NCBI RefSeq assembly: GCF_933775445.1
Contig: NC_065874.1
Location: 6,467,001 to 6,531,000, forward strand
Length of the DNA stretch: 64,000 nucleotides
Origin: Argentina anserina
Taxonomy: Eukaryota; Streptophyta; Magnoliopsida; Rosales; Rosaceae
Direction of reading: 5' to 3'
Part shown: positions 1 through 64,000 of the stretch, piece after piece
Layout: the number at the start of each line of letters is the position of its first letter
Position numbering within the stretch: the first letter of the stretch is position 1
Translations under genes and position numbers: made by a program
The notes under the pieces: model-generated
What the model was told of the DNA's origin: nothing
The model's input: the letters and a program-made list of their open reading frames with translations, nothing else
Databases searched by the model: none

Positions 1-632
1 CTATACATTAAACAAACACAGCTGGCATTAGTTGATCGAGGTCAAGTCTTTAATCCCGTAAAGGATGATGTCTATAGCAGTGAATGAACATTTCGTGTTC
101 GGTTTCAGAAAATAAGAATTGCTCTGAAAAGGTTCATCTCAGTTCAAGTATTTCTGGCTTTCTGCCTCTTCGCATTTGTGCATTATTCCCGTAATCGTCT
201 ATCGTTCGGTACATGGCCTGGTATGTACGAAGTACTAACAAATTAGGAATTTTCTTAGGTACCTCCAACATTTTAAACCTGACCAAAGCAGTATTCTTCG
301 ATCGATATACATAATACATTGTTTGTTTTAGTTTGTGTTTCTAGTATTCTAGAGAATCTGAGATATATGATTGAGGTCAATTAGTGGTATACATATATGC
401 TAGCTAGCTAGCTACATGCGTCGGCTGAGAAACGATTCGTTCTCATATATATACGTAATTACGTACTGAGAGAGAAAGCTATGAATTTCTCACTCTCTCA
501 CAGCCAGTCAACTACCAATCTTCATCATCTTCTTCAATTTATGTTTTTCCTGTTTGCCTTATGATCGATGGCAAACTTTCTTTCTCAGCAAGTCAGCATT
601 AATGTATCAACCGGTAGTGATCACATTGCTAT
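1..632 (+). promoter_or_regulatory. Promoter/leader repeat, copy 1 (upstream of gene A)
   Basis: This stretch is a direct repeat, with small differences, of 8213-8804, which lies immediately upstream of gene B. Both copies share the GGTCAAGTCTTT block, a TATA-rich stretch (about 440-460 here), a CT-rich leader with CACTCTCTCACAG, and a block around AATGTATCAAC. In gene B this repeat runs directly into coding sequence. Here about 1.8 kb, including a MITE, separates it from the gene A coding start at 2469. It is probably a duplicated promoter plus 5' leader. It could instead be the only surviving part of a lost paralogue. The short frame starting at 568 ends at 762 without any channel homology, so I do not call it a gene. 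Confidence 0.6.
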
Positions 633-1664
633 CTCTACTGATATGCATTTACAGCAGAATCGTAACTGCCAAGAAAAGTCAATCAGCTCCAAGAATATTC
701 CAATGAGAGCTGATGCACAACTTTCCTTCTCTTGTTCACGCTTTCTTGCAAATGTAGCCTAGGCCACTTCGTTTAAGCAATCATGCATGCATATCTTTAA
801 TCTGTTAATTAGTCAAATTACAGACTAAACAATGTAGTATAGAGGTGACTTGTAACAATGGTTTTCTGCACAATCTCAGGTCAGTATTATATTATATTGC
901 TGTAGTTGGAATTATCGAGCCAAGGGACCATGCATAGCTGTTAGCTATTAAGAGATTCAAAAATGTAACTCATACTATATTTCAAACGCAAATTTGAAAG
1001 AAAAACTTGCCATCTCCAGTGAATGACGATGAAAAATGTAGTTCTCGTCCAGCTGTTGAGTGTTTTAGTCATTGTATGTAGTATGTACATGTAAGTGATG
1101 TAACTAGTCTAACTACTAGTTCTGTGTCTGTGCCTACTGTTTTATTCGATATAATTTGTGGATAGTGGTTGAAGTTGTTGACTTTCTAATTTCTATCACG
1201 ATATATAGTTTCGCTATTAATTATGAGTATCATAACATTTTTGTTTTGTGTAGACTTCAGACTTGGATTAGATATTCTATTTCTGAGACTTTGAGTCGGT
1301 GACCATGTTTTGTTCAATACTATCGATTTTGTACTCAATTCAGTCAATTGTGATGGTTACAATCCGGTGGAATGGTGGTTTGATGAAAAGATACTGAAAT
1401 TATAACTCTTCAATTTCAGCGAGTATTTCCCAATAAACTATTTTTCAACGCCCGCTAGCTGATTTGATCATGTTTAGTTACTGGCTTACTTACTGCTAAT
1501 AATTGAATTAAACACAGCATGATCGACGAGTTCTGTATGTATGATTGTATATGGGACCATTGTATACGCAGAAGACAAACAGAAACGACTTTTGTGCATG
1601 TGTACTAAGTCTTGGTCTTCATTTTTTAGGTGCCACTTAATTGAGCTGCTTAATATTTAATGAG

Positions 1665-2178
1665 TAGGGATGACCATAATCATGGTAGGTTTAGGAGATC
1701 GAAATAATATACGCATACTCAATTTTAATTATATCTTCATATCCGTTTCAATTCTTGTTAGAAAATAATGAGTATTTTTTGTCCTCATACCCGTTGGAGA
1801 TCCTCAATACCCGTTAATGATATTTTATTATATTATATAAAAATTCATATGAAGTATAGAAAAACGTAAAAATCTAAAATGAAAACTAAATGTCATGATG
1901 AAATTAGTTTTTTTTTTACATTAATCCAACTTAAACCAATATAAGTCTAGTTCAAAATAAAATAATAACTCTAAAAAAGTTTTTATTTACATAAATATTA
2001 ATTAATTAATTAATATTGAAACATATATAATATATATTTTATTCTTATTGGGTGGGGATGTGGATCAAATATTATTTCCGTCCGTTAACTAATTTCATAT
2101 TTCGAATATAAGGGATCTATACATGTTCAATTAGAGTCGAATACCCGTAAATACCATACCACATGGGTAATATTGTCA
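1665..2178. mobile_element. hAT-like MITE with target duplication
   Basis: The element starts TAGGGATGACC and ends TTGTCA, and the terminal regions are imperfect inverted repeats. It is flanked by TAATGAG at 1658-1664 and 2179-2185, consistent with a 7-8 bp hAT target duplication. The interior is AT-rich and has no coding capacity. It sits between the leader repeat and the gene A coding start and may have displaced the promoter from the gene. The family assignment is an inference from the duplication length and termini. Confidence 0.6.
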
Positions 2179-2468
2179 TAATGAGATGTCCGATGGGAGA
2201 TTCGGCATAACTCTCCTTGTTCAAGCTTCAATTGCATCATTGCATGTTCCAACTTCCAAGTAAGTCTCAGCAGTCTTAGTACTTTCTAACCATAGCAATG
2301 TTGCTTTGGCGTAGTCAAGACATTGATCGATCTTAATGTTGCTAGTTCCAACTAAGAAAGACCGTCAACACTTGGGCCGGAGTCGTATCTGGGAAAGAGT
2401 TACTGCACAGTCAGCAGCGAGCATCTGGATTCTGGAATTCGATCAAAACAGGATCAACAGTCGGCAAC

Positions 2469-5400
2469 ATGATTCGGAAAGCACGTTCCGCAGTCAAAGA
2501 CTTTGTTCGGCCAGTACGTCGCGCAGTCATACGTCTGGCTTTAGTAGCTGTAGGGAAGTGGGAACGGGCATTTGTGATATCCTGCATTGCAGTTGCACTG
2601 GATCCTTTGTTTCTTTACATTCTGGTAGTCGATGAGAAGAACAAGTGTCTTGCCATGGACAAGACGTTGACAACTACAGTTCTTGTCTTTCGATCACTCA
2701 CGGATTTCCTTTTGCTTACCCATCTCATTGTTTTCATCTTTGGTACGGTAGACACAGATTTCGCTCCTCGAGAAGCTGCCATAAGCAAACCTGGCTACGA
2801 CCAGGACTTCGACTCCGACATGGAAAATGACTCCCACTACAACTGGTTCTATGTCATTTCTCTCATTAAGTGTCTCGCTATTCTTCCCATTCCACACGTA
2901 AGAAACAACGATCTTTGTTCTATCGGTGTTGGAAAAAAGATTATTGTTGACACTACCTATAATGTCATATACATGTCGTTGTTTCTTCTTCAGGTGGCAA
3001 TTCTGGTGGGCTTTTTCAGACTGAAGGGCACTGAATCCCAATTTCTAAGAAAATTCTTGAACATTTCTCTTTTTCTCCAATACTTGCCGAGAATTGGTCA
3101 AATGCACCTATCTAGGAATAAATTCAGCATGGCCGGAAAATGGGCTAAATTCACTAAACCAGCATTCAATTTCTTTCTGTACATCGTCGCTGGTCATGTG
3201 AGTTTTGCATCGATATTCTTAATTTCTTATGATTTATTGATATAGCTATTATTTGTGCAAATATATATTTATTAAGTGTATCTAGGCTGCAGCCCTTAGA
3301 TAGATCTACCCCTGCTCGCAAGACGTAGTACTTAACTTTTCTTAATTCTTTTCTTTCAAAAGACACTAGGCGCCATATGGTACTTTATCGCTATTGATCG
3401 GGAAACATCATGTTGGCATCAGACATGCAGAAAGACTCCAGGATGTGAAGCTATTGCTTATAAGTGCGGTGACAGTATTACAAACAATGTGACACTCTTG
3501 AATCAGTTATGCCCCGTTAATCCCCCTAATTCCACTCTATTTCATTTTGGAATGTTCGCCGAGATCCTCGAATCCGGTAACACAGGAGCAATAGATTTTC
3601 CAACAAAGCTCTTCTATACTTTATGGTGGGGCATAAAAAATCTAAGGTAAACACGTTCTTTATTTTGGTTAATTATTACTATATGTACATTATTACGTTT
3701 CAGATTTTCAGTTAGTTATAAGTAAGAGAATAAAATTCTAACATCTCAAATTGAATTGTATTATCGTATTGGAAATATGAAACTCTGTTCATTTTTTTTG
3801 TTTCAAAATGGTCTTACATATGAATGAGGTTAACGATAGAAGGAAATCTAGCTACCTACATCTTACATTAAGTTATGGTGCTATTTAACTATACTATCAT
3901 CTCAACACACGCTTAGGCCGGCATGTGCCAATTTGGTTTGATGTGTAGATTTTAATTTTTTTTTCTATTTTAACAAAAAGACATAGAATATTAGCTATTA
4001 CTAACCATTTATAGTAGTTGAGAGATAAGTATCTCTTCCTGACTTGGTATTCAATACGTGCAGTAATTTTGGCACAAATCTCGAGACAAGCAGCTACCTA
4101 TGGGAAAATTGTTTTGCAATTCTGATCTGTCTTGTTGGTTTGCTACTATTTCTTTATTTAATTGGAAATGCGCAGGTTGGTATCAAACTCTATATCACTT
4201 GTCTGTTGTTCATGATTTAGGGTACTTATTTATCTTTTAGTATGTATATATATATAGTTCTTCTAGCGAGAGATTCATTTTTTTTTTGTTTAAAATAGAT
4301 AGTTCATTTACTAACTTTTCGATTATATTTTCACATTTCTACCGTTCAATTTTTAGAGTCTAATGTGTATATCACCTCTATAAAATTTCATACAAAATGG
4401 AGGTGTTTAAGACATTCAAAACTGGAAATTAAACTTATAAACATGAACGGTTCAGATTTGACATATTTGGTGTGTTCATTGTTTTCACCAAGTTTGATAC
4501 ATTAACGATCACCATTTTGGCTGAAATTTTACAGAGGTGATCTGCACATTAAACTCTAAAAGTTGAACGGTGGAGATATGAAAAATGTAATCGAAAAGTT
4601 AGTGAATGAGCTATCTATATTTTTAAACCAAAAAAAGGATCCTCATTGGAAGGGGTTGTGTGTGTATATATATTGGTTATTAACACACTTAATTTTTTTT
4701 ATTCACACACCTTTTGAAAATGTTTTATGCTAAAAATGGGTGTGTCAATAGAGAAAGGGAAAATAGTGTGTTATTAACATAATGCATAAGAAAGTTATGG
4801 GGTGTGTCAACAGAGAAAAATGGTGTGTATTTTTTTTTCTTTTTAAGAATTGAAGGGCCCTAAAAAATAATTCTACTTTATGACTATCAAACGCCAAATT
4901 GCACCTAAGTCCGGCCCTAACAACCAAAATTACATCCACCCTCTGAAAATTGGTTTATAGTGCAGTGCAACAGACCGGAACCATTAGAAGCTTGAATAGC
5001 TGGCTATAACCAAATAGAGAGCCTACCGCATTCAATTAATAACTAGAATTTCATCGCTTATTGGTTATAACCAAATAGTCTCAGGCTATTTTTTTTTGTT
5101 GAGAAAGAGTTTGAGTATGAGTTTCTTTATTTGGTTTGAAACAGATGTATATGCAGTTGGATACTGAGTCCTCACTACGTCACGAGGAACGGAAACACAA
5201 TCAGATATCGGATAACAAGAAAAAAATCATGCAATGGATGAAAAATGCAAACTTCCCTAATGAGGAGAGGAAAAAGTTCAAGATGGCCCTAATAGAGCAT
5301 AAAGTTATGGACAAGAAGCTAGTTGATGTGGATGTGAGTTGTTTCGGAAAAGATCCTTTCCCTACGCTTTCCAACTATTCCACGCTTATAATGCAAGATT

Positions 5401-7068
5401 GTATGTTGGATTCTCTCGGAATAACTCAACTAAAAAAGGTACGTTCCGCAGCTCAACCAGCCAGCTTGCTAGCTAGACAATAACCTGTCCATATATAACT
5501 TTGTACTACGTACGAAAGATGTAATATAGAAGTTAATTTCACTATATATGAGCAACGCATGCAGTTACCCCAACTTAAAGATATGAAGCTGGACGATTCC
5601 CAGTTGAGACGCTTGTGCCGCTTAATGAGGCCAGAGGTGTACCAGCCCAATGGCCTCGTTCTTGGAAAGCCTCAGGTTGTTGATCAGCTTTTCTTCGTCA
5701 TAGACGGCGAAATGGTGATCAACGGGGAAGAAAAAACGTTTGTGAGGAAAGCGGGATACTACGGGTATAACATTCCAGACTGGGCGGTTCGTAATGCAAG
5801 GAGGTCTTATTATGAGCATAATCAGTTTGGTACTTCACATGTTAGAGCCAGTACTGCACAAAAACTAGAAGTACTTACTCTCCGGGCGTGGGACCTTCTA
5901 GAGTTTCTGGAAAGCGAGGACATTAAGCCTAACGTTGCATCCGGCACAACTATTCAGACACATCAACAGGTTTGCAATTTTCTAGCTCCTGCTTGGAGTT
6001 TTCATTCCATTCTTCGATCAATTAGTTATTTATGTTTCTGAAATTGATCAGTGACGCTAATTTTAGAATTCATTTTATTGATTATTTTTTCTTCAAGATC
6101 GATCATCTTCCTGGTAATCGTTCAGCCCTTTCATTTTGCTCAACGAACTTCTATATATATGCATGTATATATGTCGACAAAATCTTAATTATCACCTGGT
6201 CTTAGATAAACACTGAACACACGCGCGTTATCTATAGATAACGAATTGTACATCACATTCTTGATAGAAATAAGCTTCAGTAAATCATCAGATGTATTTT
6301 ATTCTTTTAGTATTGGCGTTCTTAATATTCTCGAAATTGATTGATTGGCAGGACCAACCTCTTCCTGCTGCTGATGTATTAAGATGGCGATGTCCTGACA
6401 CTGGCTGGTTGAAACTCAATTGTACCGCATTCTGGGATCCTAATAATAAGCATGGATGGCTTGCAACTCAGGGCTATGTTTTGAGAAGTGATACAGGTAC
6501 TTTCATAATGGCTGGTAGTATAGGACCTAATAGGTTCCTGGACAGGTTTCATGCTGGAGCTCAGTGTATATATAAGGCACTCAACGCAATAATGCAAAAT
6601 CTTCCTCCACGTTTGCGTGCTACTCCAATATTTGTGGAGTCCGACGACAAGCTCCTCATTGATTGGATCATGAAGCTGATGAAAGGGCCTTTGGATATAA
6701 GATACCAACTCCGTTTGATCGTTCACTCCATCATCCGTGATTGTGTTGATATGTTCCCACCTCCTAACGAAATCCGTTACAGTCATTGTCAGCCTCAAAG
6801 TAATTCAGTGGCATTTGACCTAGCACGACTTGCCTTCCGTGCCCATAATGGTGCTCATAACATCTGGAATGCGCTTACAGATTTACCTGTTGAAATAGTT
6901 AATGCCCTGAACAAGGATATGCAGCAAATAGGTACAAACGGTGAGTCGACTTCAGCTCATGCTGCTGAATATCAGGCAACTACTGATGATACTGCTGATG
7001 ACTCTGATCATGTTGGCGCTGCTGATGATATCTTTAGTAGAACGATCCTTGAGTCTGGGCTGGTATAA
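2469..7068 (+). CDS. Gene A: CNGC-like channel protein fused to an RNase H-like domain
   Basis: I assembled seven exons: 2469-2897, 2994-3197, 3363-3646, 4064-4175, 5145-5438, 5565-5969 and 6352-7068, all with GT-AG introns, giving about 814 aa. Exons 1-4 match the membrane part of plant CNGCs: the DPLF segment after S1, KCLAMDK, LAILPIPH at S3, GAIWYF after S5, and the pore/S6 block NFGTNLETSS to LIGNAQ. Exons 5-6 correspond to the C-linker and one divergent CNBD that has lost the usual GEELL and EAF motifs. Exon 7 codes for an RNase H-like domain (separate entry). Junction phases agree throughout, including the 6-to-7 junction. The triplet after the pore helix is GTN where typical plant CNGCs have GQN. 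I see no IQ calmodulin-binding motif. Whether it conducts ions is unknown. The ATG at 2469 is the first in-frame one seen; an upstream leader exon is possible. Confidence 0.75.
4256..4666. mobile_element. Foldback MITE in intron 4 of gene A
   Basis: The two halves are imperfect reverse complements. The left arm contains CTAACTTTTCGATTA and CACCTCTATAAAATTTCA; the right arm contains TGAAATTTTACAGAGGTG and TAATCGAAAAGTTAG. The element is non-coding and would form a long hairpin in the pre-mRNA. Its sequence differs from the other foldback element at 20403-20802. Confidence 0.65.
6352..7068 (+). CDS. Gene A exon 7: degenerate RNase H-like (RVT_3 type) domain
   Basis: The exon follows the acceptor TTGATTGGCAG and codes for about 238 residues. 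The first ~155 residues follow the plant RNase H-like pattern: GWLKLN strand, VLRSDTG turn, AQCIYKALNAI helix, VESDD strand and a closing QSNSVAFDLA helix. Family members usually carry D, E, D and D catalytic acids. Here the first is replaced in LNCTAF, the second is Q in AQC, the third is kept in ESD, and the last is replaced by F in VAFDLA. Nuclease activity is therefore unlikely. An acidic Ala/Asp/Thr-rich tail ends at a TAA. The domain probably came from a transposon or a plant RNase H-like gene. It could instead be a separate small gene using the ATG at 6292, but the exact in-frame junction with exon 6 favours fusion. Confidence 0.75.
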   Translation, partial: DQPLPAADVLRWRCPDTGWLKLNCTAFWDPNNKHGWLATQGYVLRSDTGTFIMAGSIGPNRFLDRFHAGAQCIYKALNAIMQNLPPRLRATPIFVESDDKLLIDWIMKLMKGPLDIRYQLRLIVHSIIRDCVDMFPPPNEIRYSHCQPQSNSVAFDLARLAFRAHNGAHNIWNALTDLPVEIVNALNKDMQQIGTNGESTSAHAAEYQATTDDTADDSDHVGAADDIFSRTILESGLV

Positions 7069-8212
7069 AAAATTATTTACCAGTTAAAGCCTCTCTGTTT
7101 TTTTTTTGGTCGAAATTTTACCAGTTAAACCACTTTATCTTTGTGTGTTGTACTCTATTTAAAATAATCGTGTCGAGAGTTCCTTCATCTAACTTGATCT
7201 ATCCTCTTATCAGTCTTGTCACTCCTCTAGTCATGTGTATTTATAAGTTGGACGTTGGTTTTCCTTTTTATGATTTTCTCTATTTTATTATATCGTTAGT
7301 AATGAAAATCTATCAAGTTCAAACTCTGCAAGTGCAAAAATAATGAAGAACCCTAGAAAGAACATTGAACCTTATCATTGTTATTTGTTATAGAGGGGCT
7401 AGCCTATTCTAAAAGTTACAAAGATTATTCCAAAATTTATATTGTAATGATACTGGGTAATGAGGCTGAACCTCCTAATTGAGTCTCAAACAATCAATCC
7501 CTTTTAAAAAGTTTAGCAATTAAGGCGGGATGCCGGATTGCATGAATAAGTATGAGGGCAGAGACGCAGAGTGCCTCACTGACAAATAATAGTATGATAG
7601 GCATTACTATCTCCCCGGCCATTCTCGTATGCCCATTTTCGTACTCAATTTTCACCTACTAACTCCCACGCCATCTTCGCTATCCCATGCCTTTCTGCCA
7701 AGCCAACACTACCTCTGCTCCCTTTCTTACACACCGCCCCATCTCCCATCAAACTCCCATTCCGATCCGGCCACTTTTTTCTTCGCCATTAACATTTCAC
7801 CTCTATTTTGTATATAAAATTTGCCACCATCCAAAAATTAATTGCAACGTGTAGGTAGTTCTCTCATGAGTCCATGAAACGACGACTACAAACCAATCTA
7901 CGTTCCTTCCACACTTTACAAACATCACCCAGAAAAGTACGTATTCTTCCAGACCCCCTACTGAGATAATGGACAAATAAATAAATTCTGTTTATAAGAA
8001 ATTGGTTAATAAAGAATATTAGTAGGCATGTTCTTCAGTGATCTGATTTACAACTTGCAAGGAAGAACATGTACTGATCGATTAATGTATTGTGTATGTA
8101 TAACTTAGTCAGCTGTCTTTTTTTTAATGTATGGTTTACTTAATCGCAACAAAGCATTAAACAAACACTATAACTTAGACAAATACATGTCTTTGTCATA
8201 TATGAACAAAAC
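7069..8212. other. Intergenic spacer between genes A and B
   Basis: This is AT-rich sequence between the gene A stop and the second leader repeat. I see no convincing gene, RNA or mobile element. The frames at 7143-7343 and 7629-7817 are composition-driven and match nothing I recognise. Transcript 3'-end signals for gene A presumably lie in the first few hundred bases. Confidence 0.5.
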
Positions 8213-8804
8213 AACTATACATTAAATAAACACAGCTGGCATTGGTTGATCGAGGTCAAGTCTTTGACTCTGTAAGGATGATGTCTGTAGCAGTGAATGA
8301 ACATTTCGGGTTCGGTTTCAAATACGAAGAGTTTCTGTGAAAAGGTTCATCGTAGATCAAGTTTTTCTGCCTCTTCGCATTGGTGCATTATTGCCATAAT
8401 CGTCTCTCGTTCGATACATGCATGGCCTGGTATGTACGAATTAAGTACTAAATTTCAAATTAACCTGACCAAAGTAGTATTCTTCCATATACAATATTAA
8501 TGTTTGTTTTAGTTTGTGTTCTTGTATTCTAGAGAATCTGAGAGATGTGATTGAGCTCAATTAGTGGTATATATACATACAACTATACATTTATGATAGC
8601 TAGCTAGATGCATGCGTTGGCTGAGAAACCCCTCGTTCTTTTATACTGATCGGAGAGAAAGATAGGAGTTTCTCACTCTCTCACAGCGAGCAACTACCAA
8701 TCTTCGTCATCTTCTTTAATCTCTGTTTTTCTTGTTTGCCTTGTGATCGATGACAAATTTGCTTTCTTTCTCAGCATTAATGTATCAACTGGTAGTGATC
8801 ACAA
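8213..8804 (+). promoter_or_regulatory. Promoter/leader repeat, copy 2 (gene B)
   Basis: This is the second copy of the repeat at 1-632. It includes a TATATATA stretch at about 8568-8575 and a CT-rich leader near 8670-8720. TTTCTTTCTCAG at about 8763-8774 looks like a 3' splice site, so a leader intron is possible. An upstream ATG at 8750, in a frame different from the channel frame, overlaps the presumed gene B start. The channel frame itself extends upstream without an ATG, beginning at a GTG at 8743. Confidence 0.6.
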
Positions 8805-8844
8805 CCAAGTGCGTCAAAGAAAATCATCATCAAGTTCAACAAGT

Positions 8845-11800
8845 ATGGTTGATGAGGAAAGTCTTAAACCAAAGTCGGAAACGGAGCCGCCCATCCTTCG
8901 ATGGTGGAATAAGATTGTTGTGGTTTCTTGTGTGACTGCAGTTTTAACCGATCCCTTGTTCTTTTACATTCCTCTCATCAATGACCAAAGAAAATGCCTT
9001 GCAATGGACAAGAATCTAAGGATCGTTGCTCTCCTTCTCCGATCAGTTACAGATATCATTTTCATAATCGATATTACTAACCAAGTTCGTGAAAGGACTA
9101 AGATTATGGCCTTCAAGGGCTCAAAAGATCCATCGCCATCAAACTCTTACTCCTCATCTCCAGGAAATGAAAAGAAAGTTGCATTAGAAGTGACCCGGAG
9201 GTTGAAGCGATTATCTGTGTCTATTGTAATTCACTTGCTCGCCATTCTTCCCTTCCCGCAGGTAAAAGTAGATCACCATCTTAGGTGTAGTTTTCTCATT
9301 TCTATCATATATGGTTGTTATTCTTATAATCTTGTATTACTTGTTACCCAGGTGTCAGTATTACTTGTCTTTTTTAGAATGAGAGACAATGGGTATATGT
9401 CAAGAAGAAGTGTTTTGAATGCCTTTCTTCTCTTCCAATATGTGCCAAACATGTGCCGACTCCGGCTATCTTACAAGAAACTTCAGGTGACCCAAAGATT
9501 GGTCAAAGGTGCATTCAACTTTCTCTCGTACATCATTGCAAGTCATGTAAGTTATCTCCATGTTCGTAATAGTATTTTCTCCATGTAAGAAAATAATTGC
9601 TTTTATCCTTCTTTTTATATTAAGTGACTATATAATATATTGAGCTTGAGATGTTAACGTTACTTGATCACATTGAAACGAGTTCTTGGCTTGTGAGCTA
9701 GGCCTGCTTAGATCTCATCTATATTCTTCAAGGATTGGAGATTTGGAGAGCGCAGCAGTAGTTTTTAAGCTACTTTTGGAAGTTTTAATTTGTTAACATT
9801 AAGATATAATTTGTGTAGGAAGTGCTTCAATTCTCACTATAACAACCAATTAGCACTACAAAACAATGTGAAGCAAATGACAAATAACAGGTTTTAACAT
9901 ATATATTTAGCCAATAGAGGAGTGATCGATTACATGTCACATTTTAATTTAAATGTGTTTTTTTTTTGAGAAAATAAATTAAATGTGGGTTTTCTCCTTT
10001 ATAAAGCAGAAAAGCTACATTTAATTTAGAATATGACATGGAGCCACATTCAATAATGTTGGCGAGATTGTGAGGTCGGATCTAAGTGTTTTAATTTTGG
10101 AATGACTTGGGCTGTGAGCCAGTGACGGATCTAGGATTGCATCATTAAAGATACTTGAACTTAACCATACAAAGATAGTGGAGAATCTTGACGGCGCGAA
10201 TGAATTTTACTAATTAAAATTAAAACCAATCTTCCTAGTTAGTGAATGTAATGAGGCTTCCTCTTCTTATGCATATATACAAATAACATAAACTAACTAA
10301 TTAAATATTTAAATAACACATTATAATCCAGAATCATTTATAAGAGTATTTTATTATCGGTTCGAAAGGTTAAAAAATGATCAATGGAAACTGAATTAAA
10401 GATCGTAGTTGGTCAATAAAGCTTAAAAAAAAATAAGAAATGAATATAATTCAGATTTGAACTTATAGGTTAGACATTTCATTAAAACCATTAAGCAAAT
10501 TTTTTTTGAACGCTTTGGTTTGGACTTAAAATTGTCATTTTTAGTCTAATAGACGCATTTAACCATTAAAAAAACTCATATATATAAGACAAAACGGCGT
10601 ATGTAGTCAAAATCTAACACAAATACATTTATTCAATTGTAAGCAACATACTAGCTAGTAATTAACCTAACTAGTATTTTAGAAGAAAATATACTTGAGT
10701 GAGAACATGCTATTGAGGAATAAGAGTCAAGTTTGGAAGGGAAACAAATTAGTAGAGTCGATTATTTAGGGATGCTTGGCTAAGAAGAATCCAAAAAATA
10801 AAATATTAAAAACTCTGTTTTTTTTTCTTGTCTTGAGTTTGAAGGTGTTTGAGTCACCCTAAAACTAGGCTAGACCCGCCCCTGGTTCGGCAACCACCTT
10901 TCGACAACATGGATTATACAATCGGGTTAAGCCATTAAGGAGTGGGGGTGGCGCAACGCACTCTGAAGCATGTTGGGCTGGACAAAAGTAGTGACCGTTG
11001 TCTTGCTGATGTTGATTCATTTCGACGATCAAGGTTGACCATATTAGTCTTCAAACTCATTGGGCAACGAGAAGTCATTGGGCTCAAAATGACATGGGTT
11101 ATGGAATGAGCTTTTGATGAAGGAGGTTTGCCCTACAAGGGCAAAGGGATCACTTAGACAGTTAGACCTCTTTGTCCTTACCTGAAAACTGCTGATTGAA
11201 TTCTCATGTTGTATTATGAATATTACTTTGATGTACACAATTTGAGGTCTCTAGGTGACTGATAATACCATCTATAACAGTTTAATGAGATGCTTGGTAT
11301 GTAACTGGTAGTTTGTAGGCTGTATATGTGCTTACTATACTTGTCATTGGATTATGGTGGAGTATTGAAACTTGACATTTGAGTAAGTCTCGCGAGACTC
11401 GTACAACGTGTAAAAGTGTCTTGAATCTAGGTCATCATGAGGCCTGGCTGTCGGATGCCAGCGGGCTTAAACGTAGAAAATGTTGGGCTAAACATTCCCC
11501 CGATCCAAATACCAGTTGTCCATAAAAACACAAGCTCATGATCCACGAGCCCATTTTAGCTTTCCCCTCACCTTTCTATTCTCTTACTCGTCCTCTGTCT
11601 CCCCACCCGCTTCACCTTCTCCATCTCTTTCTCTGCCTCCGGCGACGACATGTCGTGTTTCCCCTCTCCCGTCAACAAATACTTCGGCATCCTCGTCGGG
11701 GTACTCCAAGGAGGTTATGCATGTGGGGGAAGCACCGAGCTTCATCATATTGAAAATTGGAGCTTTAAAACATCTGGGTTTGAAGCTGGGGTGGCTTTAT

Positions 11801-14800
11801 ACCCACATTCTAACCCGGGTTATCGGTGAGCCTCTCTCGATCGATATATATATATATCGATATCTCTGTCACTGTTGTGCTCAGCTTTAATTGCAGATGG
11901 ATTTGCTGAATTTCATTGCATATGTCACCAATATTTGTGCCGTTATTTTAGGTGGTCGGAGCTTTTTGGTATTTTTTCTCTATTCAACGAGAGACATCAT
12001 GTTGGTACCAAGCCTGTCGAACCATTGAGGGATGTATGCCCGCTCAGTGCGGCGATAGAACTTCAGCAGAGGTTGTGCTCCTCAATACATCATGTCCGAT
12101 AGATCCATCCAATTCGACAATGTTCGACTTTGGAATGTATCTTGATACTCTTCAGTCCGGTTATACAAGACAGACAAGTTTTCCCAAAAAGTTCTTCTAT
12201 TCTTTTTGGTGGGGTTTAAAGAATCTGAGGTTTGTAACAATATGTGTGGTTTCTTCTAACAAGTAAACAATATGTGTGTCTCTGTGTAATATATAGTAGT
12301 TTCTTTTTTTCGCTAATAGCTATAGAACATTTCATAGATCGAGTTCTTTGGCTTATTTATTCTCAGCATCACACTTTCATTGTGCTCATGTACATGCTTA
12401 TTGCCACACCAGTTCTGCATTTTATTTTTAATTTTAAACTATTATAGATAAGGCAAGAAGATTTACAGATTTTTATTGCTTTCTTAGGTGCATTTACCCA
12501 TAAATCACTCCTTCTGCAGATTATCTTTTGATGCATGAAAAGTATACAGCTTCATTGCGATTCTAATGGATAAAATTAGAAAACCATGTGCACGCAAACA
12601 CTGTGTGTATGCAGTGTTGGCGGTCTTACCAATTTACTATATTTGTTTTTTTGGTCCTGTACGCGGATATTGGCCGAAACTTAACATTGTTTTTTAAGTG
12701 CATGCGAATAGTTATCCCATGGTTCGGTTATCAGTGTACCAACCACATATAATTGTTTTACTCTTTATTAAATTTCCAACGTAGGACTGCTTATTCTTTG
12801 ACATTACCTGAAGCACATTCTTTGACATTACCTGAAGCATGGCATGTAAGTAGGAGTTGTTTGCCAAGATGTATGTGTTAGTTTACATGATTACTCAAGC
12901 ACAGTGTTGATGCATCTCTATATGGTTAATTTGTTCTGCTAACTAGTATCTCAAATATTAATGGCTTGATCCATTTTTGCAGCAATTTTGGGACCAATCT
13001 AGAAACAAGTAGCTACGTGTGGGAAAACTGCTTTGCCATTCTTATTTCTATTACTGGCTTGCTACTCTTTTTATATCTCATTGGAAATGTACAGGTATGT
13101 AGACCAGTGGTGATCAGAAATAACTCTTATTATATATATATATATATATCATTTTTATCAAATAAATTAATAAATCTCATTTGATCAAAGTTTATATGTA
13201 TCAAATTTTGGTTTGGAGTTTAAAAAAAGGGTTATTGTTTGCTAGGTCCAGTAAGTCCACTTGTTTTGGAGATTGGTTGTTTTGGTTCTTCCGCTTGTTT
13301 GTTGGACTAGTGTTTTAGCCCTTTTATTTTCAACTTAGGGCTCCTCAAGCTCCTATTGGAGACTTTCCCTCTTGATCAGGCCGATATGGGTGATTTTTTC
13401 TTCAAGAATAAAAAATAAAAGGAATAATCAACAGACAGGTTTTTCTTCACCACATCCATCAATTACAGATTATATCATGTGAATTAAACCTCATAGTATT
13501 CTCTGGATTGAAATCTAAAGATAAATTTGTATCAATATTGAAGAATAGGTATTATAACTAGTTCTGATCTGCATTTTTTTTTACACAGGCATACATGCAG
13601 TTCTCAAAATCCAAGGAGATGGACGAGGAGGAGTTAAGCAATAAGATGAAGGAGAAAGAGACTGAAATACTCCAGTACTTGATGCCAAGAAAAGGTCTTC
13701 CGCTGGAAATGAGAACAGAAATCATGAGAAACATAAAGCATGACAAATTAAAAAATAAATTGGATTCTGAAGTAGATATGGACCTTTTATTCTATCTTCT
13801 CCCATGGAACATTGAAGTCTCTATAAAGCATCATGTTGGCATGGACGCCCTAAAAAAAGTATATTTTTAAACCAGTAGTTTCTCTAACGTTACTCTTATA
13901 TTTTAGCAAAAGACACTTAAAGTATATTATGGATATAGAAAAAAAATGAAAGAAACGAGAAAACTAAAAGTGAGAAAGCATGAGAACACGACAGACTCCT
14001 ACATAGTCATTTTGGTTGCATCATTGTAGCTAATATATCAATATAATGGTTCCAACAACTAATGCTATAGGTTCTTCCTAATATCACCTAATGAACAGTA
14101 TGACCATTAAGGATACATTAAATTCACTATTCTGGCTTAATAATTTCATTAGGAGAGTATATAAGGACATCTTGGTAATGTTCTATATGTTGGAAGTGTA
14201 TACAGTCCATATAAACAGAACTTAACTTGGTACCAATGTAGTCTATTGTTTTTCATGATCTTCTCTTTTCGTTCATCTTATTATTCCTTCGTATGGTGTT
14301 ATAATTCAGCTTTAAAATATGATTATATAGGAATATGAATGGTGCATTCTTACAAACTTTATAACCAACTAATGTTAATCTAGGTACCATTGCTTCAGCA
14401 CATGGATGAAAAGGTGCTGCAAAAGATCTGCGAGCATCTCAAGCCAGTCAGCTATTCTCCTGATCACGTTTTTAAAACAGGAAAAGAGATTGATGCAATG
14501 CTATTTGTCACAGAAGGCTCTGTTTGGCCTATCCACAATGGTGGTGAGGAGAGCTCAATGGTCACTGGGAATGAAGACAAACTTGACTACTTTGGAGAAG
14601 AACTTCTGAAGTGGGTATCACCAAGTATCTCTTTTCCTGATCTTCAATCTCCTAAACGTACTCAAAAGCTCAAATGTCAAACAAAAATAGAAGCCTTCGT
14701 TCTGATTGCCAAGGACTTGAAAAGTGTAGCTCGTGACTTCAGACGTCTGTGGAATTGGAATTTTTACAAATCTGACATTGATCCTGATCATTTTGAGAAG

Positions 14801-17800
14801 TCGGCAGGTTCCCTGAACAAGATTAACGAGGTATGTTAAATGCAAAAGTAGAATTGAGGTTCAATTCCAGCCTTCGCAATTATTAAGTTTACATTTCAAT
14901 TTTCAGCTTACTTGCTTGTCATATCTTGCTTTTTCTTAATCAATGAACTCAGTCTTTTATTTAAGATACGTGGTCATTACAAGTTTACAACATTAAGAGT
15001 TACATGACCTCACCACTCATCATTTCTTTCAAGTCTCAAAACATGGTTGCCCTGCTTCTATAATACCAATGTATCATAGCTCCTTCTATTTTTTGGATTA
15101 AGTCACAAACACACACACACAATGGCCAATGAAATGTCTTATTTTTGGTTTCAATATTAAAAGCTTTGATTGGTATGGTCCTTTTTCTCATATCGACTTT
15201 TCTTTTTTCTGTTTTATTTTCTAAACCACGAATTTATCTCTTTACCAAAAAAAAACCTATATCTATCTTAGTCTAAATGAGTTATTATGAGGTTTGGTAA
15301 TCCAATTTCGCGCGTTCCAGTGAATAGGATTAGACTCACATTACACTTCATAAATATACTCTGATGCTTCTTTGTTGTACAATTCTTTTTGACATACTGC
15401 TCTTATTATATTTATTTTGTGATACCAGACATATATTCACTTGTGGGAGGAGAAATTGGCCTCTGTCCAAAAGGAGAAGATGAATAAAGAAATATCTGAG
15501 TGGGTGTCAAGAACTGGTCTCAGCGAAGATGTGGAAAAAAAAATCAGTAAACACATAGAAGAGAACAAAATTGTGAAAAAAAATATAGATGCTGCCGTGG
15601 ATCTGCCTTTTCTGTTCTCTGTTCTTACCCAGAATATCACAAATGCCATTGGGATGGATGCACTGAGAAAAGTATGTATGTCAACTTATGGAGCATTTCT
15701 TATAGCTTCCAAGTTTTTTTAACTTCTCTGATTTAGGAGAAAATGAATTTTTTATTGCTCTAATTGTTTTCTTGAACTTGTTTAGAGTTTATGGATAGTG
15801 AAGAGAGGGAAAAAAAACCATCAATATGGTGAAAGAAAAAAAAACCCTTCCTAATATTTGTAGTGAATCTGTCAACAAGTTAGTCAAAGAAACATAACAA
15901 GCACAGCAAACCAAGAGAAACAACCACAAAGAAAAGAACACAAGAACACAGATTTAAGGTGGTTCAGCAAATAGCTTTGCCTACATCCACCGGACATAAA
16001 CACACTTCTACTATATTAATAATGGGTACACAAGAAAGACTAAGAAAACAAGAACTCTCTTCTCTTCCTATCTTTCTCCTCTCTGCCCTCTCTCACGCTC
16101 TAACCGAGAATGGAACACACTTTGCTCTTTGTCTCTGTGATGCCTAAACCTAGAGCATAATATAGCCATAAGGACAAACATGTTTCCTCACTAAATAGGA
16201 ATCCTATTCCTAATAGTGGTAGGTTGTAAAGCCTCCTCCTACAAGTAAACCATCATCAATAAGGATTCCATATCCTTACCGGAACACCATACTCTAAGAA
16301 ACCATCTTAAAAAAAACACATGGGCTGGAAACCCAACACTAATGATATCACCCTAAAACATAATCTAATGCCTTGTTACAGTTTGGTCCAGTGGCAGTCT
16401 GTTCATTAAGTGTATAGGAGATTGTGAGTTCGACTCACGAAAGACTAGTGTAGCATCTGAGTTTTGCTTATGCAATGAAAAACGAACTAATATGTACAAT
16501 TTTTAACCTTTGAGGTGTAGAATAAAAAAAACCAGTCATTGAAGACAATTTTTTATACATTTAATTTGGAAAACCCCACCCTGCCCACCTTAATGTATGA
16601 CCTCCAAAATGGAAGGTCGCTGTCTTAGGCCTTGTTTGGTGCTGGTTGTGTTGCTGTGCTGTAACAAAAATATATTATGAATTAAAATATTTATTACTTT
16701 TATTTTTTTGAAAAGAAACAGTTGTTTGTTAAAACAAAAGGTAAGAAGTCCGCTTTTAAAATTCACATATGATAAAGCTTTATCAGCCCAACAGATAGTG
16801 CTAACCCAAAGAGGCTACTAGGGCTTAAACTAAAACTGCTTGCCAATTAAGAATGATAGAAGAAAGAGTATAATCTCTAAAATCCTTAGTTGTAGAAGCC
16901 CAAAGTGATGCATAGAACTTAAACTCTCTCCCACAGGCCACAGATCTTCCTTCTCCACCCCACCATAGGATGCAAACAACCTTTTATTTCTTTCCATGCA
17001 AACCACCCACACTACACCCCACAACCCAAAGAGTTCCGGCCTTTATCCCTTTACCAAAAGCTGAAGGTTTTTCTTTTAGCTAGTCCCCCCTCTCTAGTGA
17101 AGTTATCCAGTCCACTCTTGCCTCCCTAAACAACTTCTTCCATGAAAAATTAATTAACCACCCCACAATGCATGAAGACATGTTCCACACTTTCTCCTTG
17201 CACTTGCACAAAATACACCAGTGAGGAGAAAAGCAACATTCTGGTGTTCTCCTCTGAAGAAATTGCAGGTATTTGTCCTCCCAAGTGCCACGAGCCATCC
17301 CAAACTCTTCACCTTAGTAGGTTGATATTCCAAATAAACTTTGCAGGAGCAAAGATTGGATCTAAGCCATCACTAATTAGAAAGCTATGAAAAGATTTGC
17401 AAGAGAAACTTCCATCTCCTCTCATCCGGTTTAACTCCACTAATCTGACACTGTCAAGTTTAAGCATCAGCGAGGCAAACACTGCAACCTCTTGATCATT
17501 TAAGTTTCTTCAAAATCTGAAATCCCAACTCACTGGAAAATTGAGCTGAATAGCTACTGTTTCGACTGAAGAATTAGTGTGTCTTAATAATCTGAACAAC
17601 CCATCTTCTTGTGTTTTTAATGAAATCAACTTCTAAAAGAAACCTTAAAGCTAATGCTAGTGAATTTTATTAAATAAATAAACACCTTTATGAAAGTTCA
17701 AGTAAAAGCTGATTAAAAAAAGCGAAGTATTACTAAACGGGGTCTTATTTTGGCAGCAAACCTGTACATGATTTAATTATTTTGTAACAATGTGTGATGA

Positions 17801-18991
17801 CAACACTCCTTTACTTAAAAAAAAATTGTGTGTTTGTCTTTGTTTTATATTTAATTCATATAATTAATATCATGCATGTATCAATAAATAGGTACCCATG
17901 CTTCAAAAGATGCCCGAACCAATGTTGGAATCAATCTGCAGATATCTCGAGCCAGTGACTTACATTGAGAATGCACATATTATTAAAGCAGGAACGGAGC
18001 TTGATTTCATGCTCTTTGTCATAGAGGGCATAATGATATGGACCAACACAACAAGTGATTCTTTAACAACAGGTTATATGATGCCTAAGTTATGTATTGA
18101 GAAGGGTGATGTCTATGGAGAAAAACTAATGAGTTGGGCATCATCAAACATGAATGTTTCTGATCTTCCAATCTCCACCCAAGATTTTAAATGTCAGAAA
18201 AAGATTGAAGCATTTTCTCTCAAGGCCTCACATGTGCAAAATGTAGTCTCCAAACTCGGATCTCAGTGGAGTGAATATTACATTGCGCCTCCTGATTATG
18301 AAAACAAGACGTACCTACAGAAATTAAAAGAGGTTTGATGGATATATCTAGCGTCTTTATATAGCTGCTTTCTCTCTCCTAGAAATCTGTCCTCTTTATG
18401 TTGACAAAACATCAATTTTATTATGCTATTCTTGATCACCCTGCGATTCATACTTCACATGTTGCCTCATAAGATGGAATAGAGACCAGTACTGCGCGCA
18501 CACACACATACACAATTACTATGATGCATGCTTATATACCTCGTGGATAATAAGAAAGTGAATTTTGTTCTTCTGCTGTGAAACAGGTACAGAGGCAATT
18601 GACAACTACACCATTGGAGAAGATTGAGGATGATGATTTTAGACAGAAGATGAAGATCCTGGTCAAAGAGTATGATATACCTGACTGGCTGTCAAGACAT
18701 GCTCTCCCTGATGATGTGGTAACAGATATTATGAAATACATTAAAGAGAACAAAGTAGCAGAGACAGACATAGATTTCCACATGGATGTGAAATATCTAC
18801 TCTCTATTGATCTTCCTTGGCGTATCGAGAAGACTATAAGGGACCACCTCTCGATGACCGCGCTTATGAAAGTATGTTTCTCAACCGTATAAAATCATAG
18901 GTCTAATTATTGGAAAAGAAGACAATTAATCACATTTCAGAATTAGTATTTGTGGTGATTTCATAGTCTCGCCATTTAACCTAAGCCATTC

Positions 18992-19033
<42 letters not shown>

Positions 19034-22000
19034 GGTACCGATGCTTCAACAAATGCCAATCTCCATATTAGAATCTATTTGCAGTAATCTGGAGCCAGTG
19101 GTATACACTAATAATGACTGTATTTTTGAGAAAGGAAAATCACTGGATTTGATGCTCATTGTTATAGAAGGTGAAATTGCGCTGACTGAGACGAAGACTA
19201 GTGATGCTGGAATAACTGATTCCTTATCAGTGAACACCGAAACTCTTGGGGAAGGTGATATTTTTGGAAAAGAACTTCTGAATTGGGCATCACCCAGAAT
19301 ATTATTAGCTGGTTCTGCTCCGGTCTCCCCCCAGTATGCTCAGTGTCAAAAAAGAGTAGAAGCCTTCACTTTGACGATAAGTAAGTTGAGAAGTGTAGTG
19401 TCAGAACATGACACTGACTGGATGTCATACAATTGTGACGATACGGAGCATTTGAAGGAGTTGGAAGTTCTCCAAGACAAGATTGATCATCTTGATGATC
19501 AGGTACAGAAGGTATGATTCTTTAAGATAAATTTTGAAATATATATACATATATATGACAAAATTAAATTCTTCTATTACACAGAGACACGTGTTAGTTT
19601 TAATTACTTCATCTTTAACCACTCAAATCATATTGTTTATATCTGAGGCAGGTTCCTGCTTATCAGAATATATAGTCTTTCTTACTGAAGTGTTACTGTG
19701 TGTTATATTATTTAACTAATTATGAATAAAAGGGTTTCTGCGATTACATTTGGTTTGAGTCTGAGCCATTCTTAGATATGAGATGTCAACTACGACGTGT
19801 GGAGCGCCGATACAGATTTGTAACAGGATATGTGCAATATCATAATACTTATAGATTGTAGTATATATGTGAAGTCACCTCATTCCTCACTTCAATCTGA
19901 CGTTGAGATATATGCAGTTAGAGCCCGCAGATCCGGGGGAGATTGAGGATGAAGAGTTACGACAGCAGAAGAAAATCAAGAACAGGGAGAATGCCATAAT
20001 TCAATGGATGTCAAAATATGACCTCGATGAGGATTTGAAGAAAAAAGTCAAGTTGCACATAAGGATAAATAACTCAGTTGGAAATGATATGGATTCAAAT
20101 TCTGATGTGGATGTGAAGTATCTACTCTCCCTATTTAACTGGGGTCTGGCCAAACCTATAACAGAACATTTCTGTATAACCATCCTAAGAACAGTATGCT
20201 CTCTAAACACTTATTTCTTAATTTTTGATTAAAAAGAAGCAAGTTCTATGTTAATAATTAATTAGAAGTGATCAATTTTGCTCTTTTCCAATTAGTGTAA
20301 GACATTTTAAAATATATAAAAATTGCAATATAATGAATATGTAAAAGTATATATCAGTGTATAAAAAGTCATTTATATACAAATATATATATATATATAT
20401 ATAGTCCCTATCCAGAGTGAAGGTTCACTCTGAAATTTCAGAGTGAAGTTCCAATTTTGGCACACTTTTCGGTCAAATTTTTTCACCATAAGTGATTCAA
20501 TATTTAGATATGCTATTCAAGATCATCTCTATAAAGTTTCATCCAATTTGACAATGATTTGAGATTTCAAAATTGAGATTTACACGAACGGTTCACGTTG
20601 AACAGTTTTTATTAATTCATTGATTTAATCTAATTTCAATACATTAACGATGTCCGAATTAGATGAAATTTTGTAGAGATGATCTTGAATAGCATACCTA
20701 AATATTGAATCGCTTATACTGAAAAAATTTGACCGAAAAGTGTGCCAAAATTGGAACTTCACTCTGAAACTTCAGAGTGAACCTTCACTCTGGATAGGGA
20801 CTGTATATATATATATATTTGGATAATTGCAATTTAATGAATTTATAAAAGTATATATAAGTGTATGTGACAAGTTAATATATATGTACATGTGAAGGTA
20901 CCCATGCTCAAAACCATGCATGAAGATGTCTTGAAAAAGATATGCTACAATGTGAAGCCAGTGGTCTATGACCAGAATATCTGCATCATTGAAAAAGGAA
21001 AGTCACTGGACTTTATGCTCATCATTGTAGAAGGCGTAATTGAATGGACTGATGTGACCACTAGTGATGCTGGAACTACAGCTTCAACAGTAGTTATGAA
21101 GGCTAAAGGTGAAATTTTTGGAGAACAACTATTACATTGGGCATCCCCGAATGTTTTGTTTTCTGGCTTTGCTCCTACTGCAACCGGAGATGTCAAATGC
21201 CAATCTAAAGTGGAAGCCTTTAGTCTATCCACTAAAGACTTGAGAAGTGTAGTATTTGAATATGAGGGCGAGTGGAATTCAGCCAAGACCTACGGCGATC
21301 GGCAGCAGGTAGAAGCGATGCAGCTTCTTCATAATAAAATTGACCAGGTACCGAATGAGATTTTTCATAAAACTGATGAGCAAGCGTCAAGAGATTTTGG
21401 TTATTTCTTTTCCTCATCATGATTATGGATGGTCCATTTTCAGTACTGGTGAAGATATTAAGACCATCTTTTCTATCATGCATTAATCTTTTCGCTTTTC
21501 ATGATTATTTGGTTTTACATATTTTGTTTTGTCTTTTGTTGATTGGTTATTTCATTTGGCCTTTTTCTTGTTTAAGAGGTTTTGGAGTATGCATGTAGAA
21601 TCATTTTCAATCATTCAAACCCTCATGATGAAAACAGATCTTGCATGTGAACCACCCGATATAGTTTTCTATAAGTAGATGGCAAGTAAGAAAATAAAAA
21701 TGAGGAAACAAAGCAGGAAAATTATGCAACTAAAGAGTTTATATCTGTAGAGTTTTTTACATGGGATCGGAGTAGAGGCAAGATTGCAGTTCTATGCTAT
21801 TTTTAATAGAACAGTCTTCATTCACATTATGACAATTAGAGTATTAAACAACTAATAAGAAATTGTTGGGTTTTCCAGCCCATGTGTTTTTCCTAAGATA
21901 GTTTCTTAGAGTATGGTGTTCCAGTAAGGATAGAGAATCCTTATTGATAATGGTTTATTTGTAGAAGGAGGAGGCTTTATAACCTACCACTATTAGGAAT

Positions 22001-25000
22001 AGGATTCCTATTTGGTGAGGAAACATGTTTGTCCTTATGGCTATATAAGGAGGGGTTATGCTCTAGGTTTAGGCATCACAGAGACAAAGAGCATAGTGTG
22101 TTCCATTCTCGGTTAGAGGGTGAGAGAGGGCAGAGAGGAGAAAGATAGGAAGAGAAGAGAGTCCTTGTCTTCTTAGTCTTTCTTGTGTACCCATTATTAT
22201 CATAGTGGAAGTGTGTTTCTGTCCGGTGGATGTAGGCAAAGCTATTTGCTGAACCACCTTAAATCTGTGTTCCTGTGTTCTTTTCTTTGTGGTTGTTTCT
22301 CTTGGTTTGCTGTGCTTGTTCTGTTTCTCTGACTAACTTGTTGACCGATTCACTACAGAAATTAAGGTTATAGAATCTAGACCTATGCACCTAATGTAAT
22401 TTGATTTTCTGTGGATGGATAAATTTCTTCATAATATCATCCCAGCTGCTACTCTTGCTCAATATTACCCAATGGATGTTTACACAATTTAAACTAAACT
22501 TGTAAAATGTTGCTCCATATAATATTGCTAGGCTCCAAGACTTTAAAACTGGATCTCATGCATTTAATTAAATCACCGCCATATTCTAATACCTTGGTTT
22601 TTTATGAATTCAATTTCTTCTTGTTCTTTTCTCGAAAAGACATATATGCAGTTGCAGTTTGGAATGGCAAAACTGGAGGAGATTGATGATGAAGAAGTAA
22701 AGAAAGCGGTGAAGATCAAGAATAAGGAGAATAATATACTTGAGTGGATGTCAAAACATAGCGTCAATGAAGAATTGAAGGACAAAATCATATCACACAT
22801 AAGGATAAATAACTCAGTTGTGGAAAAAATAGATGCTGATGTGGATGTGAAGTATCTACTCTCACTTTTTCCTTGGGGTTTAGGCAAACCTTTAACAGAG
22901 TTTCTCTGTGTGAAAGCGCTACAAAAAGTAAGTTTCTCAAAAACTCATCTCCTGTAGTGAAGTAATATAATTATTCAGATTTTATCCTTTTACACAAATT
23001 TAAACAAAACTCAATTTAAGAGGATATGCTAGTTACAATCCTTGAAGTACATAGATCAGCAGACACATCTATGGTTTCATCAGTTTAATTCTCTTGTAAG
23101 TTGTTTTTTCATTTGATTTTTGTCTGAACTTGACTCATTAAAATTCTAAGTTGATTTCATAGGGGTGTAATCTCATTTGCGCACAAAAATTTGATTCTGA
23201 AGGGGTATAATTCCATTGGCACACAAAAATTTAATTCTGAAGGAGTATAACCTCATTTGTCCACACAAAATGATATGTGGGCAGGTGCCATCTCACCTCT
23301 ATGTTCTAGTTTTTTATAGTCTTCTTTCTAATGTCAGAAAAAAGCAAAATTTTGCTTCTTAGTTGTTTGTAAATGTATACATGTAAAAAGAAATTGTTAT
23401 TATTATTATTGTTACCAACATAAAATTGGTTAGTATAGCGTCATTTGTAGAACTAGTATCATATTAAAGTTAAGTAACCTTTTTCAATTGACCAACTAAT
23501 GCAAGTAATATGCATACATATATATAGGTACCAATGCTTGAAAATGTGCCTGAAGATGTGTTTGCGAGGATTTGTTACCACGTTGAGCCTAGAGTCTTTA
23601 CTGATCACATTGTTCTTAAAGGAAAACCACTGGATTTTATGCTCATCATTGTAGACGGCGAAATTGAATGGACTGGCACGACCAGTGATGCTGGAACAAC
23701 AGGCTCCAAACGTCTTCAAAAAGGCGGTATATTAGGAGAAGAACTCCTCAATTTGGCATCACCCAACATCTTATTTTCCGGCCCCCCTTCTATCTCGGCG
23801 GAAGATGTCATATGTAATACAAAAGTTGAAGCCTTTGCTCTCACGACCGTTAACCTGAGATGCATTGTCTCTGAATACTGCATGAAAGGGATTTCGCCTT
23901 TCAATAGTTGTTCTAATATGCAGCTGTTGGAGGAGTTGGAATTCTATCTCGAGAGGGTTGATCAGGTACCTAACAAGCTTCAGCTTAGGATCAAGTTTTT
24001 AAAATTCTGCATTGATTATTTTTATTTATGCATTTTGGTTTGCTACTCAAAACCTGGGTGATTACTGGTTTAGAAATTAGAAATGACTAGCTAAAAATGA
24101 TTTTTGATTATTTATTTCAAGCTTTAATGATTAGATGGATTTTGTCTAGTATGTTGAGGTATCCTGGTAGGATAAATTAAGTGAGTTTCTTGTTCATCTT
24201 ATGTCGAAAAGACATATATGCAGTTGCAGTCGGGAACGACTAAACTGGAAGAAATTCAGGATGAACAATTGAGAAAAGCAGTGAAGATCAAAATGAAGGA
24301 GAACGATATACTTGAGTGGATGTCAAAAAATGGCCTGGACGAGGAATTGAAGATAAAAATCATGTTGAACATGAGGATAAATAACTCAGCCGAGAGAATC
24401 GTAGATGGTGATGTACATGTGAAATCCATAATCTCACTTTTTGGCTGGGATTTGGGAAGACCTTTAACGGAGCATTTCTGTATAAGCACACTACTAAAAG
24501 TACGTCCTCAAACACTCATCTTAATTGTTACAATGCTTACGTCATATAAGAAGATTTTGTATAAAAATTGATGAAGCTAGCAAGTTTTTAAATTTTATGT
24601 ATATAAAAATTGCTCTTTCGCCAGATAAAGTTATACACCTATGTATATAAATATACAGTAAAACCTCTATAAATTAATAGGCTCGGGACTGAGGAAATTT
24701 ATTATTTTAGCGAGATATTAATATATCGATAAATTAATAATCTATTAATTTATCGATTAATCAATAACTTATTAATTTATCAAGGTATAATAAATATTTT
24801 CTTTTACTTTTTCAAAGAAAAAATTTTACTTTTTGTTTATGCATCATATTGTTGGATTTATCACGGATATCGTTGTTCAAAATATTATATTGTCCGATGT
24901 ATTGTATTATTTTATTTGATGATAATTAAATCAACCAAATTCTTCAATAAAATCCTCATAAATGTAAAATTTATTATATAAATTATGTCATTATTAATTT

Positions 25001-25588
25001 ATATATTTGATGGGTCTATATGAATTCTCAAATTTCTATTATTTTACAAATTTAGTGAAATATTAATTTAGCACGTTAGCCTCAAATCAGGACCGGAAAA
25101 AAATATTATTTTAACGATGTTATTAATTAATCGAGTATTAATTTAACGCGGTTCTACTGTAGTTTTCAAAAGTATTTATGACAAGTTAATATATACATGT
25201 GAAGGTACCCATGCTTAAAACCATGCATGAAGATGTCTTGAAAAGGATGTGCTACTATGTGAAGTCAGTGGTCTATGACCAGAATACCTGCATCGTTGAA
25301 AAAGGAAAGTCACTGGACTCTATGCTCATCATTGTAGAAGGCATAATTGAATGGACTGATGTGACCACCAGTGATGGTGGAACTACAGCTTCCACAGTAG
25401 TTACGAAGGGGAAAGGTGAAATTTTTGGAGAGCAACTTTTGGATTGGGCATCCCCTAGTAACTTGTTTTCCGGCCCTGCTCCTACCTCAATCGGAGATGT
25501 CAAATGCCAATCTAATGTAGAAGCTTTTTGTCTATCGACCAAAGACTTGAGAAGTGTAGTCTCGGACTGTGATGGCAAGTGGATATAA
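8845..25588 (+). CDS. Gene B: CNGC-like protein with six tandem C-linker/CNBD modules
   Basis: I assembled 16 exons: 8845-9261, 9352-9546, 11952-12229, 12983-13094, 13589-13858, 14384-14830, 15429-15671, 17892-18332, 18587-18871, 19035-19502, 19918-20193, 20898-21347, 22640-22927, 23528-23965, 24212-24499 and 25205-25588. The product is about 1,760 aa, against roughly 700 for ordinary plant CNGCs. Exons 1-4 give the membrane core: DPLFFYIP, KCLAMDK, LAILPFPQ, QYVPNMCRLR at S4, SHVVGAFWYFFSI at S5, and NFGTNLETSS to LIGNVQ at pore/S6. Exons 5-16 are six C-linker + CNBD pairs, each open with canonical splice sites and phase 0 at both ends. The product is probably a membrane protein with a very long cytosolic tail. 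No IQ motif is seen. ATG 8845 is the first in-frame ATG. Alternatives are mutually exclusive splicing of modules or several shorter transcripts, but no promoter or start is evident between modules. Confidence 0.75.
9547..11951. other. Large intron 2 of gene B
   Basis: The equivalent intron in gene A is 165 bp; this one is 2.4 kb. It contains a terminal-inverted-repeat element candidate (10120-10884) and a CT/CCT-rich stretch near 11560-11700 with an open frame of low-complexity Ser/Pro composition. I do not regard that frame as a gene. A good acceptor, ATTTTAG, precedes exon 3. Confidence 0.6.
10120..10884. mobile_element. Candidate hAT-like element in intron 2
   Basis: It starts CAGTGACGGATCTAG and ends CTAGACCCGCCCCTG; the ends are imperfect inverted repeats. 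The termini resemble those of the element at 44965-46676. I could not find a convincing target duplication, so the exact boundaries are uncertain. No transposase frame is visible. Confidence 0.45.
12795..12838. repeat. Tandem pair of a short repeat
   Basis: TTCTTTGACATTACCTGAAG occurs twice back to back within intron 3 of gene B. It is a minor local duplication with no evident function. Confidence 0.8.
13589..14830 (+). CDS. Gene B module 1: C-linker exon 5 and CNBD exon 6
   Basis: The linker exon (13589-13858) starts AYMQ, matching the segment that follows S6 in CNGCs, and ends MDALKK. The CNBD exon (14384-14830) starts VPLLQHMDEKVL and carries FGEELLKW followed by SPKRTQ and IEAF. This is the module closest to canonical CNGCs. 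It alone keeps the arginine at the phosphate-binding-cassette position (KRT, family STRT). It is therefore the best candidate for real cyclic nucleotide binding. Both exon borders are phase 0. Confidence 0.8.
15429..18332 (+). CDS. Gene B module 2: exons 7 and 8
   Basis: The linker exon (15429-15671) starts TYIHLWEEKL and is the shortest of the six (81 codons). The CNBD exon (17892-18332) starts VPMLQKMPEPML and carries VYGEKLMSW and KKIEAF. The cassette position reads STQD, so the phosphate-binding arginine is replaced by Gln. The intron between the pair is 2.2 kb because a solo LTR and a LINE fragment inserted there, yet both exons remain open with good splice sites. Confidence 0.75.
15859..16338 (-). 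mobile_element. Solo LTR in intron 7 of gene B
   Basis: On the - strand it begins TGTTGGGTTTCCAGCCC and ends TACA, the TG...CA layout of an LTR. It matches, in reverse orientation, the element at 21864-22357, including the GCCTAAACCTAGAGCAT region that holds a TATA-type promoter in the other copy. No internal retrotransposon sequence is attached. CTAAT occurs on both sides but three bases off the left end, so the target duplication is not clean. Confidence 0.8.
16680..17500 (-). pseudogene. LINE (L1-type) reverse transcriptase 3' fragment
   Basis: Two - strand frames (about 17298-17080 and 17024-16830) resemble the zf-RVT and C-terminal part of plant LINE polyproteins: CILCKCKEKVWN, a WKKLFREARVDW stretch, then WVVCMERNKR. 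The frames are shifted relative to each other and interrupted. No full ORF2 is present, so this is a dead 5'-truncated insertion inside intron 7 of gene B. The family is recognised from its pattern, without a search. Confidence 0.6.
18587..19502 (+). CDS. Gene B module 3: exons 9 and 10
   Basis: The linker exon (18587-18871) starts VQRQLTTTPLEKIEDD and ends TALMK. The CNBD exon (19035-19502) starts VPMLQQMPISIL and carries IFGKELLNW and KRVEAF. The cassette region reads SPQY, with no arginine. The intron between them is only 163 bp and is largely an AC/AT microsatellite. The donor may be at 19503 or 9 bases later at 19512; both keep the frame. Confidence 0.75.
18992..19034. repeat. AC/AT microsatellite in intron 9
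   Basis: A run of CA dinucleotides passes into TA dinucleotides and ends at the TATAG acceptor of exon 10. It is likely to vary in length between alleles and is close enough to the splice site to affect it. Confidence 0.9.
19918..21347 (+). CDS. Gene B module 4: exons 11 and 12
   Basis: The linker exon (19918-20193) begins LEPADPGEIEDEE. Its start is uncertain, because the acceptor TATATGCAG gives phase 0 whereas sibling modules splice 12 bases earlier. The CNBD exon (20898-21347) starts VPMLKTMHEDVL and carries IFGEQLLHW and SKVEAF, with ATGD at the cassette arginine position. Its CNBD is very similar to that of module 6. A 400-bp foldback MITE lies in the intron between the two exons. Confidence 0.75.
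20403..20802. mobile_element. 400-bp foldback MITE in intron 11 of gene B
   Basis: The ends AGTCCCTATCCAGAGTGAAG and CTTCACTCTGGATAGGGACT are exact reverse complements, and similarity continues through nearly the whole element. It lies within a TA-repeat tract, so a TA target duplication is possible but cannot be shown. It has no coding capacity. Confidence 0.9.
21864..22357 (+). mobile_element. Solo LTR in intron 12 of gene B
   Basis: It starts TGTTGGGTTTTCCAGCCC and ends CACTACA. It is flanked by a perfect 5-bp duplication, GAAAT, at 21859-21863 and 22358-22362. A TATA-like CTATATAAGG lies inside at about 22042. It is the same family as the - strand copy at 15859-16338. A solo LTR forms by recombination between the two LTRs of a full element. 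Confidence 0.9.
22640..23965 (+). CDS. Gene B module 5: exons 13 and 14
   Basis: The linker exon (22640-22927) starts TYMQLQ after the acceptor CTCGAAAAG. The CNBD exon (23528-23965) starts VPMLENVPEDVF and carries LGEELLNL and TKVEAF, with SAED at the cassette arginine position (Glu, a charge reversal). Two residues are missing before the KGKPLD turn relative to sibling modules. It ends LERVDQ before a GTACC donor shared with module 4. Confidence 0.75.
23155..23275. repeat. Three tandem ~52-bp repeats in intron 13
   Basis: The motif GGGGT(G/A)TAAT..CATT followed by CACAAAAATTT and ATTCTGA is repeated three times with small changes. It is non-coding. Confidence 0.8.
24212..25588 (+). CDS. 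Gene B module 6: exons 15 and 16 (C-terminal)
   Basis: The linker exon (24212-24499) starts TYMQLQ like module 5 but ends TEHFCISTLLK, closer to module 4. The CNBD exon (25205-25588) is close to that of module 4: VPMLKTMHEDVL, IFGEQLLDW, SNVEAF, with SIGD at the cassette arginine position. It stops at TAA right after DGKWI, about 30 residues earlier than siblings. This ends the protein without the C-terminal helix and IQ region of normal CNGCs. Confidence 0.75.
24656..25160. mobile_element. MITE in intron 15 of gene B
   Basis: The left end ACAGTAAAACCTCTATAAAT and the right end TTTAACGCGGTTCTACTGT are imperfect inverted repeats. The AT-rich interior repeats ATTAATTTATCGAT-like blocks. The target duplication is not resolved in the AT-rich flanks. 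It lies just upstream of the last CNBD exon. Confidence 0.65.
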
Positions 25589-25720
25589 TCTTTCAACAAA
25601 TTCACTGAGGCGCAGCAGTTTGAACTTTGAAGTAGTAGTTGACTACTGGGCGAGGTTTAGATGATCTGAATAATTCATTTGATCTCTTTGCGTCATTAAT
25701 TTATTTTGTTTCTCCCCAAT

Positions 25721-25726
25721 AATAAA
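25721..25726 (+). terminator. Candidate polyadenylation signal of gene B
   Basis: AATAAA occurs about 130 bases after the gene B stop codon in AT-rich sequence. The position suits a plant near-upstream element. It is a short motif and not proof of the transcript end. Confidence 0.4.
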
Positions 25727-26124
25727 GTAAAAGCCTAGTATGGACTTCATTCTGTTTCTGTGGAATGATTCTGATACAAGGGATTACTGTACGCATGAGG
25801 GTACGTTTGCTGTTTTGCCACCCGTTATTTTTCCTCGACTTGTATTTCTCCTAATGCCTTGTATCGCTAATATCGTTTGCATTTTGAGAATTTGAATTTG
25901 TGATAAACCCTTCCCAAGCTCCGAACACATGGAGAGTACGTCTACTGACGAACTTGGTAATTTGTATTTAATTTCTAAAGTTTATATTAAAATTGAGGCC
26001 GAAGCGTTAAGGGGCTTGTCGATGAAGTATGCAGGCCCGTTATTAAACGTGTGACATGTTTCCCCAGTGTGAGAAACTGAAACTGCCCCAAGTCTTCAAG
26101 TGTGAAGAGAGCAGAGGTGAAGCA

Positions 26125-26900
26125 ATGGAGAGCAGCGAAGAAGAAGAGGACTTCCCATCACTAGAGAGCATCACTCCCCAGTCCAAAGTCGACTCTCTTT
26201 ACCAATCCCACACCGAAAAGGTTTGCTTTCTTCTTCTGCTGCTTCCCAAAGTTCACTTAATTATAGTGATAATTAAGAGGCAGCAGACAAGACCCAGGTT
26301 GTAAATTGATTTAGAACTGCGCTTCTTTCCATTTGTTTTTTCTCGGGGGAAAGGCGAAGCTGTTGTGCAATAGTATTGCGTTAGCAATTTACTTGTGGTT
26401 GGTCTAATACAGCCCTATGTATCGGTCTTTGTTTCTGAGTATAATAATTAATGGAGACTGGAGAGTCGTATCTTTTGGATTAATGTGATAATGTACCTAT
26501 TTCCTTGCCCTTCTCTACCTTTTGCCACTGATCTCTGGTCTACACCAACAAGATTGCTCGAAGATGAGGGCGTTTGGAGAGAAGGTACCCAACACGGGTG
26601 CAAGAAGCAACAAATGCAACCAATGTAATTTCGCTTTTTCTTGTTATTACGCTCGATCAGCAAATTAGCAACTAGGAAGATACATTTCGTCAAAGAAACT
26701 GCTAGGTTTTCTTGAATCTTAGAAAACGGAAATCACATGTAGGCTGACCCCTTTGCCTGATTGCTGAGAATGTTTCAAACGCTTCATTTGATTCGTTGTT
26801 AATATCCAAAGCATTTTTAACTTTCTCTTTTTCGATAACACTGATTAGGAAGCCAAGATGCAAACATTGCAAAGCAAACAATACAGCTGGAAGACAAAAT
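26125..26900 (+). pseudogene. Truncated exocyst EXO84C-like gene fragment
   Basis: An open first exon at 26125-26220 codes for 32 residues, [15 protein letters not shown] to YQSHTEK, ending at a GT donor. This resembles, from memory, the N-terminus of plant EXO84C, a subunit of the vesicle-tethering exocyst complex. The expected following exons are not seen. A short segment near 26850-26905 could be a coiled-coil exon remnant ending in a stop (DANIAKQTIQLED). The piece looks like an internally deleted or captured fragment. The EXO84C identity is moderately certain; the non-functional state is inferred from the missing body of the gene. Confidence 0.5.
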
Positions 26901-27179
26901 TGCCAAAGAAAATAACGAATAAAGACGAAGGCTGCAGACGAAGATGAGTATTCTTTTGATCGGGAGTTGGGACAGCCTTGGCTAATAATGGCTGGTGTCG
27001 TCCGTATGTGGTAAAATGGTCATCCCATTTTGGCCTCGTTTAACCATCCGTAATTCGGGTCAACCAAAAATACTAATATGCAATATGGGTGGAGCCATCA
27101 CCGGGTGTTGATGACCGAGCGACTTTTACATTTACCCAACTACATAATACTCACAACTGAGTGTGTCCGGTTGAATTTA

Positions 27180-28660
27180 AAAAAAAAAACAATTCCGGAA
27201 AGATTCGGTTAAAGGGTTTCCGGTTGACTCCACTTACGGACGGTCAAACAATACCCAAATCGGATGAAATTTTTACCACACGTTTTATTATATATGCCGA
27301 TCACATCAGATAGTGTCAATCTTCCATACGTTGAACTTAAATTTGTGATCAACAATGTCCACTAATGTTGTATAACATTTTAACTAGATTTAAATAAACA
27401 TGTCGCATTATGAAGCAACTATATGGAGGAAATGTCTCGTACCCAATCGACACCACCCAATGACATCGGTACACATAATTACGTGCGTGATAAAAATTTC
27501 ATCCCATTTTAGGCTCGTTTGACCGTCTGTTATTCGGGTTAATAGAAAAAAAATACTAATATGCTCTATGGGTGGAGCCATCACCTGGGCCGATGACTGA
27601 GTAGATTTTACATTCTCCCAACCACATAATACTCGCGACTGAGTATGAGAGGTCGAATTTGAAAACAAACAATTCCGGAAGGATCCAGTCAAAGCATTTC
27701 CATTTGGTAAATCGACATATTTTTCGGTTGACTCCAATTACTGACAGTCAAACAATCGTCAATTTACCACATGTTTTACTATATATGATGATCACATCGG
27801 GTGGTGTTGATTTTTCCATCATTGAAATTAAGTTCGTGATCAACAAAGTATTCACTAAGTTTGTATAACATTTTAACTATGTTTAAATAAAAAATATGTA
27901 GTATTATGAAACAACTATATGGAGGAATTGTCTTGTATCCAATCGACACCACTCGATGTTATCGGTACATATTATTATGCGCATGGTAAAAATTTCATCT
28001 CATTTCGGGCTCGTTTGACCGTCCGTTATTCGGGTCAACCAAAAAAATACTAATATGCTCTATGGGTGGAGCCATCACCGGGGGCGATGACCGAGCGGGT
28101 TTTACATTTCCCCAATCACATAATACTCGCGACTGAGTGTAAGCAGTCGAATTTAAAAAAATATATTCCAGGAAGTATCCGGTCAAAGCGTTTCCATTTG
28201 GTAAATCGGCCTATTTTTCGGTTGACTCCACCTACTGTCGGTCAAACAATCGTCAAATCGGATGAAATTTTTACCATGTGTTTTACTATATATGACAATC
28301 ACATCGGATGATGTCGATTTTTCATACGTTGAATTTAAGTTTGTGATCAACAGAGTGTCCACTAATGTTGTATAACATTTTAACTAGGTTTAAATAAACA
28401 TGTAGCATTATGAAGCAACTATATGGAGGAAATGTCTCGTATCCAATCGACACCACCAGATATCATCGGTACATACAATTACGCGTGTGGTAAATCAACA
28501 TATTTTTTGTTGATTTCACTTACGGACGGTCAAGCAATACCCAAATATGATGAAATTTTTTCCACGTGCATTATTATATGTGCCGATCACATCAAGTGGT
28601 CTCGATTTTCCATATGTTGAACTTAAGCTCGTGATCAATAAAGTGTCCACTAATGTAGTA
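27180..28660. repeat. Diverged array of ~500-bp dyad-symmetric units
   Basis: Marker CAACTATATGGAGGA recurs at about 27417, 27908 and 28412. The block TTGACTCCA...CGGTCAAACAAT recurs near 27221, 27727 and 28219. Within a unit the left part contains GATGAAATTTTTACCA and a GCCGATCACATC block, and the right part carries their reverse complement (GGTAAAAATTTCATC), so each unit is a large imperfect palindrome. Short open frames here are side effects of the repeat. Confidence 0.8.
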
Positions 28661-28889
28661 TGTTTAAATTAGTTAGGATATTGGATGATGACTAATGAGT
28701 TTGGGCTTTAGGCTTGGGATTGAGTTTGGATTTGGGTATTGTTATTACTTTTTATTTTTTTACATTTATTGGATTTGGTGATTAGAGTTTAGTGTATATG
28801 GTATAGGGTTTGGAGTTTCAAGGTTAGGGTTGTGCAATTGTTTTTTGAATTATTATTTTTTCTAATTTTAAAGTTAGAATTTTATATCT

Positions 28890-31800
28890 TATTTTTTTTC
28901 GTATAACGTGCGGCGTCACCTTGCGGAACACCTAAAGCGGAGGCCACGGTCAAATGCAGTCAAATATGGGTATTAACATGATATTATCGTTGACCGAGGC
29001 ATCGGGCGGTCCAACAACATTCAAATCCTACAAATTTTCACTGGGGATCCTTAAAATATATATTTAATGTATCGGATGGTGTCGATCGACCGTATTAGGC
29101 CGTCGGGATTACGAGAGCCAAGGTGTGACCTAATGTTTACTAACCTAAATAGCTTGCTTAGTAGGAATGGGGGATCTTAAAAGTACTTTTCAATTACGAA
29201 AAGGAGGTCAATTATCGGGGCCAGTCGATGTCTTCCTCCCTATTACGTAGGCAAGGTGTAAACATTTGGTCCCAATCAGGACTCGTTCGGCTGTCAGAGT
29301 ATTCGGTCAACGCTAGACTACCCTAAACCCCCCTAAAGGGGGCGACATGCTCAGAGGGGGGGGGGGGGGGGGGGGGCGGAGGGGCGTGCCCAGCACATTT
29401 AGAACGGCCTATTTTTTCCAGTATAACGTGCGCCGTCGCCTTGCGGAACCACTTAAGCGAAGGTCATGGTCAAAAATGGTCAAATTTGGATATTAACATG
29501 ATATTATCGTTGACTGATGCATCAGACGGTCCAACGACATCTAAATCCTACGACATTTAACCGGATATCCTTAATAGATATACTGAACATATCGGCTGGT
29601 GCCGATCGACCGTATCCGGCCATCGTGATCACGAGTCCTAAGGTGTGACCTAATTTTTACTAACCTAAATAGCTTGCTTAATAAGAAATTGGGGGATCTT
29701 GAAATAATTTTTAATTACGGAAGAGAGGTCAACAATCGGGCCCAGTGAATGCCTCTCTTCCTATTACGTGGGAGACGTGTAAAAATTTGGTCTCAATCGG
29801 GACTCGTCCGTCGGACTATTCGGTCAACGCTAAACTACCCTAAACACCCATAAAGGGGGGGGGGGGGGGGGGCGACGTACTCAGAAGGGGGGCGGAGGGG
29901 CGTGCCCAGCCCATTTAGATTGACCTATTTTTTTCAGTACAACGTGCGGCGTCGCCTTGGGGAACCCCTTAGGTGGAGGCCGCAGTCAAATACGGTCAAA
30001 TATGGATATTAACATGATATTACCGTTGACTGATGCATCGGACGGTCCAATGACATCTAAATCCTACGAAAAGTCACCGGATATCCTGAATAGATATAAT
30101 GAACATATCGGCTGGTGCCGATCGACCGTATTCGGCCGTCTAGATCACGAGTCCCAAGGTGTGACATAATATTTACTAACCTAAATAGCTTGCTTAATAA
30201 GAAATTTGGGGATCTTGAAATAATTTTTAATTACGGAAGAGAGGTCAACGATCGGGCCCAATGAATGCCTCACTTCCTATTACGTGGGTGATGTGTAAAA
30301 ATTTGGTCCCAATCGGGACTCGTCCGTCGGACTATTTGGTCAACGCTAAACTACCCTAAACCGGGAGAGGGGGGGGGGGGCGACGTGCTTAGACGGGGGC
30401 GGAGGGGCGTGCTTAGCACATTTAGAATGACCTATTTTTTCTAGTACAACGTGCGGCGTCGCCTCGCGGAACCCCTTAGGTGGAGGCTGCAGTCAAATAT
30501 GGATATTAACATGATATTACCGTTGACTAATGCATCGGACGGTCCAACGACATCTAAATCCTACGAAATTTCACCGGATATCCAGAATAGATATAGTGAA
30601 CGTATCGACCGTATCCGACTGTCAGGATCATGAGTCCCAAGGTGTGACCTAATATTTACTAACCAAAATAGCTTGCTTAATAAGAAATTGGGGGATCTTG
30701 TAATAATTTTCAATTACAGAAGAGAGTTCAACGATCGGGCCCAGTCGATGCCTCCCTTCCCATTAGTGGGCGACGTGTAAAAATTTGGTCCTAATCGGGA
30801 CTCGTTCGGCCGTCGGATTATTCGGTCAATGTTAAACTACCCTAAACCGCCCTAAAGGGGGCGACGTGCTCAGAGTAGGGCGGAGGGGCGTGCCCGAAAC
30901 ATTTAGAATGACCTATTGTTTCCAGTACAACGTGCGGCATCGGCTCGCAGAACCCCTTAAGCGGTGGCCGCGGTAAATATGGTCAAATATGGATATTAAC
31001 ATGATATTACCGTTGACTGATTCATTGGACGGTCTAACGACATCCAAATCTTACGAAATTTCACCGGATTTCCTGAATAGATATACTAAACTTATCGGCT
31101 GGGGCCGATCGACCGTATCTGGCCGTCAGGATCACGAATGCCAATGTGTGACCATTAATTTACTAACCTAAATAGCTTGCTTAATAAGAAATTGGGGGAT
31201 CTACTAATAATTTTTAATTATGGAAGAGAGGTCAACGATTGGGCCCAGTCGATGCCTCCCTTTCTATTACATGGACAACGTGTAAAAATTTGGTCCTAAT
31301 CAAGACTCGTTCGACTGTCGGACTATTCGGTTAACACTAAACTACCCTAAACCCCACCTAAGGGGGGTGACGTGCTCAGAATAGGGCAGAGGGGCGTGCC
31401 CGGCACAGTTAGAACGACCTATTTTTTCCAGTACAACATGCGGCATCGCCTCACGAAACCCCTTAAGCGGAGGCCGCGGTCAAATACGGTCAAATATGGA
31501 TATTAATATGATATTACCGTTGACTGATGCATCAGACGGTGCAACGACATCCAAATTCTACGAAATTTCACCGAATATCCTGAATAGATATACTTAACGT
31601 ATCGGCTGGTGCCGATCGACCGTATCCGGCCGTCGGGATCACGAGTCCCAAGGTGTGACATAATATTTACTAACCTAAATAGCTTGCTTAATAATAAATT
31701 TGGGGATCTTGGAATAATTTTTAATTATGGAAGAGAGGTCAACGATCCGGCCCAGTCGATGCCTCCCTTCCTATTACGTGGGTGACGTGTAAATATTTTG

Positions 31801-32440
31801 TCCCAATCGGGACTCATTCGACCGTCGGACTATTCGGTCAACGCTAAACTACCCTAAACCCCCCTAAGGAGGCGACGTGCTCAAAGGGGGGGGGGGGGGG
31901 GGGGGTGGAGGGGCGTGCCCAGCACATTTAGAACGACCAATTTTTTCCAGTACAACGTGCGGCATCGCCTCGCGGAACACCTTAAGCGGAGGCCGCTGTC
32001 AAATATGGTCAAATATGGATATTAACATGATATTACCTTTGACTGTTGCATCAGACGGTCCAACGACATCTAAATGCTACGAAATTTCACTGGATATCCT
32101 TAATAGATATACTGAACGTGTTGGCTGGTGCTGATCGACCGTATCCCGCCGTTGGGATCATGAGTCCCAAGGTGTGACCTAATTTTTTTAAACCTAAGTA
32201 GCTTGCTTATAAGAAATTGGGGGATCTTGAAATACTTTTCAATTACGGAAGAGAGGTCAATGATCGGGGGTAGCCGATGCTTCCCTTCCTATTACGTGGG
32301 CGACATGTAAAAATTTGGTCCAAATCGAGACTCGTTCAACCGTCGGACTATTCGGTCAACGCTAAACCACCCTAAACCCTCCTAAGGGGGACGATGTGCG
32401 TGGAAGGGACCGGATGGCCACAGACGGCACAATTGAAACG
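28890..32440. repeat. Tandem satellite-like array, ~500-bp monomers, seven units
   Basis: The start marker CAGTACAACGTGCGGC (with variants) recurs at about 28895, 29420, 29936, 30443, 30924, 31432 and 31950, and a degenerate copy occurs at about 32455. Spacing is 480-520 bp. Each unit contains ATGGATATTAACATGATATT, GGCTGGTGCCGATCGACCG, CTAAATAGCTTGCTTAATAA, AACTACCCTAAACC and a G-rich tract. Four units have long uninterrupted G runs: 29356-29376, 29855-29872, 30369-30380 and 31886-31905. The two halves of a unit are distant reverse complements. No protein is encoded. Confidence 0.9.
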
Positions 32441-33160
32441 GCCTATTTTTTTATCATACAACATGTGGTGTCGCCTCGCGGAACCCCTAAAGTGGAAGCC
32501 GCGGTGAAATGCGGTCAAATATGGATATTAACATGATATTACCGTTGACCGATTCATCAAACGGTCAAACGACATCTAAATCAGATGAAATTTTACGGGG
32601 TCTGTACATATATATACCGATCAAATCGGCTGGTGTCGATCAACCGTATTCCGAACTAGTAGTCGATCGCGAAAGTGTCCACTAATGTATCATAACCTTA
32701 TTATATTAGGTTTTAAAAAAACTATTGTATTACGAAGTGACTATATGAAAGAACTTCTCGGGATTGATCGACACCAGCCGATGTGATCACTATATATATT
32801 TAGTGATGCTATAAAAATTTCATCAAATTCGGACCTCATTTGGCTGTCGGAATTTCCGGTAAACCAAAAAACACTAACAATACGCCCTAAGAGAGGACCT
32901 ATTATGGGGATGCGAACGCTGAAAACCATTTGCATATTTGAAATCACCTAATTTTTGTCACCGAGCGTGCTTGGTTGAATCGAGAAAACTCATTTGTTAA
33001 AACCTCGATCAATGAAGTTTTAATATGTCAAAACGTTTTTTTACTCTATGTACGGACGGTCAAACCATGTCTAAAGCTGGCGAAATTTTTACGGTGTCCC
33101 TAAATATATATACCGATCACATCGGCTGGTGTCGATCGACTGTATTCCGAAATTCAAATT
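32441..33160. repeat. Palindromic unit flanking the satellite array
   Basis: The left arm near 32580-32650 (GATGAAATTTTACGG, ACCGATCAAATCGGCTGGTG) is the reverse complement of the right arm near 32770-32850 (CACCAGCCGATGTGATCA, AAAAATTTCATC), centred near 32700. A third partial arm follows at 33050-33150. It joins the array types at 27.2 and 28.9 kb and matches the units at 57.5-58.2 kb. Confidence 0.8.
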
Positions 33161-33329
33161 TATTTATGACATTTTTGAGATTGTTTTCCAATTGTTTTTA
33201 TTGATTTAAAGATATGAATTAGGTTTTTGGCTTTGAAAAACCCCAAGCCCAGCTCTTTCCTCTTTTAAAATTAAAGGCCCGAGCCCAATCGATTAACCCA
33301 ACTCTCTTCTCTCTCTTAAGCTTGCCAAC

Positions 33330-33332
<3 letters not shown>

Positions 33333-33374
<42 letters not shown>
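33333..33374. repeat. (CT)n microsatellite
   Basis: About 21 uninterrupted CT dinucleotides. Nothing else is attached. Confidence 0.95.
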
Positions 33375-33378
<4 letters not shown>

Positions 33379-33638
33379 TTTTCGACAACACAACAGCGCT
33401 CCCATTTTTTCACTTTGCCCCCTGTATTCAATTTTTTTCATGCACCCCAAAAAGGCAAGGTCAATGCCTCCTAAATCATCCACTATTTAATCCAATGGTA
33501 CTTATACAAGGTAATTGATCCAATGGTCTTTATGGAATTGAATTTTCATTAATCTGATTGCACTATTATTCAGAAAAAAAAATCTGACTGCACCATGTTT
33601 ATTTACATTAGTTTGCAAAAACAAGGAGCAGAAGACAA

Positions 33639-34145
33639 TCAACTAGACGTGCTATAGAGTTTGATTCTAGGCCTCTTCACGATCATAACATTGCAGTGAG
33701 CATGATGAGCACCATAGTTCATTACACTTCCTAGAACCGCCCTGCACCAAAATCAAACAGAGAATTGATATTAATGCACAGTAATTCATACTAATATGCA
33801 TTGTTCTGAAAGGTCAAAAGTAGAGCAGAAAATTCTAAATTTTTAGACTACAAGATGGAATCCATTCAATGCAGAATTGACGAAAACTAATGGTTGCATC
33901 AGTAAGAAGACAACATATATAGGTAATATTTGCATCACCAAAATACTAAAAAGATTTTTGTATCATTCACCACTTAACAGTAGCAATTATATATTTGTAT
34001 ATAAACCCAGAAATCTGTATAGCTCAAAGTTTCTAAGTACTACGTGGCTTACTATCTTTTTTGCTATCATCTTAAAGTATGACCTTACCTCTCTTCCCTT
34101 TTCGACAACGTTGTCATAATCCTTAATGCAGTCATCAAGCTGATG
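33639..34145 (-). pseudogene. Universal stress protein (UspA-type) C-terminal remnant
   Basis: Reading the - strand from 33740, the frame gives AVLGSVMNYGAHHAHCNV then MIVKRP and stops at 33641-33639. This matches the C-terminal ATP-binding strand of plant universal stress proteins (GSVS-Y-HHA-CPV-IVK). An exon-like piece at about 34141-34095 has splice sites on both sides but does not join in phase, so a frameshift or unrelated origin is likely. The N-terminal two thirds of a USP are absent. Confidence 0.5.
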
Positions 34146-34429
34146 TAACAAAACAAAGACAGTTGAATCAGAACCCCATTATAAGCCAAATTACAAGGAG
34201 AAAACAATAGCATATTTTACTAAATTACAAAATAAAAGATCAGTTCAGGATCCTCATAGCAATGGCAGCAGCCATGTACACATATAGCCTCTGTACACAT
34301 ATAGCCTCCTTCAAACTTTACTTTGTTTCCGTCTTAAATAGGAGTTAACCATTCTAAGCTATAGAAAACCATATGAAACAGGTAGACGTAGTACCCAAAT
34401 ATGCAAATAAATACCAAGTAGACATACCT

Positions 34430-35265
34430 TGCTAATAAATTCATTCACCAACTGTTTGGCAGCTTCAATTTGTTCATTAGTTCCATCAATTTGTACCGTC
34501 TTTTGATTGAGGTGTCACCGGGGGGAAGATGCAGAGGAATCACCAGCATATAACAACAAATTCAAATTCCAAAACCATTTGAGCAATAAAATGTCACCAC
34601 TCCACTGACTTACAATTACCTGTAAGCAGCACTGCTGCATATAGAACTAGGATTATAAAGCATATCAGTAAATGACTGTGAGCTTAATATACACAAATAT
34701 TTAGTAAATTGATACATACACACATATATAATTATATATATATATATTACATATATCGATTATGATGTGTAGCTATTTTATCTGTTAAGAATTTTGAATT
34801 CAAAGTTATGGTTATCAAGATAAATCAAACTCAGCAAAAGGTAGTTATCTGAACAGTTTTTTGATGGAAGAAACTGACTTCGTTAACTGTCTTATAACTG
34901 TCATATATACCAATCTACATAAGGCTGTATCAGTATTGATTTTGGTCCCTGTTAGTACACTAACAATATATCTCATTCATATTTATCCCATCAATAAAGA
35001 GACTAAGGAGTGGAACTGGTAGAAGATCAAGATGGATTATACTGTGAAACAAACAAGTTAGTATCTATTGTTTTACATTAATCTAAATCTGAGATAGCTA
35101 TAGTAATCGATAAGTATGTACTTCCAAAATTCAGATTCAATATTACCCATATAAAGGGAAAAAAGGAACATATAGGTGCTAAATTCAAACAAACCTGTAT
35201 ACGATCCGCAACAGTACTAGCTTGCAGCGTCCCCGCTTCCACCAAATACAAGACCAACCTGAAAA
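34430..35265 (-). pseudogene. KH-domain protein remnant
   Basis: A - strand exon-like piece at about 34505-34430 codes for TVQIDGTNEQIEAAKQLV, typical of the second half of a KH RNA-binding domain, and ends at a GTATGT donor. Upstream, at about 35255-35195, VGLVFGGSGDAAS followed by a stop resembles a decayed GxxG loop region of KH domains (VGLVIGKGG). The stop and lost loop residues indicate a dead copy. Identity rests on short motifs. Confidence 0.4.
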
Positions 35266-35454
35266 TTACAGTCACAAAATGTTGAAAATCAAATCACCAC
35301 ACAAGGCTGATAATGTATAAAAACTCATCCACTTCATTACAAAGTGTGAGAGATGAACAAAATGTACCTTTTTTGCTTCACAAAGACAAATATGTACCTC
35401 TCGCGCTCATATTCTTCAATCGATTCAAGGTCATAATAACAGATGGTAGTATAG

Positions 35455-36378
35455 AGATTGATGAAACTTGAGACCAAATATTACTTCATCAGGGATGCAG
35501 CAAGGGGTCTGCATGGCCTTCATTGTTTCCTTGATCTTGGAGCAACGGTAAACATTGGTGGTAATAGTCCCAGTTGCCAAACCACCTTTGGTATGAAATT
35601 TCTTGATTCCATAGATGAACCGTAAAGCCTTCCCATTCGGCCATTCCCAATACGAAACTCCCTGCAACAATGCAAATTATATGGATCATCAGAGGATAAA
35701 TACTAGGACTTCCAAATTGATTTAATAGGCAACATTTTGATTCAACGTCTCGCTAGAGAAAATATAAAAGTGAATTACATATTATCATTATTATTATGGC
35801 GCAATGATCTCTGTGGGAATTCATCAATTTCGGTTACTAATTAAAAACTCTTAGTAGCTACATGCAAGTTTGTTGTCGGTACCTGTTTCTGAAGGCAAAA
35901 GAGGTTTGATGTATCTGCATGGTATTTTCCATCAGTTCATCATTGAAAGGCACAAACTTTGACCTTTCTTGAGTAGTACCAGAACTGCAGGTTCACAAAA
36001 TAGACAGTTAGAAACCGAAATGTACACCATAACTCAAATCTCAATTCAATGGACGAAGCGATAAAAGAAAGAATCAATTACCTCAGTGAGATTGTTGTCA
36101 ATGAGAACTGAAGAGGACTCACCATCAGCAATTCTTAGAATATAAGGGTCTAAGTTCTCGTGACTTGTGAGTAACAAGAGGAACACACCTCTTGAAACTC
36201 TCAAGGTCAGTTCTTCCATTAAGTCCCATGAGCTGCAAGTACTCTGCAAATCAGTTTTGCTCGAGAATCTTCTTGAGGGTCTCCTTCTGGATCCTCTCCA
36301 CATCACTTGTCATTGCTTCAAAATCCTCTATGACTTTCACCATGTTGAACTCTCCTTTTTTCTCCAACATCTTCACTG
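35455..36378 (-). pseudogene. GH3-family acyl-acid-amido synthetase pseudogene (JAR1-like)
   Basis: GH3 enzymes conjugate amino acids to jasmonate or auxin. Three - strand pieces follow exon order. About 36378-36105: VKMLEKKGEFN, LKKILEQN, AEYLQLMGLNGRTD and ESFKRCVPLVTH. About 35985-35890: SSGTTQ, an ATP-binding motif, then FVPFNDELMENTMQ and TSFAFRN. About 35660-35455: FIYG, KGGLATGT, TTNVYR and PDEVIFG. The first piece has an in-frame TGA just after ILEQN and a frameshift after LVTH; the third begins out of frame. The C-terminal half of the ~580-residue enzyme is missing. It is certainly non-functional as read. JAR1-like versus another GH3 clade is open. Confidence 0.75.
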
Positions 36379-37359
36379 CTAGAAGAACAAAGACACCATA
36401 TGTGGTATGTTTAAAACCAAGGCAAAGAAAGAGGACCCTATTATAGATGCTCCACAATACAACAACAAAAAACCTGTAATAAATCTCATTAATTCTTGTA
36501 CTAAATCTCATTCATCCATCTTCTGGCCAAAACCAAAAGAGAAGAATCTCAACAAATCCAAAAACAAAAAAGGTACTAGAACTCAATAATAACAACAGAA
36601 AACCTCTCTCTCTCTTTCTCTCTCAATCTAATCAACTCCTTAAGATTCTGACATAACCATTCTCAAATAGAAAAGGAGAAAAGCGAAAGAATCAATGGCT
36701 GGCAAAGAAGAAACAGACAAATAGCCCCCAATCAAAATAGATAATCGGTCAGATGCTCAAGCACAATGTAACAATAAAGTTGAGGCATTCATAACAGCTA
36801 AGAGCAACTACAATTGTTTGTGGATTCGCAGCTGGATTTGGGTGAGTACTCAAAAATCCAAAAGAATCCAAAGTTCCACTCTTTTAATGTTCGTGCTGCA
36901 TGTGTAGGCATTAACTTCTCTTTAGGTGCCGCTGATAAGTCCAATAGAAGGATAATAAAGGTTAATCGGAGCAATAACAGCAAGAAAAGATTAATAAACC
37001 CAGCCAATACACACGCTACCGATATCGATCATTAGTTGAATCAATGAAACACTTACTTGCTTTTGGGAGTGCGACTTCGATCTGCTCGCAAATCGATTAG
37101 ATCTCAACCCAGATCAAAGTCGCGAAAGTCACCTTCACAGTCCGACGGCTATGCCTCTCCACCGAGTTCAACTCACTGCGTTTAATCTGGCCTCGGCTGC
37201 GAAATGATGAATCTAACCTAATCCACTCGTTTTCTCTTCAATTCAAATTTCAAACACCAAATTTAAACCAAACCTCAACGACACACATAATCTCAGTTTC
37301 TCTTTTTCTCTTATTAACGCCGTCGACTGGGGTTTATAAAAAAATAAAACAACAATCTA

Positions 37360-37837
37360 CCTATGTAGCACGGACACGGACACAGACACGGACACGATTC
37401 GATACGTAGACACGACATATAGAAAGGACACGGACACGTGATTGACACGTTAATTAAAATTATTTTAATATATATATATATTTATTAAAAATTAATTTAA
37501 AATTTTGAAAGTATTTAGATGTATATACATTAAAATGTGCATAAATATAACAAAAACTGAATCTGTTAGAATTGTTGAGGATTTGTTGGATCCTTTGGAC
37601 AACCAAAGTTCGAATCCCACCACAAGCATTCTTATTTTTATCATGAGTTTCTCTCCTTATATATTAAAGTGTGCATAAATATAACAAAAACTGAATCTGT
37701 TGGAATAGTTGAGGAGTTGTTGCGTGCCTTGGATGACCAAGGTTCGATTCTCACCATAAGCACTTTCACTTTTATTATGAGTTGGTGCGTGTCCGCGTGT
37801 CCGAGCCGTGTCCGACGTGTCTGTGTCCGTGCTTCAT
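37360..37837. mobile_element. 478-bp TIR element with 9-bp target duplication (MULE-like)
   Basis: The ends read GTAGCACGGACACGGACAC and GTGTCTGTGTCCGTGCTTCA, inverted and built of CGGACA repeats. A perfect 9-bp direct repeat, AACAATCTA, flanks it at 37351-37359 and 37838-37846, which suits Mutator-like transposition. The interior has two tandem ~120-bp copies, each containing a tRNA B-box-like GGTTCGATTC or AGTTCGAATC. There is no transposase, so it is non-autonomous. Confidence 0.8.
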
Positions 37838-38151
37838 AACAATCTATTGATTTTGTACACGCAGCAGTTTCAAAGGTCACGATGCCCTGCGTATATAGAC
37901 GGCCTGTTTACCGAATAAGTTTCGTATACTTAAACCTTAGTGCAAGATAAATTAGGGTGTGAGTCAATTCCATAGCAGTTAGGGATTGGGAGGAGCTCCG
38001 ACCGGTTTGATGAGTTTAATTTTCGGCTTCAAGTTTTCAACGATTGTGATGTTAGGGAAAAAGTGATACGTGTTGAGCTATTATTGATCAGTCAATTGTC
38101 CACCGGGTGCATTTGTGCAGAACTTCTCGATTCTTGGTTCTGTAATGCTAT

Positions 38152-38407
38152 TGTTGACTATGTTATCAGTATTGACCGTTTCTATTGGCTCCAGGTGGCA
38201 TTGATATATGTTTACATGGATTTTTTCTTTAGATATTTTCCTATTTCTGTTGTAATTCCAAAACTATAAATATCTTTGCTTATGTGTAATTTCTTGGTTT
38301 TTTGGATTTTATCTAAATAGAGAGAAAAGCATGCTCCAGATTTCTTCTTCCTTCATTCTCTTATGCAATTGTGATGTGATTAAGCTATTTAGGGTTTATG
38401 GATGCCA
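38152..38407 (+). repeat. 5' LTR of the composite element
   Basis: 256 bp, TG...CA, diverged copy of 46684-46937. A tRNA-Met-type primer-binding site follows directly. Divergence between the two LTRs is visible by eye throughout, so the insertion is old. Confidence 0.75.
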
Positions 38408-38560
38408 TGCTATCAGAGCTTCGGCTCTTGATCTTGAGGCATATATGTACTCGATTATGTGCTTGTATGCTTCCGCTTTTGCTTTCTTCATCATCAAAGC
38501 TTCATCTGTAGCTACAAAGCTTGTTATTGAAATCCTTGTCTTCGATTCAAAGTTCTGTTG

Positions 38561-40744
38561 TGTCACGACCCCGAAATTTCAAGTATGAAACTCAAATTCG
38601 AAGTCATGAAAAACTCTAAAACAATCTCAATAAATTGAAATCATCTTATCGTCACAGCGGATCATTACTGAGTTCATAGTACAACTCAGTCGAATTCATT
38701 ATTACAAACCAAATTTATAATTCAAGTATTATATCAAATGGAAATGTAAAAATCCTCTCAATCCTCACCAAAAAATAAAATAAGGCAACTTCGAAGTCTT
38801 TAGTGTTGTCCGTCGATTATGCTAATCCACACATGCAGAACTATCCCCTACACCATCGAATAGGTGCACCGGGATTGCAAAACACAAACCCGGTAAGCTT
38901 TGCAGCTCGTATGAGTAAAACAACAAAATAACATACATAGTAATACGAGAATGAATATTGAAACATCCAATTATAAAATGTACTCATGAGTCAAAAGACG
39001 GCCCATCTGGTTGTCCAATAATATCTGAAAAATCAGGCAACCCATATGTTTACCCAATTACATTTATAATACGAGTACTCATGAGACCCAGGTACTCATC
39101 CGTTACCCCTCATGCAGTACACCGCCGGGCATTGGGCAACCCATCTATCACCCAATAATCCCAAAAATATGGATTCGTCACTGTGAGATTTTACTCACCT
39201 TATAATCCCGAGCGTAATTTCAACAATTCCGCAAGCGAATTTTTTACTTGTTGTGTCGATCACTTAGAATAGATAAGAAGTGAATTTAGAAGCGTTACGT
39301 AAAACCTTAAATGCCGAAACAGTATTAATGTTTTACTGTTAAGCAATTTTAGGTTTTTACCAAATTACCATTCACGTAAATCACTATTCACATATTATTG
39401 TTCATATACGTACTGTCTACGTATTACTTTTCATATACGTACTTCTTACGTATTATTCTTCAAATAAGTACTATTTACGTATTACTTAGCCAGTAAATAA
39501 AATTTACTAAATTACCTTTCAGAAATTATTTTTTTTACAATTATTGTACGTAAAATAATTTTACATTCACCGTACGTAAAATAATTTTACATTTACTGTA
39601 CGTAAATTACTATTTTTACATTCACCGTACAGAAATCATTTTTTTACAAAATTACTGTTTGAATATTTACTGTTCACGCGCCACCTCCGGCGACAGCGCG
39701 TGGCGTCCACGCGCCTCTCCACAGTGACAACGCTTGGAGCTCACGCGCCGCTCAAACCGACGCGTGTGGCTTGCCCACTACCGCCCAAATCCCCTCATTT
39801 CCTTCCCCTCTTCCCCTCCACAGCCCAAGGCCACCTCTTGCACCCCTCACCTTCCCTCACGCGCCGCCTAAGGCGGCGGTGTGATTCTCCCCTCTTGCTC
39901 CTCCGATTCTCCCCAAATCTCCGCAATTTCACAACCAATGCATCTCAACAATCAAATTGAATGAACCTTTACCTGGATTAAAGCTAGAACTCAGAAATGG
40001 CGCCAGAGAAGCTTGGATCGCCGACGGTGCTCGATTCCTCGGGGAGGGTGTGTTGCGGCTCGAATCGAGTCTCAATCACTCGCATGTGGCATCAGAGGGT
40101 GGAGATGGACGGGTGCCGAGAGCTTGCGTCGCCGAGAGCGGGGTTTGAACGGCGGCGAAACTCATAGGGGGATCGGTTGTAGCGAGGGCTTCACGGCGGC
40201 GAACGAAGGCGTGTCGAGCTCGGGGGTCGTTGCGTTGGACCGTGCGAAGCTTTTGGGCGAGGCGGTGATAGTCACGGGGGTCTGGCTGGTGAGACCGTCG
40301 GAGGCGATTTGAGGGAGAGAGAGAGAGTCGGGCGAGAGAGAGGGGGGAGGCGGCGGGGTGAGAGAGAGAAAGGGGTTTCCGAAAATGGAAACCTTAATTC
40401 CCAAAATTTCCTTTTTATATACCATTTTCCAAAATCGGAAACTAACTTCCGTCGTTAATAACTTTCACATACGACGTCGATTAGAATGCGTGACGTGTCC
40501 ACGAAATCGTATCGACGAGCTCTACAACTTCCGTGAAGGAAGTTTTCGGAAACGAGCGACGGAGTTAAAGTCGACTCCCGCGTCGCGGAAACGTAATGTT
40601 TTTCCAATTTAGATTTGCGACGACGGTTCCGTTTTCGATTAACAACGTAGCGAAGCGAAACAAATGTGGTTTATTAATTTTACAAACTCTATTAATTTCT
40701 AAGAATTCAATTTATTTGATTTTCAAAAAAATCGGGTCATTACG
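38561..40744. mobile_element. 2.2-kb solo LTR-like insertion
   Basis: It starts TGTCACGACCCCGAAATTT and ends ATCGGGTCATTACG, with short inverted ends. It is flanked by a perfect 5-bp duplication, TGTTG, at 38556-38560 and 40745-40749. It contains tandem ACGTA/TTCACGTAA-rich blocks (39360-39650) and a GC-rich segment (39670-40370) whose overlapping open frames match no protein I know. It inserted into the leader region of the copia-type element. The last base pair departs from the usual CA. Confidence 0.7.
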
Positions 40745-41275
40745 TGTTGAAATCGGTGTAGTAGATCAACATTTAATAGCTGAATTCTTCGATTATGAGC
40801 TTATTGATGAAAACCACGGCTTCGATTCATATCTTTACTGAAATTAGTAAAGTAGATCTGGAAGTGTTTCTTATATGTGCTTAGATTTCTCAATCTACAT
40901 GCATCTTAATTTGGTTTTCCAGTGACCTCTAAGTTCCGAATTTGATTAATTGATGATTCTAAGAGTATTTGTCCTAATTTTCTAAGAAGTAAAGAGCTAT
41001 TTCTGTTGGTAGAGCCTCTTGCGTCTTTGATGGTATGAAGTACTTTGGTAGATGTGGAGCAAAATTATTTTGTAGAGTGGAGTAATTTTGTAATTGTGGA
41101 GTAGAGTAATCTGGTGCGGAGTAGAGTATTCTTGTGAATTCAGTGAAGTGTGATTGAGGCTTCTACGTTATCTTCAATTTTGTGAACTTTGATAGTGAAC
41201 TTCGTATGATTCACTGTGGAGTTGGACTACTAGATATAGTTACTTTGGTGTGAGCAAAATCTGGGCAAAGCATAT

Positions 41276-43602
41276 ATGACCACTAGTCAAAGTCCACTTC
41301 AGATTTACAAGCTTCTTAGTTTGATGACAAGAAAATTGGACTTCAATAATTTTATAGTTGGAGGTACTAATTTTAAACTCTTCTGGTGGGACAAGACCTT
41401 TTTGGTTATATTGATTGCAGTACTATTTGTCCTACAAAGGATTACCCATGATAATGAGGAAGTAACAGGTGAAATCACTGCAACCTATACAATGTGGAAG
41501 AAAACTGATAAAGCTTTGCTTAGTTTACTTGTTGCCATTCTAGATAATGATGTTATGGATATCGTTGTTGGGAGTACATCTTCAAGGGAAGCATGGGTGT
41601 GTTTACAGGACTGGTTTTGCCCTATTTCCAGAGCCAATATCATGCAGTTAAAGACTAATATTCAAACAATCAAGAAAGGAAGTGACTGCATTGATAGGTA
41701 CCTGCTTAGAATCAAACAAGCTAGAGATAAATTGAGTGTAGTTGGAGTTACTATCTCATATGAGGATATTGTGGTTATTCGTGGAAGAGAAATTCTCATC
41801 ACTGCAAAGTATTTAAAATTTCAATTGTTGGCAGCAAAACGAGATGTTGAAAGCAGTGTTTTTAAAGGCGCGCCGAGGCGCGCCTTAGTGCAGGGCGAAG
41901 GGTAAACGCCTCGTGTGCTCAAACTTAGACGAGCCGCTGGAAAGGTGATGCTGCGGTAGTGTGAGGCTACGGAAAAACGAAGGCGGGGCTTGATGCGAGG
42001 AAGAAGGCGGAGACTTTTTGTTTTGTTGACGTCCTTTTGGTTGTTATCTGACTCAACCCCAAATCCATTCGACCTAAAAACACCACAAAAGCTCTCAGCC
42101 TCTCTCTCTCTACCGCGGCCGTTGGCGCTTGCGTGATCTCGGCGTGGATTTCTAGAATCCGGCGTCGTCGGTCTTGATCAGGGTTGGCGTCTTCGTCGTC
42201 CAGCGGGTTGTCGTCGGCGGCGATACGGTCGATGTTGCTCCATATCTTCCTCGAGCTCTCAAACGTGGCCTGATCATGAGGGCTCTTGAAGGTGACCTCT
42301 TTTCAGGTAGCGATTTTGTTGAGGACATTCTAGTACTTCTTCTTCAGTCACCGTAGCTTCTCCACGAGCTGGTTCTTGTTGAATTCCAACTGGAGCTTCG
42401 ACTTGATCTGATCGCAGAACAAAGCGGTGTCGTTTTGGTGCGAGCCTCTCGTGTTCCCTCTTTGTGTCGTGTAGTCCAGAAACCCATGTAGCTAAGAGTG
42501 CCACTAGTACACCTCTTTGGTTCAATAATCCCTATATGAGTACAAGTTATCTACCAAACCTAGTCTCTATGAGGTTAGTTATGTCTGCTAGACTGCTACT
42601 TTCTATTAGTTTCTCTTATTTTTTTTGTAAATGGTTATGTTAATTTGCTCATTGGTGGGTTTTTGTTGTTTGTGTGTGATTGTGTTGGTAATTATATTAT
42701 TGATGAGTGGAGAAGGAGAAGATGGAAGAGATAATACCAATCCTTGTGACTGCGATTGTTCTTTTGCCATTGGTGCTTTGCAGCATTTGCTACCTAATGC
42801 GAAGAAGAAAAATTGCAGGTAAAAGATTTAAGCGTATTTAGTTATGCATCTATTATAGTTGCGACTTGTAGTTGTTACTTCATTTTCTCTTGGATTACTG
42901 AATAATTGATTGGTTGACAACTTGATATGCATAAGTTCAGGCTTCATCTTCATGTTATTTAGTTGTTTAGAATATATGTAAGGACTATTACTTATATTTT
43001 GAAGTATAATATTTACAAGGATCTATTTGTATAATGTAATGTATATAACTATATATTTAATGTTTGTTGGAAGGCGATCGCCTTTTCGCCTTGAGGCTTC
43101 GCCTTAGTAAGGCGACCCCTAGTTGCCTTCGTTTTCGCTTTTGCATTTGAAAACATTGCTTGAAAGGTTCAAGCATTCCTCTTCAACCATAAGTCCTATG
43201 CTTACTCGAGGTCTTTCTCAGAAGCTACGAGGCAATGAGTATAACAACTGGCATGATGTTGGAGGCTATGTGAATCTAAAGTGTCAAATCTGTAAGAAGA
43301 AAAACCACAATGTTGTAAGTTATTTCTATCGGAATAACATTCCTCATAATCACCCCAACTCTGTAATCTTTTGTCAAATATGTGGTTTGAAGGGACATGC
43401 AGCCTTAAAGTGTTATCGCAAATCAAACTATGCATTTCAGGGATCTCATCCATCTATGAGTCTTACTGCAATTACTCGGCATAACACTATTAGAGCTACT
43501 TATTATGTTGTTCATCCAATCAGACCTTCGTCTAGTAACGTTTGTCTCAATGACATTATTGTCTCTCTTACTGTGGTTGAATGGGAGAACAAAGTGAGAT
43601 AA
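41276..43602 (+). pseudogene. copia gag (UBN2 domain and zinc knuckle), split by a hAT insertion
   Basis: The first part, 41276-41853, gives the UBN2/gag pattern: W-x-D-KALLSLLVAIL, a SSREAWVCLQDWF stretch, IMQLKTNIQTIKKGSDCIDR and RDKLSVVG. The second part, 43159-43602, contains a CCHC zinc knuckle, CQICGLKGHAALKC, preceded by a degenerate one starting CQICKKKNHN. The 1,305-bp insertion between them carries an 8-bp duplication. Excluding it, the two parts share one frame, so the gag was open when the hAT arrived. The role would have been capsid formation for the element's RNA. It is now interrupted. Confidence 0.7.
41854..43158. mobile_element. Non-autonomous hAT element inside gag
   Basis: It starts CAGTGTTTTTAAAGGCG and ends TGCATTTGAAAACATTG, imperfect terminal inverted repeats of hAT type. 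Flanks are GTTGAAAG (41846-41853) and CTTGAAAG (43159-43166), a 7-of-8 match to an 8-bp target duplication. Both ends carry GGCG/CGCC-rich subterminal repeats. No transposase frame is visible. Confidence 0.75.
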
Positions 43603-43712
43603 ATGGTGGTTCTAGTGATGGAATTAAATAGGATAATTGTGGTAGTTCTGGTGGAATCAATGTTGGTGCTACACCAAGTGAGATAAATGATGGTTGTTGT
43701 GATGGAATTGAA

Positions 43713-44546
43713 TTGGGTAATATTAGTGGTAGTTCTGAAAGTTATAATGCTGGTCGAATCAATGTTGGTGTTATTTGTTTTGTTAGTGATAGCTCTGGTA
43801 ATGAGATAAATAGTTCTGGTCATGGAACTGGTTTTGGTGATAATGAAGATAATTTTGGAAGTGTTAACTCAGGTGGAAATAATATTAATAGTGTTTGTTT
43901 TGCTGGTGATAAATTTGTTGATGATAACCATGTTGGTTTTGTTGGTGAAGGTAACTCTGTTGGTAATAACTATGGGAGTTCTATTGAAATCCAATATGTT
44001 GATCAAGTTCCTTGTAATACAATCTTACCACAAGATTTACAGTATATTGATGAAGATAGAGAGCTAAAAAACGTTAAGGCTGTTGTTGAGAATTCAATTG
44101 TTGGTGACTTAAGGGTTGAAATAAAGGGAATTAATCAAGATCAAGTGGTCATGATTTCAGTTGCATTTCTTATAAGTTTGTTTAGTGTCTTGAAGGCCTT
44201 CTGTCATGTTCATATCTATCAGTTGATTAAGAGGAACTCTTCTAAAGCTTGGTATTCTCTTGGAAGTTGTGCTCTATTGATAACAAAATCTGAGGTAGTG
44301 ATCGCAGACCTTTGCTACTGTGTTCAGTTTGTTGTTCGATTTATAGAGCATACCTTTGTTTGCCTTGTTTTATCTTCTATTCTACTGGGATACTTGGATC
44401 ATGCTGCATACTTAATTGAGAATCACAGTACGGCTTATCAAGTTTTCTTTTCTTCAATTCCAAGTGCTGTTGTGGATGAAGAAATGATCTCAAGAAAGCA
44501 AGAGATCAATCAGTCATACTGGGGAAGTACAGAATGCAATAAATGA
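43713..44546 (+). CDS. Gly/Asn/Ser-rich frame downstream of gag, unknown
   Basis: An open frame of 277 codons. The first ~100 residues are low-complexity Gly, Asn, Ser and Val-rich and the rest has hydrophobic stretches such as SVAFLISLFSVLKAF. It lies between the gag zinc knuckle and the polypurine tract of the composite element. I do not recognise a pol domain. A further frame at 44623-45003 is similarly unplaced. Both may be drifted remnants of a gag-pol region or non-coding spacer that happens to be open. Confidence 0.35.
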   Translation: MGNISGSSESYNAGRINVGVICFVSDSSGNEINSSGHGTGFGDNEDNFGSVNSGGNNINSVCFAGDKFVDDNHVGFVGEGNSVGNNYGSSIEIQYVDQVPCNTILPQDLQYIDEDRELKNVKAVVENSIVGDLRVEIKGINQDQVVMISVAFLISLFSVLKAFCHVHIYQLIKRNSSKAWYSLGSCALLITKSEVVIADLCYCVQFVVRFIEHTFVCLVLSSILLGYLDHAAYLIENHSTAYQVFFSSIPSAVVDEEMISRKQEINQSYWGSTECNK

Positions 44547-44964
44547 TGGTCACTGTCACTAGCAATCTGCTCAAGGTGGAGCATATCAATCTTCTCAAGC
44601 TTAAACATATAAACATCATGTTGTGCCAATTAGAGTCAAGGTCAGAATTTACAAATATGCAGAAGGTTTAATTGATGGTGTTGACTATGGAATTAATGTT
44701 GGTGCTAGTATGGATAGACCAATATGTTGCTCAACTCCTCCCTTGTCTCTCGTTCAAATGCTCAAAAATGAATGTAGTAAAAGCATTCATCTCAGTTATA
44801 TTTCCTTGTTAAGCAGTATTGGTGGTGCTCTTCAGTGCTTGGAGTTCTTTAAAACCAATTGTCCTCTTTGCTATATATTACAAAAGGGTTACATAGTCCA
44901 GTCTTCAAGGGTCATTGTTGCAATCTCAACGTATCATTCCCAGTTGAGATTGAGGGGAGGCGTT

Positions 44965-46676
44965 CAGTGGCGTATTTTGGAAGGGTGCTTAGGAGATGCT
45001 TGATCTAGAATTGTAATGTAGGGAGGATTTAAAATTTGACCGAAGGCCAAAAAAATTTGGGGTAATTGATTATAGACCTAAAAATCAACACCATTTTTAA
45101 TTTAAACTCACCTTTAAAACTCTTTCAGTTAGGTTGAACAAGAAATAAAAAAAAGAATTCTTTGTTGTAAGAAATAAAACTTGTTCTTGATGAAATTTAC
45201 TTTCTTTGCCACTGGTATAAATACATTTGGTATGTTTCTGAATCGCTTAATTGTAGCTTCACTTTAATATCTCATCACTTTATATTAATCCATTCACCTT
45301 GAAATCCCTTTCATTTATAAATTTCCTTGTCACCTCTAAATCTCTTACCCAAGTACTACCTTAGAGTAGATATTTTTGTTATTCTATGTTTTCAGTGTGT
45401 GTGTGTGTGTTTTTTTTTTTTTTTGCTAAATCTGAAGAACCTATGTAACCGGTAAAAAATATAATCCTTATTGTTCAGTGGAGTACGTAATTCTAAGAAA
45501 TATATATGTTTTTCCTTAAGTCTGCTAAATATGTGAGAGGATTCATATGGTTACTTGTGTATTTGTTGTGATTTGTAGGTTTCATAATTCTATTGAGTAG
45601 GTGGGTTTCACAATTTGGTTTGGATTTATATATGTTGAGTAGGTGTGGTTTTGTTGTGCATCTAAGGTTGAGGTAAGAAGTTCTATTCTATAAGGCATTA
45701 AAATCTACTTAGTATGTAACATAATTTGCATATGTTTAACATGTATAGGTAAAGTGGATAATTGTTTAGTATGTAGTGAGATCTGCATCCATAGTGTTGG
45801 AATTGGACAATTATGGGGATTTTATTATGTTCTTTAAATTATAGTGTGTATGGTTGTTTTAGTTTATGATATGTGCTTTCAATCTGCTGAATATGTGAGA
45901 CTATGGGAGGATAAAAAGTATATTCAAAGTATATGAAAAAAATCTTTGATAACATAAAGTGATAAGAGGCTAAATAAACGTCAAGAGATGGAGAAACAAA
46001 AACTAAGGCAAAATTTAAGGCTAATTATGACAAATTCAAATAATTAATCGTCTTAAATAAGAAAAAAAATAAAAATTCATGCAATCATATTTCTTTTTCA
46101 TTCTTGTATATTCTATAATTTCTCTAAATTAATGTTGATACCCGAAAGATGAGATTTAACTAATGTACTCAAAATACTATGTGATTCACACTTTTGAACT
46201 GATTGTTTTACATTATCTGCATCAAAATACCTCCAAGCATATGTAACCGAGAGTGGATGTAAAACAAACGTAGAAAGCCAGAAATCCCAAATGGGAAAAT
46301 CCCTAATTCGATCATGACATTATATGCTCGTTGGAGACCGCGCATAACTTCTTGGTGGAATGGTGGAGTGAGTCCAACCTCTCAAGTGCGATCTATCACT
46401 CTAATTTAAGATTAGACTTTAGTTTTTAGGGTTAGAGATTTATTTATGGAAAAAATGAGGAAGAAGACACAGAGAGGGAAAAAAACGAAGAAAATAAAAA
46501 ACTGGGTCTTCTGTGCAAGATTTGAGAGGTTGGTGTATGTGTAGGTGTTAGTGAGGAGATTGAGTGTGAGAGAGAATAGGGAATATTAACTCCAATTAAA
46601 AAAAACAATTAATACCAGTTTTTGTTTTTCTAATTGACTTGGGGATGCTTGAGTCTTTCACAAGGATCCGCCCCTG
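44965..46676. mobile_element. hAT-like element inserted 4 bp inside the 3' LTR
   Basis: It starts CAGTGGCGTATTTTGG and ends GGATCCGCCCCTG. GAGGCGTT occurs at 44957-44964 and again at 46676-46683, a 7-8 bp target duplication. The interior is AT-rich and I see no transposase. Terminal sequences resemble those of the candidate at 10120-10884. Confidence 0.7.
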
Positions 46677-46683
46677 AGGCGTT

Positions 46684-46937
46684 GATTGTGGCATTGTGCT
46701 ATCAGTATTGACCGTTTCTGTTGGCTCCAGCTGGCATTGTTTTATGCTTACATAGATTTTGTCTTTAGATATTTTCCTATTGCTGTTGTATTTCCAAAAC
46801 TATTTATAATTTTGCTTGTAAGTTTTTGGTGTTTTGGATTTTATCTGAATAGAGAGAAAAGCTTGCTCCAGGTCTCTTCTTCCTTCATTCTCCTGCAATT
46901 GTGCTGTGATTAAGCTATCTAGGGTTTATGGATGCCA
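46684..46937 (+). repeat. 3' LTR of the composite element (main part)
   Basis: Matches 38160-38407 from the TCAGTATTGACCG block to GGATGCCA. Its first four bases (44961-44964) were separated from it by the hAT-like insertion. Confidence 0.75.
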
Positions 46938-48064
46938 TGCTATCATAGTTCAGTGTTGAAAATTCTTTGTATATTTCCTTTCGTAACTACGATGGTTTTG
47001 GTTTATTTGGGGCGAGCCTGACCAGGAGTGTCACATTTATTTGACCAGTTCAAGTCTTTGTATTCGATCGAGTCCAAGTCTTTGGATCTTTGCATGTTAT
47101 TTCTGAATTAACATTTGTAAAGTTTGCATCTTTGATTGCATGTTGGAGTGAGATGATAGAAGTAGGTCCTTCTTGCCTTCTTGGTGTTTGACGAGAGTTT
47201 CATTTACATGAGGATGGTTAAAATAAAATCCTGGCGTAGAATGTAGAAATTCCATATTCAGCTGTACGTTCCACAGGTCACGATTGCATGAGATGGCATG
47301 GAGACGAAATATTACCATTTTAATGGCCATCAAGTCATCAACTCATGTAGAACTGTCGAAGTCCAAATTTAATACTTAGCTAGTCATCTAATCGGCTCCC
47401 TCTCCCTTATGGACATGTCCTACTTTAATTTCTCGATCAATCCTTCTTTCTTTCTTTTTAACTCTAACATTATTCTGCAGTGTTGTAGAATAGGTTCGTA
47501 GTTTAGACTTCAGACTTGAAAATGCATGGCGTATAAATTTTGCTTTCATGACGTACATTAATGATGGTTTTAATCTACTTGGAGTAAATGAGTGTTTGGA
47601 GTCTAAGTCTCTCCCTAATCAACTGATTCAATTCGATCGCATTCATTCAACTCCTTGTTAATAGACAGAGCATTTACTTTGAGTACAACTGTCCAAGTCT
47701 TTATCTGTTATCTTCGGATGTGTTAAGATGGAAGACTTTGTATCTCGTTTTGGATGTGGAAAGAAAATGACGGAAGTCGGTCTTTATTGGTGTTTAATGG
47801 GAAATTCCTTCATTTGAGAGGATGACTAATATTTATGAAGTCATGGCATACGTAGAAGTCGCCTGATAATTGAATTCTTCTGTTTTGGTGGCCTTAAGAA
47901 GAGCGCGTTTGTTGAGTTAATTTGACATATTGTTTGGTGATGAAACTAGCTGGACATACAAAATGACGCAAGCTAGATAGCAAACCTTACCAAAAAAATC
48001 TGATGTTCTCATGTTTTTTTTTTTTACGTGTTTGCGGCATAAAAGTAAAACATTCTAGTACTTC
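46938..48064. other. Intergenic with an imperfect internal duplication
   Basis: Two diverged segments (about 47030-47250 and 47685-47850) share GTCCAAGTCTTT followed by CTT..TTGGTGTTT and a CATTT-A--GAGGATG-like end. CAAGTCTTT also occurs in the leader repeats at the start of the window. About 47930-48040 matches 63120-63240. No gene is recognisable. Confidence 0.45.
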
Positions 48065-48069
48065 ATGAT

Positions 48070-48276
48070 TGATTGAGTATGATAGATACGAGAATAATTC
48101 GGATAATAACTGTCACTTTATTTAATGATATGAGGGCCTATACATATGCATTACATAGATCAAATCCCGTAGGATCCAGAATCCTAATCTATTACAGATA
48201 GTGAATCTACCCCTAAACGGGAAACCTAATTAGGGTAAGACACATACAATGGTAGAATAGTAATTCTCCTAGAACA
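48070..48276 (-). repeat. 3' LTR of the Ty1-copia element
   Basis: 207 bp; on the - strand it starts TGTTCTAGGAG and ends CAATCA. The polypurine tract AAGAGGGAG lies directly upstream. Confidence 0.9.
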
Positions 48277-48589
48277 CTCCCTCTTATGTCACATGCCTAA
48301 CTTGCAGGGCGCACAACGTTGCCTCGGTAAAAAAATCGTGTCAAGTAAAACAAAAATCACTTAGGTAAAACAAAAGCTTGATCGAAGAGAAAAAGAGCAC
48401 AACGCACAAACTACTAATGATCTTAACATGTGATGTAGACTCTCTCTGAAGTCTACCAAACTCTAAAGTTCTGATAAACGACACATACCAATGCTTTTCA
48501 CATGCTTTCCAAAAATAGATTTAGGTAAACACTTAGTGAACAAATCTGCAACATTGGATTCTGAACTCACTTGATTAATATGAACATTC

Positions 48590-48870
48590 AAGAACTTCTG
48601 CTATTGAACATTGTAGAAGAACTTAGGCGAGATATGCTTGATGTTGTCTCCCTTGATGAAACCTAACTTAGTCTACTCTATGCAAGCAGCATTATCTTCA
48701 TAAATGCATGTAGGTTGATCAGTTGTAGAGACTAATCCACAAGAATCACGAATATGAGGAACAACTGACCGTAGCCAAACACATTCTTTAACTACTTCAT
48801 GGAGAGCAATGATCTCCGCGTAATTCGAATAAGTAGCAACAAGAGATTGCTTAGTGGATCTCCAAGATAT
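48590..48870 (-). pseudogene. copia RNase H region
   Basis: The - strand gives SNYAEIIALHEVVKECVWLR, then TCIYEDNAACI, and a stop in place of the following Gln, then KLGFIKGDNIKH. This is the standard copia RNase H layout (E, D residues kept) with damage. Confidence 0.7.
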
Positions 48871-49399
48871 CGTTGTATTCCCAATGGTAAATACATAACA
48901 GGTTTTAGAACGCGCCTGAGGGTCATAGAGATACCATGCATTGGCATAAACAACTTCCTAGTTGTTTGGCGTCTTTGCATTGCGGAAAGAAGCAAGGAGG
49001 GGCTAAGCCTTGCTCTCGGCACCATGATCTGCCGCCACGCCGGGGTTACCAGAGGCGGCTTTGCCGTGTATGATGGTGCTGCCGGGGATACCTGTGGCAC
49101 TGGTGTGTGGTGGCACGACCATGGTGTCCTCTCTGTTGTAAGGATAGAATAATCTCATGTCAAGAGAACCTTTCAATTACCGAAACAAGTTCTTGATACC
49201 ATTCCAATGACGTAGTGTAAGACGAAACTAAATCTAGCTAACAAGTTTACTGCGAAAGATATGTCTGGTCTAGTACATTGAGCAAGATATAGTAGTGCCC
49301 CAATTGCACTAATGTATGGAACTTCAGGACCAACAATATTTTCATCATCCTCTTTAGGACATAATGGATCCTTCTTGATATCTAAACTTCAGACGACCA

Positions 49400-50070
49400 T
49401 GGGAGTAGTCAATGGACTGCATAGATCTATATTGAAACGTCAAAGCATCTTCTGAGTATAATTAGATTGATGCACTAAGATGCACTAACAAATTCAAGGC
49501 CAAGACAAAACCTTGTCCTCCCTAAGTCTTTCATCTCAAATTCTAACTTCAAATAAGCCACGGTCTCTTCAATCTCATCAAGAGTACCAATTATGTTCAT
49601 GTCATCAACGTAAACCACAACAATGACGAATCTGAAATTTGTCTTTCATATGAACACGCATGGGCATAGTTCATCATTAATGTAACCTCTTCCTTTCAAG
49701 TAATTATGCAACCGATTGTACCACATTCTTCCAGATTGCTTCAATCCGTAAAACGAAGGACGCAATCTCACTGCATAAGCACTCCGTGGTCTGGAGGCAC
49801 TTGATAGAGGTAAAGGTAGTCCATTTGGAGCTTTCATATATATCTCTGCGTCAAGATCCCCATAGAGGTAAGTAGTGACCACATCCATAAGATGCATGTT
49901 TAGTCTTTCTGACACTACTAGACTAATAATGTAGTGGAAGGTGATGACGTCCATAACTAGAGAATATGTATCCTCATAGTCAATACCAGGATGTTGTGAG
50001 AATCCTTGCGCCACGTGTCTTACCTTATAATGCACGACATCGTTTTCATCTCATTACGCTTACGAACAAA
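49400..50070 (-). pseudogene. copia reverse transcriptase (RVT_2) region
   Basis: The 50035-49646 frame reads YKVRHVAQGFSQHPGIDYEDTYSLV, ahead of VTTYLYGDLDAEIYMKAP and FYGLKQSGRMWY. The catalytic YVDD box (VVVYVDDM) is at about 49619-49596 in a different frame, so a frameshift separates it from the rest. Catalytic residues are present but the frame is not. Confidence 0.85.
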
Positions 50071-50605
50071 AATTTATTTATGTCCAACAAGTTTGACACC
50101 ACTCATAGTCAATTCAACCTTTCTGAATACATCTTTCTTCTTCAATGAGTCAAGTTCTGCCTATATTGCTTCCTTCCACTTCGGCAAATCTGCTATGTGT
50201 TCACATTCAACTACATAGCGAGGTTTAAAGTTGTCTTCAAATATGATCTCATGTGCAAAGAAATAAGTGAAAACATCATCAATGCATATAGTGGTTCGAT
50301 TTCAGACCGAATGCTCACTTGTATAGTTCAATGAGATTTCGTTGTTCTCTAGCATCAAATAAGGTTCTATAGCGTCCCACAGTAACACTTGAGTTGATTC
50401 ATAGACATAGCTATAATCAGAGACAATCTCATACGATGGTGACTCATCGTTGCTGACGCATTGTGTCTTGGTCATTCGCTTCTTTCTAGGCTTTGAATCC
50501 TTAGAAATTTTTAGTCTCCCCCCTTTTCTCTGAGGATCCGATGCCGAAGCAGCTCCCTCTCGGGCCATCTCGGCATTGCCGTCCCTAGGGACGCTGGCAG
50601 CGCCA

Positions 50606-51918
50606 CTAAGTCGTGTCGTCGGCCGCCGTCCCACTGTCAGGGATGGTGCCAACGTTGCTAGGTCCAGGAGCTTGTCTTCCATGCCCGTATTTCAAGACAT
50701 CCAACCATGCCGGTACATTTGTAGCAGGTATGTTTGATCTTGTCACTTTAGCAATATCTACAAAGCCGTCCGGCATCGAATTCACGACTTTCTGGAGGTT
50801 GATAATGCGTTTCACTTCTGACTCAGTTTGAGTAGTGCGGGGATCATAATGAGACATAGTGTGGACACACCACGTTAATTCCTGACGTTCATTCGGAATG
50901 ATAACATTCACATCTCCCCCTAACGACGGGAAGCATGTCTCATCAAACTGACAATCTTCAAATCTTGTAGTAAAGAGATCTCTGATGGTTGGTTCTAAGC
51001 GGACAATCGTTGGGTAATTATAGCCAACATAGATACCTAATCGTCTCTGAGAACCCATCTTAGTATGCAGTGGAGGCGTAATAGGCACATATACGGTGCA
51101 ACCAAATATGTGTAAGTGTGAAACATTGAGTTTGTAACTAGTGATCATCTGGTACGCACTAAACGCTTAGATAGCCGCGGGTCTGAAACGAATAAGTGTC
51201 GCTTCATGCAACACTGCATATCCCCACACAGAGACCGACATGTTAGTACCCATAACCAAAGCCCGAGCAACAAGCTGAAGATGCTTGATGTGGCCTCTGC
51301 TAGACTGTTATGTGAATGAAAATGAGGACAGTTATGTTCAACTTAGATCCCAATAGACATGTAGTAATCATCAAAGGTCTTGTAGGTGAATTCTCCAATA
51401 TTATCCAATCAAATAGATTTGATAGGATAGTCAGGGTGGTGAACCCTAAGTTTGATGATCTCAGCTAATAACTTAGCAAATGCAGCATTCCTTATGGATA
51501 GCAAAGCGACGTATGACTAAGGCATCGATGCATCAACCAATACCATAAAATAATGAAAAGGTCTGCATTCTAGTTGAATAGGTCCACAAATATCACCTTG
51601 TATACGTTGTAAAAATGAAATGTCCTTGGTTCAAGCCTTAGCAAATGAAGAACTTTCTTGAAATTTAACAAGAGAACAAGTTTTATAAAATGAGCGATGG
51701 ACATTAGAGATGGTCATAGAGGCATTAAAAATAACATGAGGCATCACAAGCTCTTGTGAAGGAGGGGACACCATCGTCGGTGGAATAAATGATGAGGGGT
51801 TGCCGAGAGGGGCAGTCTCGGCTGCACCGTACGGGAAACGGATGAGGTGGTCCTCCAATCGCTTCCGGGACTTGAAAAATGGATGACCATGTAAATTCTT
51901 AAGAATTCTAATCATCAT
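50606..51918 (-). pseudogene. copia integrase region
   Basis: Broken - strand frames. The 51148-50606 frame has LNVSHLHIFGCTVYVPI, GIYVGY and FEDCQFDETCFPSL, the conserved end of copia integrase. Parts of the core lie between 51918 and 51150 with stops. Confidence 0.7.
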
Positions 51919-51948
51919 ATCACGTCCAGAGTGCCTGAGACGGGCATG

Positions 51949-52536
51949 CTAAAGCATATAAGAATCTGAATCACAGAAATTACGAGCAACCACATATGAT
52001 TCAAAAATATGAATGGAAGTAAGATACAAACTATTCCCAAGACTATTCATCTTCTCTAAGATGCGGCACTGGCTTGCAGTCTCAGAGGTAACACAAAAAT
52101 ATTCCTTTCCATTCTCAATATAAGTATCTAAATGAAAACCATTGACACATATGTTCTTAAAACTTAGCAAGGTGAGGGGAGACTTCGGCGCATAAAGAGC
52201 GTCAACGATGTTGAGAGTCGTACCATTAGGCAACATAAAAGAAGCGGTGCCTCTTCCTTGAATGATGAATTTGGAGCCAATTATTGTGGTAATCAAAGCA
52301 GTCGAAAACACTAGATTCGCGAACAACTGCCTATAACTGCTTGTACCGTAGAACTGTGTGGGTGGTTCCGCAATTAGCCAGACACTCAATTTCGCCAAGG
52401 GACATCTGCAAATGAACATTAAGAGAATCAGTAACACGAGAACTATTCTTGACAATACACCGTAGAATATTATAAGAAAGGGGATCATAACAAAGTGCAA
52501 TCTCATCGAGTGTATCACATGGTAATAGTACTGCAT
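51949..52536 (-). pseudogene. copia protease / gag-pre-integrase region
   Basis: The - strand frame contains PPTQFYGTSSYRQLF, GSKFIIQGRGTASF, LPNGTTLNIVDALYAPKS and LLSFKNIC, the usual series between the copia protease and the pre-integrase zinc domain. The catalytic DSGA-type motif is not visible in this frame. A non-homologous spacer at about 52550-53370 separates it from gag. Confidence 0.7.
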
Positions 52537-53369
52537 TATTTAACTAAAGAGTTGGAAACATGGTATTGGAGCACTAAAATACCAAACATTGAAGAAACAG
52601 TGTAAAAACACATTGAAATAATGCTGGTGAGTATAGAAAACAAACTTGGAGAAAGCCGGAAAAGATAACTGGAAAACCATGTTAAATAGCTCAAAACTGG
52701 ATGAAATTTGGACGATCAAGACGCTTCAGCAAGACTGCTGGAAATATGCCGGAAAAATTGACGAGAAAGAAGATGAAAAAATCGCAAAAACTGACCGGTA
52801 TGGAGGCCGGAGCAGCAGGACTAGCATGAGCTGTGCAAAAATGCCGAAGCGGTGGCAGGTGGCTGGAATACGGCTGGACACGCCAGATATGCCAGAAACA
52901 ATTGCTGGATAAAACATGGGCGTAACGACGTCAAATTTTGACATTCTGAGTTTCGTTTTCCAAATTTTAAGTCCCAAATTCACAATATAATGATATTCGG
53001 GTCACATGTAACCCAAAAATATCCAATTTAAAAACCACGCGAGTTGCAAACGTTGACCACCATGTTAAGTGTAAGGTAAATAAAATTCTCAAGAGATCGA
53101 CTTATAAAGAAGTGAACAAGAAATTTTATTAAATACATCACAAACGAACTTCTAATTCCAAAATGAAAATTTACAGTGGCGAAGCCATAACAATACTTGA
53201 AATCTTAAAGCTATAAGAAGCTAAACATGACTAATCAAAGTTTGGAGTATCCATTGTAGAGACCGGAGGCTTAGCCTTGGAAGAAAGGAGCTCGGGTTGC
53301 ATGGAGATATGGTGAGTCTCGATCTCAAGCTCTTCATCCCCATGGTTCAATTCGGGTTGTAGATACTTG

Positions 53370-54272
53370 TTGTAGGCCGAGTATGCATTTATCATCTCCT
53401 TACTTGCTTGGCAATCGCGATTAAAGGGTTTGAAGGAGCCACATTTGAAGCATAGAGACTTGCAATTACCGGAGTTGGAGGCAGAGGGAAGCGCACGACC
53501 TCCCTGAGGGGCTGAACGGGGACGGCCTCCTCCAGAGGGTGCGGCGCCGCCACCATCACAAGTCCAAGTGTTGGACTTAGGCCGAGCACGACTTTGTTGC
53601 CTCCCACCACGAGAGTTGTTGTCATGTTGCTGGTATGAAGTTTCTCTCGCTTGATTCTTTTGCTTAGAAGTTTTTCCATAGTTAGACTGTGGCGTAACTA
53701 TCTTTTTAATTCCAACAAATCTATTATTGTTGTTGAGGAGGATCTCAGAGTGCCAAGAGTGTCATTAACTCGGCGAAAGACCACAACTTCCCTTCCTCAA
53801 TATGAGTGCGGAACGTATGAGTTTAGACCTCATAGTTCATTAGAAAAGTATCTAATGTTTTGTTGAGGAGATCAAGATTGGTCTTGATGACACCAACGGT
53901 GCCAAGGTCGGATTGCAAATATAACATATCCAGATTAAAGTCATCCACTCTCTTATAGTCTAATAGACGGATGTTTTCCCATCTAAGGTTCAATTTGGGG
54001 AGAAATGTATCATGCACGTTGTTGTACCGCAGGCATAGTTTGTCCCATAATTCGTTGGGATCTTTTACGTTCAGATATTGCCTCTGAAGAGTGGCGTCTC
54101 ATAAAGATAAGAGCTTGAGTCTTGGTCATAGCGGGAAAAAAGCAGGAGGGCCGGCAAATATGCCTTGCATCCCCTTGCTCTTAAAAGCGAGCTCCATGTT
54201 AGAGACCCAGCGGTGGTATTCTTTGTCTTCAAGGTCAAGAAGGTCAAATTCCAGTTGTGATGACAATGACAT
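53370..54272 (-). pseudogene. copia gag remnant with degenerate zinc knuckle
   Basis: From an ATG at 54272 the frame gives FDLLDLEDKEYHRWVSNME, a gag N-terminal pattern, then stops after about 50 codons. Frames resume at 54017-53823 (WENIRLLDYKRVDDFN). Near 53455-53410 lies a zinc knuckle, CFKCGSFKPFNRDC, in which the histidine position is Pro. The protein cannot be made as one piece. Confidence 0.7.
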
Positions 54273-54907
54273 CTACATAAACAAACACGGAATCGATTAG
54301 ATTCAAGTATAACTGGAATTAGAAGGGGTGACGTATATTGTCACAAGATAAATCGATGTAAACGACCATACTCACGATCGCACCCAAAACAGCGGTGCAC
54401 TCTGGCGACCACACGAAAATCGATTAATCTCCATATCAAAACAATCATGACTTCCCCAGGACTGTCTCTCGAAAAACATCAACTAAAGAAGTTTTCGTCT
54501 CATCCGCGGTGCAAGAACGGTGGGAAATAGAATGAAGGCGAATAGTGCCTGATATAATATATCTATATATTCAAAAACAGGAACGTTTAATAAAATATAC
54601 CTTTAAAGGTTTAGGGGCGAAAGTAGCTTCTCATGAGCAAAGATCTTACCTTTGAAGGTTGCGTTTCTTGAGTGAATATGCTGGATCTTGCAAGAAAAAA
54701 AATGTTTATTTTGCGGGGCGAATGCGTAGTACGTTCTACAGGGCTGCGGGGGTTTGCATGGGCTGTTGGGGAGCGCGGAGGTTATCGTTGGAAAAAATCG
54801 CCGGTAGTCGGAAACAACGACAACCAGCGAAGAAAAGGAGAAAAATATGGATTTTTCTATTGGTTTTCTAGGGCTCTAAAAGTTTTGGGTTTTAGTGCGT
54901 GATAACG

Positions 54908-55112
54908 TGATTGAGTATGATATATACGAGAATAATTCAGATAATAATTGTCACTTTATTGAATGATATGAGGGCTTATATATAGGCATTACATCGACAA
55001 ATTCCCGTAAGATCGGGAATCCTAGTCTATTACAGATAGTGAATCTACCCCTAAACGAGAAACCTAATTAGGCTAAGACATACAAGAGTAGAATAGTAAT
55101 TCTCCCAAAAAA
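54908..55112 (-). repeat. 5' LTR of the Ty1-copia element
   Basis: Shares with 48070-48276 the blocks TGATTGAGTATGAT, TATTACAGATAGTGAATCTA and GAATAGTAATTCTCC (as read on +). It ends next to the primer-binding site at about 54895-54907. Confidence 0.9.
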
Positions 55113-55116
55113 TGAT

Positions 55117-57470
55117 ATATTTATAAGTACTAGTAAAAAAAGCACACACTGTGTGTGCAATTAATTTTTTTTGAAATACTTACCGGAGAAAAACGTGGGT
55201 GTGTACGAAGAAAAACGTGTTAGTTGAGAAAGTTACAGAGAGATTTCATGAGAAATAAAAATTTATTTTTATGTAATTTTTTTTACGACTCATTTATCCT
55301 TTTTAGATGGAGAATGGGTCGACGCTCGGACGGCTTTGTTGCTCTCTCTTCTTCTTTTTCTCTCGATCTGTGATTTGAAGCTCTGAATTAAAGACTGTGA
55401 AGCTGTGAAAGTGCAAAGAGAATTCAACGCATCTCTTTATTTTTTTTAAACGACAACATTTAAAAAAATACTGAAATATTAAATCAAACTCGGTTTAACC
55501 CGATATATAGTCAGTCGACCCGATATTTTGAGGCGATAAGCAAGTTCTCCTATCAAAAACTAAAAATCAGCGATATATCCTGATATTTAGAACATTGGGT
55601 AAAATATTGAAGCAACTCTGTCATATTGATATGATTTCTTATTTGTTTCTGTTAAAAAAAAGTTAAAAAATGTGTTTGTTTTATTGAGTCAGTTGAGTCT
55701 TAGGATGCCCATAAAGTCTAGGATGATTATGTCTCTAAATGGTTTTGCATTCTATAAGAATTAAATTGTGAGTTTCATTGATAATGTGGATTTAGTATGA
55801 ACATGTGAGATATAGATTGATTATAATATGACATACATATTTGGTTAGTTTAAAGTCTACAACAACCTATGAATTTTTGAGTCCATATGTACTTTCTTCA
55901 TGAGATATAATAAGAAAATTTCGTAGTTGTTTTTGAAACTCATTATTCTTTGCATATTTAATAACTATGTGTCATACCTTTTAATGGACTCTAGAATTTA
56001 CGATAACTCGCTTTTGTGATTGTTGAAACTTTTGATTCATAAAATGCTTTGACTTTGAAATGGATTTATAGATTATTTCTAGAAATACCACCATTTTTGC
56101 CAAACAACCATGTGTCCCTATATGTGCCCTCTTTGGGACTCCTTAATTGAACCCCATTTGATCATACATTGAGCATTTTCTTCATTACATATATTATCTC
56201 CATGTTTAGTATAGTAACTTATACCTTGTCCTATAGACTTGACATAACTCTTTTTTAGATAATGTAGTGGTGATGTATGAAATAAGTGTGGCGTGGAAGA
56301 CATATGAAAAAGATCAATTTTAGCGAAGTAACGAAAACAAATGAAAGAAATTGAAAAAAACAATGAGATTGAAGAAAAAAAATGTTATATTGTCTTCTGT
56401 TTGTGATTTAGAGTTAAGTTATAACTGAAGGTCTAAAAATGTTCATTTAACCTTTGTCCATTTTCATTTTGTGTATAAGGGCGATGTTTACTCTGCTAAG
56501 TCTATAAGATGACATTTGTGATTCCTTGATATTCCATGCCTTTAGCTAAATCCTAAACACTAACATTGTATAATGATCCTAATAATTCTTACAATGAGCA
56601 AATCTTGGTCTGTATAGATAATCACAAGAGTTGAGCATATAATTTTGGTCCATTTGTGCACTTAGTAGTTAAATAAGGTTTTCCAAAAGTTATTCACAAA
56701 TAAGAGCACTTTGTGAATTGTTTTTGGAAAACCTTATTTAGTAGTTGTATAAAGAATGAAATACAAGTATAAGAAAATAATGACTAATTTTTTTTTTTAC
56801 AATTTAATTGTATGTTTTTTTTCATTTTATACTTTACAAAAATAAAATAAAACAAAGTAAACTTTTTTATAATTTACAAATAGTTTTACATTTTACACTT
56901 TACAAAGAAAAAAAATGTAAATCTTTTTACAGAGATTTACTTTTTTTTCTTTTTGTAACAAAATGTTACTATTCACCGTACTGTTCACATAAATATATAT
57001 TTATAAAATATAGTACAAAATTAACACTTCAAAAAATTGAGATTTTCTCAATTCTCCTGCAACGACGCCAAAATTGATAGAGCGTTCTAAGAGGTCTATA
57101 ATAAACCTTGTAAAATGTGATCGTTAGTATAAAATTAGTAGGCATCGTTCAGTCCGGTGAATTAAAAGGAACTCTAAACTTTTAGTGTTAACAAATAATG
57201 TGGCTTTGAGATTGATTATTAACTACTAAAATAAAACCTAAATTACTACTTACATGATCGACTTCTTTTTACCAAACTAAACCAAATTCATCAATGCACC
57301 ACATAATTACAAATTTGGTTCTATCATGCATTCAAAGTCATCTGATTACATAATTTTAGACACTAATAAAATTAGAGCCTTAGTGGAACATCTAATCATG
57401 CAAGATTTATATTGTTTAGGTTGACTTAGGATCTCACCTAAATTGCATGCAATCAAGTTTGTATTGTTTA
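55117..57470. other. AT-rich intergenic region
   Basis: No gene recognised. A near-perfect hairpin sits at 56663-56747 (separate entry). TTTACA/TGTAAA-rich stretches at 56780-56990 include TTACTATTCACCGTACTGTTCAC-like motifs that also occur in the solo LTR at 39360-39660. Confidence 0.5.
56663..56747. repeat. Short hairpin, ~38-bp arms
   Basis: The left arm contains AAATAAGGTTTTCCAAAA and TTCACAAA; the right arm contains TTTGTGAATTG and TTTTGGAAAACCTTATTT. The loop is about 9 bases. It could be a tiny MITE or a small-RNA precursor. I have no evidence of transcription. Confidence 0.75.
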
Positions 57471-57474
57471 GGTT

Positions 57475-58215
57475 TACATATTTGAAATCACATAATTTTT
57501 GTCATCAATCGTGCGTGGTCGAAACAAGGAAACTCATTTGGCAAAGTCCTGGTCAATGGGGGTTTTATTATGTGAAAACACATGTTTTTTGGTTAACCGT
57601 TGGTACGGACGGTCAAACCATGTTCAAAACAGACGAAATTTTTACAAGTTCCCTAAATATATATACTGATCACATCTACTGGTGTCGATTGACCATATTT
57701 CAAACTGGAGTTGTCGATCGCCGAAGTGTCCACTAATGTATCATAACCTTTATATTACGGTTATAATAAAACTATCACATTATGAAGCGACTATATGAAG
57801 GAAACTTATCGGAATTGATCGACACCATCCGATGTGATCAGTATATATATTTAGTGACATTTTTAAAATTTCATCCAATTCGGGTCTCGTTTGACCGTCG
57901 GAATTTCCAGTAAACCAAAAACAACACTAATATACCCTAAGGGAGGACCCATTACCAAGATGCAAATGAGAAAAGTTGTTTACATATTTGAAATCACATA
58001 ATTTTTGTCATCGATCGTGCGTGGTCGAAACAAGGAAACTCATTTGGCAAAGTCCCGGTCAATGAGGTTTTATTATGTGAAAACGTCTCTTTTTTGGTTA
58101 ATCGTTAGTATGGACGGTCAAACTATGTTCAAAATGGATGAAATTTTTACATGGTTCCTAAATATATATGTTGATCACATCTATTGGTGTCGATCGACAA
58201 TATTTTAAAACTAGA
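57475..58215. repeat. Two ~509-bp units of the dyad repeat superfamily
   Basis: ACATATTTGAAATCACATAA starts at about 57477 and again at about 57984. Each is followed by CGTGCGTGGTCGAAACAAGG, ACGGTCAAAC-ATGTTCAAA and the GATCACATCTA-TGGTGTCGAT block. Between them, at 57780-57960, lies the reverse-complement arm (GATCGACACCATCCGATGTG). These are the same building blocks as at 27.2-33.2 kb, 24 kb away. Confidence 0.8.
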
Positions 58216-58238
58216 ATGTTTTTACAAAAAATGTAAAA

Positions 58239-58410
58239 AAAAAAAAAAAACCGAACCGAACCGAACCGTTAGGTTCGGTTTTCAATTTTCCCTATTGAAA
58301 AACCGTGAATCGAACCGAACCTAACCAAACCGAAGTTCAATTTCAGTTTGATTTACGGTTTGACCCTAAAACCGAACCGTTTAAACCGAATGCCACCCCT
58401 ACAATATACA
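58239..58410. repeat. AACCG-rich repeat, likely MITE end
   Basis: GAACCGAACCGAACCG and its reverse complement TTAGGTTCGGTTTT form a compact foldback. It ends TGCCACCCCTA, a terminus common in plant hAT MITEs. A matching left terminus was not found. Confidence 0.5.
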
Positions 58411-59284
58411 TATGTTGCATTAAGTTCAAATAGTCTCACAAAAACTCTAGCACTCATTCAAAATTTAAGAGAGAATTTTCGGAACCAAGATTAAATCTAA
58501 ATCTACAAGTTAAAGTATGAAAAAAGTCCAGTATCTTGTATAAACAACATTGATATGTTGTCTAATATGTAAAGTTTTAAGTCAGATGTTTCTCCCTTGG
58601 CTAAACAATATATATGTGTAATTTAAAGTTCACAACACGTCTAAGAGGGAAAATATGCGATTGACTACTTTGAGAGAGTGAAACCAAAATATTGACACAA
58701 TGGTCAAACCTAATTTCTGAGCATTTTTAATTGAACCACATATAAGTATTGTCTGAAGACAAAATCCTGTTTTGGTCTTCAAATTGGTGAATTTTCTCAT
58801 TTTCACTTACAACACTTAATTGTTATATGAACGAAAAGCATGAAATATTAATTTTTATGACCCTTATAAAACGACATATAATTTTGTATGTGTTGCTTAG
58901 AAAAATGGGATAACATATTATTTCACAAATGTTGTCTAAGTACTATGGTATGATGCACTTTATCGCATAGTGGGCAATAACCACTCTCTAACAGAGTTTC
59001 TTTTTGTTGACGTTTGTTTTGTTTTACCACATTCCAATACAGTGAACAGATCCCTATGAATGATGTTGAGAAAAAGGCAGATGACGATATTTCATTAGTT
59101 GGATAGACCACCTCGCGCTGCCAAGTGGTTCTACCATATCATAGAAACATTTCTCAAATAGTAAATGATGCTTTACATGAGCTATTAGAGCAAAAATATG
59201 GTATTTTTCTTCTTCTCTAAAATAGAGATTATTATAATTTTACACTCTATTGATCCTACATGTTGCCGAAAAACCAAACTTTTA

Positions 59285-59760
59285 TTTTAGGAGAATGTAA
59301 TACGCATCAGAATAAGCATCATCTTTATTTATTGATAATGGAGCCTTTATATAGGCAATTACATCAAGTATTTTATAGAATCAGAGATTATATATTTTTA
59401 TCTAGACTAACATATACTAATTAAGACAAGACACACTATGAATATTACGGAGATAATTCTCTTACAATACTCGCCCTTGTATCGCGTTCCTAATGTGATA
59501 TAGTACAATGATGTTGTCTCAGTAAAAATCTTGCCAAGCAAAATAAAAACCTCTTCAGTAAAATAAAATCTTTGGTCGAAAGAGCAAAAAAGCACAACAC
59601 TAACTTTTGGTCGAAGGAGAAAAAAAAGCATAATGCACTAACTACATTTGAAGATAACATGTGGAATATACTCCCTTGAAGTGCAAAACAACTCTCTCTG
59701 ATCGGTAACTCGGAATTTAGAGATAGCGTATACGAACGCTCTTCACATTCTTCAAAAGTA
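59285..59760 (-). mobile_element. Copia 3' end remnant with LTR-like sequence
   Basis: 59290-59475 resembles an LTR (CTTTATTTATTGATAATGGAG, TATATAGGCAATTACATC, as in 48110-48155). 59500-59640 matches the interior next to the 3' LTR of the 48-kb element (AGTAAAAATCTTGCCAAGCA, GGTCGAA-GAGAAAAA). The rest of the element is absent. Confidence 0.6.
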
Positions 59761-60594
59761 GCAATGGGTCAATGATTTAAATATCAAAATTTGCCAAACA
59801 TTCTTAAATCATATATGTATATCCTGGCTATAGTTTGCAATGAAAATCATATTCACGCATGGTATGACTTTCATACACTTAAATAATTATATCTTCTTCA
59901 AAATAATAGTTATAAAAAAATCGTAAAAAGTTCTAGAAAGTAGACACTCGTGGTTTTCCAGTGATATATATGCTTCATAACTAATCATTATGCTCTTATG
60001 GAGGAGCAGTTTGACATATAAAATATATGGACGATAAACCGTTAACATAATTTGTTAACAACCATGCATATCGTTAGATTTGAAAACACAAACATGCGCA
60101 CCATTACAACCGAAAAAATTAATTTATCATTGGAAGCTTGGGACCGATCAATATATATCACAATTGAACCAAGTGCACATCCACAACTTATACCGAATCA
60201 CTGTTTTATACTTCCTTGAATGGTTCATTGACTTTCCGAACCCCATATTTTTCCAAATTGTAGGAGCAAGTAAATCAGGGTGTTAGGAATCCAATGCAGC
60301 CAGCTTCACAGCCAGAACCAGTTGGAAAGTATAGAATTGGCTAGAATATTCGCCAAAGGTCAGTGACCACTTATGTCGAGCAATTCACCATGTTTCAGGT
60401 CTCTAAATGCCCTCAAATGTTATGAGTAGGTAGCCTTAGACGTTAGGAATAAGTGGACGCAAGTAGAATCCCAATAAATCACCTAAAAGAAGACGAACCG
60501 GTCCTCAAAATGACTAGTCCGCAATATGAAAAACTTGAAATGTTAGTTTTTTTTTTTCAATTTTGTATCATTGTTTTGGGTGCTCCATAACATC

Positions 60595-61006
60595 TAAGGT
60601 TGAGCAAAAAGCCCGAAGAAGAAAAAAAACCCGGACCGGACCGACGGGCCCGTCCGGGCGGGCCGGGCTTTTTTCCGGGCTCGTGTGTTCTCATGTGATA
60701 AACGGGTCGGGCCGGTCTCGGGCCTTCAAATCCTTAAACAAAAAAAACCCGGAAACCCAGGACATTAGGTGTCATTATGTAATTGGCTTTCGTAAGTGAT
60801 CATAAACTTATAGAATAGATACAATGACACTAGAACATAACGAAAAACAGAGTTAGGCCCAGAAAACCCCCGTATGATACCGGTCCGGGTTTTACCCGGG
60901 TCCTGATTTTACCCGGGTCCTGATTTTTTAAGAACAAAGTCTGGCCCGTCATAACTGGGCCGGGCCTTGAAAAAAATAGCCCGGGTTGAACCCGCGCCCA
61001 GCCCTA
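60595..61006. mobile_element. 412-bp GC-rich hAT MITE with perfect 8-bp duplication
   Basis: It starts TAAGGTTGAGCAAAAAGCCC and ends GGGTTGAACCCGCGCCCAGC plus CCTA, imperfect inverted ends. ATAACATC flanks both sides (60587-60594 and 61007-61014). The inside is rich in GGGCCGGGC/CCCGGGT blocks, in strong contrast to AT-rich surroundings. It has no coding capacity. Confidence 0.85.
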
Positions 61007-61014
61007 ATAACATC

Positions 61015-64000
61015 TTAGTTCTATGACTTGAGTTTAACCAGGATATATGTATCACCATAATATGTTTTATATTCAAAGTAAATCATGATAAGCCAATTTA
61101 GGTTTTCATCTTATGTCTCAGTGTCTTTAGCATTGGAGGGTGCATGTCACTCCTAAACTTTGCTAAAGAGAATAAGTTTAAGTAATGAACATAGGTAATT
61201 AAAGATCATAAGGGGGCCTGAACATGAAGCACAAAAATCAAATTTTAGCCAAACTCAAGCTCGATCGACTGAAACGAGCTAAACTTTAACAACCTAATAT
61301 TCGGCTCAGCTCACCTCATTTACACCCCTAATTTAGACTCATTATTTATACAGATTACTGAAAATGGTTTTTTGAAACAAATCCATTGTCTTAAAAACCT
61401 TAGTTCTTCCCTCCTGTTTCTATTTCTTTTAACACTTGACAAATTTTTTTCCCCTCATTTCCCCCCTCACTAACACTTCACCCTACCTAGCAGCTTCCAT
61501 TTCAGACCAGATCTGAAACCCCCGAAAACAAAGTCAGCTCTCAAAAACCCCAACCTCTTTCTCTCAAAAACCCCTGTGAAAACCCAGTCAACCTCTTTCT
61601 CTCAATCACGCTCACAGTAAAAACTCAGTCATCATGAGAAGGTAGTCTCGATCGGAGCCTTCATTGTCGACACCGCTGCAGCCACCGTCGCTGTAAGCAA
61701 AATCTACGGCTTCGGCTTGTGAAGGAGTTCCTACGGCTTTGCTAAATAGGTATTGGGTTTGGGTTCAATTTGGGATTGGGTTTCAAATCTGAATCTGGAT
61801 CCAATTTTTGTTGTTCTTGCTGGGTTTATGTTTTATTATGTAGAACTTGCTGTGAATTGAAGGGAACCCAAATTTTGTATTCTGGGTTCAGCTTGTGTGG
61901 CTTGGTTTGAACATGAAGAACATGGGAGGATTTGGATTATTTGATAAAAACTGGATCTGCTAAGTTTGACCTCTATTCCATTTGTGTGTTAATGGATATA
62001 GCAAACTTTTATGGTTCTAGAAATAGCAAAAATTTCCATTTGTGTGTGAATTTGTTCATTTGGGTATATTTAGCATATTTTCGTGTGATTTGCATCCTCA
62101 CTGATCTCTAGCAATGGGGATATATATGTAGCATCATTTTTGAAGCACCACTAGTAATAGATGAGAAACTGGGACGTTCCAACTGATCACGCTTAAGTCA
62201 TATGTATATAACTTATTGTGATCAACGTTAACTTACTCACGCTTTACTTTGTTAATAAGTAGATTAAAATTGTAAATAGTGGAGAGTAAAAGGTTCTCTT
62301 GATCAAGTTTAAACATGAAATAATAATATATCCAAAAGAGAAAAGATTGCAAAAGAAAAAAATTATGTACCTTGCGATTAGACATGTTTCTGAGTATGAA
62401 AATCAAGGCTGATATGTGAGTTAGGACTGAAATTCAATCCAATTTGTTATTCAAAACGCTTCTCCCCTTTCTTCTTCTTCAATTCTTTCTGTTCTTTCCA
62501 AATATTTCTTCAATCAACTCACAAAGACATATGCAAGAAGTACTATAGACACTTACCTTCTTCGCTTACTTTGAAACAAGAATACAAATTTTTCTAAAGA
62601 TTCTAATCAAAGTCTATTTTCATCTTTTGAAAGAAAATATGAAACTTTGTTTGAAATGGCCGAAATACTTCGATGAAGAGAATATATATAATCAAGTGAG
62701 TAAAGTAAATATAAAACAAGGTCAAAAATTAAGAATGTAAAATTTATGACATAAAGTTAAATTAAACTAAATTTTAGCTTACTGTTTGAAATTCAAATTG
62801 ATATAAAGATTGAGTAACATACAAAATATAGATTCTACAATTTGAAAGGAAAATCAGTAATATGAAAAATAGAAAACACTAATATTATAGACATACGCTC
62901 CATATAGTAGGTTTTCTTACATAGAGTGAGTGTAAAATGTAGGAAAAATATGCATGAGTTTATTTTAAAAGAGACTTACCAATAATAGGTTTATATCTAA
63001 TTTTCTCAAAATGTAAAGCTTACATGAAATGAAATGATCAAACTAATTGGTACATGTTTGTACTCAAACAAGAGCATCTTATTTATGCTCACTAGATTTA
63101 GAACTAGCAGAAGCAAAAGCATTGTTTGGTGATGAAACCGTACAAAATGACGCAAGCAAGAAAGCAAGCTTTACCGTAAAAATATGATGTTGTCATGATT
63201 CTCATGTTTTTTTTTTAAATGTGTTTTATGTATAAATCGTTCAATTACTTCTGGTTGTATTTTTTAGTATTCTACATTGGTTGCATGAGCAAATGAGCTA
63301 TGGTCATGCAGTCGTATAGTTCAGTGTTGAACTTTCCCTACTGCGTTTGATTTCATATTATAGGCCCAGTTAGGCACATATGTGCTGTGAACATACTTGC
63401 TTTTGAATATGCTGCGAGAAATCAGCTGAGGTGTTTGGTAAACTGTTTTGAAATTATTGTGAGACCAAAAAATAATTTTAAATGTTTGATAAGTTATAAG
63501 TAAAAAGTGTTTGAGTGGTATAAATTACTAAAATGATTATTAATGGACAATCACCTCCATTAATTTTTAACATATGTTGGCAAACTTGAGTTTTTAGTAA
63601 ATTCTTACATAAAACTCTATAATTATATAAAATAAATTCTCACCCTAATTAAAGAGAATCACCACACAAAATATAGAGTCAATTCAATAAGTTCATACGA
63701 CATACGTTTTCTGGATTTATTAGTATTTTTTTTAGGTTCTATAAATCTATTGATTGTTGTAATATATGTATAGAGAGAGAGAATCAGATCAATTGATTTT
63801 TATTTTATTTTGTTGAAATGTTTACCGGTATGATCACATGGTTTCTGCAAAAGCGGAAATGAAAAGCTAGTCCTGAGTAGCTTTTAAAATTCTGCTGTGG
63901 GCGGAAGCGCTTGTGGTCAAAAGTAGATATCGGAGAGGTTACCAAACACCTTGGAGTTTCATCAACAACACTTTTGGACCAAAAACAGAGTCCAAAAATA
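61015..64000. other. AT-rich intergenic end of window
   Basis: No gene recognised. A CT-rich, leader-like stretch with AACCTCTTTCTCTCAA repeated occurs at 61540-61620. The ATG at 61634 is followed two codons later by a stop, so it does not open a frame. About 63120-63240 repeats 47930-48040 (GTTTGGTGATGAAAC, AAAATGACGCAAGC), and GTATAGTTCAGTGTTGAA at about 63315 matches about 46945. Confidence 0.5.

What the first reader, a model, noticed from the sequence alone, without database searches (positions are those of the whole stretch)
13589..25588. A CNGC-like gene with six tandem C-linker/CNBD modules
Seen in the sequence: six linker exons alternate with six CNBD exons on one strand, all open, with GT-AG borders, downstream of one channel-like core. 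Known: plant CNGCs have one C-linker and one CNBD and are about 700 residues. Inference: repeated duplication of an exon pair produced a ~1,760-residue protein whose tail is a string of CNBD folds. I know of no described channel with this layout.
Basis: partly seen in the sequence, partly recalled or inferred. Interest (0 to 1): 0.95.

Follow-up and report, generated by a model that had tools for sequence, protein, structure and literature searches.

The report
Ion channel with six repeated tails
A silverweed gene appears to encode an ion channel whose cytoplasmic sensor-like module is repeated six times in a row, a layout that relatives in the rose family share and for which I found no published description.

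Summary
Window 13589-25588 holds six C-linker exons alternating with six CNBD exons on the + strand. All are open, phase 0, with AG/GT borders, and follow a complete CNGC1-like six-transmembrane core (8422/8775-13094). The window matches Argentina anserina (Rosaceae). The deposited prediction LOC126787936 (1,684 aa) contains 15 of the 16 exon translations letter for letter; it omits only the sixth CNBD. Relatives in Rosa chinensis (7 modules), Prunus dulcis (5) and Prunus mume (4) keep the array. Modules 1 and 2 are orthologous by position between Rosoideae and Prunus; later modules were amplified separately in each lineage. Coding constraint is visible between copies (dN/dS below 1 in all 30 comparisons). 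All six CNBDs lack the pocket arginine that plant CNGCs use as intrinsic ligand, and the tail lacks a recognisable IQ motif, so the added modules are more likely structural or regulatory tiers than cAMP/cGMP sensors. Other Rosaceae CNGC1-like proteins show related tail expansions, including CNBD-only arrays, C-linker-only arrays and C-terminal kinase fusions. My literature searches found no description. No transcript or protein evidence could be obtained for this gene.

The parts
8422..8429 (+). probable first coding exon (8 nt, ATGGCCTG, donor GT), joined to the acceptor before 8775 as in LOC126787936
   Evidence: P0001 N-terminus MAC-INVST; pattern found once in the stretch searched, 6501-8775
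8775..9261 (+). E1: N-terminus and S1-S3 of the channel core (alternative start ATG at 8845)
9352..9546 (+). E2: S4 and start of S5
11952..12229 (+). E3: S5, turret, pore helix
12983..13094 (+). E4: selectivity filter (SNFGTNLETS) and S6
13589..13858 (+). L1: C-linker exon of module 1
14384..14830 (+). C1: CNBD exon of module 1
15429..15671 (+). L2: C-linker exon of module 2
17892..18332 (+). C2: CNBD exon of module 2
18587..18871 (+). L3: C-linker exon of module 3
19035..19502 (+). C3: CNBD exon of module 3 (the deposited model uses the donor at 19511)
19918..20193 (+). L4: C-linker exon of module 4
20898..21347 (+). C4: CNBD exon of module 4 (recent duplicate of C6)
22640..22927 (+). L5: C-linker exon of module 5
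23528..23965 (+). C5: CNBD exon of module 5
24212..24499 (+). L6: C-linker exon of module 6; the deposited model runs past its donor and stops in the intron
25205..25588 (+). C6: terminal CNBD exon with stop codon; lacks the inter-module tail, as do the last CNBDs of the Rosa and Prunus relatives; not in the deposited model
2553..5897 (+). neighbouring CNGC-like gene on the same strand in which the scan finds one core and a single C-linker/CNBD (for comparison)

Best explanation
This is one protein-coding gene for a diverged CNGC1-type cation-channel subunit. Its C-linker exon and CNBD exon, both phase 0 at each end, were duplicated as a unit through intronic recombination until six modules stood in a row (about 1,760-1,790 aa). 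Shown from sequence: the layout, reading frames, homology, conservation in relatives, and constraint. Inferred: four subunits assemble around one pore; module 1 forms the usual gating ring under S6; modules 2-6 hang below as further C-linker/CNBD tiers or arms. Because the arginine that fills the pocket in plant CNGCs is missing in every module, and no IQ motif is recognisable, I think the added modules do not sense cyclic nucleotides. They more likely act as a structural and protein-binding tail that holds, couples or tethers the gating ring.
Against: No RNA or peptide evidence for this gene. The deposited model ends after L6. The Rosa chinensis relative is deposited as a tail without a core, and Prunus yedoensis P0006/P0008 likewise; Prunus dulcis P0003 has a gapped core. 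pTM of the AlphaFold2 model is only 0.44, so the arrangement of modules is unknown; the model of window exon C4 alone failed (mean pLDDT 53.8). C4 and C6 acceptors look weak by eye. Pfam alone does not recognise the core or the CNBDs of modules 1-2. Loss of the pocket arginine need not kill function: R553L and R553W of MtCNGC15b kept their currents.
Confidence: 0.7

Rival explanations
1. Two genes: a short channel (core plus module 1 or 2) and a separate soluble string-of-CNBDs protein that starts downstream and regulates it in trans.
For: Rosa chinensis LOC112203220 is deposited starting inside linker 1 with seven modules and no core; Prunus yedoensis P0006 and P0008 also lack a core.
Against: The Argentina model and the Prunus mume model each join a full core to the array; all module junctions keep phase 0; 30 of 49 proteins with three or more CNBD hits have one pore and a near-complete core. 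I did not search for promoters or start exons inside the array.
Confidence: 0.13
2. A decaying gene: a CNGC1-like pseudogene with a duplicated, relaxed tail.
For: Core and most CNBDs are too diverged for Pfam cut-offs; pocket arginine and IQ motif are lost; C6 lacks the inter-module tail; transposon-like remnants lie in introns.
Against: 1,425 open codons, dN/dS below 1 in 30 of 30 module pairs, similarity almost confined to exons, positional orthology across subfamilies.
Confidence: 0.07
3. Assembly or annotation artefact: collapsed tandem genes fused by prediction.
For: Such fusions occur in the set: Arachis P0007 has four pores, and Prunus armeniaca P0013 and P0110 show two core segments.
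Against: Only one core precedes six modules here; the CNBDs differ pairwise by 20-66% of residues and the linkers by 39-74%; the same kind of layout is deposited for other Rosaceae genera.
Confidence: 0.03
4. Multi-site cyclic-nucleotide sensor: the repeated CNBDs bind cAMP or cGMP cooperatively and gate the channel over a wide range.
For: CNBD fold is predicted and the glutamate of the GEELL motif is kept in five of six modules.
Against: The pocket arginine is absent in all six modules; even MtCNGC15b, which keeps it, shows negligible cGMP/cAMP binding (PMC12284214).
Confidence: 0.07

Closest known systems
Plant CNGC group I, Arabidopsis CNGC1 (PDB 9j34)
   Same: Six-transmembrane core, pore, C-linker and CNBD in the same order; E = 5e-115 for core plus module 1
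   Different: One C-linker/CNBD and 716 aa there; six modules and about 1,760-1,790 aa here; filter GTN instead of GQN; no IQ-like motif; pocket arginine lost
Multi-CNBD CNGC1-like predictions of other Rosaceae (e.g. LOC112203220, LOC103325420, LOC110761094, LOC126614449)
   Same: Same family; several CNBD hits in one chain, with one near-complete core in 30 of the 49 proteins that have three or more
   Different: Deposited as predictions without a described function; module number and type vary: C-linker/CNBD pairs, CNBD-only arrays, C-linker-only arrays, C-terminal kinases
Tandem CNBD channels and CNGK (Sci Rep 2020, PMC7576140; passages)
   Same: Internal duplication within CNBD-channel genes
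   Different: There the whole 6TM-CNBD unit is repeated; here only the cytoplasmic C-linker/CNBD is, under a single pore
PKA regulatory subunits, PKG, Epac2
   Same: Two or more CNBD folds in one chain; they match the relative's model in fold search
   Different: No channel core and no C-linkers, and real cyclic-nucleotide binding (recalled)

Membership tests
Plant CNGC (group I) | 6TM core homologous to CNGC | tested here: met
   Aligned to 9j34 AtCNGC1 residues 88-607, E 5.4e-115; four core exons in order
Plant CNGC (group I) | one C-linker and one CNBD, about 700 aa | tested here: not met
   six of each, about 1,760 aa
Plant CNGC (group I) | IQ calmodulin motif after the CNBD (kept in the majority of CNGCs, PMC7830781 passages) | tested here: not met
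   0 strict or loose pattern hits in the tail; 16 of 22 single-CNBD relatives checked (of 82 such proteins) have the strict pattern, 18 of 22 the loose one. A pattern test only; calmodulin binding was not tested
Plant CNGC (group I) | intrinsic-ligand arginine in the CNBD pocket (R553 of MtCNGC15b, kept in the plant CNGCs aligned in PMC12284214 except AtCNGC2/4) | tested here: not met
   Q,Q,Q,G,E,G in modules 1-6; kept in 65 of 98 single-CNBD domains, 6 of 82 first and 16 of 175 later domains of multi-CNBD proteins
Plant CNGC (group I) | GQN-type selectivity filter | tested here: inconclusive
   GTN here, GTN and GTS in the two Prunus relatives; effect on selectivity unknown
Plant CNGC (group I) | cation conductance | not testable with these tools
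   needs electrophysiology
Tandem 6TM-CNBD channels / CNGK | repeated 6TM-pore units in one chain | tested here: not met
   one pore in the gene
PKA-R / PKG tandem CNB proteins | tandem CNB domains without a membrane core | tested here: not met
   a 6TM core precedes the array

The most novel reading that the evidence does not exclude
Rosaceae have evolved channels whose single pore is controlled by a modular, lineage-shuffled stack of degenerate C-linker/CNBD tiers (up to 24 CNBD folds per tetramer). The stack turns over by exon-pair duplication as immune-receptor repeats do, and serves as a protein-sensing or baiting tail rather than a nucleotide sensor, with the C-terminal kinase fusions of the same family as its enzymatic counterpart.
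Probability: 0.2. Interest if true: 0.92.

Novelty: new variant of a known kind. Interest (0 to 1): 0.78.

Why it matters
Canonical CNBD channels have one gating module per subunit. A family in which that module is repeated 2-7 times under one pore, conserved across the rose family and apparently formed more than once, gives a natural experiment on how C-linker/CNBD rings transmit force, whether tiers can stack, and what a CNBD does once it binds no nucleotide. It also suggests that gene-family surveys of CNGCs in fruit crops may be missing or truncating a large, fast-evolving subgroup.

Tried and rejected
Pfam on the isolated core and on modules 1-2 gave no usable hit; homology rests on the PDB sequence search and on profiles. 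AlphaFold2 of window exon C4 with only the six window CNBDs was too poor to use (pLDDT 53.8), so the fold statement rests on the Prunus yedoensis relative; even there pTM 0.44 leaves the mutual arrangement of modules open. Foldseek's top rows (Plasmodium PKG, TM 0.14, rmsd 24) reflect several CNB domains aligned with flexible spacing and were not read as kinship. A kinase profile found no kinase in the window or in 6 of the 7 other CNGC loci scanned for it (L034-L039, L041); L041 has one on the opposite strand to its CNGC gene. None was found in the C7 cluster L042/L043; L040 was not scanned for it. I first asked for 20 regions of the genome and fetched 10 (L034-L043), so the count of multi-module genes in this genome is a lower bound. 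The tree script dropped Rosa chinensis module 2 because its HMM hit was split, so tree labels Rchin_m2-m6 are true modules 3-7; it also warned that long branches of the two-module proteins meet, and I draw nothing from their place. Literature: searches (listings) plus passages of PMC7576140, PMC6749817, PMC11817026, PMC12284214, PMC7830781; no description of one core with many CNBDs seen. PMC6749817 speaks of 'two CNBDs' in CNGC12; the second would be about 15 residues (550-565), which I take as a labelling within one ordinary CNBD region. Subscription papers (for instance a pear CNGC survey, recalled) could not be read.

Full report
WHAT IS THERE. The window lies on contig C3 (G000:C3:6467001-6531000) of a 237-Mb plant genome. 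A deposited protein of Argentina anserina (silverweed; Rosaceae, Rosoideae) contains the translations of 15 of the gene's 16 exons letter for letter, so the organism is that species or something very near it; its contig differs slightly in length (35,144,299 against 35,141,592 bases), so the assembly may be another one. On the + strand four exons encode a complete channel core: S1-S3, S4-S5, S5 to the pore helix, then filter and S6 (8775-13094, with a likely 8-nt first coding exon at 8422). Behind it come six C-linker exons and six CNBD exons in strict alternation, 13589-25588. All twelve are multiples of three and start in phase 0, which is what allows an exon pair to be copied without breaking the frame. 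They hold 1,425 open codons, with a chance of about 10^-42 at the intron stop rate. Spliced, the gene gives 1,759 aa from the ATG at 8845, or 1,788 aa with the deposited start and the deposited C3 donor.

INDEPENDENT SUPPORT. LOC126787936 (P0001, 1,684 aa, 'uncharacterized protein') equals my model over 1,052 residues and, after the C3 donor difference of three residues, over 581 more, through linker 6. In favour of C6: it is open, 80% identical to C4, and ends near where the last CNBDs of the Rosa and Prunus relatives end, without the inter-module segment.

RELATIVES. A search restricted to long proteins returned five: Argentina itself, Rosa chinensis LOC112203220 (1,621 aa, seven modules, 51% identity), Prunus dulcis (1,490 aa, five modules, 46%), Prunus mume LOC103325420 (1,298 aa, four modules, 46%) and Rosa rugosa LOC133717616 (26%). 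Two more searches (the first listed its best 120 of 357) brought the set to 183 proteins. By profile HMM 83 of 183 have two or more CNBD hits: 34 have two, 22 three, 20 four, 2 five, 1 six, 1 seven, 3 eight. One of the three with eight is P0002, in which one CNBD is split into two hits; the other two are P0013 and P0110, which show two core segments. Of the 49 with three or more, 30 have one pore and a near-complete core, 11 one pore and a partial core, 6 no pore, 2 more than one pore. All 30 are, by the names printed, Rosaceae (Argentina, Fragaria, Rosa, Rubus, Prunus, Malus, Pyrus); several are isoforms or alleles of one gene. Two-CNBD proteins with one core also occur in Rhamnella (P0035) and Citrus (P0045). 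The set was chosen by similarity to multi-module queries, so these are not frequencies in plants.

HISTORY. In a 52-row module tree module 1 of Argentina, Rosa, P. dulcis and P. mume form one clade (99/94), module 2 of Argentina, P. mume, P. dulcis and P. yedoensis another (100/100; Rosa module 2 was not in the tree), and module 3 of Argentina and Rosa another (100/99). Rosa modules 5-7 group together (100/100), Argentina 4 and 6 group together (99/95), and the Prunus modules from the third on group together (100/99). Modules 1 and 2 therefore predate the split of Rosoideae from the Prunus lineage, and the later modules arose within lineages. The two CNBDs of Rhamnella (100/100) and of the apple protein P0022 (100/99) each group together, those of Citrus only weakly (95/63), and modules 2-4 of the four-module apple protein P0129 group together (91/90); this points to independent array formation. 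Between the window's own copies, dN/dS is 0.17-0.69 in 30 of 30 pairs (many dS values are near saturation). For the two youngest pairs, Fisher p is 0.0097 (C4/C6) and 0.0015 (L5/L6). Of 20 same-strand DNA matches between copies in 13-25.7 kb, 19 lie on exons with at most about 40 bases of flank; the twentieth flanks a palindromic insertion.

SETTING. The same genome holds more expansions: core-L-C-L-C just upstream of the window (L034, C3:6458860-6465590), core-L-C-L-C at C3:4945133-4951108 (L035, deposited as P0015, 971 aa), and core plus three C-linkers and three CNBDs at C7:18197221-18201555 (L037, deposited as P0125). Single-module genes are the window's own 2553-5897, L036 (plus a broken CNBD), L038, L039 (plus a second core cut by the locus end) and L041, and those of the C7 cluster L042/L043. 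L040 showed only one CNBD.

VERDICT. What is lacking is transcript and protein proof. Homology places it nearest CNGC1 among solved channels; three features of canonical CNGCs (one module, IQ motif, pocket arginine) were tested and not met, so it is reported as a new variant derived from that family, not as an ordinary member.

Noticed in passing
Proteins P0038, P0054, P0072 (Malus, Pyrus), P0145 (Rosa), P0143, P0153 (Prunus); CNGC1-like core and CNBDs followed by a C-terminal protein kinase (WAK-like by one deposited name): channel-kinase fusions. A kinase profile hits 37 of 183 proteins. P0148 is a 909-aa open frame on contigs of at most 3,239 bases, which would fit an assembled transcript (my inference).
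   Followed up: partly
P0005 (Rosa rugosa), P0122 (Rosa sericea), P0123 (Rosa chinensis); A different tail expansion: 5-18 repeated C-linker-like helical units followed by three CNBDs. Argentina L037 is of the same kind with three and three.
   Followed up: partly
P0023, P0030, P0048 and related Prunus proteins; CNBD-only arrays: one core, one C-linker and four to seven CNBDs.
   Followed up: no
window 2553-5897 and L034 (C3:6458860-6465590): Two further CNGC-like genes on the same strand directly upstream, one with one module and one with two, so the locus is a tandem cluster of at least three genes.
   Followed up: partly
window 20859-21276 vs 25170-25583: C4 and C6 are 88% alike but no similarity is found beyond about 39 bases of the upstream intron, although dS of 0.24 should leave introns alignable; exon-limited copying, conversion or intron replacement.
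   Followed up: no
window 15852-16334 / 21869-22364 and 20387-20818: Inverted transposon-like copies (90-98% complementary) in two introns, and a palindromic element (162-nt arms, 94%) inside the L4-C4 intron with a 42-nt direct repeat (90%) around it.
   Followed up: no
window 27009-30000: Tandem array of diverged units of about 480-520 bases just downstream of the gene.
   Followed up: no
P0002 (Rosa chinensis LOC112203220); Deposited with seven modules but no channel core; either the core exons were missed or a tail-only protein exists in Rosa.
   Followed up: no
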